Of a stretch of 64,000 nt of DNA, positions 1-64,000 are shown one piece after another; position 1 is the stretch's first letter, and each line of letters starts with the position of its first letter. The DNA lies in contig NZ_CP134867.1 in NCBI RefSeq assembly GCF_031954525.1, forward strand, positions 4,402,001 to 4,466,000. Direction: 5' to 3'. A program made the position numbers and the translations under genes. The notes below the pieces were generated by a model. That model was given only the letters and a program-made list of their open reading frames with translations. It ran no database searches and was not told the origin of the DNA. Source of the DNA: Dyella sp. BiH032 (GTDB lineage Bacteria > Pseudomonadota > Gammaproteobacteria > Xanthomonadales > Rhodanobacteraceae).

Positions 1-939
1 CTCCGAGGCATTGATGATCGCTTCGACGAAGTCACGATAGCTGCCGGCGACCAGCACCCCACCGCCGCGGATCATGCCCGATAGCAATAGCACGATCAGC
101 GTCAGCGCGGCTGTCTGCAGGAACACCAGTAGTAGAATCCCCGAGGCGAGCGAGAACCAGCCCGGCGTAGCGAACCCAACCGCCTTTAATATCGTCGCAA
201 TAAGTGCACCTACCACCGACAGGCCTGCCACCAGCGTGCAGGCGACGCCTACCCGGACCAGTACGTCCTCTGCAAACACCATAAGCGCGCGGAAGCCGTG
301 GAGCGCCAAGCCGACGAAATTCATCTTGCTGCGTCCCGCGTAACGCGGACCACGATCCAGCGCGCAGCTCCCGACCCTCAGCTTCGAGCTCAGCACACAA
401 GCGGCCACGTGCGTCCATAGCTCCTGCATCGCAGCCAGTCGGCGCACGGCTGGCATCTTCGCCGCCATGAAATTGCCGAAGCTAATGCGGCGCCCGCTCA
501 ACAGCGAGAAGAGCAGCTTGTAGACAACGTAAAAGGCCCTGAACTTTAAGGTCTCCACCCGGCTGCGACGAGTAGCGACTACGATGTCGATGTCGCTGGA
601 ATCCAGGCCCTTGATCAGCTCGCTGATGCTTTCGGGAGTGTCTTCGCCATCGGAGTCCATCACGATGACGCGGACGTCTTCCCCAAAATGCTCAGCCACA
701 TAACATAGACCGATGGCGATAGCCCGTTGATGGCCGACGTTGCGACGCAACTTGACCACCACACCTTCCAGACCGGCTGCCGAAATCGAACGGGCGTCCA
801 AAGGCTGACGCACGGAACCATCGTCCACGGCAACGATGTACGTACCGAGGCCCTGGCTTTTGGCCAACTCCTGAAACAGCCGGCTGGACGCTTCCAGATC
901 CTCGTACACCGGCATGACTACGACCATCGATGCTGTCAC
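1..939 (-). CDS. GT2 polyisoprenyl-phosphate glycosyltransferase (GtrB/DPM1-like), C-terminus cut by window edge
   Basis: An open frame of 313 residues reads from a GTG at 939 and leaves the window without a stop. The start is 5 nt after the stop of the downstream-numbered epimerase, with GAAGGAG overlapping that stop as ribosome site. The N-terminal half is a GT2 domain: VVVMPVYEDL at the start, VAVDDGS, and VIVMDSDGEDTPE as the DXD-type metal site. The C-terminal part has two hydrophobic helices (around residues 220-245 and 260-285), as in GtrB/DPM1-like enzymes that load a sugar onto undecaprenyl phosphate at the inner membrane. Together with the UDP-xylose synthase beside it, it may make a lipid-linked sugar for glycan side-group addition. 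The donor sugar is not readable from sequence. Confidence 0.82.
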   Translation of the reverse strand, partial: MTASMVVVMPVYEDLEASSRLFQELAKSQGLGTYIVAVDDGSVRQPLDARSISAAGLEGVVVKLRRNVGHQRAIAIGLCYVAEHFGEDVRVIVMDSDGEDTPESISELIKGLDSSDIDIVVATRRSRVETLKFRAFYVVYKLLFSLLSGRRISFGNFMAAKMPAVRRLAAMQELWTHVAACVLSSKLRVGSCALDRGPRYAGRSKMNFVGLALHGFRALMVFAEDVLVRVGVACTLVAGLSVVGALIATILKAVGFATPGWFSLASGILLLVFLQTAALTLIVLLLSGMIRGGGVLVAGSYRDFVEAIINASE

Positions 940-944
940 GTCGA

Positions 945-1895
945 TCACTCCTTCAGACGCCGGCGAAAGTAGGCGATGGTTTCCTTCAAACCATCCTCCA
1001 AGCAGACTTTGGGCTCCCAATCGAAAGTAGCCTTGGCCAGGCTGATGTCCGGCTGGCGCTGCTTGGGATCATCTGACGGCAGTGGCTGGTAGACGATGCG
1101 CGAGGTGCCTCCCACCAGCTTCAGGACCGTCTCCGCCAGCTGCAACATGGTGAACTCGCCGGGATTGCCAATATTGACGGGGCCGGTGAAATCGGCCGGG
1201 CTGTCCATCAACCGCAGCATGCCCTCGATCAGATCATCCACGTAGCAAAAGCTGCGCGTCTGAGTGCCGTCGCCATAAATGGTGATCGGCTCGCCGTTCA
1301 ATGCCTGGACGATGAAGTTGCTCACAACGCGGCCATCGTTCGGATGCATGCGCGGCCCATAGGTATTGAAAATCCGCATAACCTTGATTTCCAACTGGTG
1401 CTGGCGCCAGTAATCGAAGAACAAGGTCTCGGCACAGCGCTTGCCTTCGTCGTAGCAGCTGCGGACGCCCACCGGATTGACGCGCCCCCAATAACCCTCG
1501 ACCTGCGGATGGATTTCAGGATCTCCATAGACTTCGCTAGTGCTGGCCTGGAGAATCCTGGCGCGCACGCGCTTGGCCAGGCCCAACATGTTGATAGCAC
1601 CGTGCACGCTGGTCTTCGTGGTCTGCACCGGATCGTGCTGGTAATGGACCGGTGACGCAGGACAGGCGAGATTGAAGATGCGATCCACCTCCACATATAG
1701 CGGGAAGGTGACATCGTGCCGCATCAGCTCGAAGCGGGGATTACTCAACAACCCGGCGACGTTGTCCTTGCTGCCCGTGTAGAAGTTATCCACGCACAAC
1801 ACGTCGTGCCCTGCACTAATCAAACGGTCACAAAGGTGCGAGCCAAGGAAGCCTGCGCCGCCAGTCACCAGCACACGCTTAGATTTGTAGGACAT
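945..1895 (-). CDS. UDP-glucuronate decarboxylase-like NAD-dependent epimerase/dehydratase (UDP-xylose synthase)
   Basis: This 316-residue extended SDR protein has GGAGFLG at 12-18 for NAD binding, STSEVYG near 118-124, and the catalytic Tyr148-xxx-Lys152 pair in SCYDEGKR. The overall pattern ([28 protein letters not shown]) is that of bacterial and plant UXS enzymes, which oxidise and decarboxylate UDP-glucuronate to UDP-xylose. The start chosen is the ATG at 1895, with TGAGG upstream; a 16-residue upstream extension has no family match. It is followed 5 nt later by a GtrB-like transferase, so the pair is probably one transcription unit that supplies and loads a sugar. Other sugar-nucleotide epimerases of the same family remain possible. 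Confidence 0.87.
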
Positions 1896-2262
1896 GATTG
1901 GCCTCAAAATGAGCAAAAGATTTACAAGCGGCGATAAGGGCACCTGGCCCTTGCGCGGCTTCTGTAGAATTTCATTTTAACATCTGATCAGCACTTTCTT
2001 GGTGCCCCCTGCGTTGAGGCGTCGCCGGTACCGCAGGAGCCGGGCCCTTAAGCACTCCGGCCCGCCCCCCCTGGAACAGCGACCTCCTCAGGCCACCCGT
2101 GTCACCTTACCTGACGCCCGACCATCAACATACGAATATGTGCCGAGAATGCTGGCAACGCGAGTCGTCAATCGGTATACATGCGGGATATTGCCTAAGG
2201 GACTCGCACGTCGGCAAGGCGCAGCCAAAGGCAGATCTTCAGCCCTGGAGGGCAATAGACCC
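1896..2262. other. Divergent intergenic region with weak promoter candidate
   Basis: This 367-bp gap separates the leftward UXS-like gene from the rightward methyltransferase. It must hold promoters for both. For the rightward gene the best pair is CTGGCA at 2152-2157 and TATACA at 2176-2181 with an 18-bp spacer, which is weak. Two short GC-rich inverted repeats occur: CCTGCG/CGCAGG at 2008-2013 and 2032-2037, and CGGGCC/GGCCCG near 2041-2065. No coding frame here is convincing; an in-frame upstream extension of the methyltransferase has alien, Arg-rich sequence. Confidence 0.4.
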
Positions 2263-3147
2263 ATGCACGACGAATTGCTCGAGCATTTCCCCCTTCTAAT
2301 ACTTCCCGCCTCATTTCCCGCCAAATACGATCAGGACTCCCTGAAGTCCTACCTCGCTGGTTTCGCGCTCGATGGCGCGCCAGCAGCCGAACTCGCCAAC
2401 TACCTCAATGAGGACTTCCTGCGCTTTGTCCACACTTTGGCACTCGTTCCTGAGGGCCGCAAGCGGCTACTCGAAATTGGCGCAAATCCCTACTTCACGA
2501 CACTGCTGCTTAAGAAATTCCGCCAACACGAGATCCATTGCACCAACTACTTCGGCATTCAAGGTGGTGGTGGCCGTCAAACCATGAACAACGCCGATAG
2601 TGGTGAATATTTTACGTTCGACTTTCTCAACAATAATGTCGACCTGGAAGACCTACCCTTCGAAGGGCACTTCGATATTATTTTGTTCTGCGAAGTAATC
2701 GAGCATCTCGTAGGCGATCCATTGGGTGCGCTTCTACGGATCAAGAAAAAACTGACGCCCGGCGGGTTGCTCATTCTCTCGACCCCGAATGTAAACCGAC
2801 TCGAAAATATCGCAAAAATGATGGCCGGCCAGAACATCTATGACCCGATCTCTGGCTATGGAGTCTACGGGCGACACAACCGGGAATATAATAAGCATGA
2901 ACTCTTTCTTATGCTCGACCATGCTGGTTTCGACCTGGAAGTTATATTTTCGTCCGACGTCCATGAAAACCATTCGAACATCTACTTCCCAATTACCACC
3001 ATTGCGAAAAGTATATTTTCCATTCCAAATCGTTGCTACGATCTTGGACAGTATATTTTCCTGCGCGCCCGCAATACTCGCCCGGCCAAACTTGGAAAAC
3101 CCGGCTGGCTCTATCGCAGCTTTCCTGAATCAGAATTCAGCAACTGA
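2263..3147 (+). CDS. Class I SAM-dependent methyltransferase, A/T-rich
   Basis: This 294-residue protein starts at ATG 2263 with GGAGGG upstream. It has a methyltransferase core: LLEIGANP for SAM binding, DIILFCEVIEHL as the post-II motif, and LTPGGLLILSTPN as motif III, the usual layout of the Methyltransf_11/23 families. The substrate is unknown; in this setting a sugar or glycan methylation is likely. The coding sequence is clearly richer in A and T than its neighbours, with many AAT, ATA and TTT codons in the second half, which suggests recent acquisition. It stands alone between the divergent UXS gene and manC, 54 nt before the manC start, and could be co-transcribed with manC. Confidence 0.78.
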   Translation: MHDELLEHFPLLILPASFPAKYDQDSLKSYLAGFALDGAPAAELANYLNEDFLRFVHTLALVPEGRKRLLEIGANPYFTTLLLKKFRQHEIHCTNYFGIQGGGGRQTMNNADSGEYFTFDFLNNNVDLEDLPFEGHFDIILFCEVIEHLVGDPLGALLRIKKKLTPGGLLILSTPNVNRLENIAKMMAGQNIYDPISGYGVYGRHNREYNKHELFLMLDHAGFDLEVIFSSDVHENHSNIYFPITTIAKSIFSIPNRCYDLGQYIFLRARNTRPAKLGKPGWLYRSFPESEFSN

Positions 3148-3163
3148 GCTTCGCGCGAACACG

Positions 3164-3169
3164 TATAAT
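3164..3169 (+). promoter_or_regulatory. Candidate -10 box upstream of manC
   Basis: A perfect TATAAT lies 33 nt before the manC start in an otherwise short gap. No good -35 hexamer is seen at the expected spacing, and the box is flanked by CTTCGC (3149-3154) and GCGAAG (3171-3176), a short inverted repeat that could be an operator. Read-through from the methyltransferase is an alternative. Confidence 0.35.
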
Positions 3170-3201
3170 TGCGAAGTTTAAGTCTGATTGGAGCGAAATA
3201 C

Positions 3202-4614
3202 ATGATCCTTCCGGTCATCCTCAGCGGTGGCAGCGGGACACGGCTGTGGCCACTGTCCCGCAAGAATCGGCCCAAGCAGTTTCTAGCCCTGGTCGGTGAG
3301 CAGACGCTGTTCCAGCGGACTGTCGATCGTACGCGCAAGCTCGGCCAGGCTGGCGCGCCCATCGTGGTCTGCAGCGAGGAGCATCGCTTCACCGTTGCCG
3401 AGCAATTGCAAGAGCTGGGCGTCACCGACGCATCGATTCTGCTGGAGCCGGCGGCGCGCAATACCGCTCCGGCCATCGCCCTGGCTGCCATGCAGGCGCT
3501 CAAAGCAGACCCGGACGCCGTACTGCTAGTGCTCCCCGCCGATCATTTGATCGGCGAGGAAGGGGGCTTCATCGAGGCGGTCGAGCACGCTCAGCCGCTG
3601 GCCGTCGAGGGTTGGCTGGTTACCTTTGGCATTCGCCCCGAGGCGCCCGAGACCGGCTTTGGCTATATCAAGCGGGCGGAGGCGGTCGGCGAGTTCGGCT
3701 TCAAGGTCGCACAGTTCGTCGAGAAGCCCAATGCCGAGCTCGCGGCCAAGTACGTCGCCAGCGGCGATTTCGACTGGAACTCAGGCATGTTCCTGTTCAA
3801 GGCCGCCCGTTTCCTGGACGAACTGAAGGCGCATTCGCCGGCTATCTACCAGGCCATCGGCGAAGTCTTCGCGACCGCCAAGCCGGACCTGGACTTCGTG
3901 CGCTTCGACCAGGAAACCATGCGCAATGTGCCGGAGGACTCCATCGACTATGCCGTGATGGAGAAGACCTCGCGCGCCGCTGTCGTACCGGTGGCCTGCC
4001 GCTGGAGCGATATCGGCTCCTGGTCGGCCCTGTGGGAGGCATCAGAGAAGGACGACGACGGCAACGCTACCCAGGGCGACGTATTCACCTTCGACACGCG
4101 CAATACCCTAGTGCGCTCGCACGACCGCCACATGGTGGCGACGGTCGGCCTTGACGATATCGTCATCGTATCCACCCCGGATGCCACCCTGGTCGCCGCG
4201 CGCGACAAAGTGCAGCACGTCAAGCAGGTGGTGGACACGCTCAATCGCACCGGCCGCACCGAGCATCTGTCGCACCGCCAAGTGCACCGTCCTTGGGGCA
4301 GCTATGACTCCATCGATATGGGCGACCGCTTCCAGGTGAAGCGCATCGTGGTCAAGCCCAATTCGGTGCTGAGCCTGCAGATGCATCACCATCGCGCCGA
4401 ACACTGGATCGTAGTATCCGGCACAGCCGAGGTGACCTGCGGCGACAAGGTGTTCTTGCTGACCGAAAACCAAAGTACTTATATCCCGCTCGGCGTCACG
4501 CACCGCCTGCGCAACGTCGGCAAGGTGCCGCTGGAGCTGATCGAAGTGCAATCTGGCAGCTATCTGGGGGAGGACGATATCGTCCGCTTCGACGACGTCT
4601 ACGGCCGCGCCTGA
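3202..4614 (+). CDS. manC: Mannose-1-phosphate guanylyltransferase / mannose-6-phosphate isomerase
   Basis: The 470-residue protein has the length of the bifunctional type II enzymes (XanB, AlgA, ManC). The N-terminal nucleotidyltransferase domain begins with GGSGTRLWPLSR and carries the FVEKPN motif. The C-terminal cupin domain has the isomerase signature QMHHHRAEHWIVVSGTAEV. It converts fructose-6-P to mannose-6-P and, after a mutase step, mannose-1-P plus GTP to GDP-mannose, the precursor for the gmd/rmd branch across the terminator. ATG 3202 is preceded by GGAGCG at 7 nt. The start 33 nt earlier in the same frame has no ribosome site. Confidence 0.95.
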   Translation: MILPVILSGGSGTRLWPLSRKNRPKQFLALVGEQTLFQRTVDRTRKLGQAGAPIVVCSEEHRFTVAEQLQELGVTDASILLEPAARNTAPAIALAAMQALKADPDAVLLVLPADHLIGEEGGFIEAVEHAQPLAVEGWLVTFGIRPEAPETGFGYIKRAEAVGEFGFKVAQFVEKPNAELAAKYVASGDFDWNSGMFLFKAARFLDELKAHSPAIYQAIGEVFATAKPDLDFVRFDQETMRNVPEDSIDYAVMEKTSRAAVVPVACRWSDIGSWSALWEASEKDDDGNATQGDVFTFDTRNTLVRSHDRHMVATVGLDDIVIVSTPDATLVAARDKVQHVKQVVDTLNRTGRTEHLSHRQVHRPWGSYDSIDMGDRFQVKRIVVKPNSVLSLQMHHHRAEHWIVVSGTAEVTCGDKVFLLTENQSTYIPLGVTHRLRNVGKVPLELIEVQSGSYLGEDDIVRFDDVYGRA

Positions 4615-4639
4615 AGTCGGCGCGGCAGTAAAGAAAGAG

Positions 4640-4662
4640 GCGGGCCTAGGCCCGCTTTTTTT
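4640..4662. terminator. Bidirectional terminator between convergent manC and manB
   Basis: A perfect inverted repeat GCGGGCC-TA-GGCCCGC at 4640-4655 is followed by seven T on the plus strand. The minus strand side has a mixed CTCTTTCTTT tract. It ends manC transcription and overlaps the stop of the leftward manB gene, so it can serve both converging units. Confidence 0.9.
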
Positions 4663-6014
4663 CATGCCATCGTGCCGCCGATCAGCTGCCGCAGTTCCGC
4701 GGTGCGTGCCTCCATCAGCGCGACGTCCCCGCGTGACTCGACATTCAGGCGCAGCAAGGGCTCGGTGTTGGACGAGCGCAGGTTGAAGCGCCAGCTGCCG
4801 AACGACATGCTTACGCCATCGACTTGCTCGACCAACTCGGCGTCCTTGACGTAGTGCGCCATGATGCGCTCGACCGTCGCCTTCGCGTCGCCGACGCGGA
4901 AGTTCATCTCTCCGCTGCATGGATACGCCGCCATGCACTCGGCCAGCATTGCGTCCAGCGCAACGCCGGTCTTGCAGATGCGCTCAGCTACCAACAGCCA
5001 GGGAATCATGCCCGAATCGCAATAGGCGAAATCGCGGAAGTAGTGGTGCGCACTCATCTCGCCGCCGTACACGGCATCTTCGGCGCGCATGCGCTCTTTG
5101 ATGAAGGCATGACCAGTCTTGCTCTGCACTGCCACGCCACCTGCTTTTGAGACCATGTCGATGGTGTTCCAGGTCAGCCGCGGGTCGTGGATGATGCGCG
5201 CGCTGGGATGCTTCTCCAGCAGCTGCGCCGCCAGCGGGCCGACAATGTAGTAGCCCTCGATAAAGGCACCGTACTTATCGAACAGGAAGCAGCGATCGAA
5301 GTCCCCGTCCCAGGCGATACCCAGGTCGGCGCCCGATGCCTTCACCGCATCCGAGGTGGTTGCGCGGTTTTCCGGCAGCAGCGGATTGGGGATACCGTTA
5401 GGGAAACGGCCATCGGGCTCATGGTTGACCCGCACGAAGCTGAAAGGCAGATGCGCTTCCAGTAGATCGATGATCGCGCCCGCACCACCATTGCCGGCGT
5501 TCACCACTATCTTCAGTGGCCGCAGTTTGGCCACGTCGACATAGCTCAGCAGATGCGCGATATAGGCTGACTTGTCATGGTCCTGGCGCAGGGTACCCAG
5601 CGTGACCGCAGCCTCGCCGAACTCATTATCTTCCACCATGCGTTCGATATCACGCAGGCCTGTGTCGCCGCTGATCGGCTTGCTGTCCTCGCGGACTAGC
5701 TTCATGCCGTTGTAGTCGATCGGATTATGACTGGCGGTCACCATAATGCCGCCGGCGACCCGGCGGTGCGCGGTCTGGAAATACACTTCTTCGGTGCCGC
5801 ACAGGCCGATGTCGATGACGTTACGCCCTTCATCCATCAGGCCGCGCGCCAGCTCCTTGGTCAGCACGGGGCTGTCCAGGCGGATGTCGTAACCCACCAC
5901 GACGTCGCCCGCACTGACGGTGCGCGCGAACGCACGGCCGATGCGGTAGGCCACATCGACATTGAGTTCATCGGGCACGCGGCCGCGAATGTCGTAAGCC
6001 TTGAAACATTTCAT
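4662..6014 (-). CDS. manB: Phosphomannomutase / phosphoglucomutase (XanA/AlgC type)
   Basis: A 450-residue alpha-D-phosphohexomutase. Key marks are the N-terminal KAYDIRG, the phosphoserine loop TASHNP, the metal loop DGDFDRCF, the sugar-binding GEMSAHHYF, and the C-terminal RSSNTEP phosphate-binding motif. It interconverts mannose-6-P and mannose-1-P (and usually glucose-6-P and glucose-1-P), feeding manC and also rfbA. It is last in the minus-strand wzm-wzt-gmd-rmd run, 16 nt after rmd, and its stop lies in the shared terminator. Confidence 0.94.
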
Positions 6015-6030
6015 GCCGGTTTCCTGCCCT

Positions 6031-8056
<2,026 letters not shown>

Positions 8057-11000
8057 CTAATGCACTGCTGCGACGGCCATGGTGCTGAATGAGAGGCTGG
8101 CATCCGCGTCGACCATGATGCGAATCCGCAGATCGCGGACGTCCTCCTTGACACGCACCTGCACCTCAGCGATTACCCCTTCGCCGGGCGCGAGTGAAGC
8201 CGAAGCCAGACGCCAGGCGCCGTCATGGGCCTCCACGTCCACCCAGGCCATACCCTCGGCACCAAGTCGCGCTCCCTCGACCCGTACCACATAGTCGCCA
8301 GCGGTTATCTTAAACGGCGGCGTCGCAAACAACACGCCTGGCGCATTGAGCGAAACTCGCTGCCCTCGCACGAGCTGACCGGTCGTGGTCTGCGCGCGGT
8401 AATCCGACGCGGCGAAATAACGGTCGCTGCCTGGCTCCCAGCTGGTATACCAATTGCCGCCCACAGCCACCTCTTCGAGCTGTTTGGCGCTCTGCTTCCA
8501 GGTCAGCCACGGCAAGCCCTTCGATACGGGTGCCTGCCCTTGCCGGTCCAGCTCGAGCCAGCGTTCGATCGCATCGGCCATCGGCTCCGGCTGCATACCC
8601 GAGAAATAGAAGGCATGCTCACCCGCGACTTCCTGGAATACCGGCAGATCCCTAGCGATGATCGGGCGTCCGTACTGCGCCGCCTCGATCAACGGCAGGC
8701 CGAAACCTTCGCCCTCAGACGGCGCCAGCAGAGCCGAGGCCTGCTGGTACATCGCGATCAGCTGGCTATCGTTGGCGCGCTCCAGCCAGAATAGGCGCTT
8801 GCCCGCCTCCGGATGCTGGCGCAGCCGGCTGATCAAGGTCTCGACGCGCCAGCCAGGCTTGCCGATCAGCACCAAGTTGACTTGGTGCCCGCGTTCCCAC
8901 AGCCGTTCGAATGCCGACAACGTCTGCGCATGCCCCTTGCGAGGCTCAATCGTGCCGACGATCAGGAAGCTCGGTCGGCTGCCCAGATCGACCGGCAGAT
9001 CGCCGCTGTCATCCTGAATGTCGGCGCGCTGCACGATGTCCGCGCCCAAATGGAACCAGCCGATCTTCAGCGCGCGTCCGCGCGCCGGCATCGACTGTGG
9101 CAGCCAGCGCTTGAACTCATCGGCCACCGTGCGGGAAATGCAGATGATGCCGTCGGCCAGTTCCGCGATGGCTTCGTACCAGAGCCGGAACGTGGGCAAG
9201 CCGTTCTCGTCGAAACAATCGGGTCGGAGCAGCGGCAGCAAGTCGTATACGACGAAATGGATCGCCACGCCACTACTGCGCATACGGATGTAGGTGTGAC
9301 GCAGATACGGCACCAGATGCGCCGCCAGATCCAGCCCGACGAAGACATCGCTCTGGCGGAACTCGACCGGAAGATCCTCTGGCAAGGTCAGCCCGGCGTG
9401 GAAGCGGGCGGCACAGTAGCTGCGTGCGTAGCGGAACACGCCGTCAGGCTTGATATAGATGGGCTCGACTCGGTATCCGGACGGCGGGCTTGCGAGCAGC
9501 TCGGCAACGATATGCCGCACAACACGTTGGATGCCGGTCTTGGCGTCTTCGATCACCAGATGGGAAATGTCGACGTATAGCGTGCGCAACGTATCGCTTG
9601 CCGGCGCGTTGGCCGCAATCGCCATGGATAGCCGCCCGATCTCTTCGTGATTCCAGCGCGCGACACCCGGCGAGGTCACCGCTCTAGCGATCACCGCCGG
9701 CGTGCTGTAGCCAGTGGCGGATGCTTCGCGGGCCAAAGCCCAGGCCGGATCAAGGCAAGCCAGCGCACGTGCGGGAATGCTCTCGAAACTCTCCGCGCCG
9801 GAGCCGCTGGCTAGACCGAGTACGTGATAGCCGCCCCACCGATATAGCATCGCAACGAACACACTCAGATCTACCTTCGCCCAGGCAGCGAACAGCCTGG
9901 GCAGGGTCTTCTGGCCGAGCAGCAGCGTGACCGGGAATCCGCGCAGCGTGTCCAGCACGGCGCGCATGCCCTCGCTGTCGGTAACATGCACTAGGATCTC
10001 GTCGAATGCGGACGGCTCCAGCTCGCCCAGACCACGCTGGCGCCATGAAGACGGCACGGCCGCGTCACCCACAAGGCCGAAAACGTCCAGGCGCTCCGGC
10101 ACGAAGCCGAGCGCGCTTGCCACATCGCCCGCCTGCACCGGGTCCAGCGTCACCAGCGCGACAAGACGCGGCACGGCTTCCAAAGCCGCCAGCTCGACCG
10201 GAACGCGCGCGGCAAGCGCTTCCTCCAGCGCAAGCCATGCGCGCCTGGCCGACTCTTCCCAGGTAAAGCCCTTCGCGTGTCGCAGCGCATGTTCGCGCAT
10301 GCGCTGGCGGAACGGCTCATCGATTAGAGCCTGCTGCAGCTTGGTCGTGATGTCGCGCGCATCGTGCGGATTGAACAGCGCCTCCTCGACGCCGATCACC
10401 TCGGGCAGGCTGGTGGCCGCTGCGCCAATGACCACCGCGCCGCACGACATTGCTTCCAGCGCGGGCAGGCCGAAGCCCTCGTGGATCGAGGGGAAGACAT
10501 AAGTGGCGCAGGAGTTGTACAGCCGCACCAGATCCTCATCGGACACGAAGCCGGTGAACACCAGCTCGTCAACCGCCAGCCCGGCGCGCTCGCGCACGGC
10601 ATTGAGCTCGTTGCGCTCCTTGATGTCGATATTGCCCACCATCACCAGCTGGTGGGTTTCGCGCAGGCTGGCCGGCAGCGCGGCATAGGCGACGATCAGG
10701 GTTTCCAAATTCTTGCGCGGGTCGAAGCCGCCCGCATACATCACGAACGGCTTGTGGATGCCGTACTTGCGCCCCACCGAGGCGGCGCTCTCCACCTTGT
10801 CCAGCTGACGGAAGTTCGCGCCGACCGCGGCGGAAATATTCACCACCTTGTCGGGCGCCAGATCCAGCATCTGAATGGCTTCCGTGCGCGTCGACTCGGA
10901 AATGCCCAGCAGCAGATCGCAGCGGCGCAGGTGATCGACCTTGCGCATGTACCAGGCGGACTGCCCGTCGCGGGTCAGATACACCTCCGGCATGGCCAGC

Positions 11001-11422
11001 GGAATCAGATCGAACAGGATCGCCACCTGCAGGGCGGCCGAGTGCGCGGGCACCGAGGTCACCACCGAATCGACGAAGCCGTCGACCATGCTCGCCGTCA
11101 GCACGACATCGGCGCCGAGCGATGCCAGGAACGCCTCGCGCAGCCATTCGGCGACGAGCGAGCGCTCACTGTTTTCCGGATACATCGACGCGGTCGGGGC
11201 CAAGCTTTCCCAAGCGATCACCCGGTCTTCCGGCAGTATGCCGGCAAACAGATCGCGCACGGTGCCCACCGATTCGGGCATGGCACCATTCACCGCGATC
11301 CAGACTTCATGCTCGCCACGGGACCGCGCCAGCGCCAAGGCCAGCGAGGAGCAATAACGGCCAACGCCACGGATGCTCCCATCCGGCGATTGGCAAGCCT
11401 GCAGATCGATCACTACTTTCAT
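8057..11422 (-). CDS. Double GT4 glycosyltransferase with C-terminal beta-rich domain (WbdA-like polymerase candidate)
   Basis: This 1121-residue protein holds two GT-B (GT4) units. The first spans about 1-400 with the EX7E motif in HEGFGLPALEA (residues 314-324). The second spans about 615-995 with SEGEGFGLPLIEA (902-914). Between them lies about 200 residues without a clear GT motif. The last 120 residues look like a beta-sandwich with alternating short hydrophobic strands. No signal peptide or membrane helix is seen, so it acts in the cytoplasm, probably peripherally. Multi-GT4 proteins of this size (E. coli WbdA type) polymerise D-mannan; next to gmd/rmd and an ABC exporter, a D-mannan or D-rhamnan polymerase is likely. 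It starts 10 nt after the coiled-coil methyltransferase gene. Confidence 0.85.
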   Translation of the reverse strand: MKVVIDLQACQSPDGSIRGVGRYCSSLALALARSRGEHEVWIAVNGAMPESVGTVRDLFAGILPEDRVIAWESLAPTASMYPENSERSLVAEWLREAFLASLGADVVLTASMVDGFVDSVVTSVPAHSAALQVAILFDLIPLAMPEVYLTRDGQSAWYMRKVDHLRRCDLLLGISESTRTEAIQMLDLAPDKVVNISAAVGANFRQLDKVESAASVGRKYGIHKPFVMYAGGFDPRKNLETLIVAYAALPASLRETHQLVMVGNIDIKERNELNAVRERAGLAVDELVFTGFVSDEDLVRLYNSCATYVFPSIHEGFGLPALEAMSCGAVVIGAAATSLPEVIGVEEALFNPHDARDITTKLQQALIDEPFRQRMREHALRHAKGFTWEESARRAWLALEEALAARVPVELAALEAVPRLVALVTLDPVQAGDVASALGFVPERLDVFGLVGDAAVPSSWRQRGLGELEPSAFDEILVHVTDSEGMRAVLDTLRGFPVTLLLGQKTLPRLFAAWAKVDLSVFVAMLYRWGGYHVLGLASGSGAESFESIPARALACLDPAWALAREASATGYSTPAVIARAVTSPGVARWNHEEIGRLSMAIAANAPASDTLRTLYVDISHLVIEDAKTGIQRVVRHIVAELLASPPSGYRVEPIYIKPDGVFRYARSYCAARFHAGLTLPEDLPVEFRQSDVFVGLDLAAHLVPYLRHTYIRMRSSGVAIHFVVYDLLPLLRPDCFDENGLPTFRLWYEAIAELADGIICISRTVADEFKRWLPQSMPARGRALKIGWFHLGADIVQRADIQDDSGDLPVDLGSRPSFLIVGTIEPRKGHAQTLSAFERLWERGHQVNLVLIGKPGWRVETLISRLRQHPEAGKRLFWLERANDSQLIAMYQQASALLAPSEGEGFGLPLIEAAQYGRPIIARDLPVFQEVAGEHAFYFSGMQPEPMADAIERWLELDRQGQAPVSKGLPWLTWKQSAKQLEEVAVGGNWYTSWEPGSDRYFAASDYRAQTTTGQLVRGQRVSLNAPGVLFATPPFKITAGDYVVRVEGARLGAEGMAWVDVEAHDGAWRLASASLAPGEGVIAEVQVRVKEDVRDLRIRIMVDADASLSFSTMAVAAVH

Positions 11423-11432
11423 GCGGAACAGC

Positions 11433-12911
11433 TCATCCCAGTTGTTTCCGTCGCGCGATCACGCGCTTCAGCATCGCGTTCACCGCCGCGGCCTGCTCCG
11501 ACAGTTCCAGCGGCGCCACCAATGGGTTGACCGGTTGCGGAAACAGGAAGGTGCGGATACGCCGGCCCAGCATGGACTCCGGCCCCACGATCGTCCTGGC
11601 GCAGCGCCGGAACAGCGGTACGCGCAAGGCCGAGCGAACCAGCGGGCGCGCCGCGCGGGCGCCGCGCGCCACCAGCGGACGGCCCGTCCGCCATACCCAG
11701 CGCACGCCCTTCGCGGCAGTGAGTTTCACCGAGCGCACCGGTGCGGTCAGGCGCCACGAGGTGCTGTGCAGCGTCTCGTGCAGGCGTTGCTCCAGGGCCG
11801 CATGGGAGGAGCGCAAGGTCTCGATCTGCCGAAGCAAATCATGCTGGCGGTGCAGCAGGCTTTCGAGCTCGTCGCTGTTGCGCCGCTTGAAGCTGCTCAA
11901 GCGGCGCGCCACGTCCATGCGCATATCGTCGATTTCGCGCAGCAACCGGTCCCGCTCGGCACGATGCCCCGCCGCTTCGTCCACCAGCTTCGCCAGTTCC
12001 TGCGTATGCGCCGCCTGTGCGGACTGCAGCGCCTCGTGCAGGCTTTGATTGTCTTGTTCCATCGCCGCCAACCTGGAAACGCCATCGGCCTGCCACTGCT
12101 TGTAATGCTCATCCAGCACGGTCAAATGATTGGCAAGGCCAGCCACGGCATGCTGCGCCTCTGCCGCCTCGACTACGGCCTTGCGCAGGCGCACATGCGC
12201 CTCGTTGAGACCTTCATGCGCATCCTGCTCGCTCTTGCGCACGAAATCGTCGAAGACATTGGGCGGCAGGTCGAAGGCGCCAAGCAGCTCCGCGTGCTCT
12301 TGCGCCACGTAGTAGCGATTGAGCCCGTCGCGATAGGCCAGCCGGTAGGCGCGATCCGTCAGCAGGTGCTCCCATTCCTCGTGCACGCTGACTTGGCTGT
12401 TGGGCAAGGTGGCCTCGACCACCACGACCCAGGGCCGCACCCGCTCGAACGAACAGGAGGCCAGCACGCTGCGCTCGGCGCCTTCGCAATCGACCTTGAG
12501 GAAATGCACCTCGCCTGGCGCATGCTCGGCGAGCACCTCGTCGAGCGTGCGCGCAGGCACGCGATGGGCGATGACCTGATGGCCTTCGGCCCGGTGCCGC
12601 TCGGCGAACTCGCGGTCCCCCGTGGACAGACCGGTATCGGCGACCTCGAAGAGTTCGAGGAAACCGGCCTGCTCGGAGACCGCGATATTCAGATTCGTGT
12701 CGTGCGGGCGATCCTGCTCCAGCAGTTCGAACCAGTGGCGCACCGGCTCGACATTGATGCCGCGCCAGCCAAGCAGCGAGAATGCCTTGGTGACCGAGTC
12801 CTTGACCGGATGCTGGGCACCGACGTCCACATAGAAGCCATGGCGCACGTTCTTGAGCGCGCGATACAGCATGACGTCTTCGAAATTCTGCGCGTAGCTG
12901 ATGAAGGTCAT
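11433..12911 (-). CDS. FkbM-family methyltransferase fused to a long coiled coil (candidate chain terminator)
   Basis: A 492-residue protein. Residues 25-185 form an FkbM-type methyltransferase (VDVGAQHP at 28-35; LKVDCEGAE at 138-146). Residues 225-382 are strongly helical with heptad-like spacing and Glu/Gln/Lys-rich faces, a long coiled coil. After this comes SWRLTAPVR (385-393), a motif often seen after coiled coils in glycan-cluster proteins, and then a very basic C-terminal region of about 100 residues. Its ATG overlaps the wzt stop by 4 nt, and the polymerase candidate follows 10 nt later. The domain order and position match E. coli WbdD (methyltransferase, coiled-coil ruler, membrane and polymerase contacts), but no kinase domain is present and the methyltransferase family differs. 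Confidence 0.85.
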   Translation of the reverse strand: MTFISYAQNFEDVMLYRALKNVRHGFYVDVGAQHPVKDSVTKAFSLLGWRGINVEPVRHWFELLEQDRPHDTNLNIAVSEQAGFLELFEVADTGLSTGDREFAERHRAEGHQVIAHRVPARTLDEVLAEHAPGEVHFLKVDCEGAERSVLASCSFERVRPWVVVVEATLPNSQVSVHEEWEHLLTDRAYRLAYRDGLNRYYVAQEHAELLGAFDLPPNVFDDFVRKSEQDAHEGLNEAHVRLRKAVVEAAEAQHAVAGLANHLTVLDEHYKQWQADGVSRLAAMEQDNQSLHEALQSAQAAHTQELAKLVDEAAGHRAERDRLLREIDDMRMDVARRLSSFKRRNSDELESLLHRQHDLLRQIETLRSSHAALEQRLHETLHSTSWRLTAPVRSVKLTAAKGVRWVWRTGRPLVARGARAARPLVRSALRVPLFRRCARTIVGPESMLGRRIRTFLFPQPVNPLVAPLELSEQAAAVNAMLKRVIARRKQLG

Positions 12912-14137
12912 GGCTTCGGATCAACGGCAATCTGCGGGGGAAGCCAGGCACTGCCCACGAAATGCGGATGGGAGTGATTGGCCACGGTGAAGATCAGCGC
13001 CAGGTCGCGCCACTCGTAGTTGTCGACCAGGTGCGTATCGGTGCTGACCAGCGCGGTCGAGATCGAATAGCTGCCTGGCCCCAGATTCACGGCGAAGCGC
13101 GCGGCATAGCTGATCCGCTGTCCCTTGCGCGCGCCTTCCAGTACCTGCTTGGTGTGGTGCGTATTGGTGCCGAACATCGGCTGGCCCAGCCGGTCCTTGA
13201 TCATGTAGCCGAGCACCAGGCGCGGAATATCGGCGTTGAGGCGCACCTCGACCCGCAGCTCCACCTCCTGCCCGACATCGAGAAACTCGACCCGGTCGCC
13301 GTTGGCGGCATGCAGCTGGATCGACTCCACCACGGCTTCGAGCGTGCCGCTGACCGTCTGCATCTGCCCGCTTTCGAGCCGCTCGACCTTCATAGTGCTA
13401 TTTTCGCGCTCGGCGATCAGCGCGTTATAGGCATCCATGACTTCGACCGGATCGCCATCCTTCAGTACCTTGCCGGCCTGCAGCAGGATCGCGCGGTCGC
13501 ACATCGACTGGATGGCTGAGCTGTCGTGCGAGACGATCATCAGGCTGGTGCCCAGCTCGCGGTATTCCTTGATGCGCTTGAAGCATTTGTGCTGGAAGTA
13601 GGCATCGCCCACCGACAGCGCCTCGTCGACGATCAGGATGTCCGGCCGGAACGCGGTGGCCACGCTGAAAGCCACGCGCATCTGCATACCGCTGGAATAG
13701 GTGCGCACGTGCTCGTCGAAGTAATCGCCGATTTCCGCGAACGCCTCGATCTCGGGCATGGCCCGGTCGATCTGCTCCCTGGTGAAGCCCATCAGGCCAG
13801 CGGCGTGATAGACGTTCTGGCGGCCGGTCAGGTCCGGACTGAAGCCCATGCCCAGTTCGAGAATCGCCGCCACCCGTCCGTTCACCGACACGCTGCCCTC
13901 GGTCGGCATCAGCGTGCGCGTGATCAGCTTGAGCAAGGTGCTCTTGCCCGCGCCGTTCTGGCCGACGATGCCGATCGCCTCGCCGCGCAGGACCGCGAAG
14001 GAAATGCCCTTGACCACCCAATGCTCGCCGCGCGGGGTGACTTTCGCGCCGAACCAGGAGGCGAAGCGCTTCAATTCGCTGCCGTAGTCGCGGAAGGCCT
14101 TGCCCAGCCCTTCTACCTTCAGTACGTGGTCACTCAT
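12908..14137 (-). CDS. wzt: Wzt, ABC transporter ATPase with C-terminal glycan-binding domain
   Basis: 409 residues. The ATPase half has Walker A GQNGAGKST at 59-67, the signature YSSGMQMR at 147-154, and Walker B ILIVDEAL at 167-174. The extra C-terminal part (about 255-409, with GYMIKDRLGQP and FGTNTHH) fits the Wzt_C domain that recognises the modified non-reducing end of O-polysaccharides before export. Wzt proteins of this long type go with chains ended by a cap such as methyl. The true start is ATG 14137, overlapping the wzm stop by 4 nt; the frame is open far upstream but that part reads into wzm. It powers Wzm at the inner membrane. Confidence 0.94.
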   Translation of the reverse strand: MSDHVLKVEGLGKAFRDYGSELKRFASWFGAKVTPRGEHWVVKGISFAVLRGEAIGIVGQNGAGKSTLLKLITRTLMPTEGSVSVNGRVAAILELGMGFSPDLTGRQNVYHAAGLMGFTREQIDRAMPEIEAFAEIGDYFDEHVRTYSSGMQMRVAFSVATAFRPDILIVDEALSVGDAYFQHKCFKRIKEYRELGTSLMIVSHDSSAIQSMCDRAILLQAGKVLKDGDPVEVMDAYNALIAERENSTMKVERLESGQMQTVSGTLEAVVESIQLHAANGDRVEFLDVGQEVELRVEVRLNADIPRLVLGYMIKDRLGQPMFGTNTHHTKQVLEGARKGQRISYAARFAVNLGPGSYSISTALVSTDTHLVDNYEWRDLALIFTVANHSHPHFVGSAWLPPQIAVDPKP

Positions 14138-14928
14138 AGCACGTCGACCATCTCGGGGGCCGCCTTGCGGAACAGCACGAACGCCAGGCCGAGCAGGACC
14201 AGCGAACCGAGCGCGGTCCAGCCCAGCGCCACCAGATCCGGCGGGCGCCCGAACAGCATGACGTCCTGGAAACCGCCGACGATGTAGTACAGCGGGTTCA
14301 GCGCAATGATCTGGCCGAAACCGTGCGGCAGGATGCTGGGCATGTAGACGATCGGTGTCACCCAGAACCACAGTTGCAGCACCACCGCCATCACTTGGCC
14401 GACATCGCGCACAAACACGTTCAGCACGCCGAGCAGCAGCCCCAGGCCCAGCGAGAACGCCACGTTCACCGCCAGCAGCATCGGCAGCCACAGCAGCGCC
14501 AGTGTCGGCGGATGGCCGATGATGCCGAAAATCGCCACGGTGGCCACGAACAGCAAGAAGTTGCCGACCAGCGCGGTGCCCACGGCGACGAACGGCAAAC
14601 ATGCCTTGGGGAAGAAAATCTTCTTCATTAGGTTGCCGTTCTCAACGAACAGGTTGAGCGAGCGCTGCACGATTTCTACAAACAGCGACCAAGCCAGCAT
14701 GCCGGACATCAGATAAATAGGGTAGGCGTACTGATTGGTGACGCCTGGCAGCTTCGCGCCCATCACGCGGGACAGCACCAGCGAATAGATTGCCACCTGG
14801 GCTAGCGGCTGCAGGATCATCCACATCGCGCCCAGGCGACTGCGCGCGAAGCGCGCTTTCAGGTCGTTCTTGATTGAGGAGAGGATGAAGTGGCGGTAGC
14901 GCCAGACCGAGCGAAGCAGTTCGCTCAT
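14134..14928 (-). CDS. wzm: Wzm, ABC-2 type polysaccharide exporter permease
   Basis: A 264-residue inner-membrane protein with about six hydrophobic segments and the ABC-2 family pattern: a cytoplasmic N-terminus ending in RSRLGAMWMILQPL, then LFVEIVQRSLNLFVENGNLMKKIFFP, and PIVYMPSILP before LNPLYYIV. It forms the channel for undecaprenyl-linked polysaccharide together with Wzt. ATG 14928 is preceded by GGAGCGG. It lies 45 nt after the metB stop on the same strand, so the export operon may be co-transcribed with metB. Confidence 0.94.
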   Translation of the reverse strand: MSELLRSVWRYRHFILSSIKNDLKARFARSRLGAMWMILQPLAQVAIYSLVLSRVMGAKLPGVTNQYAYPIYLMSGMLAWSLFVEIVQRSLNLFVENGNLMKKIFFPKACLPFVAVGTALVGNFLLFVATVAIFGIIGHPPTLALLWLPMLLAVNVAFSLGLGLLLGVLNVFVRDVGQVMAVVLQLWFWVTPIVYMPSILPHGFGQIIALNPLYYIVGGFQDVMLFGRPPDLVALGWTALGSLVLLGLAFVLFRKAAPEMVDVL

Positions 14929-14973
14929 ATCATCCGCTCCTGGATGCTGTATTGGCGCACGGTATCGCTCCAG

Positions 14974-16143
14974 TCAGCGAGCGAGTGCATGCGCCAGTTC
15001 CGCCTTCAGATCCTCGACGTTTTCGACGCCGACGGACAGACGGATCAAGCCATCGGAAATACCGAGCCGCTTGCGCGTGGCCAGCGGGATGGAGGCGTGG
15101 GTCATGATACCGGGATGCTCGATTAGGCTTTCGACGCCGCCAAGGGATTCAGCCAGAGCAAAGATCTCGCAACGCTCCAGCATCCTGCGCGCCGCACGCA
15201 CGCCGCCCTTCACTTCCGCCGAAATGATACCGCCGAACCCGTCCATCTGGCGGCGCGCCAGCGCATGCTGCGGGTGGGACTTCAGGCCGGGATAGATCAC
15301 CTTGTCGATGGCCGGATGCTGTTCCAGCCACTTGGCGATATCCAACGCGGATTCGCAATGCGCTTTCATGCGCAGATGCAGGGTCTTAAGGCCGCGCATG
15401 GCTAGGAACGAATCGAACGGACCGGCCACCGCGCCCACCGAGTTCTGTAGGAAGGCCATGCGCTGGGCCATTTCGTCATTAGCGGCGACCACGAGGCCGC
15501 CGACCATGTCCGAGTGGCCGTTGAGGTACTTCGTTGCCGAATGCAACACCAAATCCGCACCGAATTCGATCGGACGCTGTAGCATCGGAGAGCAAAAGGT
15601 ATTGTCGACGACGAGGATCAGGCCATGCTTCTTGGCGAAGCTGGCCAGCTTCGCCAGGTCAACCAGCTTGAGCATTGGATTGGTCGGCGTCTCTGCCCAG
15701 ATCATCCGCGTGTTCGGCTTCAATGCAGCTTTGAGCGCGGCGGTGTCGTTGAGATCAACAAAGCTAAAATCCAGGCCCGCCGATTGGCGGCGCACTCGCT
15801 CGAACAGGCGATAGGTGCCGCCGTACAGATCGTCCATCGCGACGATGTGGCTGCCCGTCTCCAGCATGTCCAGCACCGTAGCCGCGCCAGCCAGACCGGA
15901 ACCGAACGCGAAACCGGCGATACCGCCTTCGAGATCCGCGACACAACGCTCATATGCCATGCGCGTAGGATTCTGCGTGCGCGAGTACTCATAACCCTTA
16001 TGCACGCCGGGACTGGCTTGCACATATGTCGACGTCGCGTAAATGGGCATCATAATCGCGCCGGTCGAAGGATCGGGCGCCTGGCCGGCGTGAATGGCTC
16101 GGGTACCAAGACCCATCCTGCTGGATTTCTTATTTGATTTCAT
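14974..16143 (-). CDS. metB: Cystathionine gamma-synthase/lyase family PLP enzyme
   Basis: A 389-residue Cys/Met-metabolism PLP enzyme with the cofactor lysine in SATKYLNGHSD, the N-terminal GTRAIHAGQAPD, and YEYSRTQNPTR. It acts in trans-sulfuration, joining or cleaving cystathionine; synthase and lyase cannot be separated by motifs alone. The start at ATG 16143 lacks a good ribosome site; ATG 16116 (MGLGTRAIHAG) is an alternative with an AGG too close. In Xanthomonas the variable LPS cluster begins beside metB, and here wzm follows it directly. A cystathionine beta-synthase lies at 22076-23446. Confidence 0.9.
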   Translation of the reverse strand: MKSNKKSSRMGLGTRAIHAGQAPDPSTGAIMMPIYATSTYVQASPGVHKGYEYSRTQNPTRMAYERCVADLEGGIAGFAFGSGLAGAATVLDMLETGSHIVAMDDLYGGTYRLFERVRRQSAGLDFSFVDLNDTAALKAALKPNTRMIWAETPTNPMLKLVDLAKLASFAKKHGLILVVDNTFCSPMLQRPIEFGADLVLHSATKYLNGHSDMVGGLVVAANDEMAQRMAFLQNSVGAVAGPFDSFLAMRGLKTLHLRMKAHCESALDIAKWLEQHPAIDKVIYPGLKSHPQHALARRQMDGFGGIISAEVKGGVRAARRMLERCEIFALAESLGGVESLIEHPGIMTHASIPLATRKRLGISDGLIRLSVGVENVEDLKAELAHALAR

Positions 16144-16205
16144 ATGGTTATATAAAAATCTGCGAGTCGACGGGCAGTCAGGGCAAAACCTGGGCAATCG
16201 TCCAT
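16140..16205 (-). CDS. Possible 21-codon leader ORF overlapping the metB start
   Basis: An ATG at 16205 opens a 21-codon frame whose TGA overlaps the metB ATG (ATATGA). AGGAGG lies 14 nt before this ATG, longer than ideal. The metB gene itself has no evident ribosome site, so translational coupling to a leader is a reasonable idea. It may also be chance; the peptide has no run of Met or Cys codons that would point to attenuation. Confidence 0.25.
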   Translation of the reverse strand: MDDCPGFALTARRLADFYITI

Positions 16206-16285
16206 AATAGCCTAGCTTTCCTCCTTTCCGCCTTGATTCGTCAAGCCTGAAGCAAGACCCAACGCCCTCCCCCTGTGTAACGCGC

Positions 16286-16300
16286 AATCCAAATTGGATT
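16286..16300. promoter_or_regulatory. Perfect inverted repeat in the metB/rfbB divergent region
   Basis: AATCCAA and TTGGATT form a 7-bp perfect inverted repeat with a 1-nt centre, 61 nt before rfbB. It is followed at once by GTCCATAAT; the same nonamer occurs at 16200-16208. One of these may be a -10 region and the palindrome an operator. The regulator is not known. Confidence 0.3.
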
Positions 16301-16360
16301 GTCCATAATGCTGAGTTCCATCTACAAGCCGACTGCCGGCGCCACCTCACCAGAGCGTAC

Positions 16361-17410
16361 ATGGCAACCATTCTTGTTACCGGCGGAGCCGGGTTCATTG
16401 GCGGCAACTTCGTCCTGCAAGCCGTCCATGCTGGCCACAAGGTCATCAATCTCGATAAGCTGACCTATGCAGGCAATCTCGCCACACTGTCCTCAGTGGC
16501 TAATCATCCAGGGCATCGCCTGGTCGAAGGCGACATTGGTGACCGCATATTGGTCGCCAGGCTACTGAAGGAGCATCAGCCGCAGGCGATCATCAACTTC
16601 GCTGCTGAATCCCATGTGGATCGTTCGATCGACGGTCCCGCCGCCTTCATCGAAACCAATGTTGTCGGCACGCTGGGCCTGCTCGAATGCGCACGCGACT
16701 ATTGGCGTGCTATGGGCGACACACCGCACGCCGCATCATTCCGGTTTCTTCACGTTTCTACTGACGAGGTATACGGCTCGCTCGGCGCCGAAGGACGCTT
16801 TCACGAAACGACGCCGTATGCGCCGAATTCGCCGTACTCCGCCTCGAAGGCGGCCTCGGACCATCTGGTGCGAGCTTTCCATCACACCTACGGATTGCCC
16901 ACGCTTACCACGAACTGCTCGAATAACTACGGGCCATATCAGTTCCCTGAAAAGTTGATCCCGCTGGTGATCCAGAAAGCGCTGAAGGGCGAGCTGCTAC
17001 CGGTATACGGCGATGGCCTAAACGTGCGCGACTGGTTGTTCGTGGAAGACCACTGCGAAGCGATCGCAAGGGTACTCGCGGGCGGTCGTCCTGGCGAAAC
17101 CTACAATGTCGGCGGCGACTCGGAACGCACCAATATCGATGTCGTGCGCACGATCTGCGAACTACTTGATGCACGCGTGCCGAAGGCAAAAGGAACCTAC
17201 GCGGATCAGATCACATTCGTTCGCGACCGCCCCGGGCATGATCGTCGGTATGCCATCGACGCATCCAAGCTTCGCGGCGAACTTGGATGGCAACCCAGAC
17301 ACGATTTCGTCACAGGCATGCGCCGCACCGTCGACTGGTACCTCGCCAACGAGGCATGGGTCGCCGGTATCCTCAACGGCAGTTATCGACTGGAGCGCCT
17401 CGGCCAATGA
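16361..17410 (+). CDS. rfbB: dTDP-glucose 4,6-dehydratase
   Basis: A 349-residue extended SDR with [10 protein letters not shown] at the N-terminus, STDEVYG, and the catalytic YSASKAASD, all typical of RmlB/RfbB. It makes dTDP-4-keto-6-deoxyglucose in dTDP-L-rhamnose synthesis. First gene of an rfbBACD run in which each gene overlaps the next by 4 nt. It is divergent from metB across a 217-bp gap. Confidence 0.96.
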
Positions 17411-18294
17411 CCCAAAGGAAAGGCATCATCCTTGCCGGTGGTTCAGGCACACGCCTTTATCCAATCACCCGTTCGGTGAGCAAGCAGCTCCTTCCGGTCT
17501 ACGACAAGCCGATGATCTATTACCCCCTGACCACGCTGATGCTGGCCGGGATTAGGGACATTCTGATCATCAACACGCCGCACGAGCAGAGCATGTTTCA
17601 GCGCCTGCTCGGTGATGGCTCGCAATGGGGTCTGCGGCTGGAGTACGTGGCACAGCCTTCGCCTGATGGTCTCGCCCAGGCCTTCATTCTTGGACGCAAT
17701 TTCCTCGATGGCGCGCCGAGCTGCCTGATCCTCGGCGATAACATCTTTCACGGCGAAGGTCTCACCGGACGCATGCTGCGCGCCAATGCGCGCAGGGAAG
17801 GCGCCACGGTATTCGGTTACTGGGTGCGTGATCCGGAACGCTATGGCGTAGCGGAGGTCGATGCCAGCGGCAAGGTCGTCGACATCGAGGAAAAACCCGC
17901 CAGGCCACGCTCCCACTACGCCATCACCGGCCTGTATTTCTACGACGGCACCGCTAGCGAGCGCGCTGCCGCACTGCGCCCTTCCGCCCGCGGTGAACTG
18001 GAAATCACCGATCTCAATCGGACCTATCTGCGTGATGGCGCGTTGCATCTCGAACAACTCGGACGCGGTTATGCCTGGCTCGATACCGGCACGCATGAGT
18101 CCATGGTCGAAGCCGGCAACTACATTCAGACGATCGAGAACCGCCAAGGCCTGAAAGTGGCCTGCCCAGAGGAGATCGCATTAATGCAGGGCTGGATCGA
18201 TGTGTCGCGCCTGCGCGAACTTGCCCAGCCGCTGGCCAAGACACAGTACGGCCAGTACCTTCTCCGACTCGCCGAACAGCATAGCAGCCGATGA
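17407..18294 (+). CDS. rfbA: Glucose-1-phosphate thymidylyltransferase
   Basis: 295 residues with [20 protein letters not shown], the RmlA nucleotide-binding signature, plus [12 protein letters not shown] and EKPARPRS. It makes dTDP-glucose, the substrate of rfbB. The start at ATG 17407 overlaps the rfbB stop (ATGA) and agrees with the family length; the frame is open upstream but that stretch lies inside rfbB. Glucose-1-P could come from the ManB/XanA mutase. Confidence 0.96.
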
Positions 18295-18848
18295 GACATA
18301 TCGACACACCACTGCCCGGAGTGGCCATCCTCGAACCAATAGTCCATGGCGACGACAGGGGTTTCTTCTTCGAGAGCTACAACCGCCAGACCTTCGTACA
18401 GCTCGGCATCGACGTTAATTTCGTGCAGAGCAACGTCTCGCGTTCCAAACGCGGCGTGCTGCGCGGCCTGCATTACCAGTGGCCGCGCCCGCAAGGCAAA
18501 CTGGTAAGCGTACTGGAAGGCGAGGTCTATGACGTGGCGGTCGATATCCGCCCGGATTCGCCCACCTTCCGCCAGCACACCGGCGCCATGCTTACCTCAG
18601 CCAACAAGCGGATGATGTGGATTCCGCCGGGTTATGCGCACGGCTTCTGCGTGCTCTCCGAGCATGCGCTGTTCGCCTACCAGTGTACTGAGCTGTACGA
18701 TCGCGCGGCGGATGCTTCGATCCGTTGGAACGATCCAGCCCTCATGATCGATTGGCCAGTGGCCTCGCCCGAGCTATCGAATAAGGATCTCGCAGCACCG
18801 CTCCTCGACGAAGTACCCCTCGAACGTCTGCCGGGCTATGCGCCGTGA
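18291..18848 (+). CDS. rfbC: dTDP-4-dehydrorhamnose 3,5-epimerase
   Basis: 185 residues with the RmlC cupin pattern: [28 protein letters not shown] with the catalytic His, and IPPGYAHGF. It epimerises the rfbB product at C3 and C5. Its ATG overlaps the rfbA stop by 4 nt. Confidence 0.96.
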
Positions 18849-19747
18849 AGGTATTGCTGCTCGGGGGCAACGGGCAGTTGGGAACCCATCTTCGATACAC
18901 CCTGTCTCCGCTGCAGGGCGAGGTGGTGGTAGCTACGCGTACTGGCGATCAAGACACGCTGGCCTGCGATATCAATGACAGCAGCGCACTGCGTGCGCTA
19001 TTGCGTGCGCAGCGACCTCATCTGGTGATCAATGCCGCCGCGTATACCTCCGTCGACAAAGCCGAAACGGAAGCCGAGCACGCATTCGCTATCAATGGCG
19101 AAGTACCGGGCATCATCGGCGGCACAGTCGCTGCCTGGAATGGCGCGGTCGTGCATTACTCCACTGATTACGTCTTTGACGGCCATGCGCGCACTCCTTA
19201 CGCGGAGTTCGATGTCACCGCGCCGCTTGGTGTCTATGGCGCCAGCAAGCTCGCTGGTGAGCAGGCGCTGGCATCCAGCGGCGCAGACTATCTGATAATA
19301 CGCACCGCATGGGTATACAGCCTGCACGGCAGAAACTTCCTCACTACCATGCTGCGTCTGGCTAGCGAACGATCTCTACTGCGTGTCGTCGACGACCAAC
19401 AAGGTACACCGACCAGCGCGCGCTTTCTTGCACATGCTACGGCCCACATCGCGAATGTGTGGATGGCAAAGTCCAACCGGCGCAAGCTGAGTGGCGTCTA
19501 TCACCTGACCAACGATGGCAATACTACTTGGTGTCGTTTTACCCGCGCAATCATGGAAGAAGCCATCGCGCTCGGACGACTTGAGCGCACTCCTGCGATT
19601 GAAGCCATTAGCACATCAGACTATCCGACGCCGGCCCAGCGTCCGCTTTATTCTGTGCTGTCATGCGCTCGGATTAAGCAGGCATTTTGCCTTGACATCC
19701 CGTCGTGGCAAGACGAATTGCACACGGTGCTTGCTGAAACAAGTTAG
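18845..19747 (+). CDS. rfbD: dTDP-4-dehydrorhamnose reductase
   Basis: A 300-residue SDR with GGNGQLGTHL at the N-terminus, DYVFDG, and the YGASKLAGE active site, the RmlD pattern. It makes dTDP-L-rhamnose, the last step of the pathway. It starts with GTG at 18845 overlapping the rfbC stop (GTGA). No clear terminator follows in the 305-bp gap before glmS. Confidence 0.95.
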   Translation: MKVLLLGGNGQLGTHLRYTLSPLQGEVVVATRTGDQDTLACDINDSSALRALLRAQRPHLVINAAAYTSVDKAETEAEHAFAINGEVPGIIGGTVAAWNGAVVHYSTDYVFDGHARTPYAEFDVTAPLGVYGASKLAGEQALASSGADYLIIRTAWVYSLHGRNFLTTMLRLASERSLLRVVDDQQGTPTSARFLAHATAHIANVWMAKSNRRKLSGVYHLTNDGNTTWCRFTRAIMEEAIALGRLERTPAIEAISTSDYPTPAQRPLYSVLSCARIKQAFCLDIPSWQDELHTVLAETS

Positions 19748-20052
19748 CCTCACCTCCGAACATCCCGGCATTTCCGCATCACTGGAAGCAAATGTGGCGA
19801 CGCACTCACTCCGTGGGCACACCATCACATCCAGTTATGAAGTCTCGGCCAGATAGTTACCGCATTCGCATCCATTCACTCGCCAAGGGCTTGGCCCGTA
19901 CCATGGGTGGAAGAGTTGAAGTCAGCCGCAACATGAGCCTGCAGACATTCGAACTGCGGAGAAGTGTCATGACCAACACCGATGAGCTGTAGCACTTATC
20001 CGCGCTATTTAGCGGGTGTCGCCATGGGGCATGTGTCTAGGCCGACGACGCG
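19748..20052. other. Intergenic region between convergent rfbD and glmS
   Basis: About 305 bp between the rfbD stop and the glmS stop. A 66-codon frame (19792-19992) is open but has no ribosome site and no recognisable sequence. A CGCTA/TAGCG repeat near 20008-20019 has only a 2-nt loop and no T tract. No terminator or RNA gene could be recognised. Confidence 0.4.
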
Positions 20053-21882
20053 TTATTCCACCGTAACCGACTTTGCCAGATTGCGCGGCTGATCCACATC
20101 CGTGCCACGCAGCACCGCCACGTGGTAAGCCAGCAGCTGCAAGGGAACAGTAAACACCGCCGGCGCGATAAAGTCCCCACCGCCATCGATACGCAGTATC
20201 GCACCACGCGACGCATTGCCATCCATGCTCGCCGCCCCATCTGCAAACACCAGCAGCTCACCACCGCGCGCGCGCACTTCCTGCAAGTTCGACTTGAGCT
20301 TGTCCAACAGCGGGCCGTTAGGCGCCACCGCGATCACCGGCATGTCCTCGTCCACCAGCGCCAGCGGTCCGTGCTTCAGCTCACCGGCGGCATAGGCTTC
20401 GGCGTGGATGTAGGAGATCTCCTTCAGCTTCAAAGCTCCTTCCATTGCCACCGGATACTGTGCGCCTCGGCCAAGGAAAAGAGCATGCTGGCGATTGATG
20501 AGGTGCTCGGCCAGATCGATGATCTGCGGCTCCAACTCAAGCGCCTTCTCGATCTTCCCGGGCAGGGCTTGCAGCTGCGCCACCAGATCGGCATAACGCG
20601 CATCGTCCAGACCGCGATGGCGCGCAAGCTGGAGCGTCAGCAAGCCAAGTGCCGCCAACTGGGTTGTAAACGCCTTGGTCGACGCCACGCCGATCTCCGG
20701 GCCCGCGCGCGTCATCAGCTTGAGATCCGCCTCGCGCACGACCGACGACTCGGGCACGTTGCAGATCGCCAGCGTGCCCAGGTAACCGCGGCGGCGCGAT
20801 TCGCGCATCGCCGCCAGCGTATCGGCGGTTTCGCCCGACTGGGAGATCGCCACGAACATCGTGCCGTCCGGCACCACGGCCTCGCGGTAGCGGTATTCGC
20901 TGGCGACTTCCACGTTCACGGGCAAGCGCGCGTATTCCTCGATCCAGTACTTGGCCACCAGGCCGGCGTGGTAACTGGTGCCGCAGGCGATGATGTGCAG
21001 ACCCTTGGCCTTGGCCAGCAGTTCGTCGCCACCGACGCCGAAAATGTTGGGCAGCACGCCGTGCGGGCCGATGCGGGCCTCGAGCGTATCGGCCACGGCG
21101 CGAGGCTGCTCGAAGATTTCCTTCTGCATGTAATGGCGGTATTCGCCGCGCTCGACCGCGTCAGTCGACAATTCGCTCTCATGGACCGAACGTTCGACGA
21201 TCTTTCCGTCCTGCCCGAAGATGCGCACCCGCCCGCGGGTGATCTCCACGACGTCGTGTTCTTCGAGATAGATGATCTTGTTGGTGACCTGGATCAGGGC
21301 CTGGGCGTCCGAACCAAGGAAGTTCTCGCCGATGCCCACGCCCACCAGCAACGGCGCGCCACGGCGTGCACCGATGACGCGGCCGGGCTCCTTGTCGCTG
21401 ATCACGGCGATGGCGTACGCGCCCTCGAGCTCATGCACCACCGACGACACGGCATCCAACAGCGATTTGCCGGATGCCATGCGCTCGCTGATGAGGGCGG
21501 CCATCACTTCGGTGTCCGTCTCCGACGTGAAGACGTGGCCGCGAGAGGCCAGTTCTTCACGCAGCGTCGCGTAGTTCTCGATGATGCCGTTATGCACGAT
21601 GGCCACGTGGCCGGCTACGTGCGGGTGGGCATTCACCTGATTCGGCACGCCATGCGTGGCCCAGCGCGTATGGGCGATGCCGGTACCGCCGGGGAACGGA
21701 TCGGCAAGGTAGAGCGATTCCATTTCGCGGACCTTGCCCTTCTCGCGCACGCGCCGAATGGCACCTTCCTGCAGCACGGCCAGGCCGGCCGAATCGTAAC
21801 CGCGATATTCCAACGCCTTCAGGCCGGCGATCAGCAAGGGGGCGACGTCGCGCTGGGCGGTGGCGGCAACGATTCCACACAT
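20053..21882 (-). CDS. glmS: Glutamine-fructose-6-phosphate aminotransferase (isomerizing)
   Basis: 609 residues, the normal GlmS length. The glutaminase domain begins with MCGIV, whose Cys becomes the N-terminal nucleophile, and includes HTRWATHG. Two SIS sugar-isomerase domains follow (CGTSYHAG, SQSGETADT), ending in the family C-terminus DQPRNLAKSVTVE. It makes glucosamine-6-P for peptidoglycan and LPS, and here also for UDP-GlcNAc-derived sugars. The start is ATG 21882, required by the N-terminal Cys. No glmS ribozyme-like leader is recognised, as expected outside Gram-positives. Confidence 0.97.
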   Translation of the reverse strand: MCGIVAATAQRDVAPLLIAGLKALEYRGYDSAGLAVLQEGAIRRVREKGKVREMESLYLADPFPGGTGIAHTRWATHGVPNQVNAHPHVAGHVAIVHNGIIENYATLREELASRGHVFTSETDTEVMAALISERMASGKSLLDAVSSVVHELEGAYAIAVISDKEPGRVIGARRGAPLLVGVGIGENFLGSDAQALIQVTNKIIYLEEHDVVEITRGRVRIFGQDGKIVERSVHESELSTDAVERGEYRHYMQKEIFEQPRAVADTLEARIGPHGVLPNIFGVGGDELLAKAKGLHIIACGTSYHAGLVAKYWIEEYARLPVNVEVASEYRYREAVVPDGTMFVAISQSGETADTLAAMRESRRRGYLGTLAICNVPESSVVREADLKLMTRAGPEIGVASTKAFTTQLAALGLLTLQLARHRGLDDARYADLVAQLQALPGKIEKALELEPQIIDLAEHLINRQHALFLGRGAQYPVAMEGALKLKEISYIHAEAYAAGELKHGPLALVDEDMPVIAVAPNGPLLDKLKSNLQEVRARGGELLVFADGAASMDGNASRGAILRIDGGGDFIAPAVFTVPLQLLAYHVAVLRGTDVDQPRNLAKSVTVE

Positions 21883-21982
21883 GAGCAGAGTCCTCTTGGG
21901 ATGGATGGGACCGGAAGCGGACTTCCGCAGGCCGGGACTTTGTCGGCCACCCATTTCAGCAAACTTTCGTGACGCAACGGAC

Positions 21983-21996
21983 ACCGTGCGCACGGT
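21983..21996. promoter_or_regulatory. 14-bp perfect palindrome upstream of glmS
   Basis: ACCGTGCGCACGGT is a perfect 14-bp palindrome about 100 nt before the glmS start; a further GTGCG follows at about 22000. A dimeric regulator site is possible. No regulator can be named. Confidence 0.3.
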
Positions 21997-22075
21997 TTCG
22001 TGCGCTCGGTCGTCCGGCTGTTCATCCACCAGCCGGATTAGTCGTGCCGAGCATCCGCCAACCTTTCGTTGGCGC

Positions 22076-23446
22076 CTAGTGCACCTTACGGCGTAGATAG
22101 TTCAGCAGGTCGATGCGCGTGATCAGACCCATGAACTGTTCACCGTCCATCACGATCGCGACGTGGCCGCGCTCGAACACCGGCAGCAGCGAGGTGATCG
22201 GCTGGTGCACGTCGAGGATCTGTAGATTGCTGATCATGGCCGTGGAAACCGGGTCGCGGAAACGGCGCTCGTCGGCGTGCACGTGCATCAGGACATCCGA
22301 CTCGTCGAGGATGCCGACCAGCTTGCTGCCGTCCATCACCGGCAGCTGCGAGACGTCGTAGAGCTTCATGCGCGTGTAGGCGGTCATCAGCAGCTCGCCC
22401 GGGCCGACCACGACCGTATCGCGTTGCGCGAACGGACGCAGCAGCAAGTCACGCAAATCGCCATGCTGCTCGCGCTCGATGAAGCCGTTGTCGAGCATCC
22501 AGTAGTCGTTGTACATCTTCGACAGATACTTGTTGCCCGTATCGCATACCAGCGTCACCACACGCTTGGGCGACGTCTGCTCGCGGCAGTACTTCAGCGC
22601 GGCGGCCAGCAGCGTGCCGGTGGACGATCCGCCCAGTACGCCTTCCTTCGCAAGCAGCTCTCGCGCGGCGAGGAAACTTTCCTTGTCGCTGATCGCGTAC
22701 GCCTTCTTCACCCGGCTGAAATCGCTGATGGTGGGCAGGAAGTCTTCGCCGATGCCTTCCACCATCCAGCTGCCCGACTTGGTCGAAAGCACGCCTTCGT
22801 TGATGTACTGCGCCAGGATGGAACCGACGGGGTCCGCGAGGACGATTTCGGTATTCGGCGAATGTTCGGCGAAATAGCTAGACAACCCTGTCATGGTGCC
22901 GGACGAGCCGCACCCCACCACGATGGCGTCGACGCGCCCGTCCATCTGCTCGTAGATCTCCGGGCCGGTGGTGGCGACGTGGGCCGCGGGGTTGTCCGGA
23001 TTGCCGAACTGATTGATGAAATAAGCCCCCGGCGTTTCGCGTGCGATCCGCTCGGCCATGTCCTGGTAGTACTCGGGATGGCCCTTGGCGACGTCGGAGC
23101 GGGTCAGCACCACTTCGGCGCCCATCGCCTTGAGGTTGAAGATCTTCTCCCGGCTCATCTTGTCGGGCACCACCAGGATCAGCCGGTAGCCCTTCTGCTG
23201 CGCCACCAGGGCCAGCCCGAGGCCGGTGTTGCCGGCCGTACCTTCGACGAGTGTCGCGCCCGGCTTGATCTTTCCGGCGCGCTCGGCGCCTTCGATCATC
23301 GAGAGGCCGATGCGGTCCTTGATCGATCCACCCGGGTTGGCGCTCTCCAGCTTGAGGAAGAGTTCACAGGGGCCGGCATCCAGGCGCTGCGCGCGCACCA
23401 TCGGGGTGCGGCCGATCAGTTCGAGGACACTCTGGTGGACCGTCAT
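22076..23446 (-). CDS. Cystathionine beta-synthase with C-terminal CBS domains
   Basis: A 456-residue protein. The PLP fold covers about 1-320 with the cofactor lysine in NPGGSIKDR, the substrate loop EGTAGNTG, and GGSSTGT for phosphate binding. The last 120 residues hold two CBS motifs, which often bind adenosyl compounds. It condenses serine and homocysteine to cystathionine, the first step of reverse trans-sulfuration, and metB at 14974-16143 would act next. GGAGCTTCC precedes the ATG. It lies upstream of glmS on the same strand, 193 nt apart. Confidence 0.92.
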   Translation of the reverse strand: MTVHQSVLELIGRTPMVRAQRLDAGPCELFLKLESANPGGSIKDRIGLSMIEGAERAGKIKPGATLVEGTAGNTGLGLALVAQQKGYRLILVVPDKMSREKIFNLKAMGAEVVLTRSDVAKGHPEYYQDMAERIARETPGAYFINQFGNPDNPAAHVATTGPEIYEQMDGRVDAIVVGCGSSGTMTGLSSYFAEHSPNTEIVLADPVGSILAQYINEGVLSTKSGSWMVEGIGEDFLPTISDFSRVKKAYAISDKESFLAARELLAKEGVLGGSSTGTLLAAALKYCREQTSPKRVVTLVCDTGNKYLSKMYNDYWMLDNGFIEREQHGDLRDLLLRPFAQRDTVVVGPGELLMTAYTRMKLYDVSQLPVMDGSKLVGILDESDVLMHVHADERRFRDPVSTAMISNLQILDVHQPITSLLPVFERGHVAIVMDGEQFMGLITRIDLLNYLRRKVH

Positions 23447-23551
23447 GGAAGCTCCTGTAGGCGGGCATGGGAGCGTCCAAGCCGACGCCCCGGGAGGGCG
23501 ATCATAACCGAGCGGAAACCGCCCTCCGGAACCCCCTACCCCTCACGAAAC

Positions 23552-23592
23552 GGCCCCGGCAGCCGATCCCTCGTCGGGGTGGCTCCGGGGCC
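23552..23592. repeat. GC-rich inverted repeat upstream of cystathionine beta-synthase
   Basis: GGCCCCGG at 23552-23559 and CCGGGGCC at 23585-23592 form an 8-bp perfect stem; inside, AGCC and GGCT extend it. No T tract follows on either strand, so it may not be a normal terminator for the DUF465 gene. It could be a structured leader or a factor-dependent stop. Confidence 0.45.
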
Positions 23593-23617
23593 GCGGGCGT
23601 GTGCGAAACCGAGCTAG

Positions 23618-23848
23618 CTAGTTGACGACACGAAGCCTGTGCTCATCCCACATTCGCTGCAACCGCTCCTTGGCGTGGAGTTTTTCCTTCTTCATGCCCG
23701 TCAGGGTCATGTCATCGATAGGAAGGACGCCGATCTCGGCGTCATGCACTTTGCTGTCGAGCTCCTTGTGGTGCTGGTAGAGCCGACGGAACTCCGCGTC
23801 GGCTTTCATCAAGGCTTCGACATCGTCACGCTGCTGGTTTTCGAACAT
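23618..23848 (-). CDS. DUF465 (YdcH) family small protein
   Basis: A 76-residue, highly charged and helical protein with the DUF465 pattern (HHKELDSKVHDAE and LTGMKKEKLHAKERL). The role of this family is not established. The ATG is preceded by a strong GAGGAGG. It follows a 339-bp gap with strong secondary structure and lies before the cystathionine beta-synthase gene on the same strand. Confidence 0.85.
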   Translation of the reverse strand: MFENQQRDDVEALMKADAEFRRLYQHHKELDSKVHDAEIGVLPIDDMTLTGMKKEKLHAKERLQRMWDEHRLRVVN

Positions 23849-24187
23849 GATCCGACCTCCTCGCGAAAGACCGCGGGCGCGGGATCGGTGCGCCCGCTAA
23901 CGGTGGGAAAGCACACGCACGCCAAAGACCCGCGCCGGCTCGCCGGTACGCAGGTGATCTTGGGAAGGGTGGCTATGCGCATGATTCAGGTCAGTGACCC
24001 ATGGTGCCTGAGCGCCCCATGGGTATCCGACCCTACTCTCGCCTGCGGGGCCGCGCAAGCTTCCGCAGAGGAGCGCAAAACGGCGAATAAAGCCGCCTAG
24101 GCAACCATGAATCCGTCCAAGAAATGGATAAGAAAAAACCCGGCGGGACAAAGCCGCGCCGGGCTTGATGGACATGTGCCGCCGGGC
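23849..24187 (-). other. Structured intergenic region, possible non-coding RNA or leader of the DUF465 gene
   Basis: This 339-bp gap contains several nested inverted repeats: ACCCATGG/CCATGGGT (23997-24004, 24017-24024; 8 bp, 12-nt loop), an outer CCTGCG/CGCAGG pair near 23948-23953 and 24041-24046, and CTGCGG/CCGCAG around 24042-24067. A 92-codon minus-strand frame crosses it, but its sequence follows the repeats and overlaps the terminator, so it is probably not a gene. The layout of stems on the minus strand suggests a folded RNA of roughly 150-200 nt upstream of DUF465. It could not be matched to 6S RNA, tmRNA or SRP RNA with confidence. Confidence 0.35.
24133..24163 (-). terminator. Terminator of the DUF4398 gene pair
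   Basis: On the minus strand CCCGGCG (24163-24157) and CGCCGGG (24145-24139) form a stem with an 11-nt loop, followed by six T (complement of 24138-24133). It lies 24 nt after the stop of the distal DUF4398 gene. Confidence 0.85.
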
Positions 24188-24820
24188 TTACTTGCCCTTC
24201 TTGGGGGGCGGGCTGCTGTCGGAGGAATCGCCCTGAATCTGCGAGCGCATCGCCTTGGCGGCCTGGGTCGCCAGCTCGGCCTGGCGCTTGGCTGCATTCG
24301 CCACCTTGGCCTGGGCGGCCGCCAGCTTGCGGGCCTGTTCGGCCTGGGCCTGGGCCTGCTGGGCCTGGGCCTGGGCGGCGGCACCCTCTTCCTGCAGCCT
24401 GGCAGCCTCTTCCTGGGCCAGCTGGTACTGCAGCCGCTGCCGTTCCAGCTCGCGACGGGCCGCCTCGGCTTCACGGCGGGTGCCGTCCAGCTGGATCTGG
24501 TCGTGCTCGCGGTCCAGCTGGTTGATCTTCAGCTGGGCGTCCTGCAGCTGCGCGGTGGCCTTGGCCAGGTCCACCCGCCGCTCGGCGACGTAGAGCGCAT
24601 GGGCTCGGTCGCGCGAACGGGCCTGCGCCAGGCGGGCGATGGCATCGCGGGCACGGGCCTGCTCGCTCTGCGCATAACCGCTGAGGGCGGGGTCCCGCGC
24701 CAGCTGGTCCAGGCTGCTGTTGAGACGGGCCACGTCCATGTCGTCCTTGGCGGCGTGGGCGGTGCTCATGGCGGCCGCGGCCAGGACGAGCGCCGACAGG
24801 GTGGTGCGCACGGATTTCAT
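24188..24820 (-). CDS. Exported DUF4398-type coiled-coil protein
   Basis: 210 residues with a clear signal peptide (cleavage likely after STAHA, near residue 23), then an almost wholly helical, Ala/Gln/Glu/Arg-rich chain that should form a long coiled coil. The conserved N-terminal part resembles DUF4398. No OmpA-like C-terminal domain is present; the end is Ser/Pro/Lys-rich. It is likely periplasmic. Its ATG overlaps the stop of the lipoprotein gene by 4 nt, so the two probably work together. Function unknown. Confidence 0.78.
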   Translation of the reverse strand: MKSVRTTLSALVLAAAAMSTAHAAKDDMDVARLNSSLDQLARDPALSGYAQSEQARARDAIARLAQARSRDRAHALYVAERRVDLAKATAQLQDAQLKINQLDREHDQIQLDGTRREAEAARRELERQRLQYQLAQEEAARLQEEGAAAQAQAQQAQAQAEQARKLAAAQAKVANAAKRQAELATQAAKAMRSQIQGDSSDSSPPPKKGK

Positions 24821-25401
24821 GGACGGCCTCCCTGGTCGTTGGTCTGGGGCAGGGTCTGGAAGCCTTCGCCCTGGGGAACGGGCTGGAGCACGGACGACGG
24901 CGGGGCCGGCATGTCCTGGGTCTGTTCCTGCGTCGGCAGGCCCTGTTGCTGCTCCTGCAGCTGCTGCTGTTGCCGCTGGGCGGCTTCTTCCTGGGCGTTC
25001 AGGTCCTGCTCGATCTGCTCGCGCAGGTCGCGGTTGGCCTGGGTCTTGCGCTGGATCTGGGCACGGGCCGCGCCCAGCCGGGCCTTGGCCCGGGCAAGCT
25101 CGGCATCGGCCTGGGCTTCCTCGGCCAGCACGGCGGCATCCTCGTACTTGCGGCTGGCCATGGCGGCCTGGGCCTGCTGGAACTTGTTCTGCGCGAAGTC
25201 CAGGTCGACCGGCGCGTAATCGGCCGCCCCGGCGTCACGGGCGTACTGCAACTGCATCTGGGCCTGGGTCATGGCGCTGTCCGGCGGGGGCACGCTGGCG
25301 CAGCCGCCAAGAGTACCGAGCGCAAGGGCGAGCGCCAGCATGGAAAACACCGTGCGGAGGCCGTTCGGACGGCCTTCCTGCGCGGAAAAGATGTGCACCA
25401 T
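24817..25401 (-). CDS. DUF4398 lipoprotein
   Basis: 194 residues from ATG 25401 (AGAGG upstream; a GTG just before is in frame). The N-terminus has a hydrophobic stretch ending in the lipobox LGGC, so it is a lipoprotein with the mature end at CASVPPP. The middle is DUF4398 (MQLQYARDAGAADYAP, AEEAQADAELARAK), followed by a Gln-rich segment and a Pro-rich tail. It is first of a two-gene unit ending at the terminator at 24133. Role unknown; envelope location is inferred from the lipobox. Confidence 0.82.
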   Translation of the reverse strand: MVHIFSAQEGRPNGLRTVFSMLALALALGTLGGCASVPPPDSAMTQAQMQLQYARDAGAADYAPVDLDFAQNKFQQAQAAMASRKYEDAAVLAEEAQADAELARAKARLGAARAQIQRKTQANRDLREQIEQDLNAQEEAAQRQQQQLQEQQQGLPTQEQTQDMPAPPSSVLQPVPQGEGFQTLPQTNDQGGRP

Positions 25402-25488
25402 CACTCATTCCTCTAAGAGTGTCGCAGCGTATTGTGGGCGGGCATAATCGTTGTTTGCAACGCACAAGCGTCATTTCAGGGGACACGA

Positions 25489-26604
25489 GTGGATATTGGT
25501 TACTTCCTCAAGCTGATGGTGGACAAGGGCGCGTCGGACATGTTCCTGACGACCGGCGCCCCCGTGAACATCAAGGTGGAGGGCAAGCTGTACCCGCTGG
25601 GCAACACCGGCCTGCCCGGCGGCATGGTGAAGAAGATCGCCTATTCGCTCATGGACGAGGGCCAGGTGCCTCAGTTCGAACGCGACCTGGAGCTCAACAT
25701 GGCGCTGGCGGTCAAGGAGGCCGGCCGCTTCCGCATCAACGTGTTCAAGCAGCGCGGCGAAGTGGGCATGGTGATCCGCGCGATCAAGAGCGACATCCCC
25801 AGCATCGACCAGTTGCAGCTGCCGGGCATTTTCCGCGAGCTGATCATGGAGCCGCGCGGCCTCATCCTGGTGGTCGGCGCCACCGGCTCGGGCAAGTCCA
25901 CCACGCTGGCGGCGATGCTCGACCATCGCAACCAGAACTCGTCGGGCCACATCCTCACCATCGAGGATCCCATCGAGTATCTGCATCGCCACAAGAAGTC
26001 GATCATCAACCAGCGCGAAGTCGGCCTCGACACGCACAGCTATCACGAGGCGCTGAAGAACGCGATGCGCGAGGCGCCGGACGTGATCATGATCGGCGAG
26101 ATCCGCGACACGGACACCATGGAAGCGGCCATCGCCTTCTCCGAGACGGGCCATCTCTGTCTCGCCACGCTGCACTCCAACAATGCGGACCAGACGCTGG
26201 AGCGCATCCTCAACTTCTTCCCGGAATCGGCGCACAAGAACGTGCTGATGAATCTCGCGCTGAATCTGCGCGCGGTGATCAGCCAGCGCCTGGTGATCGG
26301 CAAGGACGGCCGCCGCCTGCCGGCCACCGAGGTGCTGCTCAACACGCCGTTCATCCGCGACATGATCCGCCGCGGCCAGATCCACGAGGTGAAGGAAGCC
26401 ATGGATCGCAGCCTGCAGGAAGGCATGCAGACCTTCGACCAGTCGCTGTACCGGCTTTTCAAGGAAGGCCGCATTGAGCTGGAGGAGGCGCTGGCCAAGG
26501 CCGATTCGCGCGATGGCCTGGCGCTCAAGATTCGCCTTTCCGAAGGCGGCGGCTCGGACAGCGCGGAGCTGGTCGGCAACGACCCCTACGGCCTGGGTTT
26601 CTGA
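25489..26604 (+). CDS. pilU: PilU-type twitching motility ATPase
   Basis: 371 residues from a GTG at 25489 with AGGGGAC 5-6 nt upstream. It has the GspE/PilT fold: Walker A GATGSGKST, Asp box EDPIEYLH, Walker B VIMIGEIRD, and the His box GHLCLATLH. The pattern QREVGLDTHSYHEALKN and a Gly/Ser-rich C-terminal tail of about 25 residues match PilU rather than PilT. It supports pilus retraction at the cytoplasmic base of type IV pili, together with PilT. PilT is usually next door in related genomes, but here no pilT is present on either side. Confidence 0.93.
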   Translation: MDIGYFLKLMVDKGASDMFLTTGAPVNIKVEGKLYPLGNTGLPGGMVKKIAYSLMDEGQVPQFERDLELNMALAVKEAGRFRINVFKQRGEVGMVIRAIKSDIPSIDQLQLPGIFRELIMEPRGLILVVGATGSGKSTTLAAMLDHRNQNSSGHILTIEDPIEYLHRHKKSIINQREVGLDTHSYHEALKNAMREAPDVIMIGEIRDTDTMEAAIAFSETGHLCLATLHSNNADQTLERILNFFPESAHKNVLMNLALNLRAVISQRLVIGKDGRRLPATEVLLNTPFIRDMIRRGQIHEVKEAMDRSLQEGMQTFDQSLYRLFKEGRIELEEALAKADSRDGLALKIRLSEGGGSDSAELVGNDPYGLGF

Positions 26605-26617
26605 GGCCACCCGGGCG

Positions 26618-26638
26618 ACGGGGCGCGTGCCGCCCCGT
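26618..26638 (+). terminator. Hairpin downstream of pilU without T tract
   Basis: ACGGGGCG and CGCCCCGT form an 8-bp perfect stem with a 5-nt loop, 13 nt after the pilU stop. There is no run of T, so termination would be weak or factor-dependent. The remainder of the 247-bp gap up to maiA shows no gene. Confidence 0.4.
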
Positions 26639-26851
26639 GCGCCTCGCATCCAACCGATGCTCTGTACCCCGACGTTCCGCCTTCGATGCGAGGCATGTTG
26701 TGCACGTCCGTATGCGGTTGAAGCGCCTTGATGCGCCGGCTGGCATGGATCGGCCGCCCGTATACGAACTCACCGCCCTGGCGCGAAGGAGGCGGCACGC
26801 CTGCCGACTCGCGCTGCCACCGCCAGAGAGCGCTTCCAGACCTCCGCGGCG

Positions 26852-27517
26852 TCAGCCTGGCGGAGGCGCATCTGCCTGAGCTTCGGGCGCGGCCTGCCTG
26901 AAGGCATCCAGTGCCTGGCAGGCGTCGACGATGCGCCCGATGGTTGGAAAATCGCCCATCGGCAGCTTCCAGCGGACCGCGTTGTAATGCTGCGGCACCA
27001 GGCAGGCATCGGCGAGCGTGGGCTCGTCGCCATGGCAGAACCGCCCCGTCGCCACGTTGCCGGCCAGCATGGTTTCCAGCGCGCGGAACCCCTCACTGAT
27101 CCAATGCCGCGACCATTCGCCGCGCATCGCGTCGTCCGCCTGGAAGGTACTGCCCAGGTATTGCAGCACCCGCAGGTTGCCCAGAGGGTGCACGTCGCAG
27201 GCCAGCAGCTGGGTCAGCGCTCGGACGCGTGCGCGGCCGGCCGCATCGGCAGGCAGCAGTGGCGGTAACGGGTGGGTTTCCTCCAGGTACTCCATGATCG
27301 CCATGGACTGCGTGAAGACCTGGCCCCGATCGACCAGACAGGGCACCAGCTCCTGCGGATTGAGCGCCTGATAGTCCGGCTGATGCTGCTCGCCGCCATT
27401 GCGGACCAGATGTACGGGCCGGCTTTCGTAGGCCAGGCCCTTGAGGTTCAGCGCGATGCGCACGCGATAGGCGGCGCTGGAGCGCCAGTAGCCGTACAAC
27501 GCCAGTGCCTGGCTCAT
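26852..27517 (-). CDS. maiA: Maleylacetoacetate isomerase (zeta-class glutathione S-transferase)
   Basis: 221 residues. The N-terminal thioredoxin-like domain has YGYWRSSAAYRVRIALNLKGL and QSMAIMEYLEETHP; the C-terminal helical domain has GDEPTLADACLVPQHYNA. This is the MaiA pattern (tyrosine breakdown, maleylacetoacetate to fumarylacetoacetate). The usual SSCSWRVRIAL motif reads SSAAYRVRIAL here, with Cys replaced by Ala; some bacterial homologs also vary here. No other tyrosine-catabolism gene is adjacent. Confidence 0.85.
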   Translation of the reverse strand: MSQALALYGYWRSSAAYRVRIALNLKGLAYESRPVHLVRNGGEQHQPDYQALNPQELVPCLVDRGQVFTQSMAIMEYLEETHPLPPLLPADAAGRARVRALTQLLACDVHPLGNLRVLQYLGSTFQADDAMRGEWSRHWISEGFRALETMLAGNVATGRFCHGDEPTLADACLVPQHYNAVRWKLPMGDFPTIGRIVDACQALDAFRQAAPEAQADAPPPG

Positions 27518-27656
27518 GGGGAGTCCCGTTGGCTCGTCTCAAGGCGCCTAGGATACCCGCGGCGCGGTTTACATCGCCGTGGAACGGGCGGGACAATACG
27601 GAGTTCGCGCTCCGCCGGGGCGCCGCTGCATCCCATTTCCAACCAGGAGTTGCGTC

Positions 27657-28835
27657 GTGTCCTTTCTCCGCATGAGCGATCTTGATCTGCGCGGCAAGCG
27701 CGTGCTGATCCGCGAAGACCTGAACGTGCCGATCGAGGACGGCCGGATCACTTCCACCCAGCGCCTGGATGCTTCGCTGCCGACCATCAAGGCCGCGCGC
27801 GATGCCGGCGCCCGCGTCATGGTGATGTCGCACCTGGGACGCCCGAAGGAAGGTCAGTTCGATGCCGAATCGTCGCTGGCGCCGGTGGCCAAGTGGCTGG
27901 GCGACAAACTCGGCGCACCGGTGCGCCTGGTCGCCGATTACCTCGGTGGCGTGGACGTGGCCGAGGGCGAGGTGGTGGTGCTGGAGAACTGCCGCATGAA
28001 CGTCGGCGAGGGCAAGGACGACGAGTCCCTGTCGAAGAAGTATGCGGCGCTGTGCGATATCTTCGTGATGGACGCCTTCGGTACCGCGCATCGCGCGCAG
28101 GCTTCCACGCACGGCGTGATCAAGTACGCCCCCGTGGCCGCCGCCGGCCCGCTGCTGTCGGCCGAACTGGACGCGCTGGGCAAGGCGCTGGAGCATCCGG
28201 CGCATCCGCTCCTGGCGATCGTCGCCGGCTCCAAGGTGTCCACCAAGCTCACCCTGCTGGAGAACCTGATCGGCAAGGTCGATCAGCTGATCGTCGGGGG
28301 CGGCATCGCCAATACGTTCATCGCCGCTGCCGGGTACGGCGTCGGCAATTCGCTGTACGAACCGGATCTGCTCGATGCGGCCAAGAAGGTCATCGCCGAC
28401 GCCAAGCGCCGGGGCGCCGAGGTGCCGATGCCGGTGGACGTGGTGGTGGCGCCGGAGTTCTCCGCGCATGCCCCGGCCACGGTCAAGCCGGTGGACCAGG
28501 TGAAGGACGGCGAGATGATCCTGGATATCGGCCCGCAGACGGCGAAGAACTATGCCGAGCTGATCGCCAAGGCCGGCACCGTAGTATGGAACGGCCCTGT
28601 GGGCGTGTTCGAATTCGATGCCTTCGGCAAGGGCACCGAGACCCTGGCGCGCGCGGTGGCCTCCTCCAGTGCGTTCTCCATCGCCGGCGGTGGCGACACG
28701 CTGGCCGCGGTCGACAAGTACGGTATCGAGAAGGACGTCTCGTACATTTCGACCGGCGGCGGCGCCTTCCTCGAATTCCTGGAAGGCAAGGAGTTGCCGG
28801 CCGTGGCCGCGCTCAAGGCACGCACGGCGAAGTGA
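27657..28835 (+). CDS. pgk: Phosphoglycerate kinase
   Basis: 392 residues, the usual Pgk length. Motifs: [31 protein letters not shown], and the C-terminal [18 protein letters not shown]. It makes ATP and 3-phosphoglycerate in glycolysis. The start is taken as GTG 27657, because AGGAG lies exactly 7 nt upstream; ATG 27672 is too far from it. It overlaps the following HAD phosphatase by GTGA. Confidence 0.97.
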
Positions 28836-29479
28836 GCCGCGCACGCATGCTCTGCCTGTTCGACCTCGACGGCACCCTGATCGATTCGGAACTGGGCATC
28901 GTCGCCTGCATCCGGCACGCCTTCGAGCGACTCGGCATGCCGGCGCCGGCCGATCTGCGCCACTGGATCGGCCCGCCGTTGCGGCACAGCTTCGCGCCAC
29001 TGCTCGATCACGATGCGGTCCGGGTGGAAGCCGCGGTGGAGCATTACCACGAGCGTTTCCACACGCTCGGCTGGCGCGAGCATTCGGTCTATGCGGGCAT
29101 CGACGCCATGATCGAACGACTGGTGGAACAGGGCCACGAGCTGGCCATCGTGACCAGCAAGCCGCACCGCCATGCCGCACCGATCGTGGAGTCGTTCCCG
29201 TTTGCCAAGGCCTTCAGCCGGCTCTACGGACCCGACCCGAGCAGCCCTCAGAGCGAGAAGGCGTCGATGATCGCCGCGGCGCTGGCCGACTTCGGCGCAC
29301 AGCCGGAGCGCACAGTGATGATCGGTGACCGCCACTTCGACATCGACGGAGCGGTGGCCAACCAGGTGCGCGGCATCGGCGTGCTGTGGGGCTTCGGCAG
29401 CCGGGCGGAGCTGGAAAACGCCGGCGCCCACGCGCTGGCCGCCACGCCCGCCGAGCTGACTGCGCTGCTGACGGACTGA
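28832..29479 (+). CDS. HAD-superfamily phosphatase (phosphoglycolate phosphatase-like)
   Basis: 215 residues from GTG 28832, or 210 from ATG 28847. HAD motifs are clear: [11 protein letters not shown] (I), VTSKP (II), and [12 protein letters not shown] (IV). The helical cap between motifs I and II matches the Gph/YqaB group. The substrate is likely a small phosphate ester. The GTG overlaps the pgk stop, so coupling is likely; the adjacent Pgk role suggests repair or removal of a phosphorylated by-product, but this is inference. Confidence 0.85.
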
Positions 29480-29531
29480 GCGCCCCGCCGCGGCAGGCCG
29501 TTACAATCGGCCGTCCTGCCGGGGTACGCCG

Positions 29532-30407
29532 ATGGAAGCTCACGAAATCCGCTATGCCCTCGCGGTGTATCGCCATCTCAACTTCACGCGTGCCGCGGCG
29601 CAGTGCTTCGTCACCACGCCGGCGCTTTCCCGCGGGCTGCGCAAGCTCGAGGACGAACTCGACGCCCCGTTGTTCACCCGCGACACGCACGGCGTGCGGG
29701 TGACGTCGTTCGGTGCGCTGATGCGGCCCCATCTGGAGCAGATCGCCAATGGCATGGCTGCGGCGCGCGTGGCGAGCAAGCAGTTCCTCGACACCGACGA
29801 AGCTCCCGTACGCATCGGCGTGATGTGCACCGTCGGCCCCGCGCGCTTCCTCGGCTTTCTGGGGGAATTCCGCCTGGCCCATCCGCGCTGCCAGATGCAG
29901 CTGGCCGACCATGGCGTGGACGACCTCACCGAACAGTTGCTCAGCGGTGCGCTGGACCTGGCGGTCATGGCCTTTCCGGAGCGCGCCGACCCGCGGTTCA
30001 CGGCGCAACTGCTGTATCGCGAGCCGTTCCGTATCGCGGTGCCGGCGGGCCATCCCTTCGCCGAACGCGACAGCATTCCGCTGGCGGAAGCCGCTCAGGA
30101 GCCGCATCTGTTGCGCGAAAGCTGCGAATACCAGGGCTACTGGCTCGACCAGGTTCGCCAGCTCGGCATGGAGCTTCCCGTCGCCTTCCGCAGCGAGCGT
30201 GAGGACTGGATCCAGACCATGGTCGCCGGCGGCTTCGGCATCTCGTTCGTACCCGAGTTCTCGCCGCTGATGCCCGGCATCCAGCTGCGCCCCTTCAGCG
30301 ACCGCACGATCGAGCGCGAAGTGAGCCTCGTGCACATCGCGGATCGCCCCCTGAATGCAGCAGCCGCGGAATTCGCCCAGTTCGCCGCGGCATGGACATG
30401 GCGGTGA
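29532..30407 (+). CDS. LysR-family transcriptional regulator
   Basis: 291 residues. The N-terminal winged helix-turn-helix (residues 1-60, with YRHLNFTRAAAQCFVTTPALSRGLRKLEDEL) is the LysR pattern, and the remainder is the effector domain. No divergent gene lies upstream, the normal LysR target position; the next gene (an esterase) is convergent. Its regulon is unknown. Confidence 0.9.
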   Translation: MEAHEIRYALAVYRHLNFTRAAAQCFVTTPALSRGLRKLEDELDAPLFTRDTHGVRVTSFGALMRPHLEQIANGMAAARVASKQFLDTDEAPVRIGVMCTVGPARFLGFLGEFRLAHPRCQMQLADHGVDDLTEQLLSGALDLAVMAFPERADPRFTAQLLYREPFRIAVPAGHPFAERDSIPLAEAAQEPHLLRESCEYQGYWLDQVRQLGMELPVAFRSEREDWIQTMVAGGFGISFVPEFSPLMPGIQLRPFSDRTIEREVSLVHIADRPLNAAAAEFAQFAAAWTWR

Positions 30408-30449
30408 CGCCCCGGTCGGAGCGCCACCGTCGCCTGACGCGCTCTTGCC

Positions 30450-31469
30450 TTACTTCTTCGCCGGATAGAGTGCTGCGCGCAACTTGCCGTTCGCCTGCTC
30501 TACGGCGGCCTTGGCCGCCGGTGTGTCACCGAGGGCGTCGAGCATCACGAAATCGTGGATGGTGCCCAGATACCGGGTCGCGGTGACCTCCACGCCGGCA
30601 TCCATCAGCTTGTGCGCATACGCTTCGCCTTCGTCGCGCAGCACGTCGTTCTCATCGGTGATCACCAGCGCGGGCGGCAGGCCGGCGAGTTGCTCCAGCG
30701 AGGCATTGAGCGGGGTCACCAAGGGATTCTTGCGGTCGGCTTCGTTGGGCACGTAAGCATTCCAGAACCACTGCATGGCCGGCAGGGTCAGCCACGGGCC
30801 GTTAGCGAACTCGCGATACGAGCCGTTGGCGAAGTTGGCGTCGGTCACCGGATAGAACAGCACCTGATAGACGAACTTCGGGCCGCCACGCTCCTTGGCC
30901 ATCAAGGTGACTGCCGCCGTCATATTGCCGCCGACGCTGTCGCCTGCGATCGCCATGTTGCCGCCGTCGATGCCGTGCTCCTTGCCGTGCTGCGCCACCC
31001 AGCGGGCCGCCGCATAGGCTTGCTCGTCCTGCACGGGGAACTTGGCTTCGGGGGCACGCGAATAGTTGACGAACACCACCGCGGCGCGCGCGCCATGCGC
31101 CAGCTGGCGGACCAGGCGATCGTGGGTGTTCTCGCTGCCAAGCACCCAGCCCGCACCGTGGATGTACAGCACCGCCGGCAGCGTGCCGGAGACGCCGCGC
31201 GGGCGGATGACGGTCAGCGAAATCTCGCCAGCCTTCGCGTCGCCGAAGCGGATCTCCTGCCTGTCGACCGGCAGCTTGGCGACGTTGCCCGACTGCGCGT
31301 CTTCGAGCACCTGACGAGCCTGCGGGACCGGCAGCTTGTAGATGGGCTGGCCGCCCTTGGCAGCGAGCGCATCGACGAAGGCCTGGGTGGCGGGTTCCAG
31401 CTGCCCGGCACTGGCTTGCGTGGCGGCGGCCAGGGCGATGGCTGCGAATAGCGACTTGAAGGTATTCAT
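30450..31469 (-). CDS. Exported alpha/beta hydrolase (HSL-type esterase)
   Basis: 339 residues from ATG 31469 (AAGGA upstream). An N-terminal signal peptide (cleavage near TQASA, residue 20) sends it out of the cytoplasm. The alpha/beta hydrolase fold has the HGAGW oxyanion motif, the nucleophile elbow GDSVGGN, and the catalytic Asp/His region DENDVLRDEGEAYAHKL and GTIHDF. This is the hormone-sensitive lipase (family IV) type. Substrate is unknown, probably short acyl esters. Confidence 0.85.
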   Translation of the reverse strand: MNTFKSLFAAIALAAATQASAGQLEPATQAFVDALAAKGGQPIYKLPVPQARQVLEDAQSGNVAKLPVDRQEIRFGDAKAGEISLTVIRPRGVSGTLPAVLYIHGAGWVLGSENTHDRLVRQLAHGARAAVVFVNYSRAPEAKFPVQDEQAYAAARWVAQHGKEHGIDGGNMAIAGDSVGGNMTAAVTLMAKERGGPKFVYQVLFYPVTDANFANGSYREFANGPWLTLPAMQWFWNAYVPNEADRKNPLVTPLNASLEQLAGLPPALVITDENDVLRDEGEAYAHKLMDAGVEVTATRYLGTIHDFVMLDALGDTPAAKAAVEQANGKLRAALYPAKK

Positions 31470-31621
31470 GGCGTTTCCTTGAGGTAGGTAGGCGCCTCGG
31501 CGCATCGCGCCGGGCTTGCCACGCACTCTAGGAAGGGCCGCCGCCCCATGGAATTTCCATTTCCGCAACAGCCGTTAGCCGGCGTGCAACAGGTACGCAC
31601 ATGCCCCGCCCTGGCGGTTCG

Positions 31622-31652
31622 CCAAAGAAAAAGCCGCGGCAAACCGCGGCTT
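31622..31652 (-). terminator. Terminator downstream of transketolase
   Basis: A perfect 9-bp stem AAGCCGCGG/CCGCGGCTT with a 4-nt loop (31631-31652). The minus strand continues TTTTTCTTT. It lies 27 nt after the transketolase stop. Confidence 0.88.
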
Positions 31653-31678
31653 TCTCGAACCAGCAACAGCTATGAGGA

Positions 31679-33688
31679 TCAACGGATCGTGCGCTTCACC
31701 GCGTCGACCACGTGGGCCACCGTGAAACCGAAGTGCTCGAACAGCTGGTTCGCCGGCGCCGACGCGCCGAAGGTGGTCATGCCGACCACCTCGCCATCCA
31801 GACCGACGTACTTACGCCAGAAATCGGCGGTCGCCGCTTCCACCGCGACGCGGGCACGGCACCAGCCGGGCAGCACGCCTTCGCGGTATTCCAGCGGTTG
31901 TTCGTCGAACAGCTCGGTGCAGGGCATCGACACCACGCGCACCGGGATGTCCTGCTGCGCCAGCGTGCGCGCCGCTTCCATGGCCAGCTCCACTTCCGAG
32001 CCGGTGGCGATCAAGATCGCCTTGAACTTGGTGTCCTGCGGGTCGGACAACACATAGCCGCCGCGCGCGATCTGCGCCACCTGCTGCTCGCTGCGCTGCT
32101 GGTGCTTCAGATTCTGGCGCGAGAACACCAGACACGCGGGGGCGCCCTTACGCTCGATGGCAACCTTCCACGACATCGCCGACTCCACCGCGTCGCACGG
32201 TCGCCACACCTGGTTGTTCGGGATGTAGCGCAGGCTGGCCAAGTGTTCCACCGGCTGATGGGTCGGGCCGTCCTCGCCCAGGCCGATCGAGTCGTGGGTG
32301 TACACGTGGATCGCATGCGCCGGAATCAGCGCGCTCATGCGCACGGCATTGCGCGCGTAGTCGGAGAACACCAGGAAGGTCGCGTCGTACGGAATGAAGC
32401 CGCCATGCAGGGCCAGGCCGTTCGCGATCGCAGTCATGCCGAACTCGCGCACGCCGTAATAGACGTAATTGCCCTTGCCGTCGGCACTGTTGCCGTTACC
32501 CGCGTCCAGGCTGCCCTTCCACTTGGTGAGGTTGGAACCGGCCAGGTCGGCGGAGCCACCGATCAGCTCCGGCAGCAGCGGGCCGAAAGCATCCAGCGCC
32601 ATCTGCGAAGCCTTGCGCGTCGCTACCTCCGGGCCTTCGGCCTGGAGCTTGGCGATGTAGGCGTTCGACTTCTCCGCCCAGTCGGCGGGGAGCTGGCCGG
32701 CGAGGCGGCGCTTCAGCTCAGCGGCCAGTTCCGGATGCGCAGCGGCGTAAGCGTCGAAGGCGGCGTTCCAATCCTGTTCGCGCTTGGCGCCCGCCGTCTT
32801 GTGATCCCAGCCAGCGTAGATCTCGGCGGGAATCTCGAACGGCGCGTAGTGCCAGCCGAGCTGCTCGCGGGCCGCGGCGATTTCGTCCTTGCCCAGCGGA
32901 GCGCCGTGGCTTTCTTCCTTGCCCTGCTTGTGCGGCGCACCGAAGCCGATGATGGTCTTGGCACAGATCAGCGTGGGCTTGTCGGAATGCGCGACGGCCT
33001 GCTCGATGGCGCGCTTGATGTCGTCCGCATTGTGACCGTCGACATGGCGAATCACGTTCCAACCGTAGGCTTCGAAGCGCTTGGCGGTGTCGTCGGTGAA
33101 CCAGCCGTGCACTTCGCCGTCGATGGAAATGCCGTTGTCGTCGTAGACCGCGACCAGCTTGCCCAGGCCCCAGGTGCCGGCGAGCGAGGCCACTTCATGG
33201 GAAATGCCTTCCATCAGGCAGCCGTCGCCGAGGAACACGAAGGTGCGGTGGTCGACGATGTCGTGCCCCGGGCGGTTGAAATGCGCCGCCAGCACCTTCT
33301 CGGCCAGCGCGAAGCCGACCGCATTGGCCAGGCCCTGGCCCAGCGGGCCGGTGGTGGTTTCCACGCCGGGAGTTTCGCTGGCTTCCGGATGTCCGGCGGT
33401 CTTCGAATGCAACTGGCGGAAGCGCTTGAGCTCATCCATCGGCAGGTCGTAGCCGGTCAGGTGCAGCAGCGCGTACTGCAGCATCGAGCCGTGGCCGTTG
33501 GACAACACGAACCGGTCGCGATTGAACCACTTGGGGTTCGCCGGGTTGTGGCGCAGGAAGTCGTTCCACAACACCTCGGCAATGTCGGCCATGCCCATGG
33601 GCATGCCGGGGTGGCCGGATTTGGCGGCCTCGACGGCGTCCATGGCAAGGGCGCGGACGGCGTTGGCGAGTTCGCGACGGGTGGTCAT
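31679..33688 (-). CDS. tkt: Transketolase
   Basis: 669 residues, the normal length. The N-terminal domain has [17 protein letters not shown], the thiamine diphosphate site [12 protein letters not shown]...NGISIDG, and the central part the catalytic [18 protein letters not shown]. It moves two-carbon units in the pentose phosphate pathway. The start is ATG 33688, which follows GGAGACCCCC; a 26-residue upstream extension is not part of the family. Confidence 0.97.
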
Positions 33689-33769
33689 CAGGGGGTCTCC
33701 GGGGACAGGCGGCGGCGAAAAGCGTGCATTGTCGCCGATCCACGTCAGGCTGTCGCCCGCGCCCAACGC

Positions 33770-33786
33770 CTTAACTCGTCCTTAAT
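33770..33786 (+). promoter_or_regulatory. Direct repeat box CTTAAC-N5-CTTAAT before the first outer-membrane barrel gene
   Basis: Two CTTAA-type hexamers 11 bp apart, the spacing of OmpR/PhoB-family response-regulator sites and close to the PmrA/BasR-type box. The same box, with identical hexamers and spacing but different N5, lies before the paralogous gene at 34761-34777. It lies about 144 nt before the start codon. Confidence 0.55.
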
Positions 33787-33929
33787 TTTTGCGGTCGCAA
33801 TACGGAAACCCTTCAGGCCTGGATCGCTCTAATCCCGGACATGGCTGGCAAGGCCATGAGCGATCGCACACGCCCTCCCCTCCCCATCGGGCTGGCGGTC
33901 GTCCCCACAAGGAGAAGAGGAGTATTCCC

Positions 33930-34664
33930 ATGAAGCAGTACCTACTTGCCCTCACTTTCGCTGGCGCCTCCTTCATCGGCGCCCCCGTCCTGGCTCAGGA
34001 CGCTTCCACCGCCCAGGCGGGCGGCAATTACCTGCCGAGCCAGCCGGTCGGCAGCGGCAACTGGTTCATCGGTGCCAACGTCGGCCGCACTAACGGCAGC
34101 GATACCGGCGGCTTCGGCAGCGGCAACGGCAGCGGTTTCAATTTCCTCAAGGGCGAGAAGGGCCGTCGCACTGGCTACGGCGTGCTCGGCGGCTACCGCT
34201 GGAAGGTCGGCCAGGACCTGGGCCTCGGCCTTGAAGCCGGGTACAGCGACCTCGGCAACTATCGCGTGAAGAACGTCTTCAATTCGCAGGACGTCAACCA
34301 GCGCAGCACCACCAACGCCCTGCGTGGCTGGATGGTGGGCGTGAATGGCCGTATCAACCTGGTGCCGCAGTGGTACATCGGCGCGCATGGCGGTTACTTC
34401 CACGCCAATGACAACAACAACAACTACAACAACAGCCTCGGCCAGGATCTCGGCCTGACCAGCGGCGGCCGTTCGGGTCGCGGCAGCTGGTACGCCGGCG
34501 TCGGCACGGGCTGGGATATCAACGAGAACGTCAGCCTGGGCGTGAACTACGACTACTTCCACGCCAACGCCGGCAAGATCAAGAACACGACCACCGGCGA
34601 AGTCAGCCAGGGCCTGAAGCGCTCCACCGGCATCGTGTCGCTGAGCGGCGAATACCGCTTCTGA
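33930..34664 (+). CDS. Outer-membrane beta-barrel protein (OmpA/OmpW-like), paralog 1
   Basis: 244 residues from ATG 33930 with AGAGGAG at 7 nt. There is a signal peptide ending VLA-QD near residue 22. The mature part has alternating amphipathic strands with many Gly, Tyr and Asn, and the last residue is Phe (SLSGEYRF), the assembly signal of outer-membrane barrels. WFIGANVGRT and NLVPQWYIGAHGGY fit the OmpA-like/OmpW-like 8-strand porin families. The paralog at 34912 shares YDYF, GYRW and the same C-terminus. One loop is Asn-rich (NDNNNNYNN). Role unknown. Confidence 0.85.
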   Translation: MKQYLLALTFAGASFIGAPVLAQDASTAQAGGNYLPSQPVGSGNWFIGANVGRTNGSDTGGFGSGNGSGFNFLKGEKGRRTGYGVLGGYRWKVGQDLGLGLEAGYSDLGNYRVKNVFNSQDVNQRSTTNALRGWMVGVNGRINLVPQWYIGAHGGYFHANDNNNNYNNSLGQDLGLTSGGRSGRGSWYAGVGTGWDINENVSLGVNYDYFHANAGKIKNTTTGEVSQGLKRSTGIVSLSGEYRF

Positions 34665-34688
34665 TATCTGGAACCACAAGCCGGGTCG

Positions 34689-34718
34689 AAAAACGGGTGC
34701 CGTGCGCACCCGTTTTTC
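34689..34718 (+). terminator. Terminator after barrel gene 1
   Basis: ACGGGTGC (34693-34700) and GCACCCGT (34706-34713) form a perfect 8-bp stem with a 5-nt loop, preceded by A and followed by TTTTT. It starts about 25 nt after the stop. Confidence 0.88.
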
Positions 34719-34760
34719 TTGGCTGATCATAAGGTTATGGCAGCAGACCCAACCAGGATG

Positions 34761-34777
34761 CTTAACTTTGGCTTAAT
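34761..34777 (+). promoter_or_regulatory. Direct repeat box CTTAAC-N5-CTTAAT before the second barrel gene
   Basis: Same hexamers and spacing as at 33770-33786, about 135 nt before the start codon. A TATTGA at 34792 could be a -10 box. Downstream of both boxes a related CTT(C/CT)AGGCCTG stretch follows, so the promoter regions were probably duplicated with the genes. Confidence 0.55.
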
Positions 34778-34911
34778 ACTGAACTGATCGGTATTGAATC
34801 TTCTAGGCCTGCTCCTATCTAAGCCACGTGAAGCCGATACCCCATCGGCCACGCGGTGCCCGGCCCTTCCCCCAACGGCCGCCACCGATCGTCCATAACA
34901 GGAGACTCTCC

Positions 34912-35502
34912 ATGAAGAAGACGCTGCTCGCCCTCGCTTTCGCCACCGCCGGCCTGATGGCTGTTCCCGCTTTCGCGCAGAGTGCGCCGTCCGACAACGG
35001 CGGCTGGTTCATCAACGGCAATGTGGGCCGCACTTCGATCAACAAGGGCCCGTACGACGACCACGACACCGGCTACGCGCTCAATGGTGGCTACCGCTGG
35101 TCGCTGGCCCCGAACTTCGCGCTGGGTGCCGAGGTGGGCTACAACGACCTGGGCAACATCCATCCGAAGAACATCTTCAACAGCGACCCGGTCGTGGATA
35201 AGGGCAAGACCCAGCTGCACGGCTGGACCGCCGGCGTCAACGGCCGCTTCAACATCGACCAGAACTGGTACGTAGGCGCTCGCGCCGGCGTGTACAGCTG
35301 GAAGGGCCACGGCCTGAGCAACGACGTGAACCCGGTCCGCAAGAGCCTGGACGACACCAGCTGGTATGCCGGTGCAGGCTTTGGCTACAACTTCAGCAAC
35401 AACGTCAGCGTCGGTCTGAACTACGACTACTTCGACGCGAAGAAGAACAAGGTGGACCTGAGCACGGACATGGTGTCCGTCAGCGCGGAATACCGCTTCT
35501 GA
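34912..35502 (+). CDS. Outer-membrane beta-barrel protein (OmpA/OmpW-like), paralog 2
   Basis: 196 residues from ATG 34912 with AGGAG at 7 nt. The signal peptide ends at AFAQS near residue 22. The rest is a small barrel with GGWFINGNVGRT, LNGGYRW, NQNWYVG-type strands and the C-terminal SVSAEYRF. It is shorter than paralog 1 mainly in the loops. Tandem duplication, including the upstream box, explains both genes. Function unknown. Confidence 0.86.
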   Translation: MKKTLLALAFATAGLMAVPAFAQSAPSDNGGWFINGNVGRTSINKGPYDDHDTGYALNGGYRWSLAPNFALGAEVGYNDLGNIHPKNIFNSDPVVDKGKTQLHGWTAGVNGRFNIDQNWYVGARAGVYSWKGHGLSNDVNPVRKSLDDTSWYAGAGFGYNFSNNVSVGLNYDYFDAKKNKVDLSTDMVSVSAEYRF

Positions 35503-35541
35503 GGCAAGGCAAGTCGCCGCCGCTCGCACGGCGGTGGGAAA

Positions 35542-35574
35542 AACGAGAGGGTGCCGCAAGGCGCCCTCTTCGTT
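35542..35574 (+). terminator. Terminator after barrel gene 2
   Basis: GAGGGTGCC and GGCGCCCTC pair with one wobble around a GCAA loop, flanked by AAACGA and TTCGTTT. It lies about 40 nt after the stop. Confidence 0.7.
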
Positions 35575-35586
35575 TCCGGCTCCATG

Positions 35587-35615
35587 AAAAAAGGCGCCTG
35601 TGCGGCGCCTTTTTT
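35587..35615. terminator. Bidirectional terminator between barrel gene 2 and aldolase
   Basis: AAAAAAGGCGCC and GGCGCCTTTTTT form a perfect 12-bp repeat with a 5-nt loop. With A and T tracts on both sides it can stop both converging units, about 24 nt after the aldolase stop. Confidence 0.9.
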
Positions 35616-35638
35616 CTTCTACGGCAGGAGAAGACCGC

Positions 35639-36643
35639 TCAGCCGTTCCACTGACCCAGCGCGGCGAGGCCATTCTCCTTGGCGCGCTCGGCGACGGTCT
35701 TCTGCGCGCCGGCGTAATTGGCCTTCATGTCCTTCGACCACAGTTTCAGCGCGGCCTGCTGCATGGCGCGGCCGTACGAGAACGACAGCGGCCACGGATG
35801 CGGGCCCATGCGGTTCATCGCGTTGAGGTGCGCGGTCGACTGCTCGTCAGTCTGGCCGCCGGACAGGAAGACGATGCCCGGAAGGGTCGCCGGCACGGTG
35901 GTCTTCAGCACGCGCACGGTCGCCTCGGCCACTTCCTCGACGCTGGCCTGCTCTTCCGCATCCTTGCCCGGGATCACCATGCTGACTTTCAGGATGGTGC
36001 CTTCCAGCAGCACGTTCTGTTCGTACAGCGCGTTGAACAGGCTGCGCAGTACGGCTTCGTGCACTTCGTAGCTGACTTCGATGCTGTGGTCGCCGTCCAT
36101 GATCACTTCCGGCTCGACCATCGGCACCAGGCCTGCCTCCTGGCACAGCGCGGCGTAGCGCGCCAGCGCGTGGCAGTTCGCCTCGATCGCGGTGGAGCTG
36201 GGGTTGTCTTCGCTGATGTTGATCACCGCGCGCCACTTGGCGAACTGCGCGCCCAGGCGCGCGTACTCCTGCAGCCGCTCGCGCAGGCCATCCAGGCCCT
36301 CGGTGACCACGTCACCCGGGAAGCCGGCCAGCGGCACCGGGCCCTTGTCCACCTTGATGCCCGGGATGATGCCGTTCTTCTTCATCACTTCGGTGAAGGG
36401 CACGCCGTCCTTGGTGGACTGGCGGATGGTTTCGTCATAGAGGATCGCGCCGGAGATGTGCTCGTTCAGGCCCGGCGTGGTGAGCAGCAACTCGCGGTAG
36501 GCGCGGCGGTTTTCCTCGGAGTTCTCGATGCCGACGGCCTCGAAACGCTTCTTGATGGTGTTGGTCGACTCGTCGATGGCGATGATGCCCTTGCCGGGCG
36601 CGACCATCGCCAAGGCGATGCTTTCAAGATCTTCGATGCTCAT
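35639..36643 (-). CDS. Fructose-bisphosphate aldolase class I
   Basis: 334 residues with the class I marks: the N-terminal GKGIIAIDESTNTIKKRF, VEPEVIMDGDH, the Schiff-base lysine in EGTILKVSM, and FLSGGQTDEQSTAHLNAMN. It cleaves fructose-1,6-bisphosphate. The metal-free class I type is used in several Xanthomonadales. The start is ATG 36643 with GGAG 5-6 nt upstream; a 24-residue upstream extension is not conserved. Confidence 0.95.
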   Translation of the reverse strand: MSIEDLESIALAMVAPGKGIIAIDESTNTIKKRFEAVGIENSEENRRAYRELLLTTPGLNEHISGAILYDETIRQSTKDGVPFTEVMKKNGIIPGIKVDKGPVPLAGFPGDVVTEGLDGLRERLQEYARLGAQFAKWRAVINISEDNPSSTAIEANCHALARYAALCQEAGLVPMVEPEVIMDGDHSIEVSYEVHEAVLRSLFNALYEQNVLLEGTILKVSMVIPGKDAEEQASVEEVAEATVRVLKTTVPATLPGIVFLSGGQTDEQSTAHLNAMNRMGPHPWPLSFSYGRAMQQAALKLWSKDMKANYAGAQKTVAERAKENGLAALGQWNG

Positions 36644-36811
36644 GACGACTCCGTAGAACGCGGGACGGCCGTTGGCCGCGTTGAAATGGAGACCGTCCCG
36701 TCGCCGGGCGGCCAAGTCTAAAAGCGCGATTATAGCCGGATCGGCACGGAGGGTCGTCCCGCCTCCGGCGGAGGCGGGTTCAGGCGTCCCGCGAAAACGG
36801 CGGGCGCAGGG

Positions 36812-37267
36812 TCAGGCCTGGTCGTAGCCGGGCAGCCGGCAGGCGTCGGTGATCTTCTTGGCCTCGGCCTTGTCCTCGGGCAGGTTGAAGCCCACCACGT
36901 AGTAGGTCGAGACGGGTTCCTTCTTACTGCCGTTGTTGAGCGACGGGCCGTATTCGAAACGCTTGACCACGCTCGAGGCGGCGGAACCCAAATCGCTCTG
37001 CGGCACGACCTTTTTCGCGGTCACGTCCTGCGGCTTGCCGTCGGTGCCGATCTCGTACGTCACTGCCACGCAGCCGGGCTTGGTGAGGTTCTGCCCGCTG
37101 TTGGGGACATCCGCCTGCACCGAGCCGTAATTGAGCAGAATCCAGTACGAGGAGAGCCGCTCGGGTTCGACCCGCCGCGCCTGCGACTGGGCGAACGCCG
37201 GTGCGGCGCACGCCACCGACAGCGCCGCGACGGCGGCAAGCGGCATCGAACGAAGCTTCGTCTTCAT
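36812..37267 (-). CDS. Exported TonB C-terminal-like protein
   Basis: 151 residues with a signal peptide (cleavage after AFAQS, near residue 27). The mature part, with CVAVTYEIGTDGKPQDVTAKKVVP and VVKRFEYGPS, resembles the TonB_C fold (about 90 residues). There is no transmembrane anchor or Pro-rich spacer, so it is not a complete TonB. Stand-alone proteins of this kind are common in Xanthomonadales, function unproven. AAGGAG precedes the ATG. It lies between the pyruvate kinase and aldolase genes, same strand. Confidence 0.75.
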   Translation of the reverse strand: MKTKLRSMPLAAVAALSVACAAPAFAQSQARRVEPERLSSYWILLNYGSVQADVPNSGQNLTKPGCVAVTYEIGTDGKPQDVTAKKVVPQSDLGSAASSVVKRFEYGPSLNNGSKKEPVSTYYVVGFNLPEDKAEAKKITDACRLPGYDQA

Positions 37268-37351
37268 GGACCGACTCCTTGGGACATGGGGGATGTGGAG
37301 CGCAGTGTATCCCCGGCACCGGATACCGGCGCATCCGGGCCGGCCGGCGCG

Positions 37352-38830
37352 TCAGAGATCGCGCAGGCTTTCCACCATGCCCTCGGGCCCCACCGACAAC
37401 AGCTTCAGCGTATTGGTACCGCCGCCGCGGCCGATATGGTCGCCATGGGTCATCACCACGCGGTCGCCCTCGGCCAGCTTGCCCTGGGAGAACAGCAGCC
37501 GCACCGCCTCGCGCGCCGAGGCCGCAGTGGTCTGCGAACTAGCGTGGGTGAACTCCACCGGCTGCACGTCGCGCAGCATCAGCATGCGGCGGCGGGCGTC
37601 CGCGAACGGCGACAGCGCATAGATCGGCACCGCGCTGCGATAGCGCGACAGCCACTGCGCGGTCGCGCCCGACTCGGTCAATGCCACCAGGGCGCGCACG
37701 CCGAGCTGGCTGGCCAGCAGCATCGCGGCCAGCGCGATGGCCTGGTCGGTACGGTCGAGGCGGTGGCCCGCATTGGCCAGATCTTCCTTCGGCTCGAACT
37801 GGCGCTCGGCGCCCAGGCAGATGCGGCGCAGCGCCGCCACTGCCTTGTCCGGATGCGCGCCGGCCGCCGATTCCTCGGACAGCATTACCGCATCGGTGCC
37901 GTCGATCACGGCGTTGGCCACGTCCAGCACTTCCGCGCGGGTCGGGATCGGCGAACGCACCATCGACTGCAGCATCTGCGTGGCCGTAATGACGGCGCGA
38001 TTGCGCTGCACGGATTCGCGGATGATCTTCTTTTGTAGGCCCGGCAGCTCGGCATCGCCGATCTCCACGCCCAGGTCGCCGCGCGCGACCATCACCACAT
38101 CGGAGGCGTCGATGATCTCGCCCAGCAGGGGGATCGCGTCGGCGCGTTCGATCTTGGCGACCAGGCCCGCTTTGCCGCCAGCTTCTTCCAGCAGGCGGCG
38201 CGCCTGCTCCATGTCGGCCGCCGAGCGCACGAACGACACGGCCAGGAAGTCCGCGCCGATTTCGGCAGCCAGCTTGATGTCCGACTTGTCCTTCTCCGAC
38301 AGCGCCGACACCGACAGGCCGCCGCCCTGGCGATTCAGGCCCTTGCGATCGGACAGGCGTCCGGCCACCAGCACGCGGCAACGCACTTCGGCGCCAGCGA
38401 CTTCTTCCACCGTCAGCGCGACCAGGCCATCGTCGAGCAGCAGCACGTCGCCGGCGCTCACATCCCGCGGAAGGTCGTAATAGCTCACGCCGACGCGGCT
38501 GGCGTCGCCCAGCGGCGCGTCCGGCCGGCAATCCAGCACGAAGCTGTCGCCCAGGCGCAGTTCCACCGGCCCGTTGGCGAATTTTTCGATGCGGATCTTC
38601 GGCCCCTGGAGATCAGCCAGCACGCCGACTTCGCGTCCGAGCTTCTCGGCCGCGGCACGGACCGCGTTGGCGCGCGCCCGGTGGTCGTCGGGCTGTCCAT
38701 GGGACAAGTTGAGGCGGACGACGTCCACGCCCTCGGCAATGATTTTCTCGAGCATGCCCGGCACGTCCGTGGCGGGTCCGAGGGTGGCGACAATCTTTGT
38801 GCGGCGCAGCGGGGTTTCGTTATTCATCAT
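37352..38830 (-). CDS. pyk: Pyruvate kinase
   Basis: 492 residues with RRTKIVATLGPAT at the N-terminus, LNLSHG, ADLQGPKIRI, the ARGDLGVEIG loop and ITATQMLQSM, ending in an allosteric C-terminal domain with HGDHIGRGGGTNTLK. It makes pyruvate and ATP from phosphoenolpyruvate. Two ATG codons (38830, 38827) can serve as start. The region upstream holds two inverted repeats listed separately. Confidence 0.96.
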   Translation of the reverse strand: MMNNETPLRRTKIVATLGPATDVPGMLEKIIAEGVDVVRLNLSHGQPDDHRARANAVRAAAEKLGREVGVLADLQGPKIRIEKFANGPVELRLGDSFVLDCRPDAPLGDASRVGVSYYDLPRDVSAGDVLLLDDGLVALTVEEVAGAEVRCRVLVAGRLSDRKGLNRQGGGLSVSALSEKDKSDIKLAAEIGADFLAVSFVRSAADMEQARRLLEEAGGKAGLVAKIERADAIPLLGEIIDASDVVMVARGDLGVEIGDAELPGLQKKIIRESVQRNRAVITATQMLQSMVRSPIPTRAEVLDVANAVIDGTDAVMLSEESAAGAHPDKAVAALRRICLGAERQFEPKEDLANAGHRLDRTDQAIALAAMLLASQLGVRALVALTESGATAQWLSRYRSAVPIYALSPFADARRRMLMLRDVQPVEFTHASSQTTAASAREAVRLLFSQGKLAEGDRVVMTHGDHIGRGGGTNTLKLLSVGPEGMVESLRDL

Positions 38831-38926
38831 TCGAGGCTAGCAGAACCGCTTCGTTCCGCCAGAGGGTCCGCAACGGCATTTTCCAACCGCTTCCACCCTA
38901 CCCCTGCGCACGGCCTCGCATCGGTC

Positions 38927-38946
38927 TACCACTGCATGAAGTGGTA
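38927..38946. promoter_or_regulatory. Inverted repeat TACCACT-N6-AGTGGTA upstream of pyk
   Basis: A perfect 7-bp inverted repeat with a 6-nt spacer, about 100 nt before the pyk start codon. Together with the site 41 nt further out it could be a repressor site of GntR/LacI type controlling pyruvate kinase. The regulator is not known. Confidence 0.35.
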
Positions 38947-38987
38947 TGGCTTTTCGAGAACGTCATTGGCCTCGACCGGCATCACTG

Positions 38988-39002
38988 GTATGCATGTCAT
39001 AC
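38988..39002. promoter_or_regulatory. Inverted repeat GTATG-N5-CATAC upstream of pyk
   Basis: GTATG and CATAC around CATGT, within TGGTATGCATGTCATACA, resembling the TGGTAT-type half-sites of GntR-family operators. About 160 nt before the pyk start. Confidence 0.3.
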
Positions 39003-39156
39003 AAGCAGACGGCGATGGCGCAGCGTCGGCAGCGCGCCACCGCGAAGGCTCGTTCGCTGGCTCCGTTCGATGAGGCCACCGAGTGCTTTCCTGCCCTTCA
39101 AAACCCAAAGATCGATCCGGCATTTTTGTTCTGCAATGCAACAAAACAGCGTCGCA

Positions 39157-39966
39157 TCACTTAGCCAGCGCCCGGTTGAGCACCTCCGCCAGACGCGTAC
39201 CGGCGATCCGCAACTGGCTCTCGGCGACAGGCAGTTCGGCGGCCACGTAGGCGTCGTCGATCTTGTGGCCGTCCGGATAGATGTCACGGGTGGCGGCGCA
39301 CGACTGCTCGGCCCACTGCGCGTAAGGGTTGTCCAGCGGCGGGATCGGCTGGGGCAGCGATACCGGAGCGCGGGACTCCAATTCGGCCGCATACGCGCGC
39401 CAATCCTTGCCGTGGGTGCCGAGCAGGCCGGAATCCCACACGCTGTGCAGGTTGGTGCCCTTGCCCTGGAACTGCACCTGGTAGGCGTTGCCGCCCTTGT
39501 CGTCGCGATAGCCGGCGTGCAGCGGCTGATGCACGTCGCCCACGAAGTGCACCACGAATTTCAGCGCCTCCAGGCGCAGCGCATCCGGCTGGCTCCGATC
39601 AGCCAGCACGGCGACGTAGCGATCGAGTCCGCCGACCACGCATTGGTCGCCCGGGCAATCGCGGGGCGGCACATAAGCGCAATCATCCGAGCGGAAATTG
39701 ATGTAGTGCAGCTTGGACGTGGCCTTGGCCAGCGCCTCGCGCGAAGCATCGTCCCGCAGTTCGTCGGCCCAGCTGGCGATATCGGCCAGCGACCGCGTGT
39801 GTTCGGGAGCGAGCAGACGCTCGACCTCCGCCTCGGCGGCGGGGCTCAGTCGCCGCTGCGCCAGTTCGGCCACGATGGCGTGGCCCTGCCTTCCCCAGGC
39901 ATGGACGGCGGGCGTGACGGCGAGCGCGGCAAGCAGGCCGGCGAGAAGGCGACGGGAAGCGAGCAT
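39157..39966 (-). CDS. S1/P1 nuclease family protein
   Basis: 269 residues. A signal peptide ends in VHA just before WGRQGH, giving the N-terminal Trp that binds zinc in S1/P1 enzymes. Other zinc ligands and motifs fit: ASWADELRDD, LHYINF, HFVGDVHQPLHAGYRDDKGGN and LHSVWD. It should be a periplasmic or secreted single-strand nuclease / 3'-nucleotidase. The ATG at 39966 has GGAAACCCC upstream; the longer frame adds 14 residues before the signal peptide. Confidence 0.9.
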   Translation of the reverse strand: MLASRRLLAGLLAALAVTPAVHAWGRQGHAIVAELAQRRLSPAAEAEVERLLAPEHTRSLADIASWADELRDDASREALAKATSKLHYINFRSDDCAYVPPRDCPGDQCVVGGLDRYVAVLADRSQPDALRLEALKFVVHFVGDVHQPLHAGYRDDKGGNAYQVQFQGKGTNLHSVWDSGLLGTHGKDWRAYAAELESRAPVSLPQPIPPLDNPYAQWAEQSCAATRDIYPDGHKIDDAYVAAELPVAESQLRIAGTRLAEVLNRALAK

Positions 39967-40047
39967 GGGGTTTCCAGCGATGAGAGGGAAATGGAAAAAG
40001 CGAGCCACGCCGCGTCAACGTCGGCGTGGCGCAACGTGCGAAGTAAA

Positions 40048-40518
40048 TCAGCCGGCCGCCGCCTTGTGCAGCAGGGTGCCGGTGGCGTCGCGCACGCTCA
40101 CGTCCACGGCGATGCCCTGCCGCACGCTCTGCGTGACCGTGCAGAAGTCTTCGAACTGCGCCAGCGCGCGGTCCAGGTGCGAAAGGTCCGCCTCGGCCTG
40201 GCCCAGGTCGAGATCGACCGCGATGCGCGCCACGCGCCAGCGCCCCTGTTCGTTGCGCGCCAGCGTGGCCCGCGCCTTGGCGGCCAGCCGCTCGGGTTCG
40301 TTCTTGTACTTGCGCAGCGCGAACAGCAGGCTGGCCGACAGGCAGTTCGCCACGGCCGTCGCCAGCATGCGCGAAGGGTTGGGGCCGACGCCCTTGCCCA
40401 GCGGCGGGTTTTCGTCCGTCAGCAGGTCGGGAATGGCAGTCTCGTCGAAGCGAACGCGGAATTCGTAGCCGGACACCTGTTCCAGGCTGATCTCGATGGT
40501 CTGCTGCTCGTCGCTCAT
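40048..40518 (-). CDS. OsmC-family protein
   Basis: 156 residues from ATG 40518. It has the OsmC fold pattern with the two redox cysteines in ANCLSASLLFAL and EDFCTVTQSV, and GPNPSRMLATAVA before the first. Such proteins reduce organic hydroperoxides, though some are only thiol-reactive without proven function. It lies between the nuclease and the divergent gap gene. Confidence 0.82.
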   Translation of the reverse strand: MSDEQQTIEISLEQVSGYEFRVRFDETAIPDLLTDENPPLGKGVGPNPSRMLATAVANCLSASLLFALRKYKNEPERLAAKARATLARNEQGRWRVARIAVDLDLGQAEADLSHLDRALAQFEDFCTVTQSVRQGIAVDVSVRDATGTLLHKAAAG

Positions 40519-40687
40519 GGCGTGGCCCCTGCGGTACGGACTGGCGGTGAAGCCGGCGAGCCTACCCCACATGCACGCGGAATGAACCGTGCCGGATGAG
40601 ATGGCCTCCCATTCCAGCTACCATAAGCGCTCTTTGGCGGCCTCCCGGCCGCCGCCGCCCGTCATCACTTCCGGAGGACGCTGTCTC

Positions 40688-41701
40688 ATGGCCATCAAGG
40701 TCGCCATCAACGGTTACGGTCGCATCGGCCGCAATGTTCTGCGCGCGCTGTACGAGTCCGGTCGCACCAACGAGTTCCAGATCGTTGCGATCAATGACCT
40801 CGGCGACGCCGAGACCAATGCCCACCTGACCCAGTACGACACCGCCCACGGCAAATTTCCGGGCACCGTGTCGGTGGACGGCGGCGACCTGATCGTCAAT
40901 GGCGACCGCATCAAGGTCTGCGCCGAGCGCGACCCGTCCAAGCTGCCCTGGGGCGACCTGGGCATCGACGTGGTGCTGGAGTGCACCGGCCTGTTCACCT
41001 CCAAGGCCAAGGCCGGCGCGCACATCACGGCGGGCGCGAAGAAGGTGATCATTTCCGCCCCGGGCGAAAAGGACGTGGACGGCACCTTCGTGTTCGGCGT
41101 GAACGAGGACAAGCTCACCGCCGCGCACCAGGTCATCTCCAACGCTTCCTGCACCACCAACTGCCTGGCGCCGCTGGCCAAGGTGCTGCACGAGAAGATC
41201 GGCATCGTGCACGGCCTGATGACCACCATCCATGCCTACACCAACGACCAGGTGCTGACCGACGTCTATCACAAGGACCTGCGCCGCGCCCGCTCGGCCA
41301 CCATGAGCCAGATCCCGACCAAGACCGGCGCCGCCGCCGCGGTGGGCCTGGTGCTGCCGGAGCTGAACGGCAAGCTGGACGGCTTCGCCATGCGCGTGCC
41401 GACCATCAACGTGTCGGTGGTCGACCTCACCTTCGTCGCCAAGCGCGAGACCAGCCACGAAGAGATCGACGCGATCATCAACGAAGCCGCCAACGGCAAG
41501 CTCAAGGGCATCCTCGCGGTGAACACCAAGCCGCTGGTGTCGGTGGACTTCAACCACAACCCGGCTTCCTCCACTTACGACGCCACCCAGACCCGCGTGA
41601 TGGGCGGTACCCTGGTGAAGGTGCTGAGCTGGTACGACAACGAGTGGGGTTTCTCCAATCGCATGCTCGACATCACCAAGGCACTGATGGCCGCCAAGTA
41701 A
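40688..41701 (+). CDS. gap: Glyceraldehyde-3-phosphate dehydrogenase
   Basis: 337 residues with [14 protein letters not shown] at the N-terminus, the catalytic Cys in [13 protein letters not shown], and [13 protein letters not shown] near the end. It makes 1,3-bisphosphoglycerate for Pgk. The start at ATG 40688 has GGAGG 10 nt upstream. A strong terminator follows. Confidence 0.97.
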
Positions 41702-41727
41702 GCGGCAGCCAGCTGCTGGACCGAAAG

Positions 41728-41754
41728 AGCCGGGCCTTGCCCGGCTTTTTCTTT
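41728..41754 (+). terminator. Terminator downstream of gap
   Basis: AGCCGGGC (41728-41735) and GCCCGGCT (41739-41746) with a 3-nt loop, followed by TTTTTCTTT. 26 nt after the gap stop. Confidence 0.9.
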
Positions 41755-41796
41755 GCGTCGACTTGCCGCACGGCCAGACCGGATGCGGCGCCTATC

Positions 41797-42213
41797 ATGG
41801 CGGCCATGGAACGCTCCGCCTCTATCGACGAACGCAGCCTGGCCATCCTGGTCGATCGCTTCTACGACAAGGTCCGCGCCGATCCCGCGCTGGGCCCGGT
41901 CTTCGACGTCGCCGTGCATGACTGGGACGGGCACAAGCGCACGCTGGTGTCGTTCTGGTCTTCGGTGGCGCTGGGCACGCAGCGCTATCGCGGCTCGCCG
42001 ATGTCCGCGCACCGCGCACACCCGATCCGCGGCGAGCATTTCGACCGTTGGCTGGTGCTGTGGCGAGAGACCGTGGAGGAGCTGTTCGAGGAAGTGCCCG
42101 CCGCTCGCATGATCGAATACGCCGAACGCATCGGCCGCAGCCTGCGCATGGGCTTGGGTTTATCGGCGCGGCCCGGCTCCCATCCGCTGGGCATTCCGGT
42201 CGTAGGGCGCTGA
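41797..42213 (+). CDS. Group III truncated haemoglobin
   Basis: 138 residues from ATG 41797 (ATG 41806 is possible). The helical globin core has LVDRFYDKVRADPALGPVF, W-HKRTLVSFWSS, and the proximal His in GEHFDRWLVLWRET, the pattern of TrHb group III. It binds haem and may act in nitrosative or oxygen stress. It lies just after the gap terminator, so it probably has its own promoter or depends on read-through. Confidence 0.85.
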   Translation: MAAMERSASIDERSLAILVDRFYDKVRADPALGPVFDVAVHDWDGHKRTLVSFWSSVALGTQRYRGSPMSAHRAHPIRGEHFDRWLVLWRETVEELFEEVPAARMIEYAERIGRSLRMGLGLSARPGSHPLGIPVVGR

Positions 42214-42266
42214 GATCTCGCGCGGGAAGAAGCGAACGTTGACGGAGATGTTGCGCCTCGTAGGAC

Positions 42267-42327
42267 CCCTCACCCCAACCCCTCTCCCACGGGAACTACC
42301 TTCGGATCACCCGGAGGAGAGAGGGAG
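42267..42327 (+). repeat. Dispersed palindromic repeat, copy 1
   Basis: A 61-bp sequence with CCCCTCACCCC at the left, CCCTCTCCCACGGGAACT in the middle and GGAGGAGAGAGGGAG at the right. It is palindromic at its ends. A closely similar copy, inverted, lies at 52296-52356. It separates the convergent haemoglobin and tpx genes and might act as a terminator-like structure. Confidence 0.7.
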
Positions 42328-42338
42328 CTGGAATGGTT

Positions 42339-42839
42339 TCAGCCGAGCGCTTTCAGCGCGGCGTCGTAATCCGGCTCGTTGGCGATCTCGCCGACCATTT
42401 CGGCATGGACTACCTTGTCGTCCTGGTCCAGCACCACCACCGCACGGGCCGCCAGCCCGGCCAGCGGGCCGGAGGTGATGGCCACGCCGTAGTCACGCAG
42501 AAACTCATGGCCGCGCAGCGTCGACAGCGTCACGACGTTGTCGAGACCTTCGGCGCCGCAGAAGCGCGCCTGCGCGAACGGAAGGTCCGCAGAGATGCAC
42601 AGCACTACGGCGTCCTGCAGCGAAGCGGCCTTCTCGTTGAAGCGCCGCACTGAGGTCGCGCAGGTCGGCGTATCGATGCTGGGGAAGATGTTGAGCACCT
42701 TGCGCTTGCCGCCGAAGGACGCCAGCGTCTTGTCGGACAGGTCCTTGCCGACCAGCGAGAAGGCCGGTGCCTTGTCGCCCGGCTTCGGGAAGTGGCCGTC
42801 GACCTGGACGGGATTGCCTTTGAGCGTGACCGTGGACAT
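42339..42839 (-). CDS. tpx: Thiol peroxidase
   Basis: 166 residues with the Tpx peroxidatic Cys in [15 protein letters not shown] and the resolving Cys in [13 protein letters not shown]. It reduces hydroperoxides using thioredoxin in the cytoplasm. AAGGAG lies 7 nt before ATG 42839. The long upstream frame continuing to 43019 overlaps the next gene and is not coding. Confidence 0.95.
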
Positions 42840-42898
42840 GCGTTTCTCCTTGGATGGAATGAAGGCCGCCAAGTAAACCACGCCGCGGCCTTCGCCGC

Positions 42899-45067
42899 TC
42901 AGTCCAGCGACTTCTCCAGGTTCTTCTCGAACAGGTCGCTGTCGCGATCGCTGGTCATGTCGTAGAGGCTGTAGCGCCGGTTGAGCCGTGCGCCGCCGTC
43001 GCGCAGCAGCGGCTGCCACATGAAGTTGGCCCGGGCGCGGCTGGAGCGCGGCAGCAGCAGGTCGAAAGGAATGGAGAAATAGATGCCCTTGTCGAAACTG
43101 CCTTCACCCGTCTGCGAGCCGGACTTGTTGGTCAGCGTGGCATAGGCGCCCATGCGCACGCCGTTGGCGAACTCGCGCGACAGGTCCAGCGTGACACCGT
43201 AGTCCTTCGCCAGATAACGGCCCACGCTGGCCGCCAGCGTCACGTCATGGAAGCCGGTATTGAGGTACAGCGTGGCGTTGCCCACCACCGTCTTGTAGCC
43301 GCGCAGCGCGAAGTCCTGGCGGAATCCACGCTGGCGCACCCAGTTCACGTCCACACCGAACGCCCAGCGCTCGCCGTAGGGGCGATACAGCACCTCGCCG
43401 CCGACGCCGGCGTACATCGATTCCAGCATGCCGCCATAAGCCATGCCGAACACGTCCGGCGCCAGCACCTTGGTGCCGGTGAGCTGGAAGTTGGGCATGG
43501 TCACGTCGGAAGTGGTCAGGTACTGGCGGATGTTGGTGCGCACGCGCGGCAGCAGGCTGGGCGCGGTATAGGTGAACTTGTCGTAGTTGTTGAGCAGGTT
43601 GACGCTCAGCGTGCCGTCCCACCACAGGTTGCGGTTGAAGCGGTAGGTCGCGTTGCCGTTGAGCGAGAACTGGTAGAGCACGAACGCGTTCGGTCCGCCC
43701 AGGCTCTGCTGGTAGCCGAGCGATACGCCGCCGTCGAAGCGCTTGGGCGGCTTGGTGAAGAGCACCTCTTCCTGCTGCTGCCCCGGCGGATTCTGCTCGG
43801 CGCTGCGGCGCAGTTCCTGCATGTCGATGCGATGGTCCAGCGCGTCGATGAAGCGCGGGCGGTGGATGCTCTGCTCGGCCACCGGCATGCCGTAGCTTTC
43901 GTCGCCCACCGTAAACCAGTCGATGCTCTCGTCGACGCGGTTATCCAGGATGCGCGCGGTGCGCCCCAGCGTGCGGCTCGGATAGAAGTAGGTACGCGGC
44001 TCGCCGTGCACCACCAGCTCGGAACCGCGGCGCCCGATGCTGCTGACGTCGATGCCCGCATTGGCTTCCAGCGCCTTGCTCAGCGCCTCCCAATCCACCT
44101 GCTCCGGCGGCTTGCGCACGAGCGCCGCCGCGCCTTCCGGCGGATCCGGCGTGATGGCCAGGCCGCGTACCGGCTCCGGCGGCGGGTCCGCCGTCTTGCG
44201 CGGTTCCGCATGGCGCGAAAGATTGGAATGCAGCGTCAAGGTCGCCATGATCTTGTCGCCGCGCTCGAAGCCAAGCGAGAAGTCGACGTTGTCGTTCACG
44301 CGGTACAGGGCCGCGACGTTGATCGGCGAGCGCTGCTTGAAGCGATTGCCCAAGCCTTCGTGCTTGTAGTTGTTGCCGTCCAGCTCTACCTTCAGCCGCA
44401 GCTTGTCCAGCGGCGTCTGGTACTCGATGCCGCCGATGAAGGCCGCCGGCCCGCGGAAGTAGCGCAGCGTATTGAACTCGCCGCCCTGCTGGTTAGTGTT
44501 GCCGGCGCGGTGGTCGAAGCCGCTCCACGCCCAGCCGAGCGGGCTCTTGATGTCGCCGCGCGCGCCCATGTTGCCCCAGGCCAACCCGGCGGTGAGGTCC
44601 ACCGGGCCGAAGCGCTTGCTCGCCACCACGTACTCGCTGCCGAACAAGCCGGTACCGCCGATGTCGCGCCCACCCACCGCCACGGCAGGCCGCCAGCGGG
44701 TCTCGTCCCACAAGCGCACCTTCAGGTCGATCGACTTGTCCTTGTAGCTCTGGTGCCCACTGAGTCCGACCGGTCCGTACAGGCGGTTGCTCACCGCGCT
44801 ATAGCGGAACGTGCCCTCGATCCAGGGCAACGGCTGCAACGAAAGGTTGTAATGCGTGTACGGATAGGTGCGCGAGGCCGTGAACGCCAGCTCGCCTTCG
44901 TCCGCCATGCGTGCGGTCGGCGTCTGCATCAGGCCGACTTCGCCGAAGTCGTTGCGCGAGTAGCCGGGCGCCTCCTGTGCGTGCAGCGCGCACACGATGC
45001 ACTGGGTCAGCAGCAAGCCCGCCGGCAGGGCGATGCGACCGTAGGAGCGGGCGCGATGCGGGCTCAT
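42899..45067 (-). CDS. YjbH/GfcD-family outer-membrane capsule secretion protein
   Basis: 722 residues from ATG 45067 (ATGA overlap with the gene before). A signal peptide covers about 1-31. The N-terminal half shows [24 protein letters not shown] and barrel-like strands; the family (YjbH, YmcA/GfcD) is a large outer-membrane beta-barrel linked to exopolysaccharide secretion. The C-terminal part is a second set of strands ([23 protein letters not shown]). Family length about 700 agrees. It is last of the four-gene wza-gfcB-gfcC-yjbH operon. The substrate polymer is unknown. Confidence 0.85.
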
Positions 45068-45840
45068 GGCGGCACTCCACCCATGGGCTGGGTGGCGATG
45101 AAGTCCGCCATCTCGCGATTGAACACGGCATCGGCCGCGCCGGCGGTGCGGCGCTTGTCGAGCGGCACGTAGACGATCGCACCCGGCGCCAGCGCCATCG
45201 GCGGACTGGCATTCCATAGAGCGATACCCAGCTCGAACACCTGGCCGTCCGGCTGGATCACGAACAGCGAATCGCGATCGGCGAAGCGCGTGGGACAAGC
45301 CTCGACATAACGCCGTGCGTCCTGCAGCGCGACATGAGGCAGCTCGCACGGCGCATTCACCGCGCCCACCACGCGCACGGTCGACGGACGCCGCGGATAG
45401 CTCAGCGTATCGCCGTCGTCGACCGGGAGATTGTCCGCGCTGCTGGCGGCCATCGCGCCCGGGTCGAGCGTTCGAGCCACGCGGCGGCCGGTCACCGGCA
45501 TGGCCTGCAACCAATCGCGCAGCGAAGCGCTCAGTGCGCTGAACGAAGCGTCGCCACCACGGTGCGCCTGGTCCGCGACCGCGCCCAGCTCATAAAGAAG
45601 CCCGGCCTGCAATCGCCGCTGCTCCATCACGCGCGAGCGCTGCGTCCAGCTCGCGCCGAGCATGTAGGCGTCCGGCCTCACCTGTGCAGCCGCCGCGACG
45701 TCGGCGAGCCGTACGTTACCGCCCAAGGTCTGCATGCCCGGCCGCTCGACGTCTCCGGAAACCGTGACGGAAACCGCCGCCATCACGTGGACCGGCCAGC
45801 AGAGGCAGACCAGCCATCCAAGCAGGCAGGCGGATTTCAC
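45064..45840 (-). CDS. GfcC/YjbG-family periplasmic capsule protein
   Basis: 258 residues from a GTG at 45840 that overlaps the previous stop by GTGA. It has a hydrophobic signal sequence (VCLCWPVHVMA, end near residue 22). The mature part includes VSVTVSGDVERPGMQTL, a SLBB-like entry, ATL-type helices and the C-terminal DSLFVIQPDGQVFELG. This fits the GfcC family (beta-grasp domains near the outer membrane). Its neighbours are GfcB- and GfcD-like. Confidence 0.8.
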   Translation of the reverse strand: MKSACLLGWLVCLCWPVHVMAAVSVTVSGDVERPGMQTLGGNVRLADVAAAAQVRPDAYMLGASWTQRSRVMEQRRLQAGLLYELGAVADQAHRGGDASFSALSASLRDWLQAMPVTGRRVARTLDPGAMAASSADNLPVDDGDTLSYPRRPSTVRVVGAVNAPCELPHVALQDARRYVEACPTRFADRDSLFVIQPDGQVFELGIALWNASPPMALAPGAIVYVPLDKRRTAGAADAVFNREMADFIATQPMGGVPP

Positions 45841-46526
45841 GTTCGCGTCTCCCGGTACGGACGCAACTGAATCAGTTCCAGCGTCTGTCCCGGCGCCGCG
45901 TGCTGGCGGCTCTTCCAGATGAAGCCGTCGGCGGGATCGACCCAATAGCGGTTCACCACATCGAAGCCTGCACCTTCTGCGCTCACGCGCTCGTCGTAGC
46001 GCAGCAGCCGATGTGCCTGCCCGAGAATCTCGACGTCCTCCGCGCCCTTCGGTTCGAGGCGCGCTTTCGCGGCGACGCCATAGCGGTAGCCGGGCGACCA
46101 GTCCAGCACGCGGCGGTATTCCACCGGTCCTTGCACGTGCTGCAGGCCAGAAATGAACGGATCGCTCGCGTCGAGCGTCGCATGGTCGAGATTGGCGTCG
46201 AGCCCGACGGTGCGGACGATCACGCCATGCCGCAGAAACAGCGCCTGGCCGTCGGGGCCATACCAACCCTGCACGTCGCCCTGCGTGGCGGCGAGCAGCA
46301 GGATCGCCTGGCCGCCGGGCGCATTGACCTGCATCTGGTAGTAGGGCTCCGCGGCGACGGAGGCCGCGGTGGGGTGTACCTCGGTGCCGCCGCGAATGGC
46401 TTGCCGGATAGTGTCCGCGCTACCGAACGAGACGTCGGTGCACGCGGTCACCGCGCAACTCGCAGCCGCCAGGGCCGCGAGGCGGAGCGAAGCTCGCCAC
46501 GGAAACGTCGTCATGCGCGTAGGCAT
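45837..46526 (-). CDS. GfcB/YjbF-family lipoprotein
   Basis: 229 residues starting at ATG 46526, coupled to the Wza stop by TGATG. The N-terminus carries a lipobox ending TAC (AVTAC), giving a lipidated Cys at about residue 29. The mature part has VEYRRVLDWSPGYRYGV and GFDVVNRYWVDPADGFIWKSRQ, the pattern of the YjbF/GfcB (YmcC) family. A start at 46514 would still keep the lipobox. It belongs to the capsule secretion operon. Confidence 0.84.
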   Translation of the reverse strand: MPTRMTTFPWRASLRLAALAAASCAVTACTDVSFGSADTIRQAIRGGTEVHPTAASVAAEPYYQMQVNAPGGQAILLLAATQGDVQGWYGPDGQALFLRHGVIVRTVGLDANLDHATLDASDPFISGLQHVQGPVEYRRVLDWSPGYRYGVAAKARLEPKGAEDVEILGQAHRLLRYDERVSAEGAGFDVVNRYWVDPADGFIWKSRQHAAPGQTLELIQLRPYRETRT

Positions 46527-47626
46527 CAATTGGTCAGGTCGTTCTTAGCCGAAGCCGCGTTGCTGACAATCCCCGACAAGGGGAGCAACTGCGAGAGGAA
46601 GCGGTTCCAGCGAGTCACGCCAGCAGGCCCGACGAACACCACGTCGCCGGGGCGCACCGAAAACTGCGACGCCATGGCGAACGCCGCGGGTGACTTGGCG
46701 TCCAGCTGATAGATCGTGGCCGGCGACTTCTCCATGTCCTCCACACCACGGATCACGTACACCGCATTGCCCTTCGAGGTCGTCTCGTTGAGGCCACCGA
46801 CTTTCCCCAGCGCCTGCGACAAGCTCATGTCGCTGGTCTTGAAGGGAATGGCCGCGGGACGCAGTACCTCGCCCACCACGTAGACCTCCTTGCGATCCGC
46901 ATAGGGAAGGAAGATCTGGTCGCCCGGCTTGAGCCAGACGTCGCCCAACTGGTGATTGCGTGTAAGCGCATCGAGATCGAGGTGGTAGTCGCGCCCGTCG
47001 CGCGAGAGCACCATGCCAGAGAGATCGGCCTGGTCTGTGTTGATCTGCGCCGAGCCTATCGCCTGTGCGAGGCTGAGCGGCGTGACGGTAACCGGCAGGG
47101 GATCCGTCTTCACGAAGGCACCGCGCATGGTGATGCGCTGCGCGCCGTAGCTGATGACGCTCATGTCGACCTGCGGGTCTTTCACGTAGGCGGCAAGGCG
47201 CCGGGAGATCTCCTGGCGCAGATCCTCCACCGTCTTGCCCGCGGCCTTCACCACGCCGACATACGGATAGAACAGCGTGCCGTCGGCGCGCACCACGCGA
47301 CCGTTCGCGCTCGGCTGTTGTTGCGAGCCGGCCGGCGAAGTCAGTTCGGGATGGTCCCAGACGGTGATGTAGAGCGAATCGCCGATGCCGACGCGGTACG
47401 GCTCGGGCTTGTAATCGCGCAATTCGTCCGGAAGGCTGGGCAAGGGATTGGACACCTTGTCCATCGCCAGCAGTTTGGGAGTGATCGGCACCAGCTCGTA
47501 GCGAGCGGCATCGATCGAACCTTGTCGCGAAAAATCCATCGCGCTCATGTGCTGTCCCGGCGCCCAGAAACAGCCGTGCAGGGTCAGGGCGGCACATGCC
47601 AACAACAACGCCCGTCGCTTGTTCAT
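46526..47626 (-). CDS. wza: Wza-like outer-membrane polysaccharide export lipoprotein
   Basis: 366 residues. A lipobox (LTLHGC) leaves Cys19 as the lipidated end. The Poly_export domain begins YRVGIGDSLYITVWDHPEL; SLBB repeats follow (MRGAFVKTDPLPVT, YVVGEVLRPAAIPF). This family forms the octameric outer-membrane channel of Wzx/Wzy-type capsules. Here it heads a GfcBCD-like set, but Wzc (tyrosine kinase co-polymerase) and Wzb genes are absent nearby; they may lie elsewhere. Confidence 0.93.
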   Translation of the reverse strand: MNKRRALLLACAALTLHGCFWAPGQHMSAMDFSRQGSIDAARYELVPITPKLLAMDKVSNPLPSLPDELRDYKPEPYRVGIGDSLYITVWDHPELTSPAGSQQQPSANGRVVRADGTLFYPYVGVVKAAGKTVEDLRQEISRRLAAYVKDPQVDMSVISYGAQRITMRGAFVKTDPLPVTVTPLSLAQAIGSAQINTDQADLSGMVLSRDGRDYHLDLDALTRNHQLGDVWLKPGDQIFLPYADRKEVYVVGEVLRPAAIPFKTSDMSLSQALGKVGGLNETTSKGNAVYVIRGVEDMEKSPATIYQLDAKSPAAFAMASQFSVRPGDVVFVGPAGVTRWNRFLSQLLPLSGIVSNAASAKNDLTN

Positions 47627-47778
47627 CCGTCGAGCCCTTCGATTATCGCGAACGCCGCCATGTGGCGACTGGATCCTCGGCCCCCTACCGATGACGTGTG
47701 ACGTGCCCGGCCCGCGTGTTCATCACGAACGGCGGACCGACGACGCGCTCGTTGTGCGAACGCGTCGTTAAAACCGGA

Positions 47779-48093
47779 TCAATGCGTACCGGTGGTACCT
47801 GTCGTGCCCGTGCCGCCGGTGCCGGTACCGCCCGTACCGGTGCCGCCGGTGCCGGCAACGGCCGCTGCCGCAGCAGCGCCAGGACCCGCATGTGCAGCCT
47901 TCATGCTGCCGTGGGCAGCTGCCTTGGCACGCGACGGCGAGATCATCTGTGCCGGTGTCGCAGGCTTGGCCTGCTGCTGTTCTATGAGCTGGTTCACAGT
48001 CGTGGGCTGTTGCGATGCGTTTGGCGTGTTCTGCGCAAACGCCGCGCCGGCGATCAGCCACGTCGTAGCGATGGAAACGGCGAAAAGTTTCAT
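47779..48093 (-). CDS. Small exported Gly/Thr-repeat protein
   Basis: 104 residues from ATG 48093 (AGAGG 6 nt upstream). The signal peptide ends at AAFAQ near residue 21. The mature chain is Gln/Pro/Ala-rich, then Ala-rich, and ends with a Gly/Thr tail built from GTGGT units repeated three times. No known domain. The repeat tract in DNA (near 47790-47860) could vary in length by slippage. It precedes the wza operon on the same strand with a 150-nt gap; whether it belongs to it is unclear. Confidence 0.6.
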   Translation of the reverse strand: MKLFAVSIATTWLIAGAAFAQNTPNASQQPTTVNQLIEQQQAKPATPAQMISPSRAKAAAHGSMKAAHAGPGAAAAAAVAGTGGTGTGGTGTGGTGTTGTTGTH

Positions 48094-48439
48094 GTGCATC
48101 CTCTTCGGTTCGTCGCGTGAGGGAGGAGGGAGGGACAGTTGGAGCTAGTCGAATGTAGCGTCGATCGAGTGCGCATGACTGAACCAACACCAACCCGACT
48201 TAGGAGAATTCCACAAGACGTTCACCGACATCGCTTAGAGTTGCCGTTCTCCGCGAGAGTGTTCAACACACATGTCTCATCTTTGTCGCGGGAGCGTGAT
48301 GCCGTGCAACGTTTCACGTTGTGCATCACAGGATCAGGTTGTTGTCATCACCGCTTCTCAGAAGCGAGCGACAATGGACGACGCACGCTGGTCATTCGAT
48401 GCGAACCGTCCCCCAGGATTGCCCCGAGGAAGCCACGAA
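48094..48439. other. Divergent region between the small exported protein and the WecA-type gene
   Basis: 346 bp. It contains one large imperfect inverted repeat (48296-48329, listed separately). No coding frame with a ribosome site was found. It should hold promoters for both divergent units. Confidence 0.4.
48296..48329. promoter_or_regulatory. Large inverted repeat upstream of the WecA-type gene
   Basis: GTGATGC-N4-CAACGT at the left and ACGTTG-N1-GCATCAC at the right around TTC: 13 paired bases with one asymmetric bulge. It lies about 110 nt before the WecA-type start codon. Possible operator, or a structured leader. Confidence 0.4.
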
Positions 48440-49489
48440 ATGCATGACATAAGAACGATGCTTGCCTGCGCCGCGGCTTTATTCACATCGGCCGTGGCGA
48501 TTGTCGTTCTACGCCGCCTGGCGGAGCCGCTGGGGCTGCTCGACCGGCCCAACGACCGCAAGCAGCACCTGGGCAGCGTGCCGCTGGTGGGCGGTCTGGC
48601 GATGTTCTGCGGCGTCTTCGTCGGCGCATGGTGGTACGGCGACGCCACCCAGTTCAGCCGCATGCTGCTGACCACTGCAGCCGGCCTGACCATCATGGGC
48701 TCGCTGGATGACCGCCATGAGCTGAGCGTACGCGCGCGTCTGCTCGTACAGACCGGCGCCGTGCTCCTGATGATTGGCAGTACAGACGTCTATATCCGTT
48801 CGCTGGGTACGCTCAACGGCGTTCAGCTTCAGCTGGGGCCGCTCGGCATTCCGCTGACCCTGATCGCGGTGATCGGACTGCTGAACGCGTTCAACATGAT
48901 GGACGGCATCGATGGCTTGGCCGGCAGCATGGGCATGGTCGGCGTGGGATCGATCTTCGTTTTCCATCACGGTGGCGTCACGCCAGGCGTCACAGTTCTG
49001 ATCGCTTTGCTTGGCGCATCGATGATCCCGTACCTGGCCGCCAACCTCGGCTTCTTCGGCAAGAAGATCTTCATGGGCGACGCCGGCAGCACGGCACTCG
49101 GCTATCTGCTGGGCTGGGCGCTGATCGATCTGAGCCAGAGCCCCAACTCCGACCTGCAACCGACGGACGTGCTCTGGTGCGTGGCCGTGCCGGCGCTCGA
49201 CACGCTGGCGGTGATGTGCCGACGCATGCGCAACCATCAGTCCCCCTTCAAGCCTGATCGCGGCCACATCCATCACATCCTGCTGCGTATGGGGCTGAGC
49301 CCGCGCATGACGCTGGCGGTGCTGGTGACCGCATCCGTGCTGCTGGCTTTCATCGGCCACCTGGTCCACGCCTACGGCCAGCTGGCAAGCCTTGCACTGT
49401 TCGGCTTCCTGTTGGTGGCGTACATCGCAGCCACGACGCGCCGCTCGACCATCGCGGCCAGCCAGGCGGTTCAGCAGCGCGGGCAATGA
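48440..49489 (+). CDS. WecA-like undecaprenyl-phosphate sugar-1-phosphate transferase
   Basis: 349 residues from ATG 48440. About ten membrane helices and all WecA/MraY marks are present: LDDRHELS, FNMMDGIDGLAG, FMGDAGSTALG and the HIHH loop (GHIHHILLRMG). It transfers a sugar-1-phosphate, usually GlcNAc, to undecaprenyl phosphate, starting an O-antigen or capsule unit. It could start the polymer of the right-hand Wzx/Wzy operon or prime the ABC-dependent one. A DUF218 gene follows 30 nt later. Confidence 0.93.
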   Translation: MHDIRTMLACAAALFTSAVAIVVLRRLAEPLGLLDRPNDRKQHLGSVPLVGGLAMFCGVFVGAWWYGDATQFSRMLLTTAAGLTIMGSLDDRHELSVRARLLVQTGAVLLMIGSTDVYIRSLGTLNGVQLQLGPLGIPLTLIAVIGLLNAFNMMDGIDGLAGSMGMVGVGSIFVFHHGGVTPGVTVLIALLGASMIPYLAANLGFFGKKIFMGDAGSTALGYLLGWALIDLSQSPNSDLQPTDVLWCVAVPALDTLAVMCRRMRNHQSPFKPDRGHIHHILLRMGLSPRMTLAVLVTASVLLAFIGHLVHAYGQLASLALFGFLLVAYIAATTRRSTIAASQAVQQRGQ

Positions 49490-49519
49490 ACGGGAGCGCC
49501 CGACGGGCGCTCCGAGGCC

Positions 49520-50251
49520 ATGTGGAACTACCTCGTCAACCTCAGCATCAGCCATCCCATCACGCAGGCATGGCTGCTCGCCGGCATCGCCATTCCCTTG
49601 CTCCTGCTGCGCCGCTATCGCCTCGGCTTCGCCATCGCGGCGATCGCGCCGCTGTGGCTGTTGCTGTGCGCGACGCCGGCCTTTACGCAGGGGTTGCAGC
49701 GCTGGCTCGAAGGTCAGTACGACGCGCGGCCGCCCGCCACGTATCCGGTCGCCGATGCGATCGTCGTGCTCGGCGGCGAAAAGCTGTCGGTGGAGACGCC
49801 GGCCGATCCCGACAGCGAAACCGATGCCCGGACACGCGTCGGCTTCGGCTACCTGCTCTTCCAAGCCGGCCGCGCGCCCAAGGTCTTTCTTTCAGGCCAA
49901 GGCGACGCCCAGCCCATGGCGGCGATCCTGGAGCGCCAGGGCGTGCCGGCTACGGCGCTGCGCCTGGAGACCGCCAGCCGCACGACTTACGAGAATGCAC
50001 GGAACACCGCGGCGCTGCTCCGCGGCGAAGGCCGCCGCACGATCTTGCTGGTGACCTCGCCCGCGCACATGCCGCGCGCGGCGGCCAGCTTCGAGAAGCA
50101 AGGGCTGCGCGTGATTCCGGCCCCCGCCCTGCCGCCAGCTTCCACACGGATCGACCCATGGCAACCGCGCCGCGCCATGCTCTGGGACGCCTCGCACGCT
50201 CTGCACGAGTACATCGGCCTGTGGGTCTACCGCTGGCGCGGCTGGGCCTGA
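49520..50251 (+). CDS. DUF218 (ElyC/SanA-like) membrane protein
   Basis: 243 residues. Two N-terminal hydrophobic segments (residues 15-55) are followed by the DUF218 domain: ADAIVVLGGEK, ARTRVGFGYLLFQAGRAPKVFLSG, TASRTTYENA and TILLVTSPAHMPRA. Members such as ElyC affect undecaprenyl-phosphate use or envelope integrity. Adjacent to a WecA-like transferase, a role in lipid-carrier handling is plausible but unproven. Confidence 0.85.
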   Translation: MWNYLVNLSISHPITQAWLLAGIAIPLLLLRRYRLGFAIAAIAPLWLLLCATPAFTQGLQRWLEGQYDARPPATYPVADAIVVLGGEKLSVETPADPDSETDARTRVGFGYLLFQAGRAPKVFLSGQGDAQPMAAILERQGVPATALRLETASRTTYENARNTAALLRGEGRRTILLVTSPAHMPRAAASFEKQGLRVIPAPALPPASTRIDPWQPRRAMLWDASHALHEYIGLWVYRWRGWA

Positions 50252-50267
50252 CCCAAGCGATGCCGAC

Positions 50268-51710
50268 TCATCCGCCGGGGCGTCCCGCGAATTCCACCGC
50301 GGCACCGTTCGCCACGCGCGGTACGCCCTGATCGACCCGGTTGTCGTACTCGAAAGAGCGCGCGTCCAGCCGCACGTCGCCCTTGCTGAGGCGGAACTGC
50401 TTGCCCGTGCTGAGGAATGCCATCGGCACGGGCCGCCCGCCCGCGACGGCCCGCGAGCGCCGCACCGTGTTGCCTGAAATCACCACCGAATCGATGTGGC
50501 GCGCGCTGTCCGCGGATTCGTCCTCGGAGAAATTGATGCAGGTTCCATAGATATCGCTGAACGTATTGCCGGCGACGACCAGTCCGCTCACGCCCAACAC
50601 GCCGATCACCCCCATCTGGGGGCGGATGCCGATGAAAGTGTTCCCGGTGATCACGGCGTTGACGGCGTTGCGGCTGCGCGCCCCAGCCATGTCGCCGAGC
50701 CGGATCGCATCGCCGCCCGCGCCCATGCCCGGCGGCGAACGCTCGAAGATGCAGCCGATCACACGCGCGCCGCTGAGCCCCTTGATCGCCAGGTCCGTCC
50801 GTACCGAGTTGAGGAAGTGGCAACGGCGCACGGTGAGATTGTCTGGCATATCCGCCGACGTCTTGGGACGCGTGGAGCTGTCGATGCCCCAGTAGCAGTT
50901 GCGAAACTGGCAATCGAGCACCTGCCAGTCGCGGATATTGTCGCCCTTCTGGTGACCGTTGAAGAACGTGATGCCTGCCGTGTTCACCGTGTCGATGTCG
51001 ATGAAACTGCAACCTCGGATCGTCACGTTGCGGTACACGCTGAAGTCGTGGTCCGGCTCGAAATCGATACCGCCCACCGAGCGCGACAGCTTGGCGTTGC
51101 CGATGTTGCGGAAGATGCAGTTCTCTACCAGCAGCCCATCGCAATCGATGATGGAAAGCCCGTTGCGATTGTCCTTCACCGCCCCGTCGAACACGCAATC
51201 GCGCACGGTGACACGCTCGTTGTGCCGTTCGACGTTGCGCAGCGTGCCTGAGCCGACGTACATGCCATCGCCGCGAAAGCCATGGAAGGTCACCCGCTCT
51301 ACGGTGAGATCGGACGTGGCGTCCACCGCCAGCAGGTAGTAGTACTGCGCGTAACCGAATTCCTCCACCCGCCCGTTGAGCTTCAGATCGTGCAGGTGGA
51401 TGTCGCGCATGTTGTCGGCCACCCGCGGCGTACCGCCATCCTTGAGGTAGGTGGCCAGCATGAATTCCGAGGCCAGCGAGTCGTCGAACGCGCGCAGCTC
51501 ACTGGCTGCCCCTTCGCCGTACATCTCCACGCCTGAGCGCAGGTTGATCTGCTTGACTGGGTAGAGGCCGGCAGGCACGTACACGCGGCGCGAACCATCG
51601 ATGGCCTTCTGGAAGGCGGCAGTGCAATCGAAGTGGCTGCGCCCGGCTTTGATGGCGGCGTGTTCTTCCTTGGGGAGGAAATCCAGTACGTTCGCCTGCG
51701 TGTCGGCCAT
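50268..51710 (-). CDS. Right-handed beta-helix (pectate-lyase-like) protein without signal peptide
   Basis: 480 residues, GAGGAAC before the ATG. The N-terminus (FQKAIDGSRRVYVPAGLYPVKQINLRSGVEMYGEGAASEL) fits the pectate-lyase superfamily entry domain; many short rungs follow (VRDCVFDGAV, IRGCSFIDID, VRRCHFLNSV, ITGNTFIGI), giving roughly 10-12 parallel beta-helix turns over residues 130-410. No signal peptide or lipobox is seen, so export would need another route. Possible roles: polysaccharide lyase, epimerase or binding protein for the cluster polymer. Catalytic residues cannot be assigned. Confidence 0.8.
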   Translation of the reverse strand: MADTQANVLDFLPKEEHAAIKAGRSHFDCTAAFQKAIDGSRRVYVPAGLYPVKQINLRSGVEMYGEGAASELRAFDDSLASEFMLATYLKDGGTPRVADNMRDIHLHDLKLNGRVEEFGYAQYYYLLAVDATSDLTVERVTFHGFRGDGMYVGSGTLRNVERHNERVTVRDCVFDGAVKDNRNGLSIIDCDGLLVENCIFRNIGNAKLSRSVGGIDFEPDHDFSVYRNVTIRGCSFIDIDTVNTAGITFFNGHQKGDNIRDWQVLDCQFRNCYWGIDSSTRPKTSADMPDNLTVRRCHFLNSVRTDLAIKGLSGARVIGCIFERSPPGMGAGGDAIRLGDMAGARSRNAVNAVITGNTFIGIRPQMGVIGVLGVSGLVVAGNTFSDIYGTCINFSEDESADSARHIDSVVISGNTVRRSRAVAGGRPVPMAFLSTGKQFRLSKGDVRLDARSFEYDNRVDQGVPRVANGAAVEFAGRPGG

Positions 51711-51961
51711 GGCCGTTCCTCGGTGCGCGCGGCGGGTGGCGCGCTTGTGGTGTGCTGGTCCCCTGGTGTGCCCAGTCTAGGGGTATGTGTGCGTGGTGGT
51801 TTACTCGCGCATGAACCTATTCCTTGCGGTGGCTCGCTCGTGGATGCGCAGGAACTTTGGGGGTTGTGGTTGCTTTGGTTTGGCGTGCACCGAAGGGGCG
51901 AGCGTAGCGGGTCATCCAATGGCGACATCGCTCGGTCGTCGCCTCATCGCCAGTCGTGTCT

Positions 51962-52168
51962 CGCCCCGTGCGGGGCGAGGGTTTCGCTCTCCTGCCGGAG
52001 AGCGAGTTACTTCTTCTTGCTTGCCCAAGAAGAAGTAACCAAGAAGAAGGGCCCCCTGCGCGGCGCCCTCCGCAGCCTACGCTGCTGCGGGTGCGTTGAG
52101 GGCTGGCCGGGCTTTTCGATCGGGCATCCCTGCCCTGATCGAAAAGGCGGGGACGTCCTGTCCCCGCC
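51962..52168. repeat. Array of five perfect or near-perfect hairpins
   Basis: In order: CTCGCCCC/GGGGCGAG (51962-51981, 8 bp); CGCTCTCC/GGAGAGCG (51987-52006, 8 bp, TGCC loop); GTTACTTCTTCTT/AAGAAGAAGTAAC (52008-52041, 13 bp); TTTTCGATC-GGGCA/TGCCC-T-GATCGAAAA (52113-52145, 14 bp with a bulge); GGCGGGGAC/GTCCCCGCC (52146-52168, 9 bp). Elements with a TTACTT-type hairpin next to GGGCCCCC are known as dispersed repeats in Xanthomonadales genomes, from general recollection only. No T tract follows any stem. Their density is far above chance. Confidence 0.8.
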
Positions 52169-52295
52169 CGCCTGCGGCGGCCTGATCGTCCAGCCCTCAC
52201 CGCCGCGAAGGGAACCCGGCAGATCAAGAGCGCTACGGAGCGTCGCTTCGCTCGCTCTTGTTGGGTCGTTGGTTGCTTGCCTCGGTACTGCACTT

Positions 52296-52356
52296 CTCCT
52301 TCTCCCCGCCGGGCGACCCGAAGGTAGTCCCCGTGGGAGAGAAGGCGGGATGAGGG
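52296..52356 (-). repeat. Dispersed palindromic repeat, copy 2 (inverted)
   Basis: Read on the minus strand it matches 42267-42327 along about 61 bp: CCCCTCATCCC, TCTCCCACGGGGACTACC, TTCGGGTCGCCCGG, GGGGAGAAGGAG. Differences are mostly single bases. It ends about 45 nt before the GT4 stop codon. Confidence 0.7.
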
Positions 52357-52400
52357 GCGGGGGCTCGCGACAGCCTCTCCTTCACCACAAGTAACCCAAC

Positions 52401-53555
52401 CTAAGCAACCTGCTTCACCGGCACCGCTACCGGCCCACATAGTTCGCGATACACGTCGATCGTCCGGCGAATGACGATGCGCTCGTCGAACTCCGCATGC
52501 GCCTTCGCCCAGGCGGCTTCGCCAAGCCATTGCGCGAGTGCCGGATCGTCGTCCAGCCGGCGGATCGCCTGGGCCAATGCCTTCGCATCGCGCACCGGTA
52601 CCAGCAGGCCATCCACGCCGTCCGTCACCACTTCGCGGCATCCGGGTACGTCGGTGGTGATGAGTGGTTGCGCGCAGGCCGCTGCCTCGATCAGCGTCTT
52701 GGGCAGGCCCTCGCGGTAGCTCGGTAGCGCGACGACATCCACCGCGCCGAGCAATGCCGCCATGTCCTCGACGTGGCCTAGCCAATTCACCACGCCCTCG
52801 TTGACCCAGCCGCGCACGGTCTCTTCCGGCACTGCTGCGGGATTCCCCGGATCCGGCGTGCCCGCCAGCAGGAACTCGATGCGGCGTCCTTCCGCGAGCA
52901 ATTCGCGCGCGGCGGCGACGTATTCTTCAAGACCCTTGTCCCACAGCAGGCGCGCCGCTACCAGTACGCGCAAGGGGCCACCGGAACGCTCCCCGTTGCG
53001 CTTGACGAAGCGCGAGCAATCCACACCCGATCCACGCACCAGCCGGATACGGGCCGGATCCACTAGGCCCGCGCGCTCGAACAGCGCGACGTCGTCGCTG
53101 TTCTGCAGGATCAAGCGCGCGCCCTCGCCGTCCAGCGCCAGCCGCAACAATCCGCGCACGACCGGGCGCAACGCCCGGGCCTTCGCATCGGTGCTGGTGA
53201 ATACGTAGCCCATGCCCGCCACCGCATTGACCCGCGCCGGCACACCGGCCAGGCGCGCGGCGAGCGAACCGTAGACGGCGCACTTGATAGTGAAGCCGTG
53301 CACCAGCGCCGGCCGCTCACGCCGCAGCACGCTCACCAGATGGCGCAGCAGCGACAGTTCGCGCAGCGGATTGAGGCTGCGACGCTCCATCGGCAACGCC
53401 TCCCAGCGCAGGCCGAGCGCCTGCAGCTTCTCGCCGTAAGGTCCCGGCGGCGAGAGCAGCAGCAGCTCGTGGCCTGCCCTATGCAGTGCCAGTGCCAGCG
53501 AGCGCCGGAAGTTGTAGAGATACCAGTCGGTGTTGGCGAACAGGACGATCTTCAT
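52401..53555 (-). CDS. GT4 glycosyltransferase
   Basis: 384 residues from ATG 53555. GT-B fold of family GT4: N-terminal FANTDWYLYNFRRSLA, VAARLLWDKGLEEYV as linker to the donor domain, and the EX7E motif in REGLPKTLIEA. It adds one sugar of the repeating unit at the cytoplasmic face. The start lacks a clear ribosome site. Last gene of the right-hand minus-strand operon, 84 nt after asnB. Confidence 0.88.
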   Translation of the reverse strand: MKIVLFANTDWYLYNFRRSLALALHRAGHELLLLSPPGPYGEKLQALGLRWEALPMERRSLNPLRELSLLRHLVSVLRRERPALVHGFTIKCAVYGSLAARLAGVPARVNAVAGMGYVFTSTDAKARALRPVVRGLLRLALDGEGARLILQNSDDVALFERAGLVDPARIRLVRGSGVDCSRFVKRNGERSGGPLRVLVAARLLWDKGLEEYVAAARELLAEGRRIEFLLAGTPDPGNPAAVPEETVRGWVNEGVVNWLGHVEDMAALLGAVDVVALPSYREGLPKTLIEAAACAQPLITTDVPGCREVVTDGVDGLLVPVRDAKALAQAIRRLDDDPALAQWLGEAAWAKAHAEFDERIVIRRTIDVYRELCGPVAVPVKQVA

Positions 53556-53639
53556 GGGAGGTGGCGTCGCAGGGGGAGTGGGGATCGCTCGCGCGACTCC
53601 GCCACAGGCGGCGCAAGCGCCGGCCCGCGCGGAGCGCAT

Positions 53640-55607
53640 TCATGCCGTTTCCCCCTGTTCGGCGCCCAGCCAGGCCTGGAACATCAGGACGTTCCACAGC
53701 TGGTGCTGCCAGTTGCGCTTGCCGCTCAGATGCTCGGCCCACACGCGCCGGATCGGCGCATGGCGCAGATAACCCTCGCGACGCAGGCGGCTTTCGTCCA
53801 GCAGGCTCTCCGCCCAATCGCGCAGCGGGCCCCGCAGCCAGCTGTCCAGCGGCACGCCGAAGCCCTGCTTCGGCCGCTCGATCAGTGATTGCGGCACATG
53901 GCGATAGAGCACTTGGCGCAACAGCCATTTGCCCTGGCCGTCGCGGATCTTCAGGTGCAGTGGCATGCGCCACGCCAGCGCCACCACGCGCGGATCGAGC
54001 AGCGGCACGCGCGTTTCCAGGCTATTGGCCATCGCCGCTCGATCGACCTTCACCAGGATGTCATCGGCCATATAGGCCTGCGCATCCATGGCCATCATCC
54101 AGTGCTCGAAGCTGTCGGTGTGCGGCCAGGCCTGCGGATCGGTCAGCAGGGTCGGCGGCTCCACCGCGCTCTGCACCAAGGCTTCCGGATCGCTCCACTG
54201 GCTGGTCAGCCGGTGGAAGAACTGCTGTCCGCTGGTGAGCGTCAGCACGTCCGCGAGCTTCTGTGCCTTGTCGCCGGGCGTGGAGACCTGCAGGCGCTTG
54301 GGCAGCAACACGCGCGCGCGCTCGTACCAGCGGTCCCAGGTCGCCGGCGGCACGGAACGGAGAGCGCCGGCGGCGGCGTGGCGCACGAACGACGGCAAGC
54401 GTTGCATGCGTTCCCACACCCGCCGCGCGGCGAGGTAACGGTTGTAGCCGCCGAACAGTTCGTCACCCGCGTCACCGCTGAGCGCCACCGTGACGTGGCG
54501 CCGCGCCAGCTGGCTGACCAGATACGTCGGGATCTGCGAGCTGTCGGCGAAGGGCTCGCAGTACATCGCCGGCAGCTTCGGGATCACGGCCAGCGCGTCC
54601 TCGGGCCGTACGTAGAGTTCGGTGTGCTCGGTGCCCAGGTGTGCGGCGACAGCCTTGGCGTGGGCCGCTTCGTCGTAGCCGTCCTCGCCGAAACCGATGG
54701 TGAAAGTCTTCACGGGCCGCCCGCTCTGCTTCTGCATCAGCGCGACGATGGTGCTGCTGTCGACGCCGCCGCTGAGGAACGCACCGAGCGGCACATCGGA
54801 GATCATCTGCGCGCCGACGCTCTCGGCCAGCTGAGCCTCGAGCGCATCGATGGCTTCTTTCTCGCTGCCGAAGAACGGCTCGGCCATGCCCGCGGCAACG
54901 ACGTCGTTGTACTGCCAGTAAGGCTGCGATTCGACATCGCGCGGACCCTCCGCATGAAGCCGCAACACATGCCCGGGCCGCAGCTTGGCGATGCCGCGGT
55001 AGATGCTGTAGGGCGCCGGCACGCAGTTGTGTCGCAGCAGCAGCGTCAACGCGTCGCGATCCACCTGGGCCTCGAAGCCGTCGTACGCCTTGAGCGCCTT
55101 CAGTTCCGAACCGAACAGCAGCACGCCGTTCTGCCAGCCGTAGTACAGCGGCTTCTCGCCCAGTCGGTCGCGCGCGAGAGCGAGGCTGCGCTCCGCGCGG
55201 TCCCACAGCGCGATGGCGAACATGCCGATGCAAGCCTGCAGGCTGCGCTCCAAGCCCCACGCGCCGATGCAAGCCATCATGGTCTCGGTGTCCGAATGGC
55301 CGCGCCAGGCCGGTGCCCTGCCCTCGGCGGCCAGGCGGGCGCGCAAGTCGAGATGGTTGTAGATCTCGCCGTTGAAGACGGCAACGTAACGCCCGCAGAC
55401 CGAGTGCATGGGCTGATGGCCGGCGGGCGACAGGTCGAGGATCGCCAGGCGCCGCTGCGCCAGCGCCATGCCGGCGGCCTCGTCGCTCCACACCCCGCCG
55501 TCATCGGGGCCGCGGTGCAGCAGCCGCGCCGTCATCGCCAGCGCCTGGCGCTCAAGGCGCTCGCGCGATGCGCCGCCGGGAATCCAAAGTCCAGCAATGC
55601 CGCACAT
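53640..55607 (-). CDS. asnB: Glutamine-dependent asparagine synthetase-like amidotransferase
   Basis: 655 residues. The glutaminase domain starts MCGIAGLW (Cys2 nucleophile) with NGEIYNH; the synthetase domain has the ATP-pyrophosphatase loop SGGVDSS and [15 protein letters not shown]. The start is ATG 55607, linked to the preceding stop by TGATG. The family includes true asparagine synthetase and the polysaccharide-locus members (WbpS-type) that amidate uronic acids. Position inside a Wzx/Wzy operon with uronic-acid genes supports the second role; motifs alone do not decide. Confidence 0.88.
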
Positions 55608-56692
55608 CAGCCGGCCTCCGCGGTGCGCAGCACATCCGCCAGGCGTGGAGCCTGCGACGCGAGACTGTAGTGATCTTCCACCCGGCGGCGGCCGGCCTGG
55701 CCCTGCCGGGCGCGCAGCTCCGGGCTGTCGATCAGCTGCCGCAGCGCGCGGCGCCAGTCGTCGTCGTCCGCCGCGAGGAAACCGTTCTCGCCATGGCGCA
55801 CGATGTCCGCGTTCACGCCCACCGGCGAGGCCACTACCGGGAGGCCGCAGGCCATGTACTGGATGATCTTGTAGCCGCACTTGCCGCGTTCCCACGGACC
55901 GTCGCGCAACGGCATGATGCCGATGTCCATGTCGGCGATGAGCGCGGCCTCGGTCGCCTCGGACCATGGCAGCACGTCCACCGCCACGCCTTCGAAGCGT
56001 GCTGCCACCTCGGGGCGCGCACCCACCAGCACCAGGCGCGCCGCGCCGCCGGCGCAGGCTTCCAGCAGTACATCGCGGATGTCGAGCGCGTAGTGTTCGG
56101 TGGCCGGCGAACCGATCCAGCCGATCACGGGCTGTGCGCGGTTCTCGTGCGACACCGGGGGATAGCGCTGTTCATCGACGACCGTGGGGATGATTTCCAC
56201 GCGGCCGGCCTTTGCCCGCTCCGCACGCGCGGCCAGGTAGGGGTTGCCGGCGATCACACAGGCCGAGCGCGCCATCACGCGGTCGATCTTCCGCCCGAGC
56301 ACGCGGCGGATGACCGGGCTTGGCGAGAGGTCGTACTTGTGGAACAGCGCATCGTCGTAGTCCACCACGTACGGACGCGCGTGGCGCGAGAGCATCGCCT
56401 CCAGGCCGTACGGCAGATAGGGAAACAGCTCGCCCTCGACCCAGGCCAGGTCGTGCTCGCGGCGGCGCATCAATTCGGCGATGCGTTGGCCGTAGTAGCG
56501 CCAGGCGGTGTACTTGGCCGCCTGCGGGCGACCGCCGTAGAGGTCTTCCAGATACGAATCGGGAAACAGCTCCTGCACTTCCACGTCGATGCCACGACGC
56601 TCCAGCTCGCCCAGATACTGCAGGCTGCGCAGCCGCGTGCTGGGCCCGAGCCTGGAGTAGCGGGAGAACAGGGTCACCTTCAGACGCTTCAT
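55607..56692 (-). CDS. Glycosyltransferase, GT4-like
   Basis: 361 residues from ATG 56692, which overlaps the Wzy-like stop (ATGA). GT-B features: N-terminal [29 protein letters not shown], and [23 protein letters not shown] in the donor-binding half. The classical EX7E is replaced by the [12 protein letters not shown] loop seen in a GT4 subgroup. It acts in the cytoplasm on the lipid-linked unit. Confidence 0.85.
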
Positions 56693-58002
56693 GCGGGTGT
56701 TCGCTCCAGCGCGGACGGGTACTCCACGAACAGCGCCACCAGCGGGATGGTGTACATCCATTGGAACGCGAACGCTTCGATGTAGGGATTGGTATTGGAG
56801 GCGATGAACGCGGCCATGAAGGCGCTGAACAGGAACTTGTGGTGCGGCGGCAACTTCCGCGCGCCGGCCAGGCGAAGAATGCGCATGATGTAGACCAGGA
56901 ACGGCAGCGCATAAACCAGCGCGCCGAGCAAGCCCACGCGATAGATGGTCGCCAGCCATACCAGCTCGTAGCGCCAGGGATATTCCGCACTGCTGACGAA
57001 GCTCACGCCCTTGCCGTGCCCTGCGCCGATACCGCCGTTGTCGAGGATGCCCTGGTAAAGCGACCCTGCCATGCCCACGCGAGAACTGCCGCCGCCGGAG
57101 CTGATCTTGTCGACGAAGTTGTCGTAGATCACCGAGAGACGAATGCTGGTGTAGGTCTCCAACAGGAACGCCACCGCGACGATGCCAACCACCATCGGCA
57201 GGCCCACCTTGACCAGGCGCGTCAGCGGCGTGCGCAGGCTGCGCTGGAACCCCAACGTGCGCGGCGCCAGCAGGCGGCCCAGCACCCAGCCCACCGGAAT
57301 CGACAGGATCAGTGCGGAACGGCCGGAAGTCACCGCACACACGAACAGCGCCGCCAGCACGAACAGACGCAGCAGGCGGCTGCGGATCAGCTCCGGCGAG
57401 CTGAAGAACCCGCCTGCCAGGAAGATCAGCGAGCCATACACGTGCATGATGGCGCCGGCATAGCCGCCCTGCAGGTTGATGTTGGCCTCGCCCTTGAAGA
57501 AGAACGACACGGCCGCCGCGCCGTAGTGAAAGTACAAATAGAAGTACAGGCCGACGCTGGCACAGGCCAGCACGGCCAGCAGGCTGAACCAGTCCACCAG
57601 GCGCTCCGGTCCCGGCGCGCGCATCAGGCCCGCGGCGACGATCATCCACAGCAGCGGCGAAAGGATGTAGATCACCATCATCTGCGCCGCGGCCACCGGT
57701 GGCGCATCGCTCAGGTAGCCCACGGCGGTGTAGATCACCGTGACCATCGCCGTGCACACGTAGAGCGCCAGCAGCTTCTTGAAGCCCAGGCCCATGCGGA
57801 AACCGGGCAGCGCCAGCAGCGCGGTCAGGCCGAGCATCGCCGCGGTCGGCACCGGTAGCGAATTGGGTACGACCACCGCCAGCAGCAGCAGCCCGATCGC
57901 CGACAGCAGGAAGAAATGCCGAAGCGTGATGCGCCGCTCGCTGAACGGTAGCGGGCCGGGCATCGCCGGCAAGGGAGACGGAGTCGAAGCGGACGGGTTC
58001 AT
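56689..58002 (-). CDS. wzy: Wzy-like O-antigen polymerase/ligase membrane protein
   Basis: 437 residues with about 10-12 hydrophobic helices and a large periplasmic loop (about 285-345, with SSGGGSSRVGMAGSLYQ and GIGAGHGKG), the layout of Wzy/WaaL proteins. ATGA overlaps on both sides place it in the operon. A polymerase is more likely than a ligase here because a flippase and transferases surround it, but sequence does not separate the two. Confidence 0.82.
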   Translation of the reverse strand: MNPSASTPSPLPAMPGPLPFSERRITLRHFFLLSAIGLLLLAVVVPNSLPVPTAAMLGLTALLALPGFRMGLGFKKLLALYVCTAMVTVIYTAVGYLSDAPPVAAAQMMVIYILSPLLWMIVAAGLMRAPGPERLVDWFSLLAVLACASVGLYFYLYFHYGAAAVSFFFKGEANINLQGGYAGAIMHVYGSLIFLAGGFFSSPELIRSRLLRLFVLAALFVCAVTSGRSALILSIPVGWVLGRLLAPRTLGFQRSLRTPLTRLVKVGLPMVVGIVAVAFLLETYTSIRLSVIYDNFVDKISSGGGSSRVGMAGSLYQGILDNGGIGAGHGKGVSFVSSAEYPWRYELVWLATIYRVGLLGALVYALPFLVYIMRILRLAGARKLPPHHKFLFSAFMAAFIASNTNPYIEAFAFQWMYTIPLVALFVEYPSALERTPA

Positions 58003-59261
58003 ATGGCCACCATGTCGGCGATCCAGCGATCCAATACGCCCGCCTGCGCCACCTTGCTATAGGCACCGATGTTGCGCCTGTCCACCGGCGGCGCGGCGAG
58101 CATCCGCCGCAGGGCTTCAGCGCTTTCGCCACCGCCCTGCGTTACCAGAGTTTGTCCGGCGCCGGTCTCCGCCAGGATCGACGAGGCAGCATTCTCGACG
58201 CCGGAGACGCACACCACCGGCACGCCCGAGGCGAGGTACTCGAACACCTTGCCGGTGGCGCAGCACACGCGGTTGCCGGTGAGCAGGAGCAGCCGGTCGC
58301 AGCGCTTCATCAGCTGCAGCGCCAATCCTCGCCGTACCGGCTTGACGCAGGCGACGCCGAAGCGGGCGCGTTCCAGCGAATGCCGCTCACGTTCGGTCAA
58401 CTCGCCGACGAACAGCACGTGACGCTTTGTGCGGCTGTCTTCGATCGCATTCATCAGCGATACGAAGCGTTCGAGGCTCTGCGAAGCCGACGCATCGCTG
58501 GCGCCCACGCGTCCGAAGTGGCCGATCAGCTGCACGCCCGGCGGGATCTCCCTGGCCAGGAGTTCTTCCGCTTCGCGCGCGTCCGTTTCCGACGGCGCGG
58601 CGAAGTCGTCCGGATCGAAACCGTTCGGCAACAGGCCGACGCGCCGGCCGGGATAGCGCCGCGCGAAATCCTCGACCAGCGCCGGGCTGACCGATGTGAC
58701 CATGGTGGCCGCGCCGATCACGCGCGACTCGATGAGCCGGCGCGCCGCATCGGCCGCGACGCCGGGCCGGCCCAATGGTTCGAACACCAGGCCATCTCGG
58801 AAATCCTGGATGCACGGCAGGCCGTGTCGCGAGGCGAGGCTGGCCGCGGCGATCAGCGCGTCGATCGGCGAGTAGGTGCCGATCGCCACACAGCGTTCGC
58901 CCGCGGCCAAGCGATCGCGGCAACGGCGGTCGGCCTCGGCCAGCGCATTGACCAGCCACGGGCCGCCGGCGGCTGCGCCGCTTCCCGCCACGGTGAACGG
59001 CAGCGAGCGGACGAACGCCGACGCCATGCTCAACAGGGACGAGGCAAGCGACGATTCGCTCCCCACGCAATGGCCCGGCAACGGAATGACCTCTACGGCG
59101 GGCGAGCTCGGCACGATGGTGCCCGCGCCCTGTTCGCGCGCGAACACATGTACCCGGTAGCGGTCCGCATCCAGGTATTTCACGAGGCCCTTGAAGCGTT
59201 GCGCCGCGACATTGCCGGTCGCATGGTGGGCCGCGAACAGGAAGAGGTTGACCTTGCTCAT
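57999..59261 (-). CDS. Glycosyltransferase, GT-B fold (GT4-like)
   Basis: 420 residues from ATG 59261 (ATGA overlap with the flippase). N-terminal FLFAAHHATGNVAAQRFKGLVKYL, a middle VGLLPNGFDPDDF typical of group 1 transferases, and the C-terminal GKVFEYLASGVPVVCVSG, the donor site. Acceptor and donor are unknown. Confidence 0.84.
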   Translation of the reverse strand: MSKVNLFLFAAHHATGNVAAQRFKGLVKYLDADRYRVHVFAREQGAGTIVPSSPAVEVIPLPGHCVGSESSLASSLLSMASAFVRSLPFTVAGSGAAAGGPWLVNALAEADRRCRDRLAAGERCVAIGTYSPIDALIAAASLASRHGLPCIQDFRDGLVFEPLGRPGVAADAARRLIESRVIGAATMVTSVSPALVEDFARRYPGRRVGLLPNGFDPDDFAAPSETDAREAEELLAREIPPGVQLIGHFGRVGASDASASQSLERFVSLMNAIEDSRTKRHVLFVGELTERERHSLERARFGVACVKPVRRGLALQLMKRCDRLLLLTGNRVCCATGKVFEYLASGVPVVCVSGVENAASSILAETGAGQTLVTQGGGESAEALRRMLAAPPVDRRNIGAYSKVAQAGVLDRWIADMVAI

Positions 59262-60727
59262 TGCACTCCATTCCGGCGCAGCCCCGGCGGCCATCCCGCC
59301 ATCCGCAGCCGCATGCCTTGCATCGCCTTCGCGCCAGCCTGTGCCGCCAGCGCGATCGAGGAACGGAACCAGACCAGCGCCATGAGACCCAGCCCGCCCC
59401 AGATCATAAGAAAGAGCGCCCGATGGCCCTCGCCGAACAGCACGAACGCCACTGACGTCGCGGTAACGGCCGTGGTCGCCACATAGAGCCGCAAGCGGGG
59501 CACCGGCCGCCAGACGCGGCAGGAGAACTCGGTGCGCACCACCAGGAACAGCAGGAAGGACACCGCCGTGGAGATGGCCGCGCCGCCGGCGCCGAAGCGC
59601 GGCACCAACAGGTAATTGCCGGCGATGTTGAGCGCAGCGGCGAGGAAGGAAGCGAGCATGGAATACATGCTGCGGCGCGCGAGACTGATACCCACCGCCG
59701 CGCACTCCGACAGCGCATACAGCAGCGGGGGCGTGAGCCCCGCGGCGACCAGGTATTGCACGCGGTCATAGGTCGAAGGCAGCAACCACGCCAGCACCCA
59801 GGACAGCAGGCCCGTGGCGACGAAGATCAGCACCACCGCGGCGAGCAGATGATCGGTGACCGCGTCGATCTTCGCCTGCGCGTCGCCTTCGGCCGCCCAG
59901 CGATAGACCGTGGGCGCCCACACGGTGGAGAAGATGCTGGACACGATGCCGGCCGCTGCCGCGATGCTCGCCGCCACCGAGAACACGCCCAGCTCGGTCA
60001 GCGTCGACATCTGGCGCAGGAAGACCCGGTCCATTGCCATCAGCGCCCAGGAGGCGACGCCGCCGAAGATCAGGGGGAAACCGAACGCCACCAGCTGGCG
60101 CAGACGCGCGCGCTCCAGCCGTGCCGACAGCGCCGGCACCCAGGCGTGGCGCGTGTTCCAGGCATACGCGAACATCACCGCGACGATGGACACCGTATAG
60201 GCGGCCAGCAGCATGAGGAACGTGCGGCGCGGCACGGCCAGCGCATACGCCGCCACCAGCACGAGGAACAGCAGCTTCGGCAGTACCTGACTCATCGAGA
60301 AGGCGAAACCCTTCTCCTCCATGCGCAGGATCACCGACAGGAAGCGCGACACGAACGTGGCCAGGATGGATGCCGCCGCCACTACGCTCAGCACGCCGTC
60401 GTCGGCTGCGAACAACGCCTCCGACAGCAGGCCCGGCTTGGCGACCAGCATCCCGGCGACCATCGCTCCAAGCGCCACCAGTCCGGGCAGGACGGCAGCC
60501 TTGAGCAGGGCCGGCTTGTCGGCGCTCTCGTGATATTCGCGCGCATAGCTCTGGTCCAGCCCGAAGGTGAACAGGATCACCGCAAAGTTGGTCGCCACCT
60601 GCAGCATGGCGATGCGGCCGATGTCCTCGGCACTGAAGAACCACGCCAGCATCGGCAAGGTGACGAACCCCACCGCGGCCGAGCCCAGCGGCCCCAGCGC
60701 AAAACCGAGGAGCTTGCTCCGATTCAT
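59258..60727 (-). CDS. wzx: Wzx-like polysaccharide flippase
   Basis: 489 residues, about 12 to 14 hydrophobic helices, MOP-superfamily pattern (PLGSAAVGFVTLPMLAWFFSAEDIG at the N-terminus, FGFPLIFGGVASWALMAMDRVFL in the middle). It flips the undecaprenyl-linked unit to the periplasm for Wzy. ATGA overlaps with both neighbours. Confidence 0.9.
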   Translation of the reverse strand: MNRSKLLGFALGPLGSAAVGFVTLPMLAWFFSAEDIGRIAMLQVATNFAVILFTFGLDQSYAREYHESADKPALLKAAVLPGLVALGAMVAGMLVAKPGLLSEALFAADDGVLSVVAAASILATFVSRFLSVILRMEEKGFAFSMSQVLPKLLFLVLVAAYALAVPRRTFLMLLAAYTVSIVAVMFAYAWNTRHAWVPALSARLERARLRQLVAFGFPLIFGGVASWALMAMDRVFLRQMSTLTELGVFSVAASIAAAAGIVSSIFSTVWAPTVYRWAAEGDAQAKIDAVTDHLLAAVVLIFVATGLLSWVLAWLLPSTYDRVQYLVAAGLTPPLLYALSECAAVGISLARRSMYSMLASFLAAALNIAGNYLLVPRFGAGGAAISTAVSFLLFLVVRTEFSCRVWRPVPRLRLYVATTAVTATSVAFVLFGEGHRALFLMIWGGLGLMALVWFRSSIALAAQAGAKAMQGMRLRMAGWPPGLRRNGVQ

Positions 60728-61962
60728 GACCCCGCCACCCGTCGAAGCGGCATGGCGCCGCCCTCTTCCACGGGCGCGCGCCCGGCGGCCGCGTCATAGG
60801 CATCGCGCAGACGGGCGATCACCGCGGCTTCGCCGAAGCGGGCCAGGCTGGCGCGGCGGATTTCCGCGGCGTCGTAGCCGACGATGTTCCGCCGCAATTC
60901 GCGCAGCGCTTCTGCCAGCGCGGCTTCGTCATCCACCGGCACCAGCAACCCGTCGCGCGCGGTGACGATGTCGTCCGGCCCGCCGCAGCGCGTCGCCACT
61001 ACCGGCCGCCCCATGGCCAGGGCCTCGACGATCGCGACGCCGAACGTCTCGTACCTGCTCGGATGCACCAGCGCTTGCGCTCGCGCCAGTTCCTCCGCTA
61101 CCTGCTGGCGGGTCAGTGCACCCAGGAAGCTCACCCGGTCGGCGATGCCGAGCTGCACGGCCAGGCGCTCCAGCCGCGCACGCTCGGGCCCGTGCCCCCC
61201 GACGCGCAGACGCACGTCGCGATCGTCGGCGAACCCGCGCGCGAAGGCAGCCAGCAGCAGATCGATGCCCTTGTTCTCGTTCAGGCCACCGACCGTAAGG
61301 AAGGTGAAGCCGTCCGCGGAGCCTTCCTCCAGCGACCGTTCGCCAAAGGAGGCATCGACGATATTGGGCATGACCTCCCACGCGCCATCGGCCGCGTCGA
61401 AATAGCCCTGCAGGAAGCGCGCGAACGCCGCGCTCACCGCGAACCGGCGGCGCGCGTCGCGTGCCGCGTCGCGGGCGATGCGCGCCTGCGCCGGACTGAC
61501 CCGGCCGCGCGGGTACATCGAGCTGTGCTCGGTCAGCACGTACGGCAGGCCTTCGCGCAGCCATAGCTGCCGCGCCAGCGCACCGCCATAGAGCGCAGCA
61601 TGGGCGTGCACCACGTCGGGCCGGCCGAACTCCGCCTCGTAGCGCCGGTACAGCTTCAGGCCGTGACGCACCCACCAGCGACTGGCGGCGCTATGCAGGA
61701 GCGGGAACGGATTCACGCCATACGAGCGCAGCACCGGCATGCCCTGGTCGAACTCCCGGCTCACGCCGCGCGCACCGATGGGACCGCGCCATTGGCGCAG
61801 CGACCGCAGCTGCGGGTAGATCACGCCGACCTTGCAGCCGTGCCAGTGCAGGGCCAGGGCCTGCTCGCGGAAGAAACTGCCATTGATGTCGCCCGGCCTG
61901 GCCGGATACCACGACGGTATGACCAGGACGTGCACGTCGCCGCGGGCGGAAGGGGTGCGCAT
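60724..61962 (-). CDS. GT4 glycosyltransferase
   Basis: 412 residues with IPSWYPARPGDINGSFFREQA at the N-terminus, TVGGLNENKGIDLLLAAF as the linker and EX7E in SRYETFGVAIVEALA. This is the pattern of EpsF/WcaL-like GT4 enzymes. Its stop overlaps the flippase start and it begins 3 nt after the acetyltransferase stop. Confidence 0.9.
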   Translation of the reverse strand: MRTPSARGDVHVLVIPSWYPARPGDINGSFFREQALALHWHGCKVGVIYPQLRSLRQWRGPIGARGVSREFDQGMPVLRSYGVNPFPLLHSAASRWWVRHGLKLYRRYEAEFGRPDVVHAHAALYGGALARQLWLREGLPYVLTEHSSMYPRGRVSPAQARIARDAARDARRRFAVSAAFARFLQGYFDAADGAWEVMPNIVDASFGERSLEEGSADGFTFLTVGGLNENKGIDLLLAAFARGFADDRDVRLRVGGHGPERARLERLAVQLGIADRVSFLGALTRQQVAEELARAQALVHPSRYETFGVAIVEALAMGRPVVATRCGGPDDIVTARDGLLVPVDDEAALAEALRELRRNIVGYDAAEIRRASLARFGEAAVIARLRDAYDAAAGRAPVEEGGAMPLRRVAGS

Positions 61963-61965
61963 GCC

Positions 61966-62457
61966 TCAGCGCTCCCTGATGACGCGCGCCGGGATGCCGG
62001 CGATGATCTGGTTGCCCGCGAAAGACCTGGTCACCACCGAGTTGGCGCCGACGATGATGCGATCGCCCAACACCACGCCCTCGCGGATGAACACGTTGTC
62101 GCCGATCCAGCAGTCGTCCCCGATCACGATGTCCCGTTCGACGTGCCGCAGCGGCCCGTCCGCATTGGTCGTCGGTTTTTCCGGGTCATGCGTGAGCGCC
62201 TTGATCGACACGTTGTAGCCGATCGCGCAGCCGCGCCCGATCACCACGCGCGAGTCGGGCCCGCACGACAGATGCGCCTGGTTGAGATAGGTGTGCTCGC
62301 CGATACGGAAGTTTTCCTTGGGCCCGATCAGCTTGCTGCCCAGGCCCACGGTGGCGGACCGCGCCACGCCCGGATAGCCGCGCAGCCGGCGCACGTGGCT
62401 GCGGCGCTGGGCCCAGTCCACGGAACCGCTGATGCATCGGGCGAGCAGATCGAGCAC
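61966..62457 (-). CDS. Hexapeptide-repeat acyltransferase (LbH, O-acetyltransferase-like)
   Basis: 163 residues from GTG 62457, with GAGG about 10 nt before; no ATG is suitably placed. The chain is a left-handed beta-helix: IGEHTYLNQA, IGRGCAIGYNVSIK, IGDDCWIGDNVFI, GANSVVTRSFAGNQIIAGIPARVI, typical of sugar O-acetyltransferases that use acetyl-CoA. Lies 7 nt after the aminotransferase stop. Acceptor unknown. Confidence 0.83.
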   Translation of the reverse strand: MLDLLARCISGSVDWAQRRSHVRRLRGYPGVARSATVGLGSKLIGPKENFRIGEHTYLNQAHLSCGPDSRVVIGRGCAIGYNVSIKALTHDPEKPTTNADGPLRHVERDIVIGDDCWIGDNVFIREGVVLGDRIIVGANSVVTRSFAGNQIIAGIPARVIRER

Positions 62458-62464
62458 GACGGGT

Positions 62465-63556
62465 CTACCTCGCCGGTACGGCGGCCAGGCTGTCCACGAT
62501 CTGCGCGATCTGCGCGTCGGACAGATAGGGATGCATCGGCAGGCTGAGCACTTCGCGCGCCGCGCGATCGCCGACGGGCAGCTTGGCCTGCGCGTCCTCC
62601 ACCGCAGGCTGGCGGTTGAGCGGCAGCGGATAGTGCACGGCCGTGGGCACGCCGGCATCGTTCAGCCGCTCGCGCACGGCCTCGCGGTCTTCGACGCGAA
62701 TGGTGTATTGGGCGTAGACGCTCAGGTTGTGCGCTTCGACGAACGGCGGCTCGATGCCGGCCTCCGCAAGGCGGCGCCCGTAGTCGGCAGCCACCTGCTG
62801 GCGCTGGCGGATCTCCTCGTCCAGGATCGCCAGCTTGGGCAGCAGGATCGCCGCCTGCAGCGTGTCGAGCCGGCTGTTCATGCCCACCCGCACGTGGTGG
62901 TAGCGGCGGTCCTGCCCATGTCGCGCGATCTGGCGCATGGCCACGGCCAGCGCATCGTCGTCGGTGAACATCGCCCCGCCGTCCCCGTAGCAGCCCAGCG
63001 GCTTGCTCGGGAAGAAGCTGGTGCACGCGATGGTGCTGAGGTGGCAGGAGCGCCGCCCCTTGTAGGTGGCGCCGAAGCTTTGCGCGGCGTCCTCGATCAC
63101 CGGAATGCCAAGGCGCGCGGCGACCGCGTTGATCGCGTCGAAATCCGCGCACTGGCCGTAGATCGACACGGGCACGATGGCTTTCGTGCGCGGCGTGATC
63201 GCCGCTTCCAGGCCAGCGGGATCGATCAGATAAGTGTGCGGATCGACGTCCACATAGACCGGCTTCGCATGCAGGATGGCCGCGGTCTCCGCCGTGGCGA
63301 TGAAGGTGAAGCCGGGCATGATCACTTCGTCGCCCGGCCCCACGCCCAGCGCCATCAGCGCGATCTGCAGCGCGTCGGTGCCGTTCGCGCAGCTGATGCA
63401 GTGCTTGGCGCCGACGTAGGCGGCCAGCCGCTGCTCCAGTTCCGCCACCTCGGGGCCCAGGATGAACTGCCCATGCGCGAGCACGCGCTGGATGCCGGCG
63501 TCGATCTCGGCCTTGATACGTGCCTGCTGCGCCTTGAGGTCGATAAAGTCGATCAT
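62465..63556 (-). CDS. DegT/DnrJ/EryC1/StrS sugar aminotransferase (WbpE/WlbC-like)
   Basis: 363 residues, PLP-dependent. Marks: the N-terminal [35 protein letters not shown], and the cofactor lysine in [16 protein letters not shown]. The sequence is closest in style to WbpE/WlbC, which aminate UDP-3-keto-GlcNAcA at C3. Its ATG overlaps the stop of the neighbour, a WbpD-like acetyltransferase (ATGA). The pair suggests a 2,3-diacetamido-uronic acid. Confidence 0.88.
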
Positions 63557-64000
63557 GCCGTGACCTCCTCCCGCGCGACCCTTCCTTCGCGCAGCACGTA
63601 GCGCGCGCCGGTATGCGGGCAGATCGCCTCGCCGGAGCCGCTGAGCGGCAGATCCAGCTGTTCGCCGTACTCGCTCATCCAGCCGATCTGGCGGGCCGGC
63701 ACGCCGACCATCAGGGCATAGGCCGGCACATCCTGCGTGACCACCGCGCCGGCGCCGACGAAGGCGTACTCGCCCACGGTGATGCCGCAGACGATGGTGC
63801 AGTTGGCGCCCAGGGTGGCGCCGCGCTTGACCAGGGTGTCGCGGTATTCCTCTTTGCGTTCGATCAGCGAGCGCGGGTTGTAGACGTTGGTGAACACCAT
63901 GCTCGGACCGCAGAACACGCCCTCTTCGAGGGTGACGTTGTCGTAGACCGACACGTTGTTTTGGACCTTGCAGCGGTCGCCGATGCTGACCCGGTTGCCG
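63553..64000 (-). CDS. WbpD/WlbB-like N-acetyltransferase, 5' end outside the window
   Basis: The frame stays open to the window edge (149 codons read), so the gene starts further right; the internal ATG-like starts are not the true start. Left-handed beta-helix repeats with [64 protein letters not shown]. This is the pattern of UDP-3-amino-sugar N-acetyltransferases. C-terminal region has a Cys/His pair (ICPHTG). With WbpE-like next to it, UDP-2,3-diacetamido-uronic acid synthesis is likely; WbpA/B (dehydrogenase steps) would lie outside. Confidence 0.87.

What the first reader, a model, noticed from the sequence alone, without database searches (positions are those of the whole stretch)
8057..14928. 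Coiled-coil FkbM methyltransferase as possible chain-length ruler in an ABC-type O-antigen system
Seen: four genes in order wzm, long wzt, a methyltransferase with a coiled coil of about 155 residues and a basic C-terminus, then a 1121-residue double GT4. The first three overlap by 4 nt and the fourth follows after 10 nt. Known: E. coli O9a uses WbdD (methyltransferase, kinase, coiled-coil ruler) with the WbdA polymerase, and Wzt_C reads the cap. Inference: here a methyl-only cap made by an unrelated (FkbM) enzyme, fused to its own ruler, sets the length of a D-mannan or D-rhamnan. This fusion with an FkbM domain may be undescribed.
Basis: partly seen in the sequence, partly recalled or inferred. 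Interest (0 to 1): 0.78.

Follow-up and report, generated by a model that had tools for sequence, protein, structure and literature searches.

The report
Methyl-capping enzyme on a coiled-coil ruler
A bacterium seems to end its surface sugar chains with a methyl group placed by an enzyme mounted on a long protein rod that may measure chain length, the same device as in E. coli O8/O9 but with a different enzyme as its head, and relatives suggest that heads, rod lengths and the matching export reader are exchanged like parts of a kit.

Summary
Confirmed: wzm, wzt (with a cap-reading Wzt_C domain), an FkbM methyltransferase with a long coil, and a double GT4; two 4-nt overlaps, then a 10-nt gap. 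The gene content matches the E. coli O99 cluster and the GT4 is WbdA-like (37% and 46% in its halves); only the terminator's head differs. The FkbM protein shares with the O8, O9 and O99 terminators a coil ending in S-x-S-W-(R/M)-x-T plus a tail of 110-118 residues. (2) AlphaFold gives one helix 226-338. (3) In relatives coil length changes mainly by heptads: 15 of 26 length differences and 17 of 20 strong in-frame DNA duplications are multiples of 7 residues. Cap, ruler function and docking are untested at the bench. A new variant of a known kind; exchanged heads and the Trp/Arg reader code are the more novel part.

The parts
14134..14928 (-). [quoted passage not shown]
   Evidence: PF01061; 42-44% identical to E. 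coli O8/O9/O99 Wzm
12908..14137 (-). wzt, ATPase with C-terminal cap-reading domain (409 aa)
   Evidence: PF00005 and PF14524; 55% to O8 Wzt over residues 6-405; PDB 8dku (A. aeolicus) E 2e-84
12911..13405 (-). Wzt cap-reading domain, residues 245-409; Trp376 (codon at 13010-13012) aligns with the 3-O-methyl lid Trp362 of A. aeolicus Wzt
   Evidence: pocket described in PMC9445017 section 9
11433..12911 (-). FkbM methyltransferase with coil and basic C-terminal module (492 aa): proposed chain terminator
   Evidence: PF05050 95.3 bits, TIGR01444 63.6 bits
12246..12911 (-). FkbM catalytic head, residues 1-222
   Evidence: AlphaFold block pLDDT 88-98; D29, G31, A32, P35, K139, D141, E143, G144 invariant in 50 aligned homologues
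11766..12236 (-). coil, residues 226-382 (helix 226-338): proposed molecular ruler
   Evidence: length changes mainly by heptads in relatives
11733..11765 (-). STSWRLTAPVR motif, residues 383-393; the only match of the DNA pattern for this motif in the genome
   Evidence: same motif type in the E. coli O8, O9 and O99 terminators
11436..11732 (-). basic helical C-terminal tail, residues 394-492: proposed membrane and polymerase docking module
   Evidence: helices 390-429, 432-441, 447-456, 472-491; in relatives motif-to-end median 111 (sd 40, n 60) against linker median 109 (sd 102, n 75)
8057..11422 (-). WbdA-like dual GT4 polymerase (1121 aa), about 160-200 aa between the modules and about 140 aa after the second
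   Evidence: residues 1-433 36.8% and 594-982 45.7% to WbdA of O9; PF00534, two stretches
6932..8020 (-). gmd, GDP-mannose 4,6-dehydratase
   Evidence: TIGR01472 485 bits; 78% to O99 Gmd
6031..6954 (-). rmd-like reductase (GDP-D-rhamnose)
   Evidence: 54.5% to the gene after gmd in the E. coli O99 record
4662..6014 (-). phosphomannomutase (manB type)
   Evidence: 61% to O99 CpsG
3169..4614 (+). manC/manA, mannose-1-P guanylyltransferase / mannose-6-P isomerase
   Evidence: TIGR01479 705 bits; 50.5% to O99

Best explanation
An ABC-transporter-dependent O-antigen (most likely a D-rhamnan) whose dual-module GT4 polymerase extends the lipid-linked chain at the membrane. The FkbM protein is the chain terminator: its C-terminal SWR module holds it at the membrane and at the polymerase, its coil (113-157 residues, about 17-23 nm if continuous) carries the FkbM head away from the membrane, and the head O-methylates the non-reducing end only of chains long enough to reach it. 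The methyl stops elongation and is the ticket that Wzt's C-terminal domain reads before export. SHOWN by computation: gene order, domains, predicted long helix, coil-end motif shared with WbdD, O8-type methyl-reading pocket, heptad-biased change of coil length in relatives. INFERRED: catalysis, site of methylation, docking, oligomer, length control, D-rhamnan.
For: Gene content equals the E. coli O99 cluster and order wzm-wzt-terminator-polymerase equals O8 and O9. Shared coil-end motif: window 383, O9 592, O8 308, O99 610 (SRSWMIT). O8 and O9 terminators themselves match only in this module (31-35%, E 1e-15; heads E 0.1 or worse), so heads are swapped on one chassis already within E. coli. 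Profiles of coil-end plus tail, FkbM vs WbdD: probability 98, E 2e-13, reversed control 0.1. Reader: Wzt NBD 60/58/58% but C-domain 48/21/18% to O8/O9/O99; Trp lid and the Asn313, His355, Arg304, Val380, Ala348 equivalents kept. 12 of 80 relatives are FkbM-GT fusions of 1000 residues or more, 11 of them with the motif. In 41 of 68 loci with more than 3 kb upstream, wzt ends within 120 nt of the FkbM head. In the family, FkbM proteins with coil and motif lie by Wzt_C in 4 of 5 loci, those without in 0 of 24 (Fisher P 2e-4). WbdD coil insertions/truncations lengthen/shorten chains (PMC5082667, passages).
Against: No biochemical evidence exists for this protein. Wzt His350 (contacts the C2 hydroxyl of 3-O-Me-Man) is Val in the window and in 41 of 51 FkbM loci, and the hinge Tyr233 aligns with Asn238 (by eye), so the cap may not be plain 3-O-methyl. 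20 of 68 FkbM relatives with flank have no wzt within 3 kb upstream; SWR-coil proteins also occur away from wzt. After the motif the FkbM and WbdD tails are hardly alike (probability 2.3), and by blastp window and WbdD modules match weakly (E 0.005-0.06). Of 26 coil-length differences 8 (8, 10, 10, 13, 47, 53, 81, 148) fit no usual coiled-coil step. WbdB/WbdC-type adaptor GTs gave only partial or weak matches in the genome. The AlphaFold helix is unsure from 331 on.
Confidence: 0.74

Rival explanations
1. The FkbM protein is the capping enzyme, but the coil is only a scaffold or oligomerisation rod that ties it to the membrane and polymerase; length is set otherwise (kinetics, stoichiometry).
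For: Proteins with coil-like stretches and the SWR motif also sit away from wzt. Coil length is very variable (linker from 32 residues, median 109, n = 75), which a tether would tolerate. Some FkbM genes beside wzt have little after the head (L039 316 aa, L054 354 aa).
Against: Nothing computed here separates the two; preserved heptad register is expected of any coiled coil. By analogy, WbdD coil indels do shift chain length (PMC5082667, passages).
Confidence: 0.17
2. The FkbM head methylates residues inside the chain or a nucleotide sugar rather than capping the end.
For: FkbM enzymes are a broad O-methyltransferase family (recalled).
Against: The Wzt reader keeps the methyl lid and is of the O8 type; the gene takes the place of WbdD; the head is at the far end of a rod from the SWR module.
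Confidence: 0.06
3. The FkbM protein only decorates and the true terminator is another protein (for example the methyltransferase at 1999-3147).
For: A second methyltransferase lies in the cluster region, 382 aa, Methyltransf_23, with a short weak match to the O8 head (59 residues, E 0.002).
Against: 1999-3147 is on the other strand, beyond manC, pmm, rmd and gmd, and has no SWR motif.
Confidence: 0.03

Closest known systems
E. coli O8 terminator (WbdD-O8, simple methyltransferase, 425 aa) with its Wzt
   Same: wzm-wzt-methyltransferase-coil-SWR-tail, then a large GT; Wzt 55% identical, same reader class
   Different: O8 head has no blastp match below E 1 to the FkbM head; polymannose instead of probable D-rhamnan; His350 kept in O8, Val here
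E. coli O9/O9a WbdD-WbdA (methyltransferase-kinase, trimeric coiled-coil ruler)
   Same: gene order, dual GT4 polymerase (37% and 46%), coil, SRSWRMT motif with 117 residues to the end
   Different: no kinase here; FkbM head; reader C-domain only 21% identical and with Trp where O9 has Arg
E. coli O99 cluster
   Same: manC, manB, wzm, wzt, terminator, dual GT4, gmd, rmd
   Different: its terminator is 44% identical to O9 WbdD over full length; reader of the Arg type
A. aeolicus WzmWzt with 3-O-methyl cap (PDB 8dku and others, PMC9445017)
   Same: Wzt match E 2e-84 over residues 37-403; methyl lid Trp and the Ala348, Asn313, Arg304, His355, Val380 equivalents; polymer of D-rhamnose and D-mannose
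   Different: His350 and Tyr233 equivalents not kept; that paper does not use the word methyltransferase, so its capping enzyme is not named there
K. pneumoniae O7 ORF6 and O12 WbbB (terminator-coil-GT-GT; PMC11231755 passages and part of the discussion)
   Same: terminator at the N-end, coil, polymerase modules at the C-end, as in the fused relatives found here
   Different: O7 head is a methyltransferase-kinase with a CBM, O12 a Kdo transferase; the word FkbM does not occur in that paper

Membership tests
Coiled-coil chain terminators of ABC-dependent O-polysaccharides (WbdD/WbbB/ORF6-O7 type) | Catalytic head at the N-end, far from the polymerase end | tested here: met
   FkbM domain within residues 1-222, coil after it
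Coiled-coil chain terminators of ABC-dependent O-polysaccharides (WbdD/WbbB/ORF6-O7 type) | Extended coiled coil between head and C-terminus | tested here: met
   Helix 226-338; Pro-free 218-390; heptad-biased length changes. Oligomer not tested
Coiled-coil chain terminators of ABC-dependent O-polysaccharides (WbdD/WbbB/ORF6-O7 type) | C-terminal membrane helix and polymerase docking site | tested here: inconclusive
   Motif shared with WbdD, basic helices predicted; similarity after the motif not significant; contacts not testable
Coiled-coil chain terminators of ABC-dependent O-polysaccharides (WbdD/WbbB/ORF6-O7 type) | Partner multi-module GT polymerase in the operon | tested here: met
   Adjacent WbdA-like dual GT4; fused in 12 of 80 relatives
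Coiled-coil chain terminators of ABC-dependent O-polysaccharides (WbdD/WbbB/ORF6-O7 type) | Wzt with cap-binding C-terminal domain | tested here: met
   PF14524 119.6 bits
Coiled-coil chain terminators of ABC-dependent O-polysaccharides (WbdD/WbbB/ORF6-O7 type) | Coil length sets modal chain length; head caps the non-reducing end | not testable with these tools
   needs mutants and LPS analysis
WbdD proper (orthologue) | Head homologous to the WbdD methyltransferase (and kinase) | tested here: not met
   Best blastp match between heads E 0.09; different Pfam families. It works like WbdD, it is not a WbdD by its head
FkbM methyltransferases (PF05050 / TIGR01444) | Score above curated cut-off and intact SAM region | tested here: met
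   95.3 vs 22.7 bits; 63.6 vs 37.7 bits; invariant residues in 50 homologues
3-O-methyl-reading Wzt domain (A. aeolicus/O8 type) | Hydrophobic methyl pocket with Trp lid (L300, T346, A348, W362) | tested here: met
   Met, Ser, Ala, Trp at these positions
3-O-methyl-reading Wzt domain (A. aeolicus/O8 type) | His350 to the C2 hydroxyl and Tyr233 of the hinge helix | tested here: not met
   Val364 and, by eye, Asn238: the cap may differ around C2. So a methyl-reading domain, not shown to be 3-O-methyl-reading

The most novel reading that the evidence does not exclude
Bacteria use one exchangeable terminator chassis (coil, S.SWR.T.P.R motif, basic tail, polymerase) and plug different capping heads into it: FkbM, other methyltransferases, methyltransferase-kinases, sulfotransferases and DUF4915 proteins. 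The transporter's reader changes with the head, and one residue, Trp versus Arg at the lid, tells a neutral methyl cap from an anionic (methyl-phosphate or sulfate) cap. Coil length is retuned by duplicating whole heptads, so related strains form a natural series of rulers whose O-antigen lengths can be predicted.
Probability: 0.55. Interest if true: 0.82.

Novelty: new variant of a known kind. Interest (0 to 1): 0.7.

Why it matters
How cells measure sugar chains is worked out in a few enteric serotypes. This variant suggests the device is far wider, with a different catalytic head, and gives a candidate sequence rule (Trp or Arg at the Wzt lid) for predicting cap chemistry from genomes. It also offers natural pairs of strains whose rulers differ by one heptad, which makes the ruler model testable without engineering, and it predicts sulfate-capped O-antigens.

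Tried and rejected
Fourier test at 3.5 over the whole linker was negative (0.63); only the halves are positive, and the head control reached 0.033. A search with the C-terminal module alone (residues 345-492) returned 3 proteins, all FkbM, so other heads on the chassis could not be found that way; a Wzt-anchored survey was used instead. Profile search of the PDB with the FkbM family gave nothing at E 0.01; Foldseek gave generic class I methyltransferases (best 4e2w, E 9e-5, TM 0.25-0.29). Scores of the wztC profile by head class are partly circular, since that profile was trained on FkbM loci; I rely on the trees and residue counts. The place of O8 among FkbM readers is not starred (88 with L052). 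Rows dropped: the tree used 90 of 117 Wzt rows (short Wzt, or no labelled head within 2 kb); of 67 Wzt_C matches the 13 weakest were not fetched. The label MT12_O7like is mine, by architecture; no K. pneumoniae sequence was compared, so 'Arg goes with methyl-phosphate' rests on O9 (and the 44%-identical O99) plus inference. Considered and rejected: annotation artefact; methyl-phosphate cap; plain mannan. The second AlphaFold job and the third protein search were not used. On re-reading I corrected counts (control matches, motif shares by head, long Wzt frames) and added; the odds stayed, because the motif turned out rarer on other heads (17 of 36) while O8 and O9 heads turned out unlike each other.

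Papers: PMC11231755 passages and part 1 of 2 of the discussion; PMC3482155, PMC5082667, PMC6379404 passages; PMC9445017 outline with abstract, passages, sections 9 and 12; the other papers listed by the searches were seen as listings only. The 2020 O-antigen review and the 2015 ruler paper are not held and are known to me by recall or citation.


Full report
OBSERVATION. The four genes are as described: wzm 14134-14928, wzt 12908-14137, FkbM protein 11433-12911, GT 8057-11422, all on the - strand, with two ATGA overlaps and a 10-nt gap. Pfam and NCBIfam name them as expected. Downstream on the same strand lie gmd, an rmd-like gene and a phosphomannomutase, and on the + strand manC/manA.

COMPARISON WITH E. 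COLI. E. coli HS (O9), an O8 and an O99 strain were read from annotated records. O8 and O9 have wzm-wzt-terminator-polymerase in the same order; O99 has manC-manB-wzm-wzt-methyltransferase-dual GT4-gmd-rmd, the gene content of this window. Identities: Gmd 78%, Rmd 54.5%, PMM 61%, ManC 50.5%, Wzm 42-44%, GT 37% and 46% to the two halves of O9 WbdA (35% and 42% to the O99 protein). That O99 is a D-rhamnan is recalled. The window's head has no good blastp match to the O8, O9 or O99 heads (best E 0.09).

SHARED CHASSIS. The FkbM protein and the O8, O9 and O99 terminators end their coils in the same motif type: window STSWRLTAPVR (383), O8 SRSWRITQPLR (308), O9 SRSWRMTKGYR (592), O99 SRSWMITKPYR (610), with 110-118 residues from motif to end. 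O8 and O9 terminators match each other only here (31-35%, E about 1e-15), not in their heads. Profiles of the FkbM and WbdD modules give probability 98, E 2e-13; reversed tails 0.1; but the parts after the motif alone give only 2.3, so the motif carries the match. Of 120 listed homologues 97 have the strict motif. A DNA pattern for the motif occurs once in this genome, in this protein; in 59 family genomes it has 73 matches against 13 for the reversed pattern (chance matches in both).

COIL. AlphaFold (50 sequences, mean pLDDT 82.4) gives a confident head, one helix 226-338 (unsure from 331), a weak helix 350-374, an unsure motif region and helices after it. At 1.5 A per residue this is 17 nm for the helix and 23.5 nm for the whole linker; a review gives about 20 nm for WbdD (PMC5082667, passages). 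Coil length is labile while register tends to be kept. Of 86 coil DNAs (window and relatives) 34 hold tandem arrays; with score 100 or more there are 21, of which 20 are in frame and 17 are multiples of 21 nt (P 3e-12 at 1/7). Codon shuffles that keep the heptad register give 0.2 such arrays per run (30 runs) and the heads none (3 at score 40 or more). Of 39 disjoint pairs with at least 80% head identity, 13 have equal coils and 26 differ, 15 of the 26 by a multiple of 7 (P 3e-7); of the other 11, three are 11, 11 and 18, usual coiled-coil steps, and eight are not (8, 10, 10, 13, 47, 53, 81, 148). The window's own coil has no array; its 86%-identical relative P0003 lacks exactly 11 residues there.

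READER. Wzt NBDs are equally close to O8, O9 and O99 (60, 58, 58%), but the C-terminal domain is 48% identical to O8 and 21% and 18% to O9 and O99. O8 WbdD is a simple methyltransferase, O9 a kinase-methyltransferase (PMC3482155, passages). The A. aeolicus Wzt domain was solved with 3-O-methyl-mannose; the methyl sits in a pocket of Leu300, Thr346, Ala348 and Trp362, and Trp362Leu essentially abolishes LPS binding (PMC9445017, section 9 and passages). The window has Met, Ser, Ala, Trp there, and keeps Asn313, Arg304, His355 and Val380. At the lid, over 90 Wzt rows: FkbM loci Trp 47 of 51 (Tyr in L024, L050, L055, L065); O8 Trp; MT23c 2 of 2 Trp; MT11 6 of 7 Trp; MT24 7 of 7 Trp; methyltransferase-kinase type 4 of 4 Arg (O9 and O99 among them); MT12 type 4 of 4 Arg; sulfotransferase 12 of 12 Arg; DUF4915 2 of 2 Arg. 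The O12 domain (5hno) has LDQRR in that stretch; that it reads Kdo is from PMC11231755 and recall. Rows of one class are related and are not independent events. Against a simple 3-O-methyl: His350 is Val here and in 41 of 51 FkbM loci.

HEADS ARE EXCHANGED. Of 67 Wzt_C matches in 59 family genomes, 53 (not the window, not the 13 weakest) were fetched. In 36 of the 53 the nearest labelled head within 2 kb of wzt is not FkbM, and 17 of these 36 proteins carry an S.SW(R/K/Q/M) motif after the head: Methyltransf_11 5 of 7, Methyltransf_24 1 of 7, Methyltransf_12/23 4 of 4, Methyltransf_23 at the C-end 0 of 2, Sulfotransfer_3 5 of 12, DUF4915 2 of 2, methyltransferase-kinase 0 of 2; FkbM 3 of 4, the fourth cut by the contig end. 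Classes were named by Pfam on representatives and extended by profiles built here. But O9/O99 have an NBD from an FkbM-rich starred set and a reader from the methyltransferase-kinase set, and the O8 and MT23c readers fall among FkbM readers although their heads are other methyltransferases.

CONTEXT. Twelve of 80 are FkbM-GT fusions of 1000 residues or more. In the family, 32 FkbM (PF05050) matches: with coil and motif, 4 of 5 loci lie by Wzt_C (a sixth, L086, is cut by the contig end and also lies by Wzt_C; the exception is L137); without the motif, 0 of 24 loci (26 matches; one, L138, has a wzt without Wzt_C) (Fisher P 2e-4). The chassis is not confined to wzt loci: of 18 further stretches around motif matches, 17 hold an SWR protein; 10 of these are 1441-1572 residues long with weak GT-like stretches and no wzt within 4-6 kb, three have sulfotransferase heads, one a Methyltransf_11 head.

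MECHANISM AND NOVELTY. Best reading: the dual GT4 makes the chain, the FkbM head at the end of the rod caps chains long enough to reach it, Wzt reads the methyl. It works like O8 WbdD; it is not a WbdD by its head. Coiled-coil terminators are described as widespread (PMC11231755). FkbM with wzt and wzm is in 0 held papers, FkbM with coiled-coil, O-antigen and chain length in 0; most subscription papers and the main review were not searchable. Hence a new variant of a known kind; exchanged heads, the lid code and heptad-wise ruler evolution are what I would follow up.

Noticed in passing
L108, L112-L114, L116-L118, L120-L124: Sulfotransferase-type heads (Sulfotransfer_3) on the protein right after wzt in 12 of 53 loci, 5 of them with the SWR motif; Wzt lid Arg in 12 of 12. 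Predicts sulfate-capped O-antigens.
   Followed up: partly
L119:3145-6453 and L126:3187-6435: DUF4915 head with SWR motif and GT part directly after wzt; the domain has no known function, so a new capping chemistry is possible.
   Followed up: no
L057:557-1543 and L059:10001-10975: Two very similar FkbM genes with a repeat tract in the coil (42-nt unit in L059) that differs in length and reading frame between them; assembly error or a switchable ruler.
   Followed up: no
   Followed up: partly
window 8057-8476 (- strand): About 140 aa on the WbdA-like GT after its match to WbdA ends; by eye it could be a beta-sandwich.
   Followed up: no
L082:5196-7985 (G000:C1:4387196-4389985): A second large GT4 protein (929 aa), about 12 kb left of the window start, matching an O99 WbdB-place GT twice; could supply an adaptor or a second polymer.
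   Followed up: no
L165-L171, L173, L174, L179 (L172 cut): A class of 1441-1572-residue proteins with coil-like stretch and SWR motif away from wzt, with weak GT-like stretches; role unknown.
   Followed up: partly
L137/L182 (FkbM protein, 464 aa): FkbM-coil-SWR protein in a genome with no Wzt_C match at E 0.001: an orphan terminator or another export route.
   Followed up: partly
window 14974-19747: Beside the cluster on the wzm side: a metB/metC-like gene (by eye, no search made) and rmlA- and rmlD-type genes.
   Followed up: no
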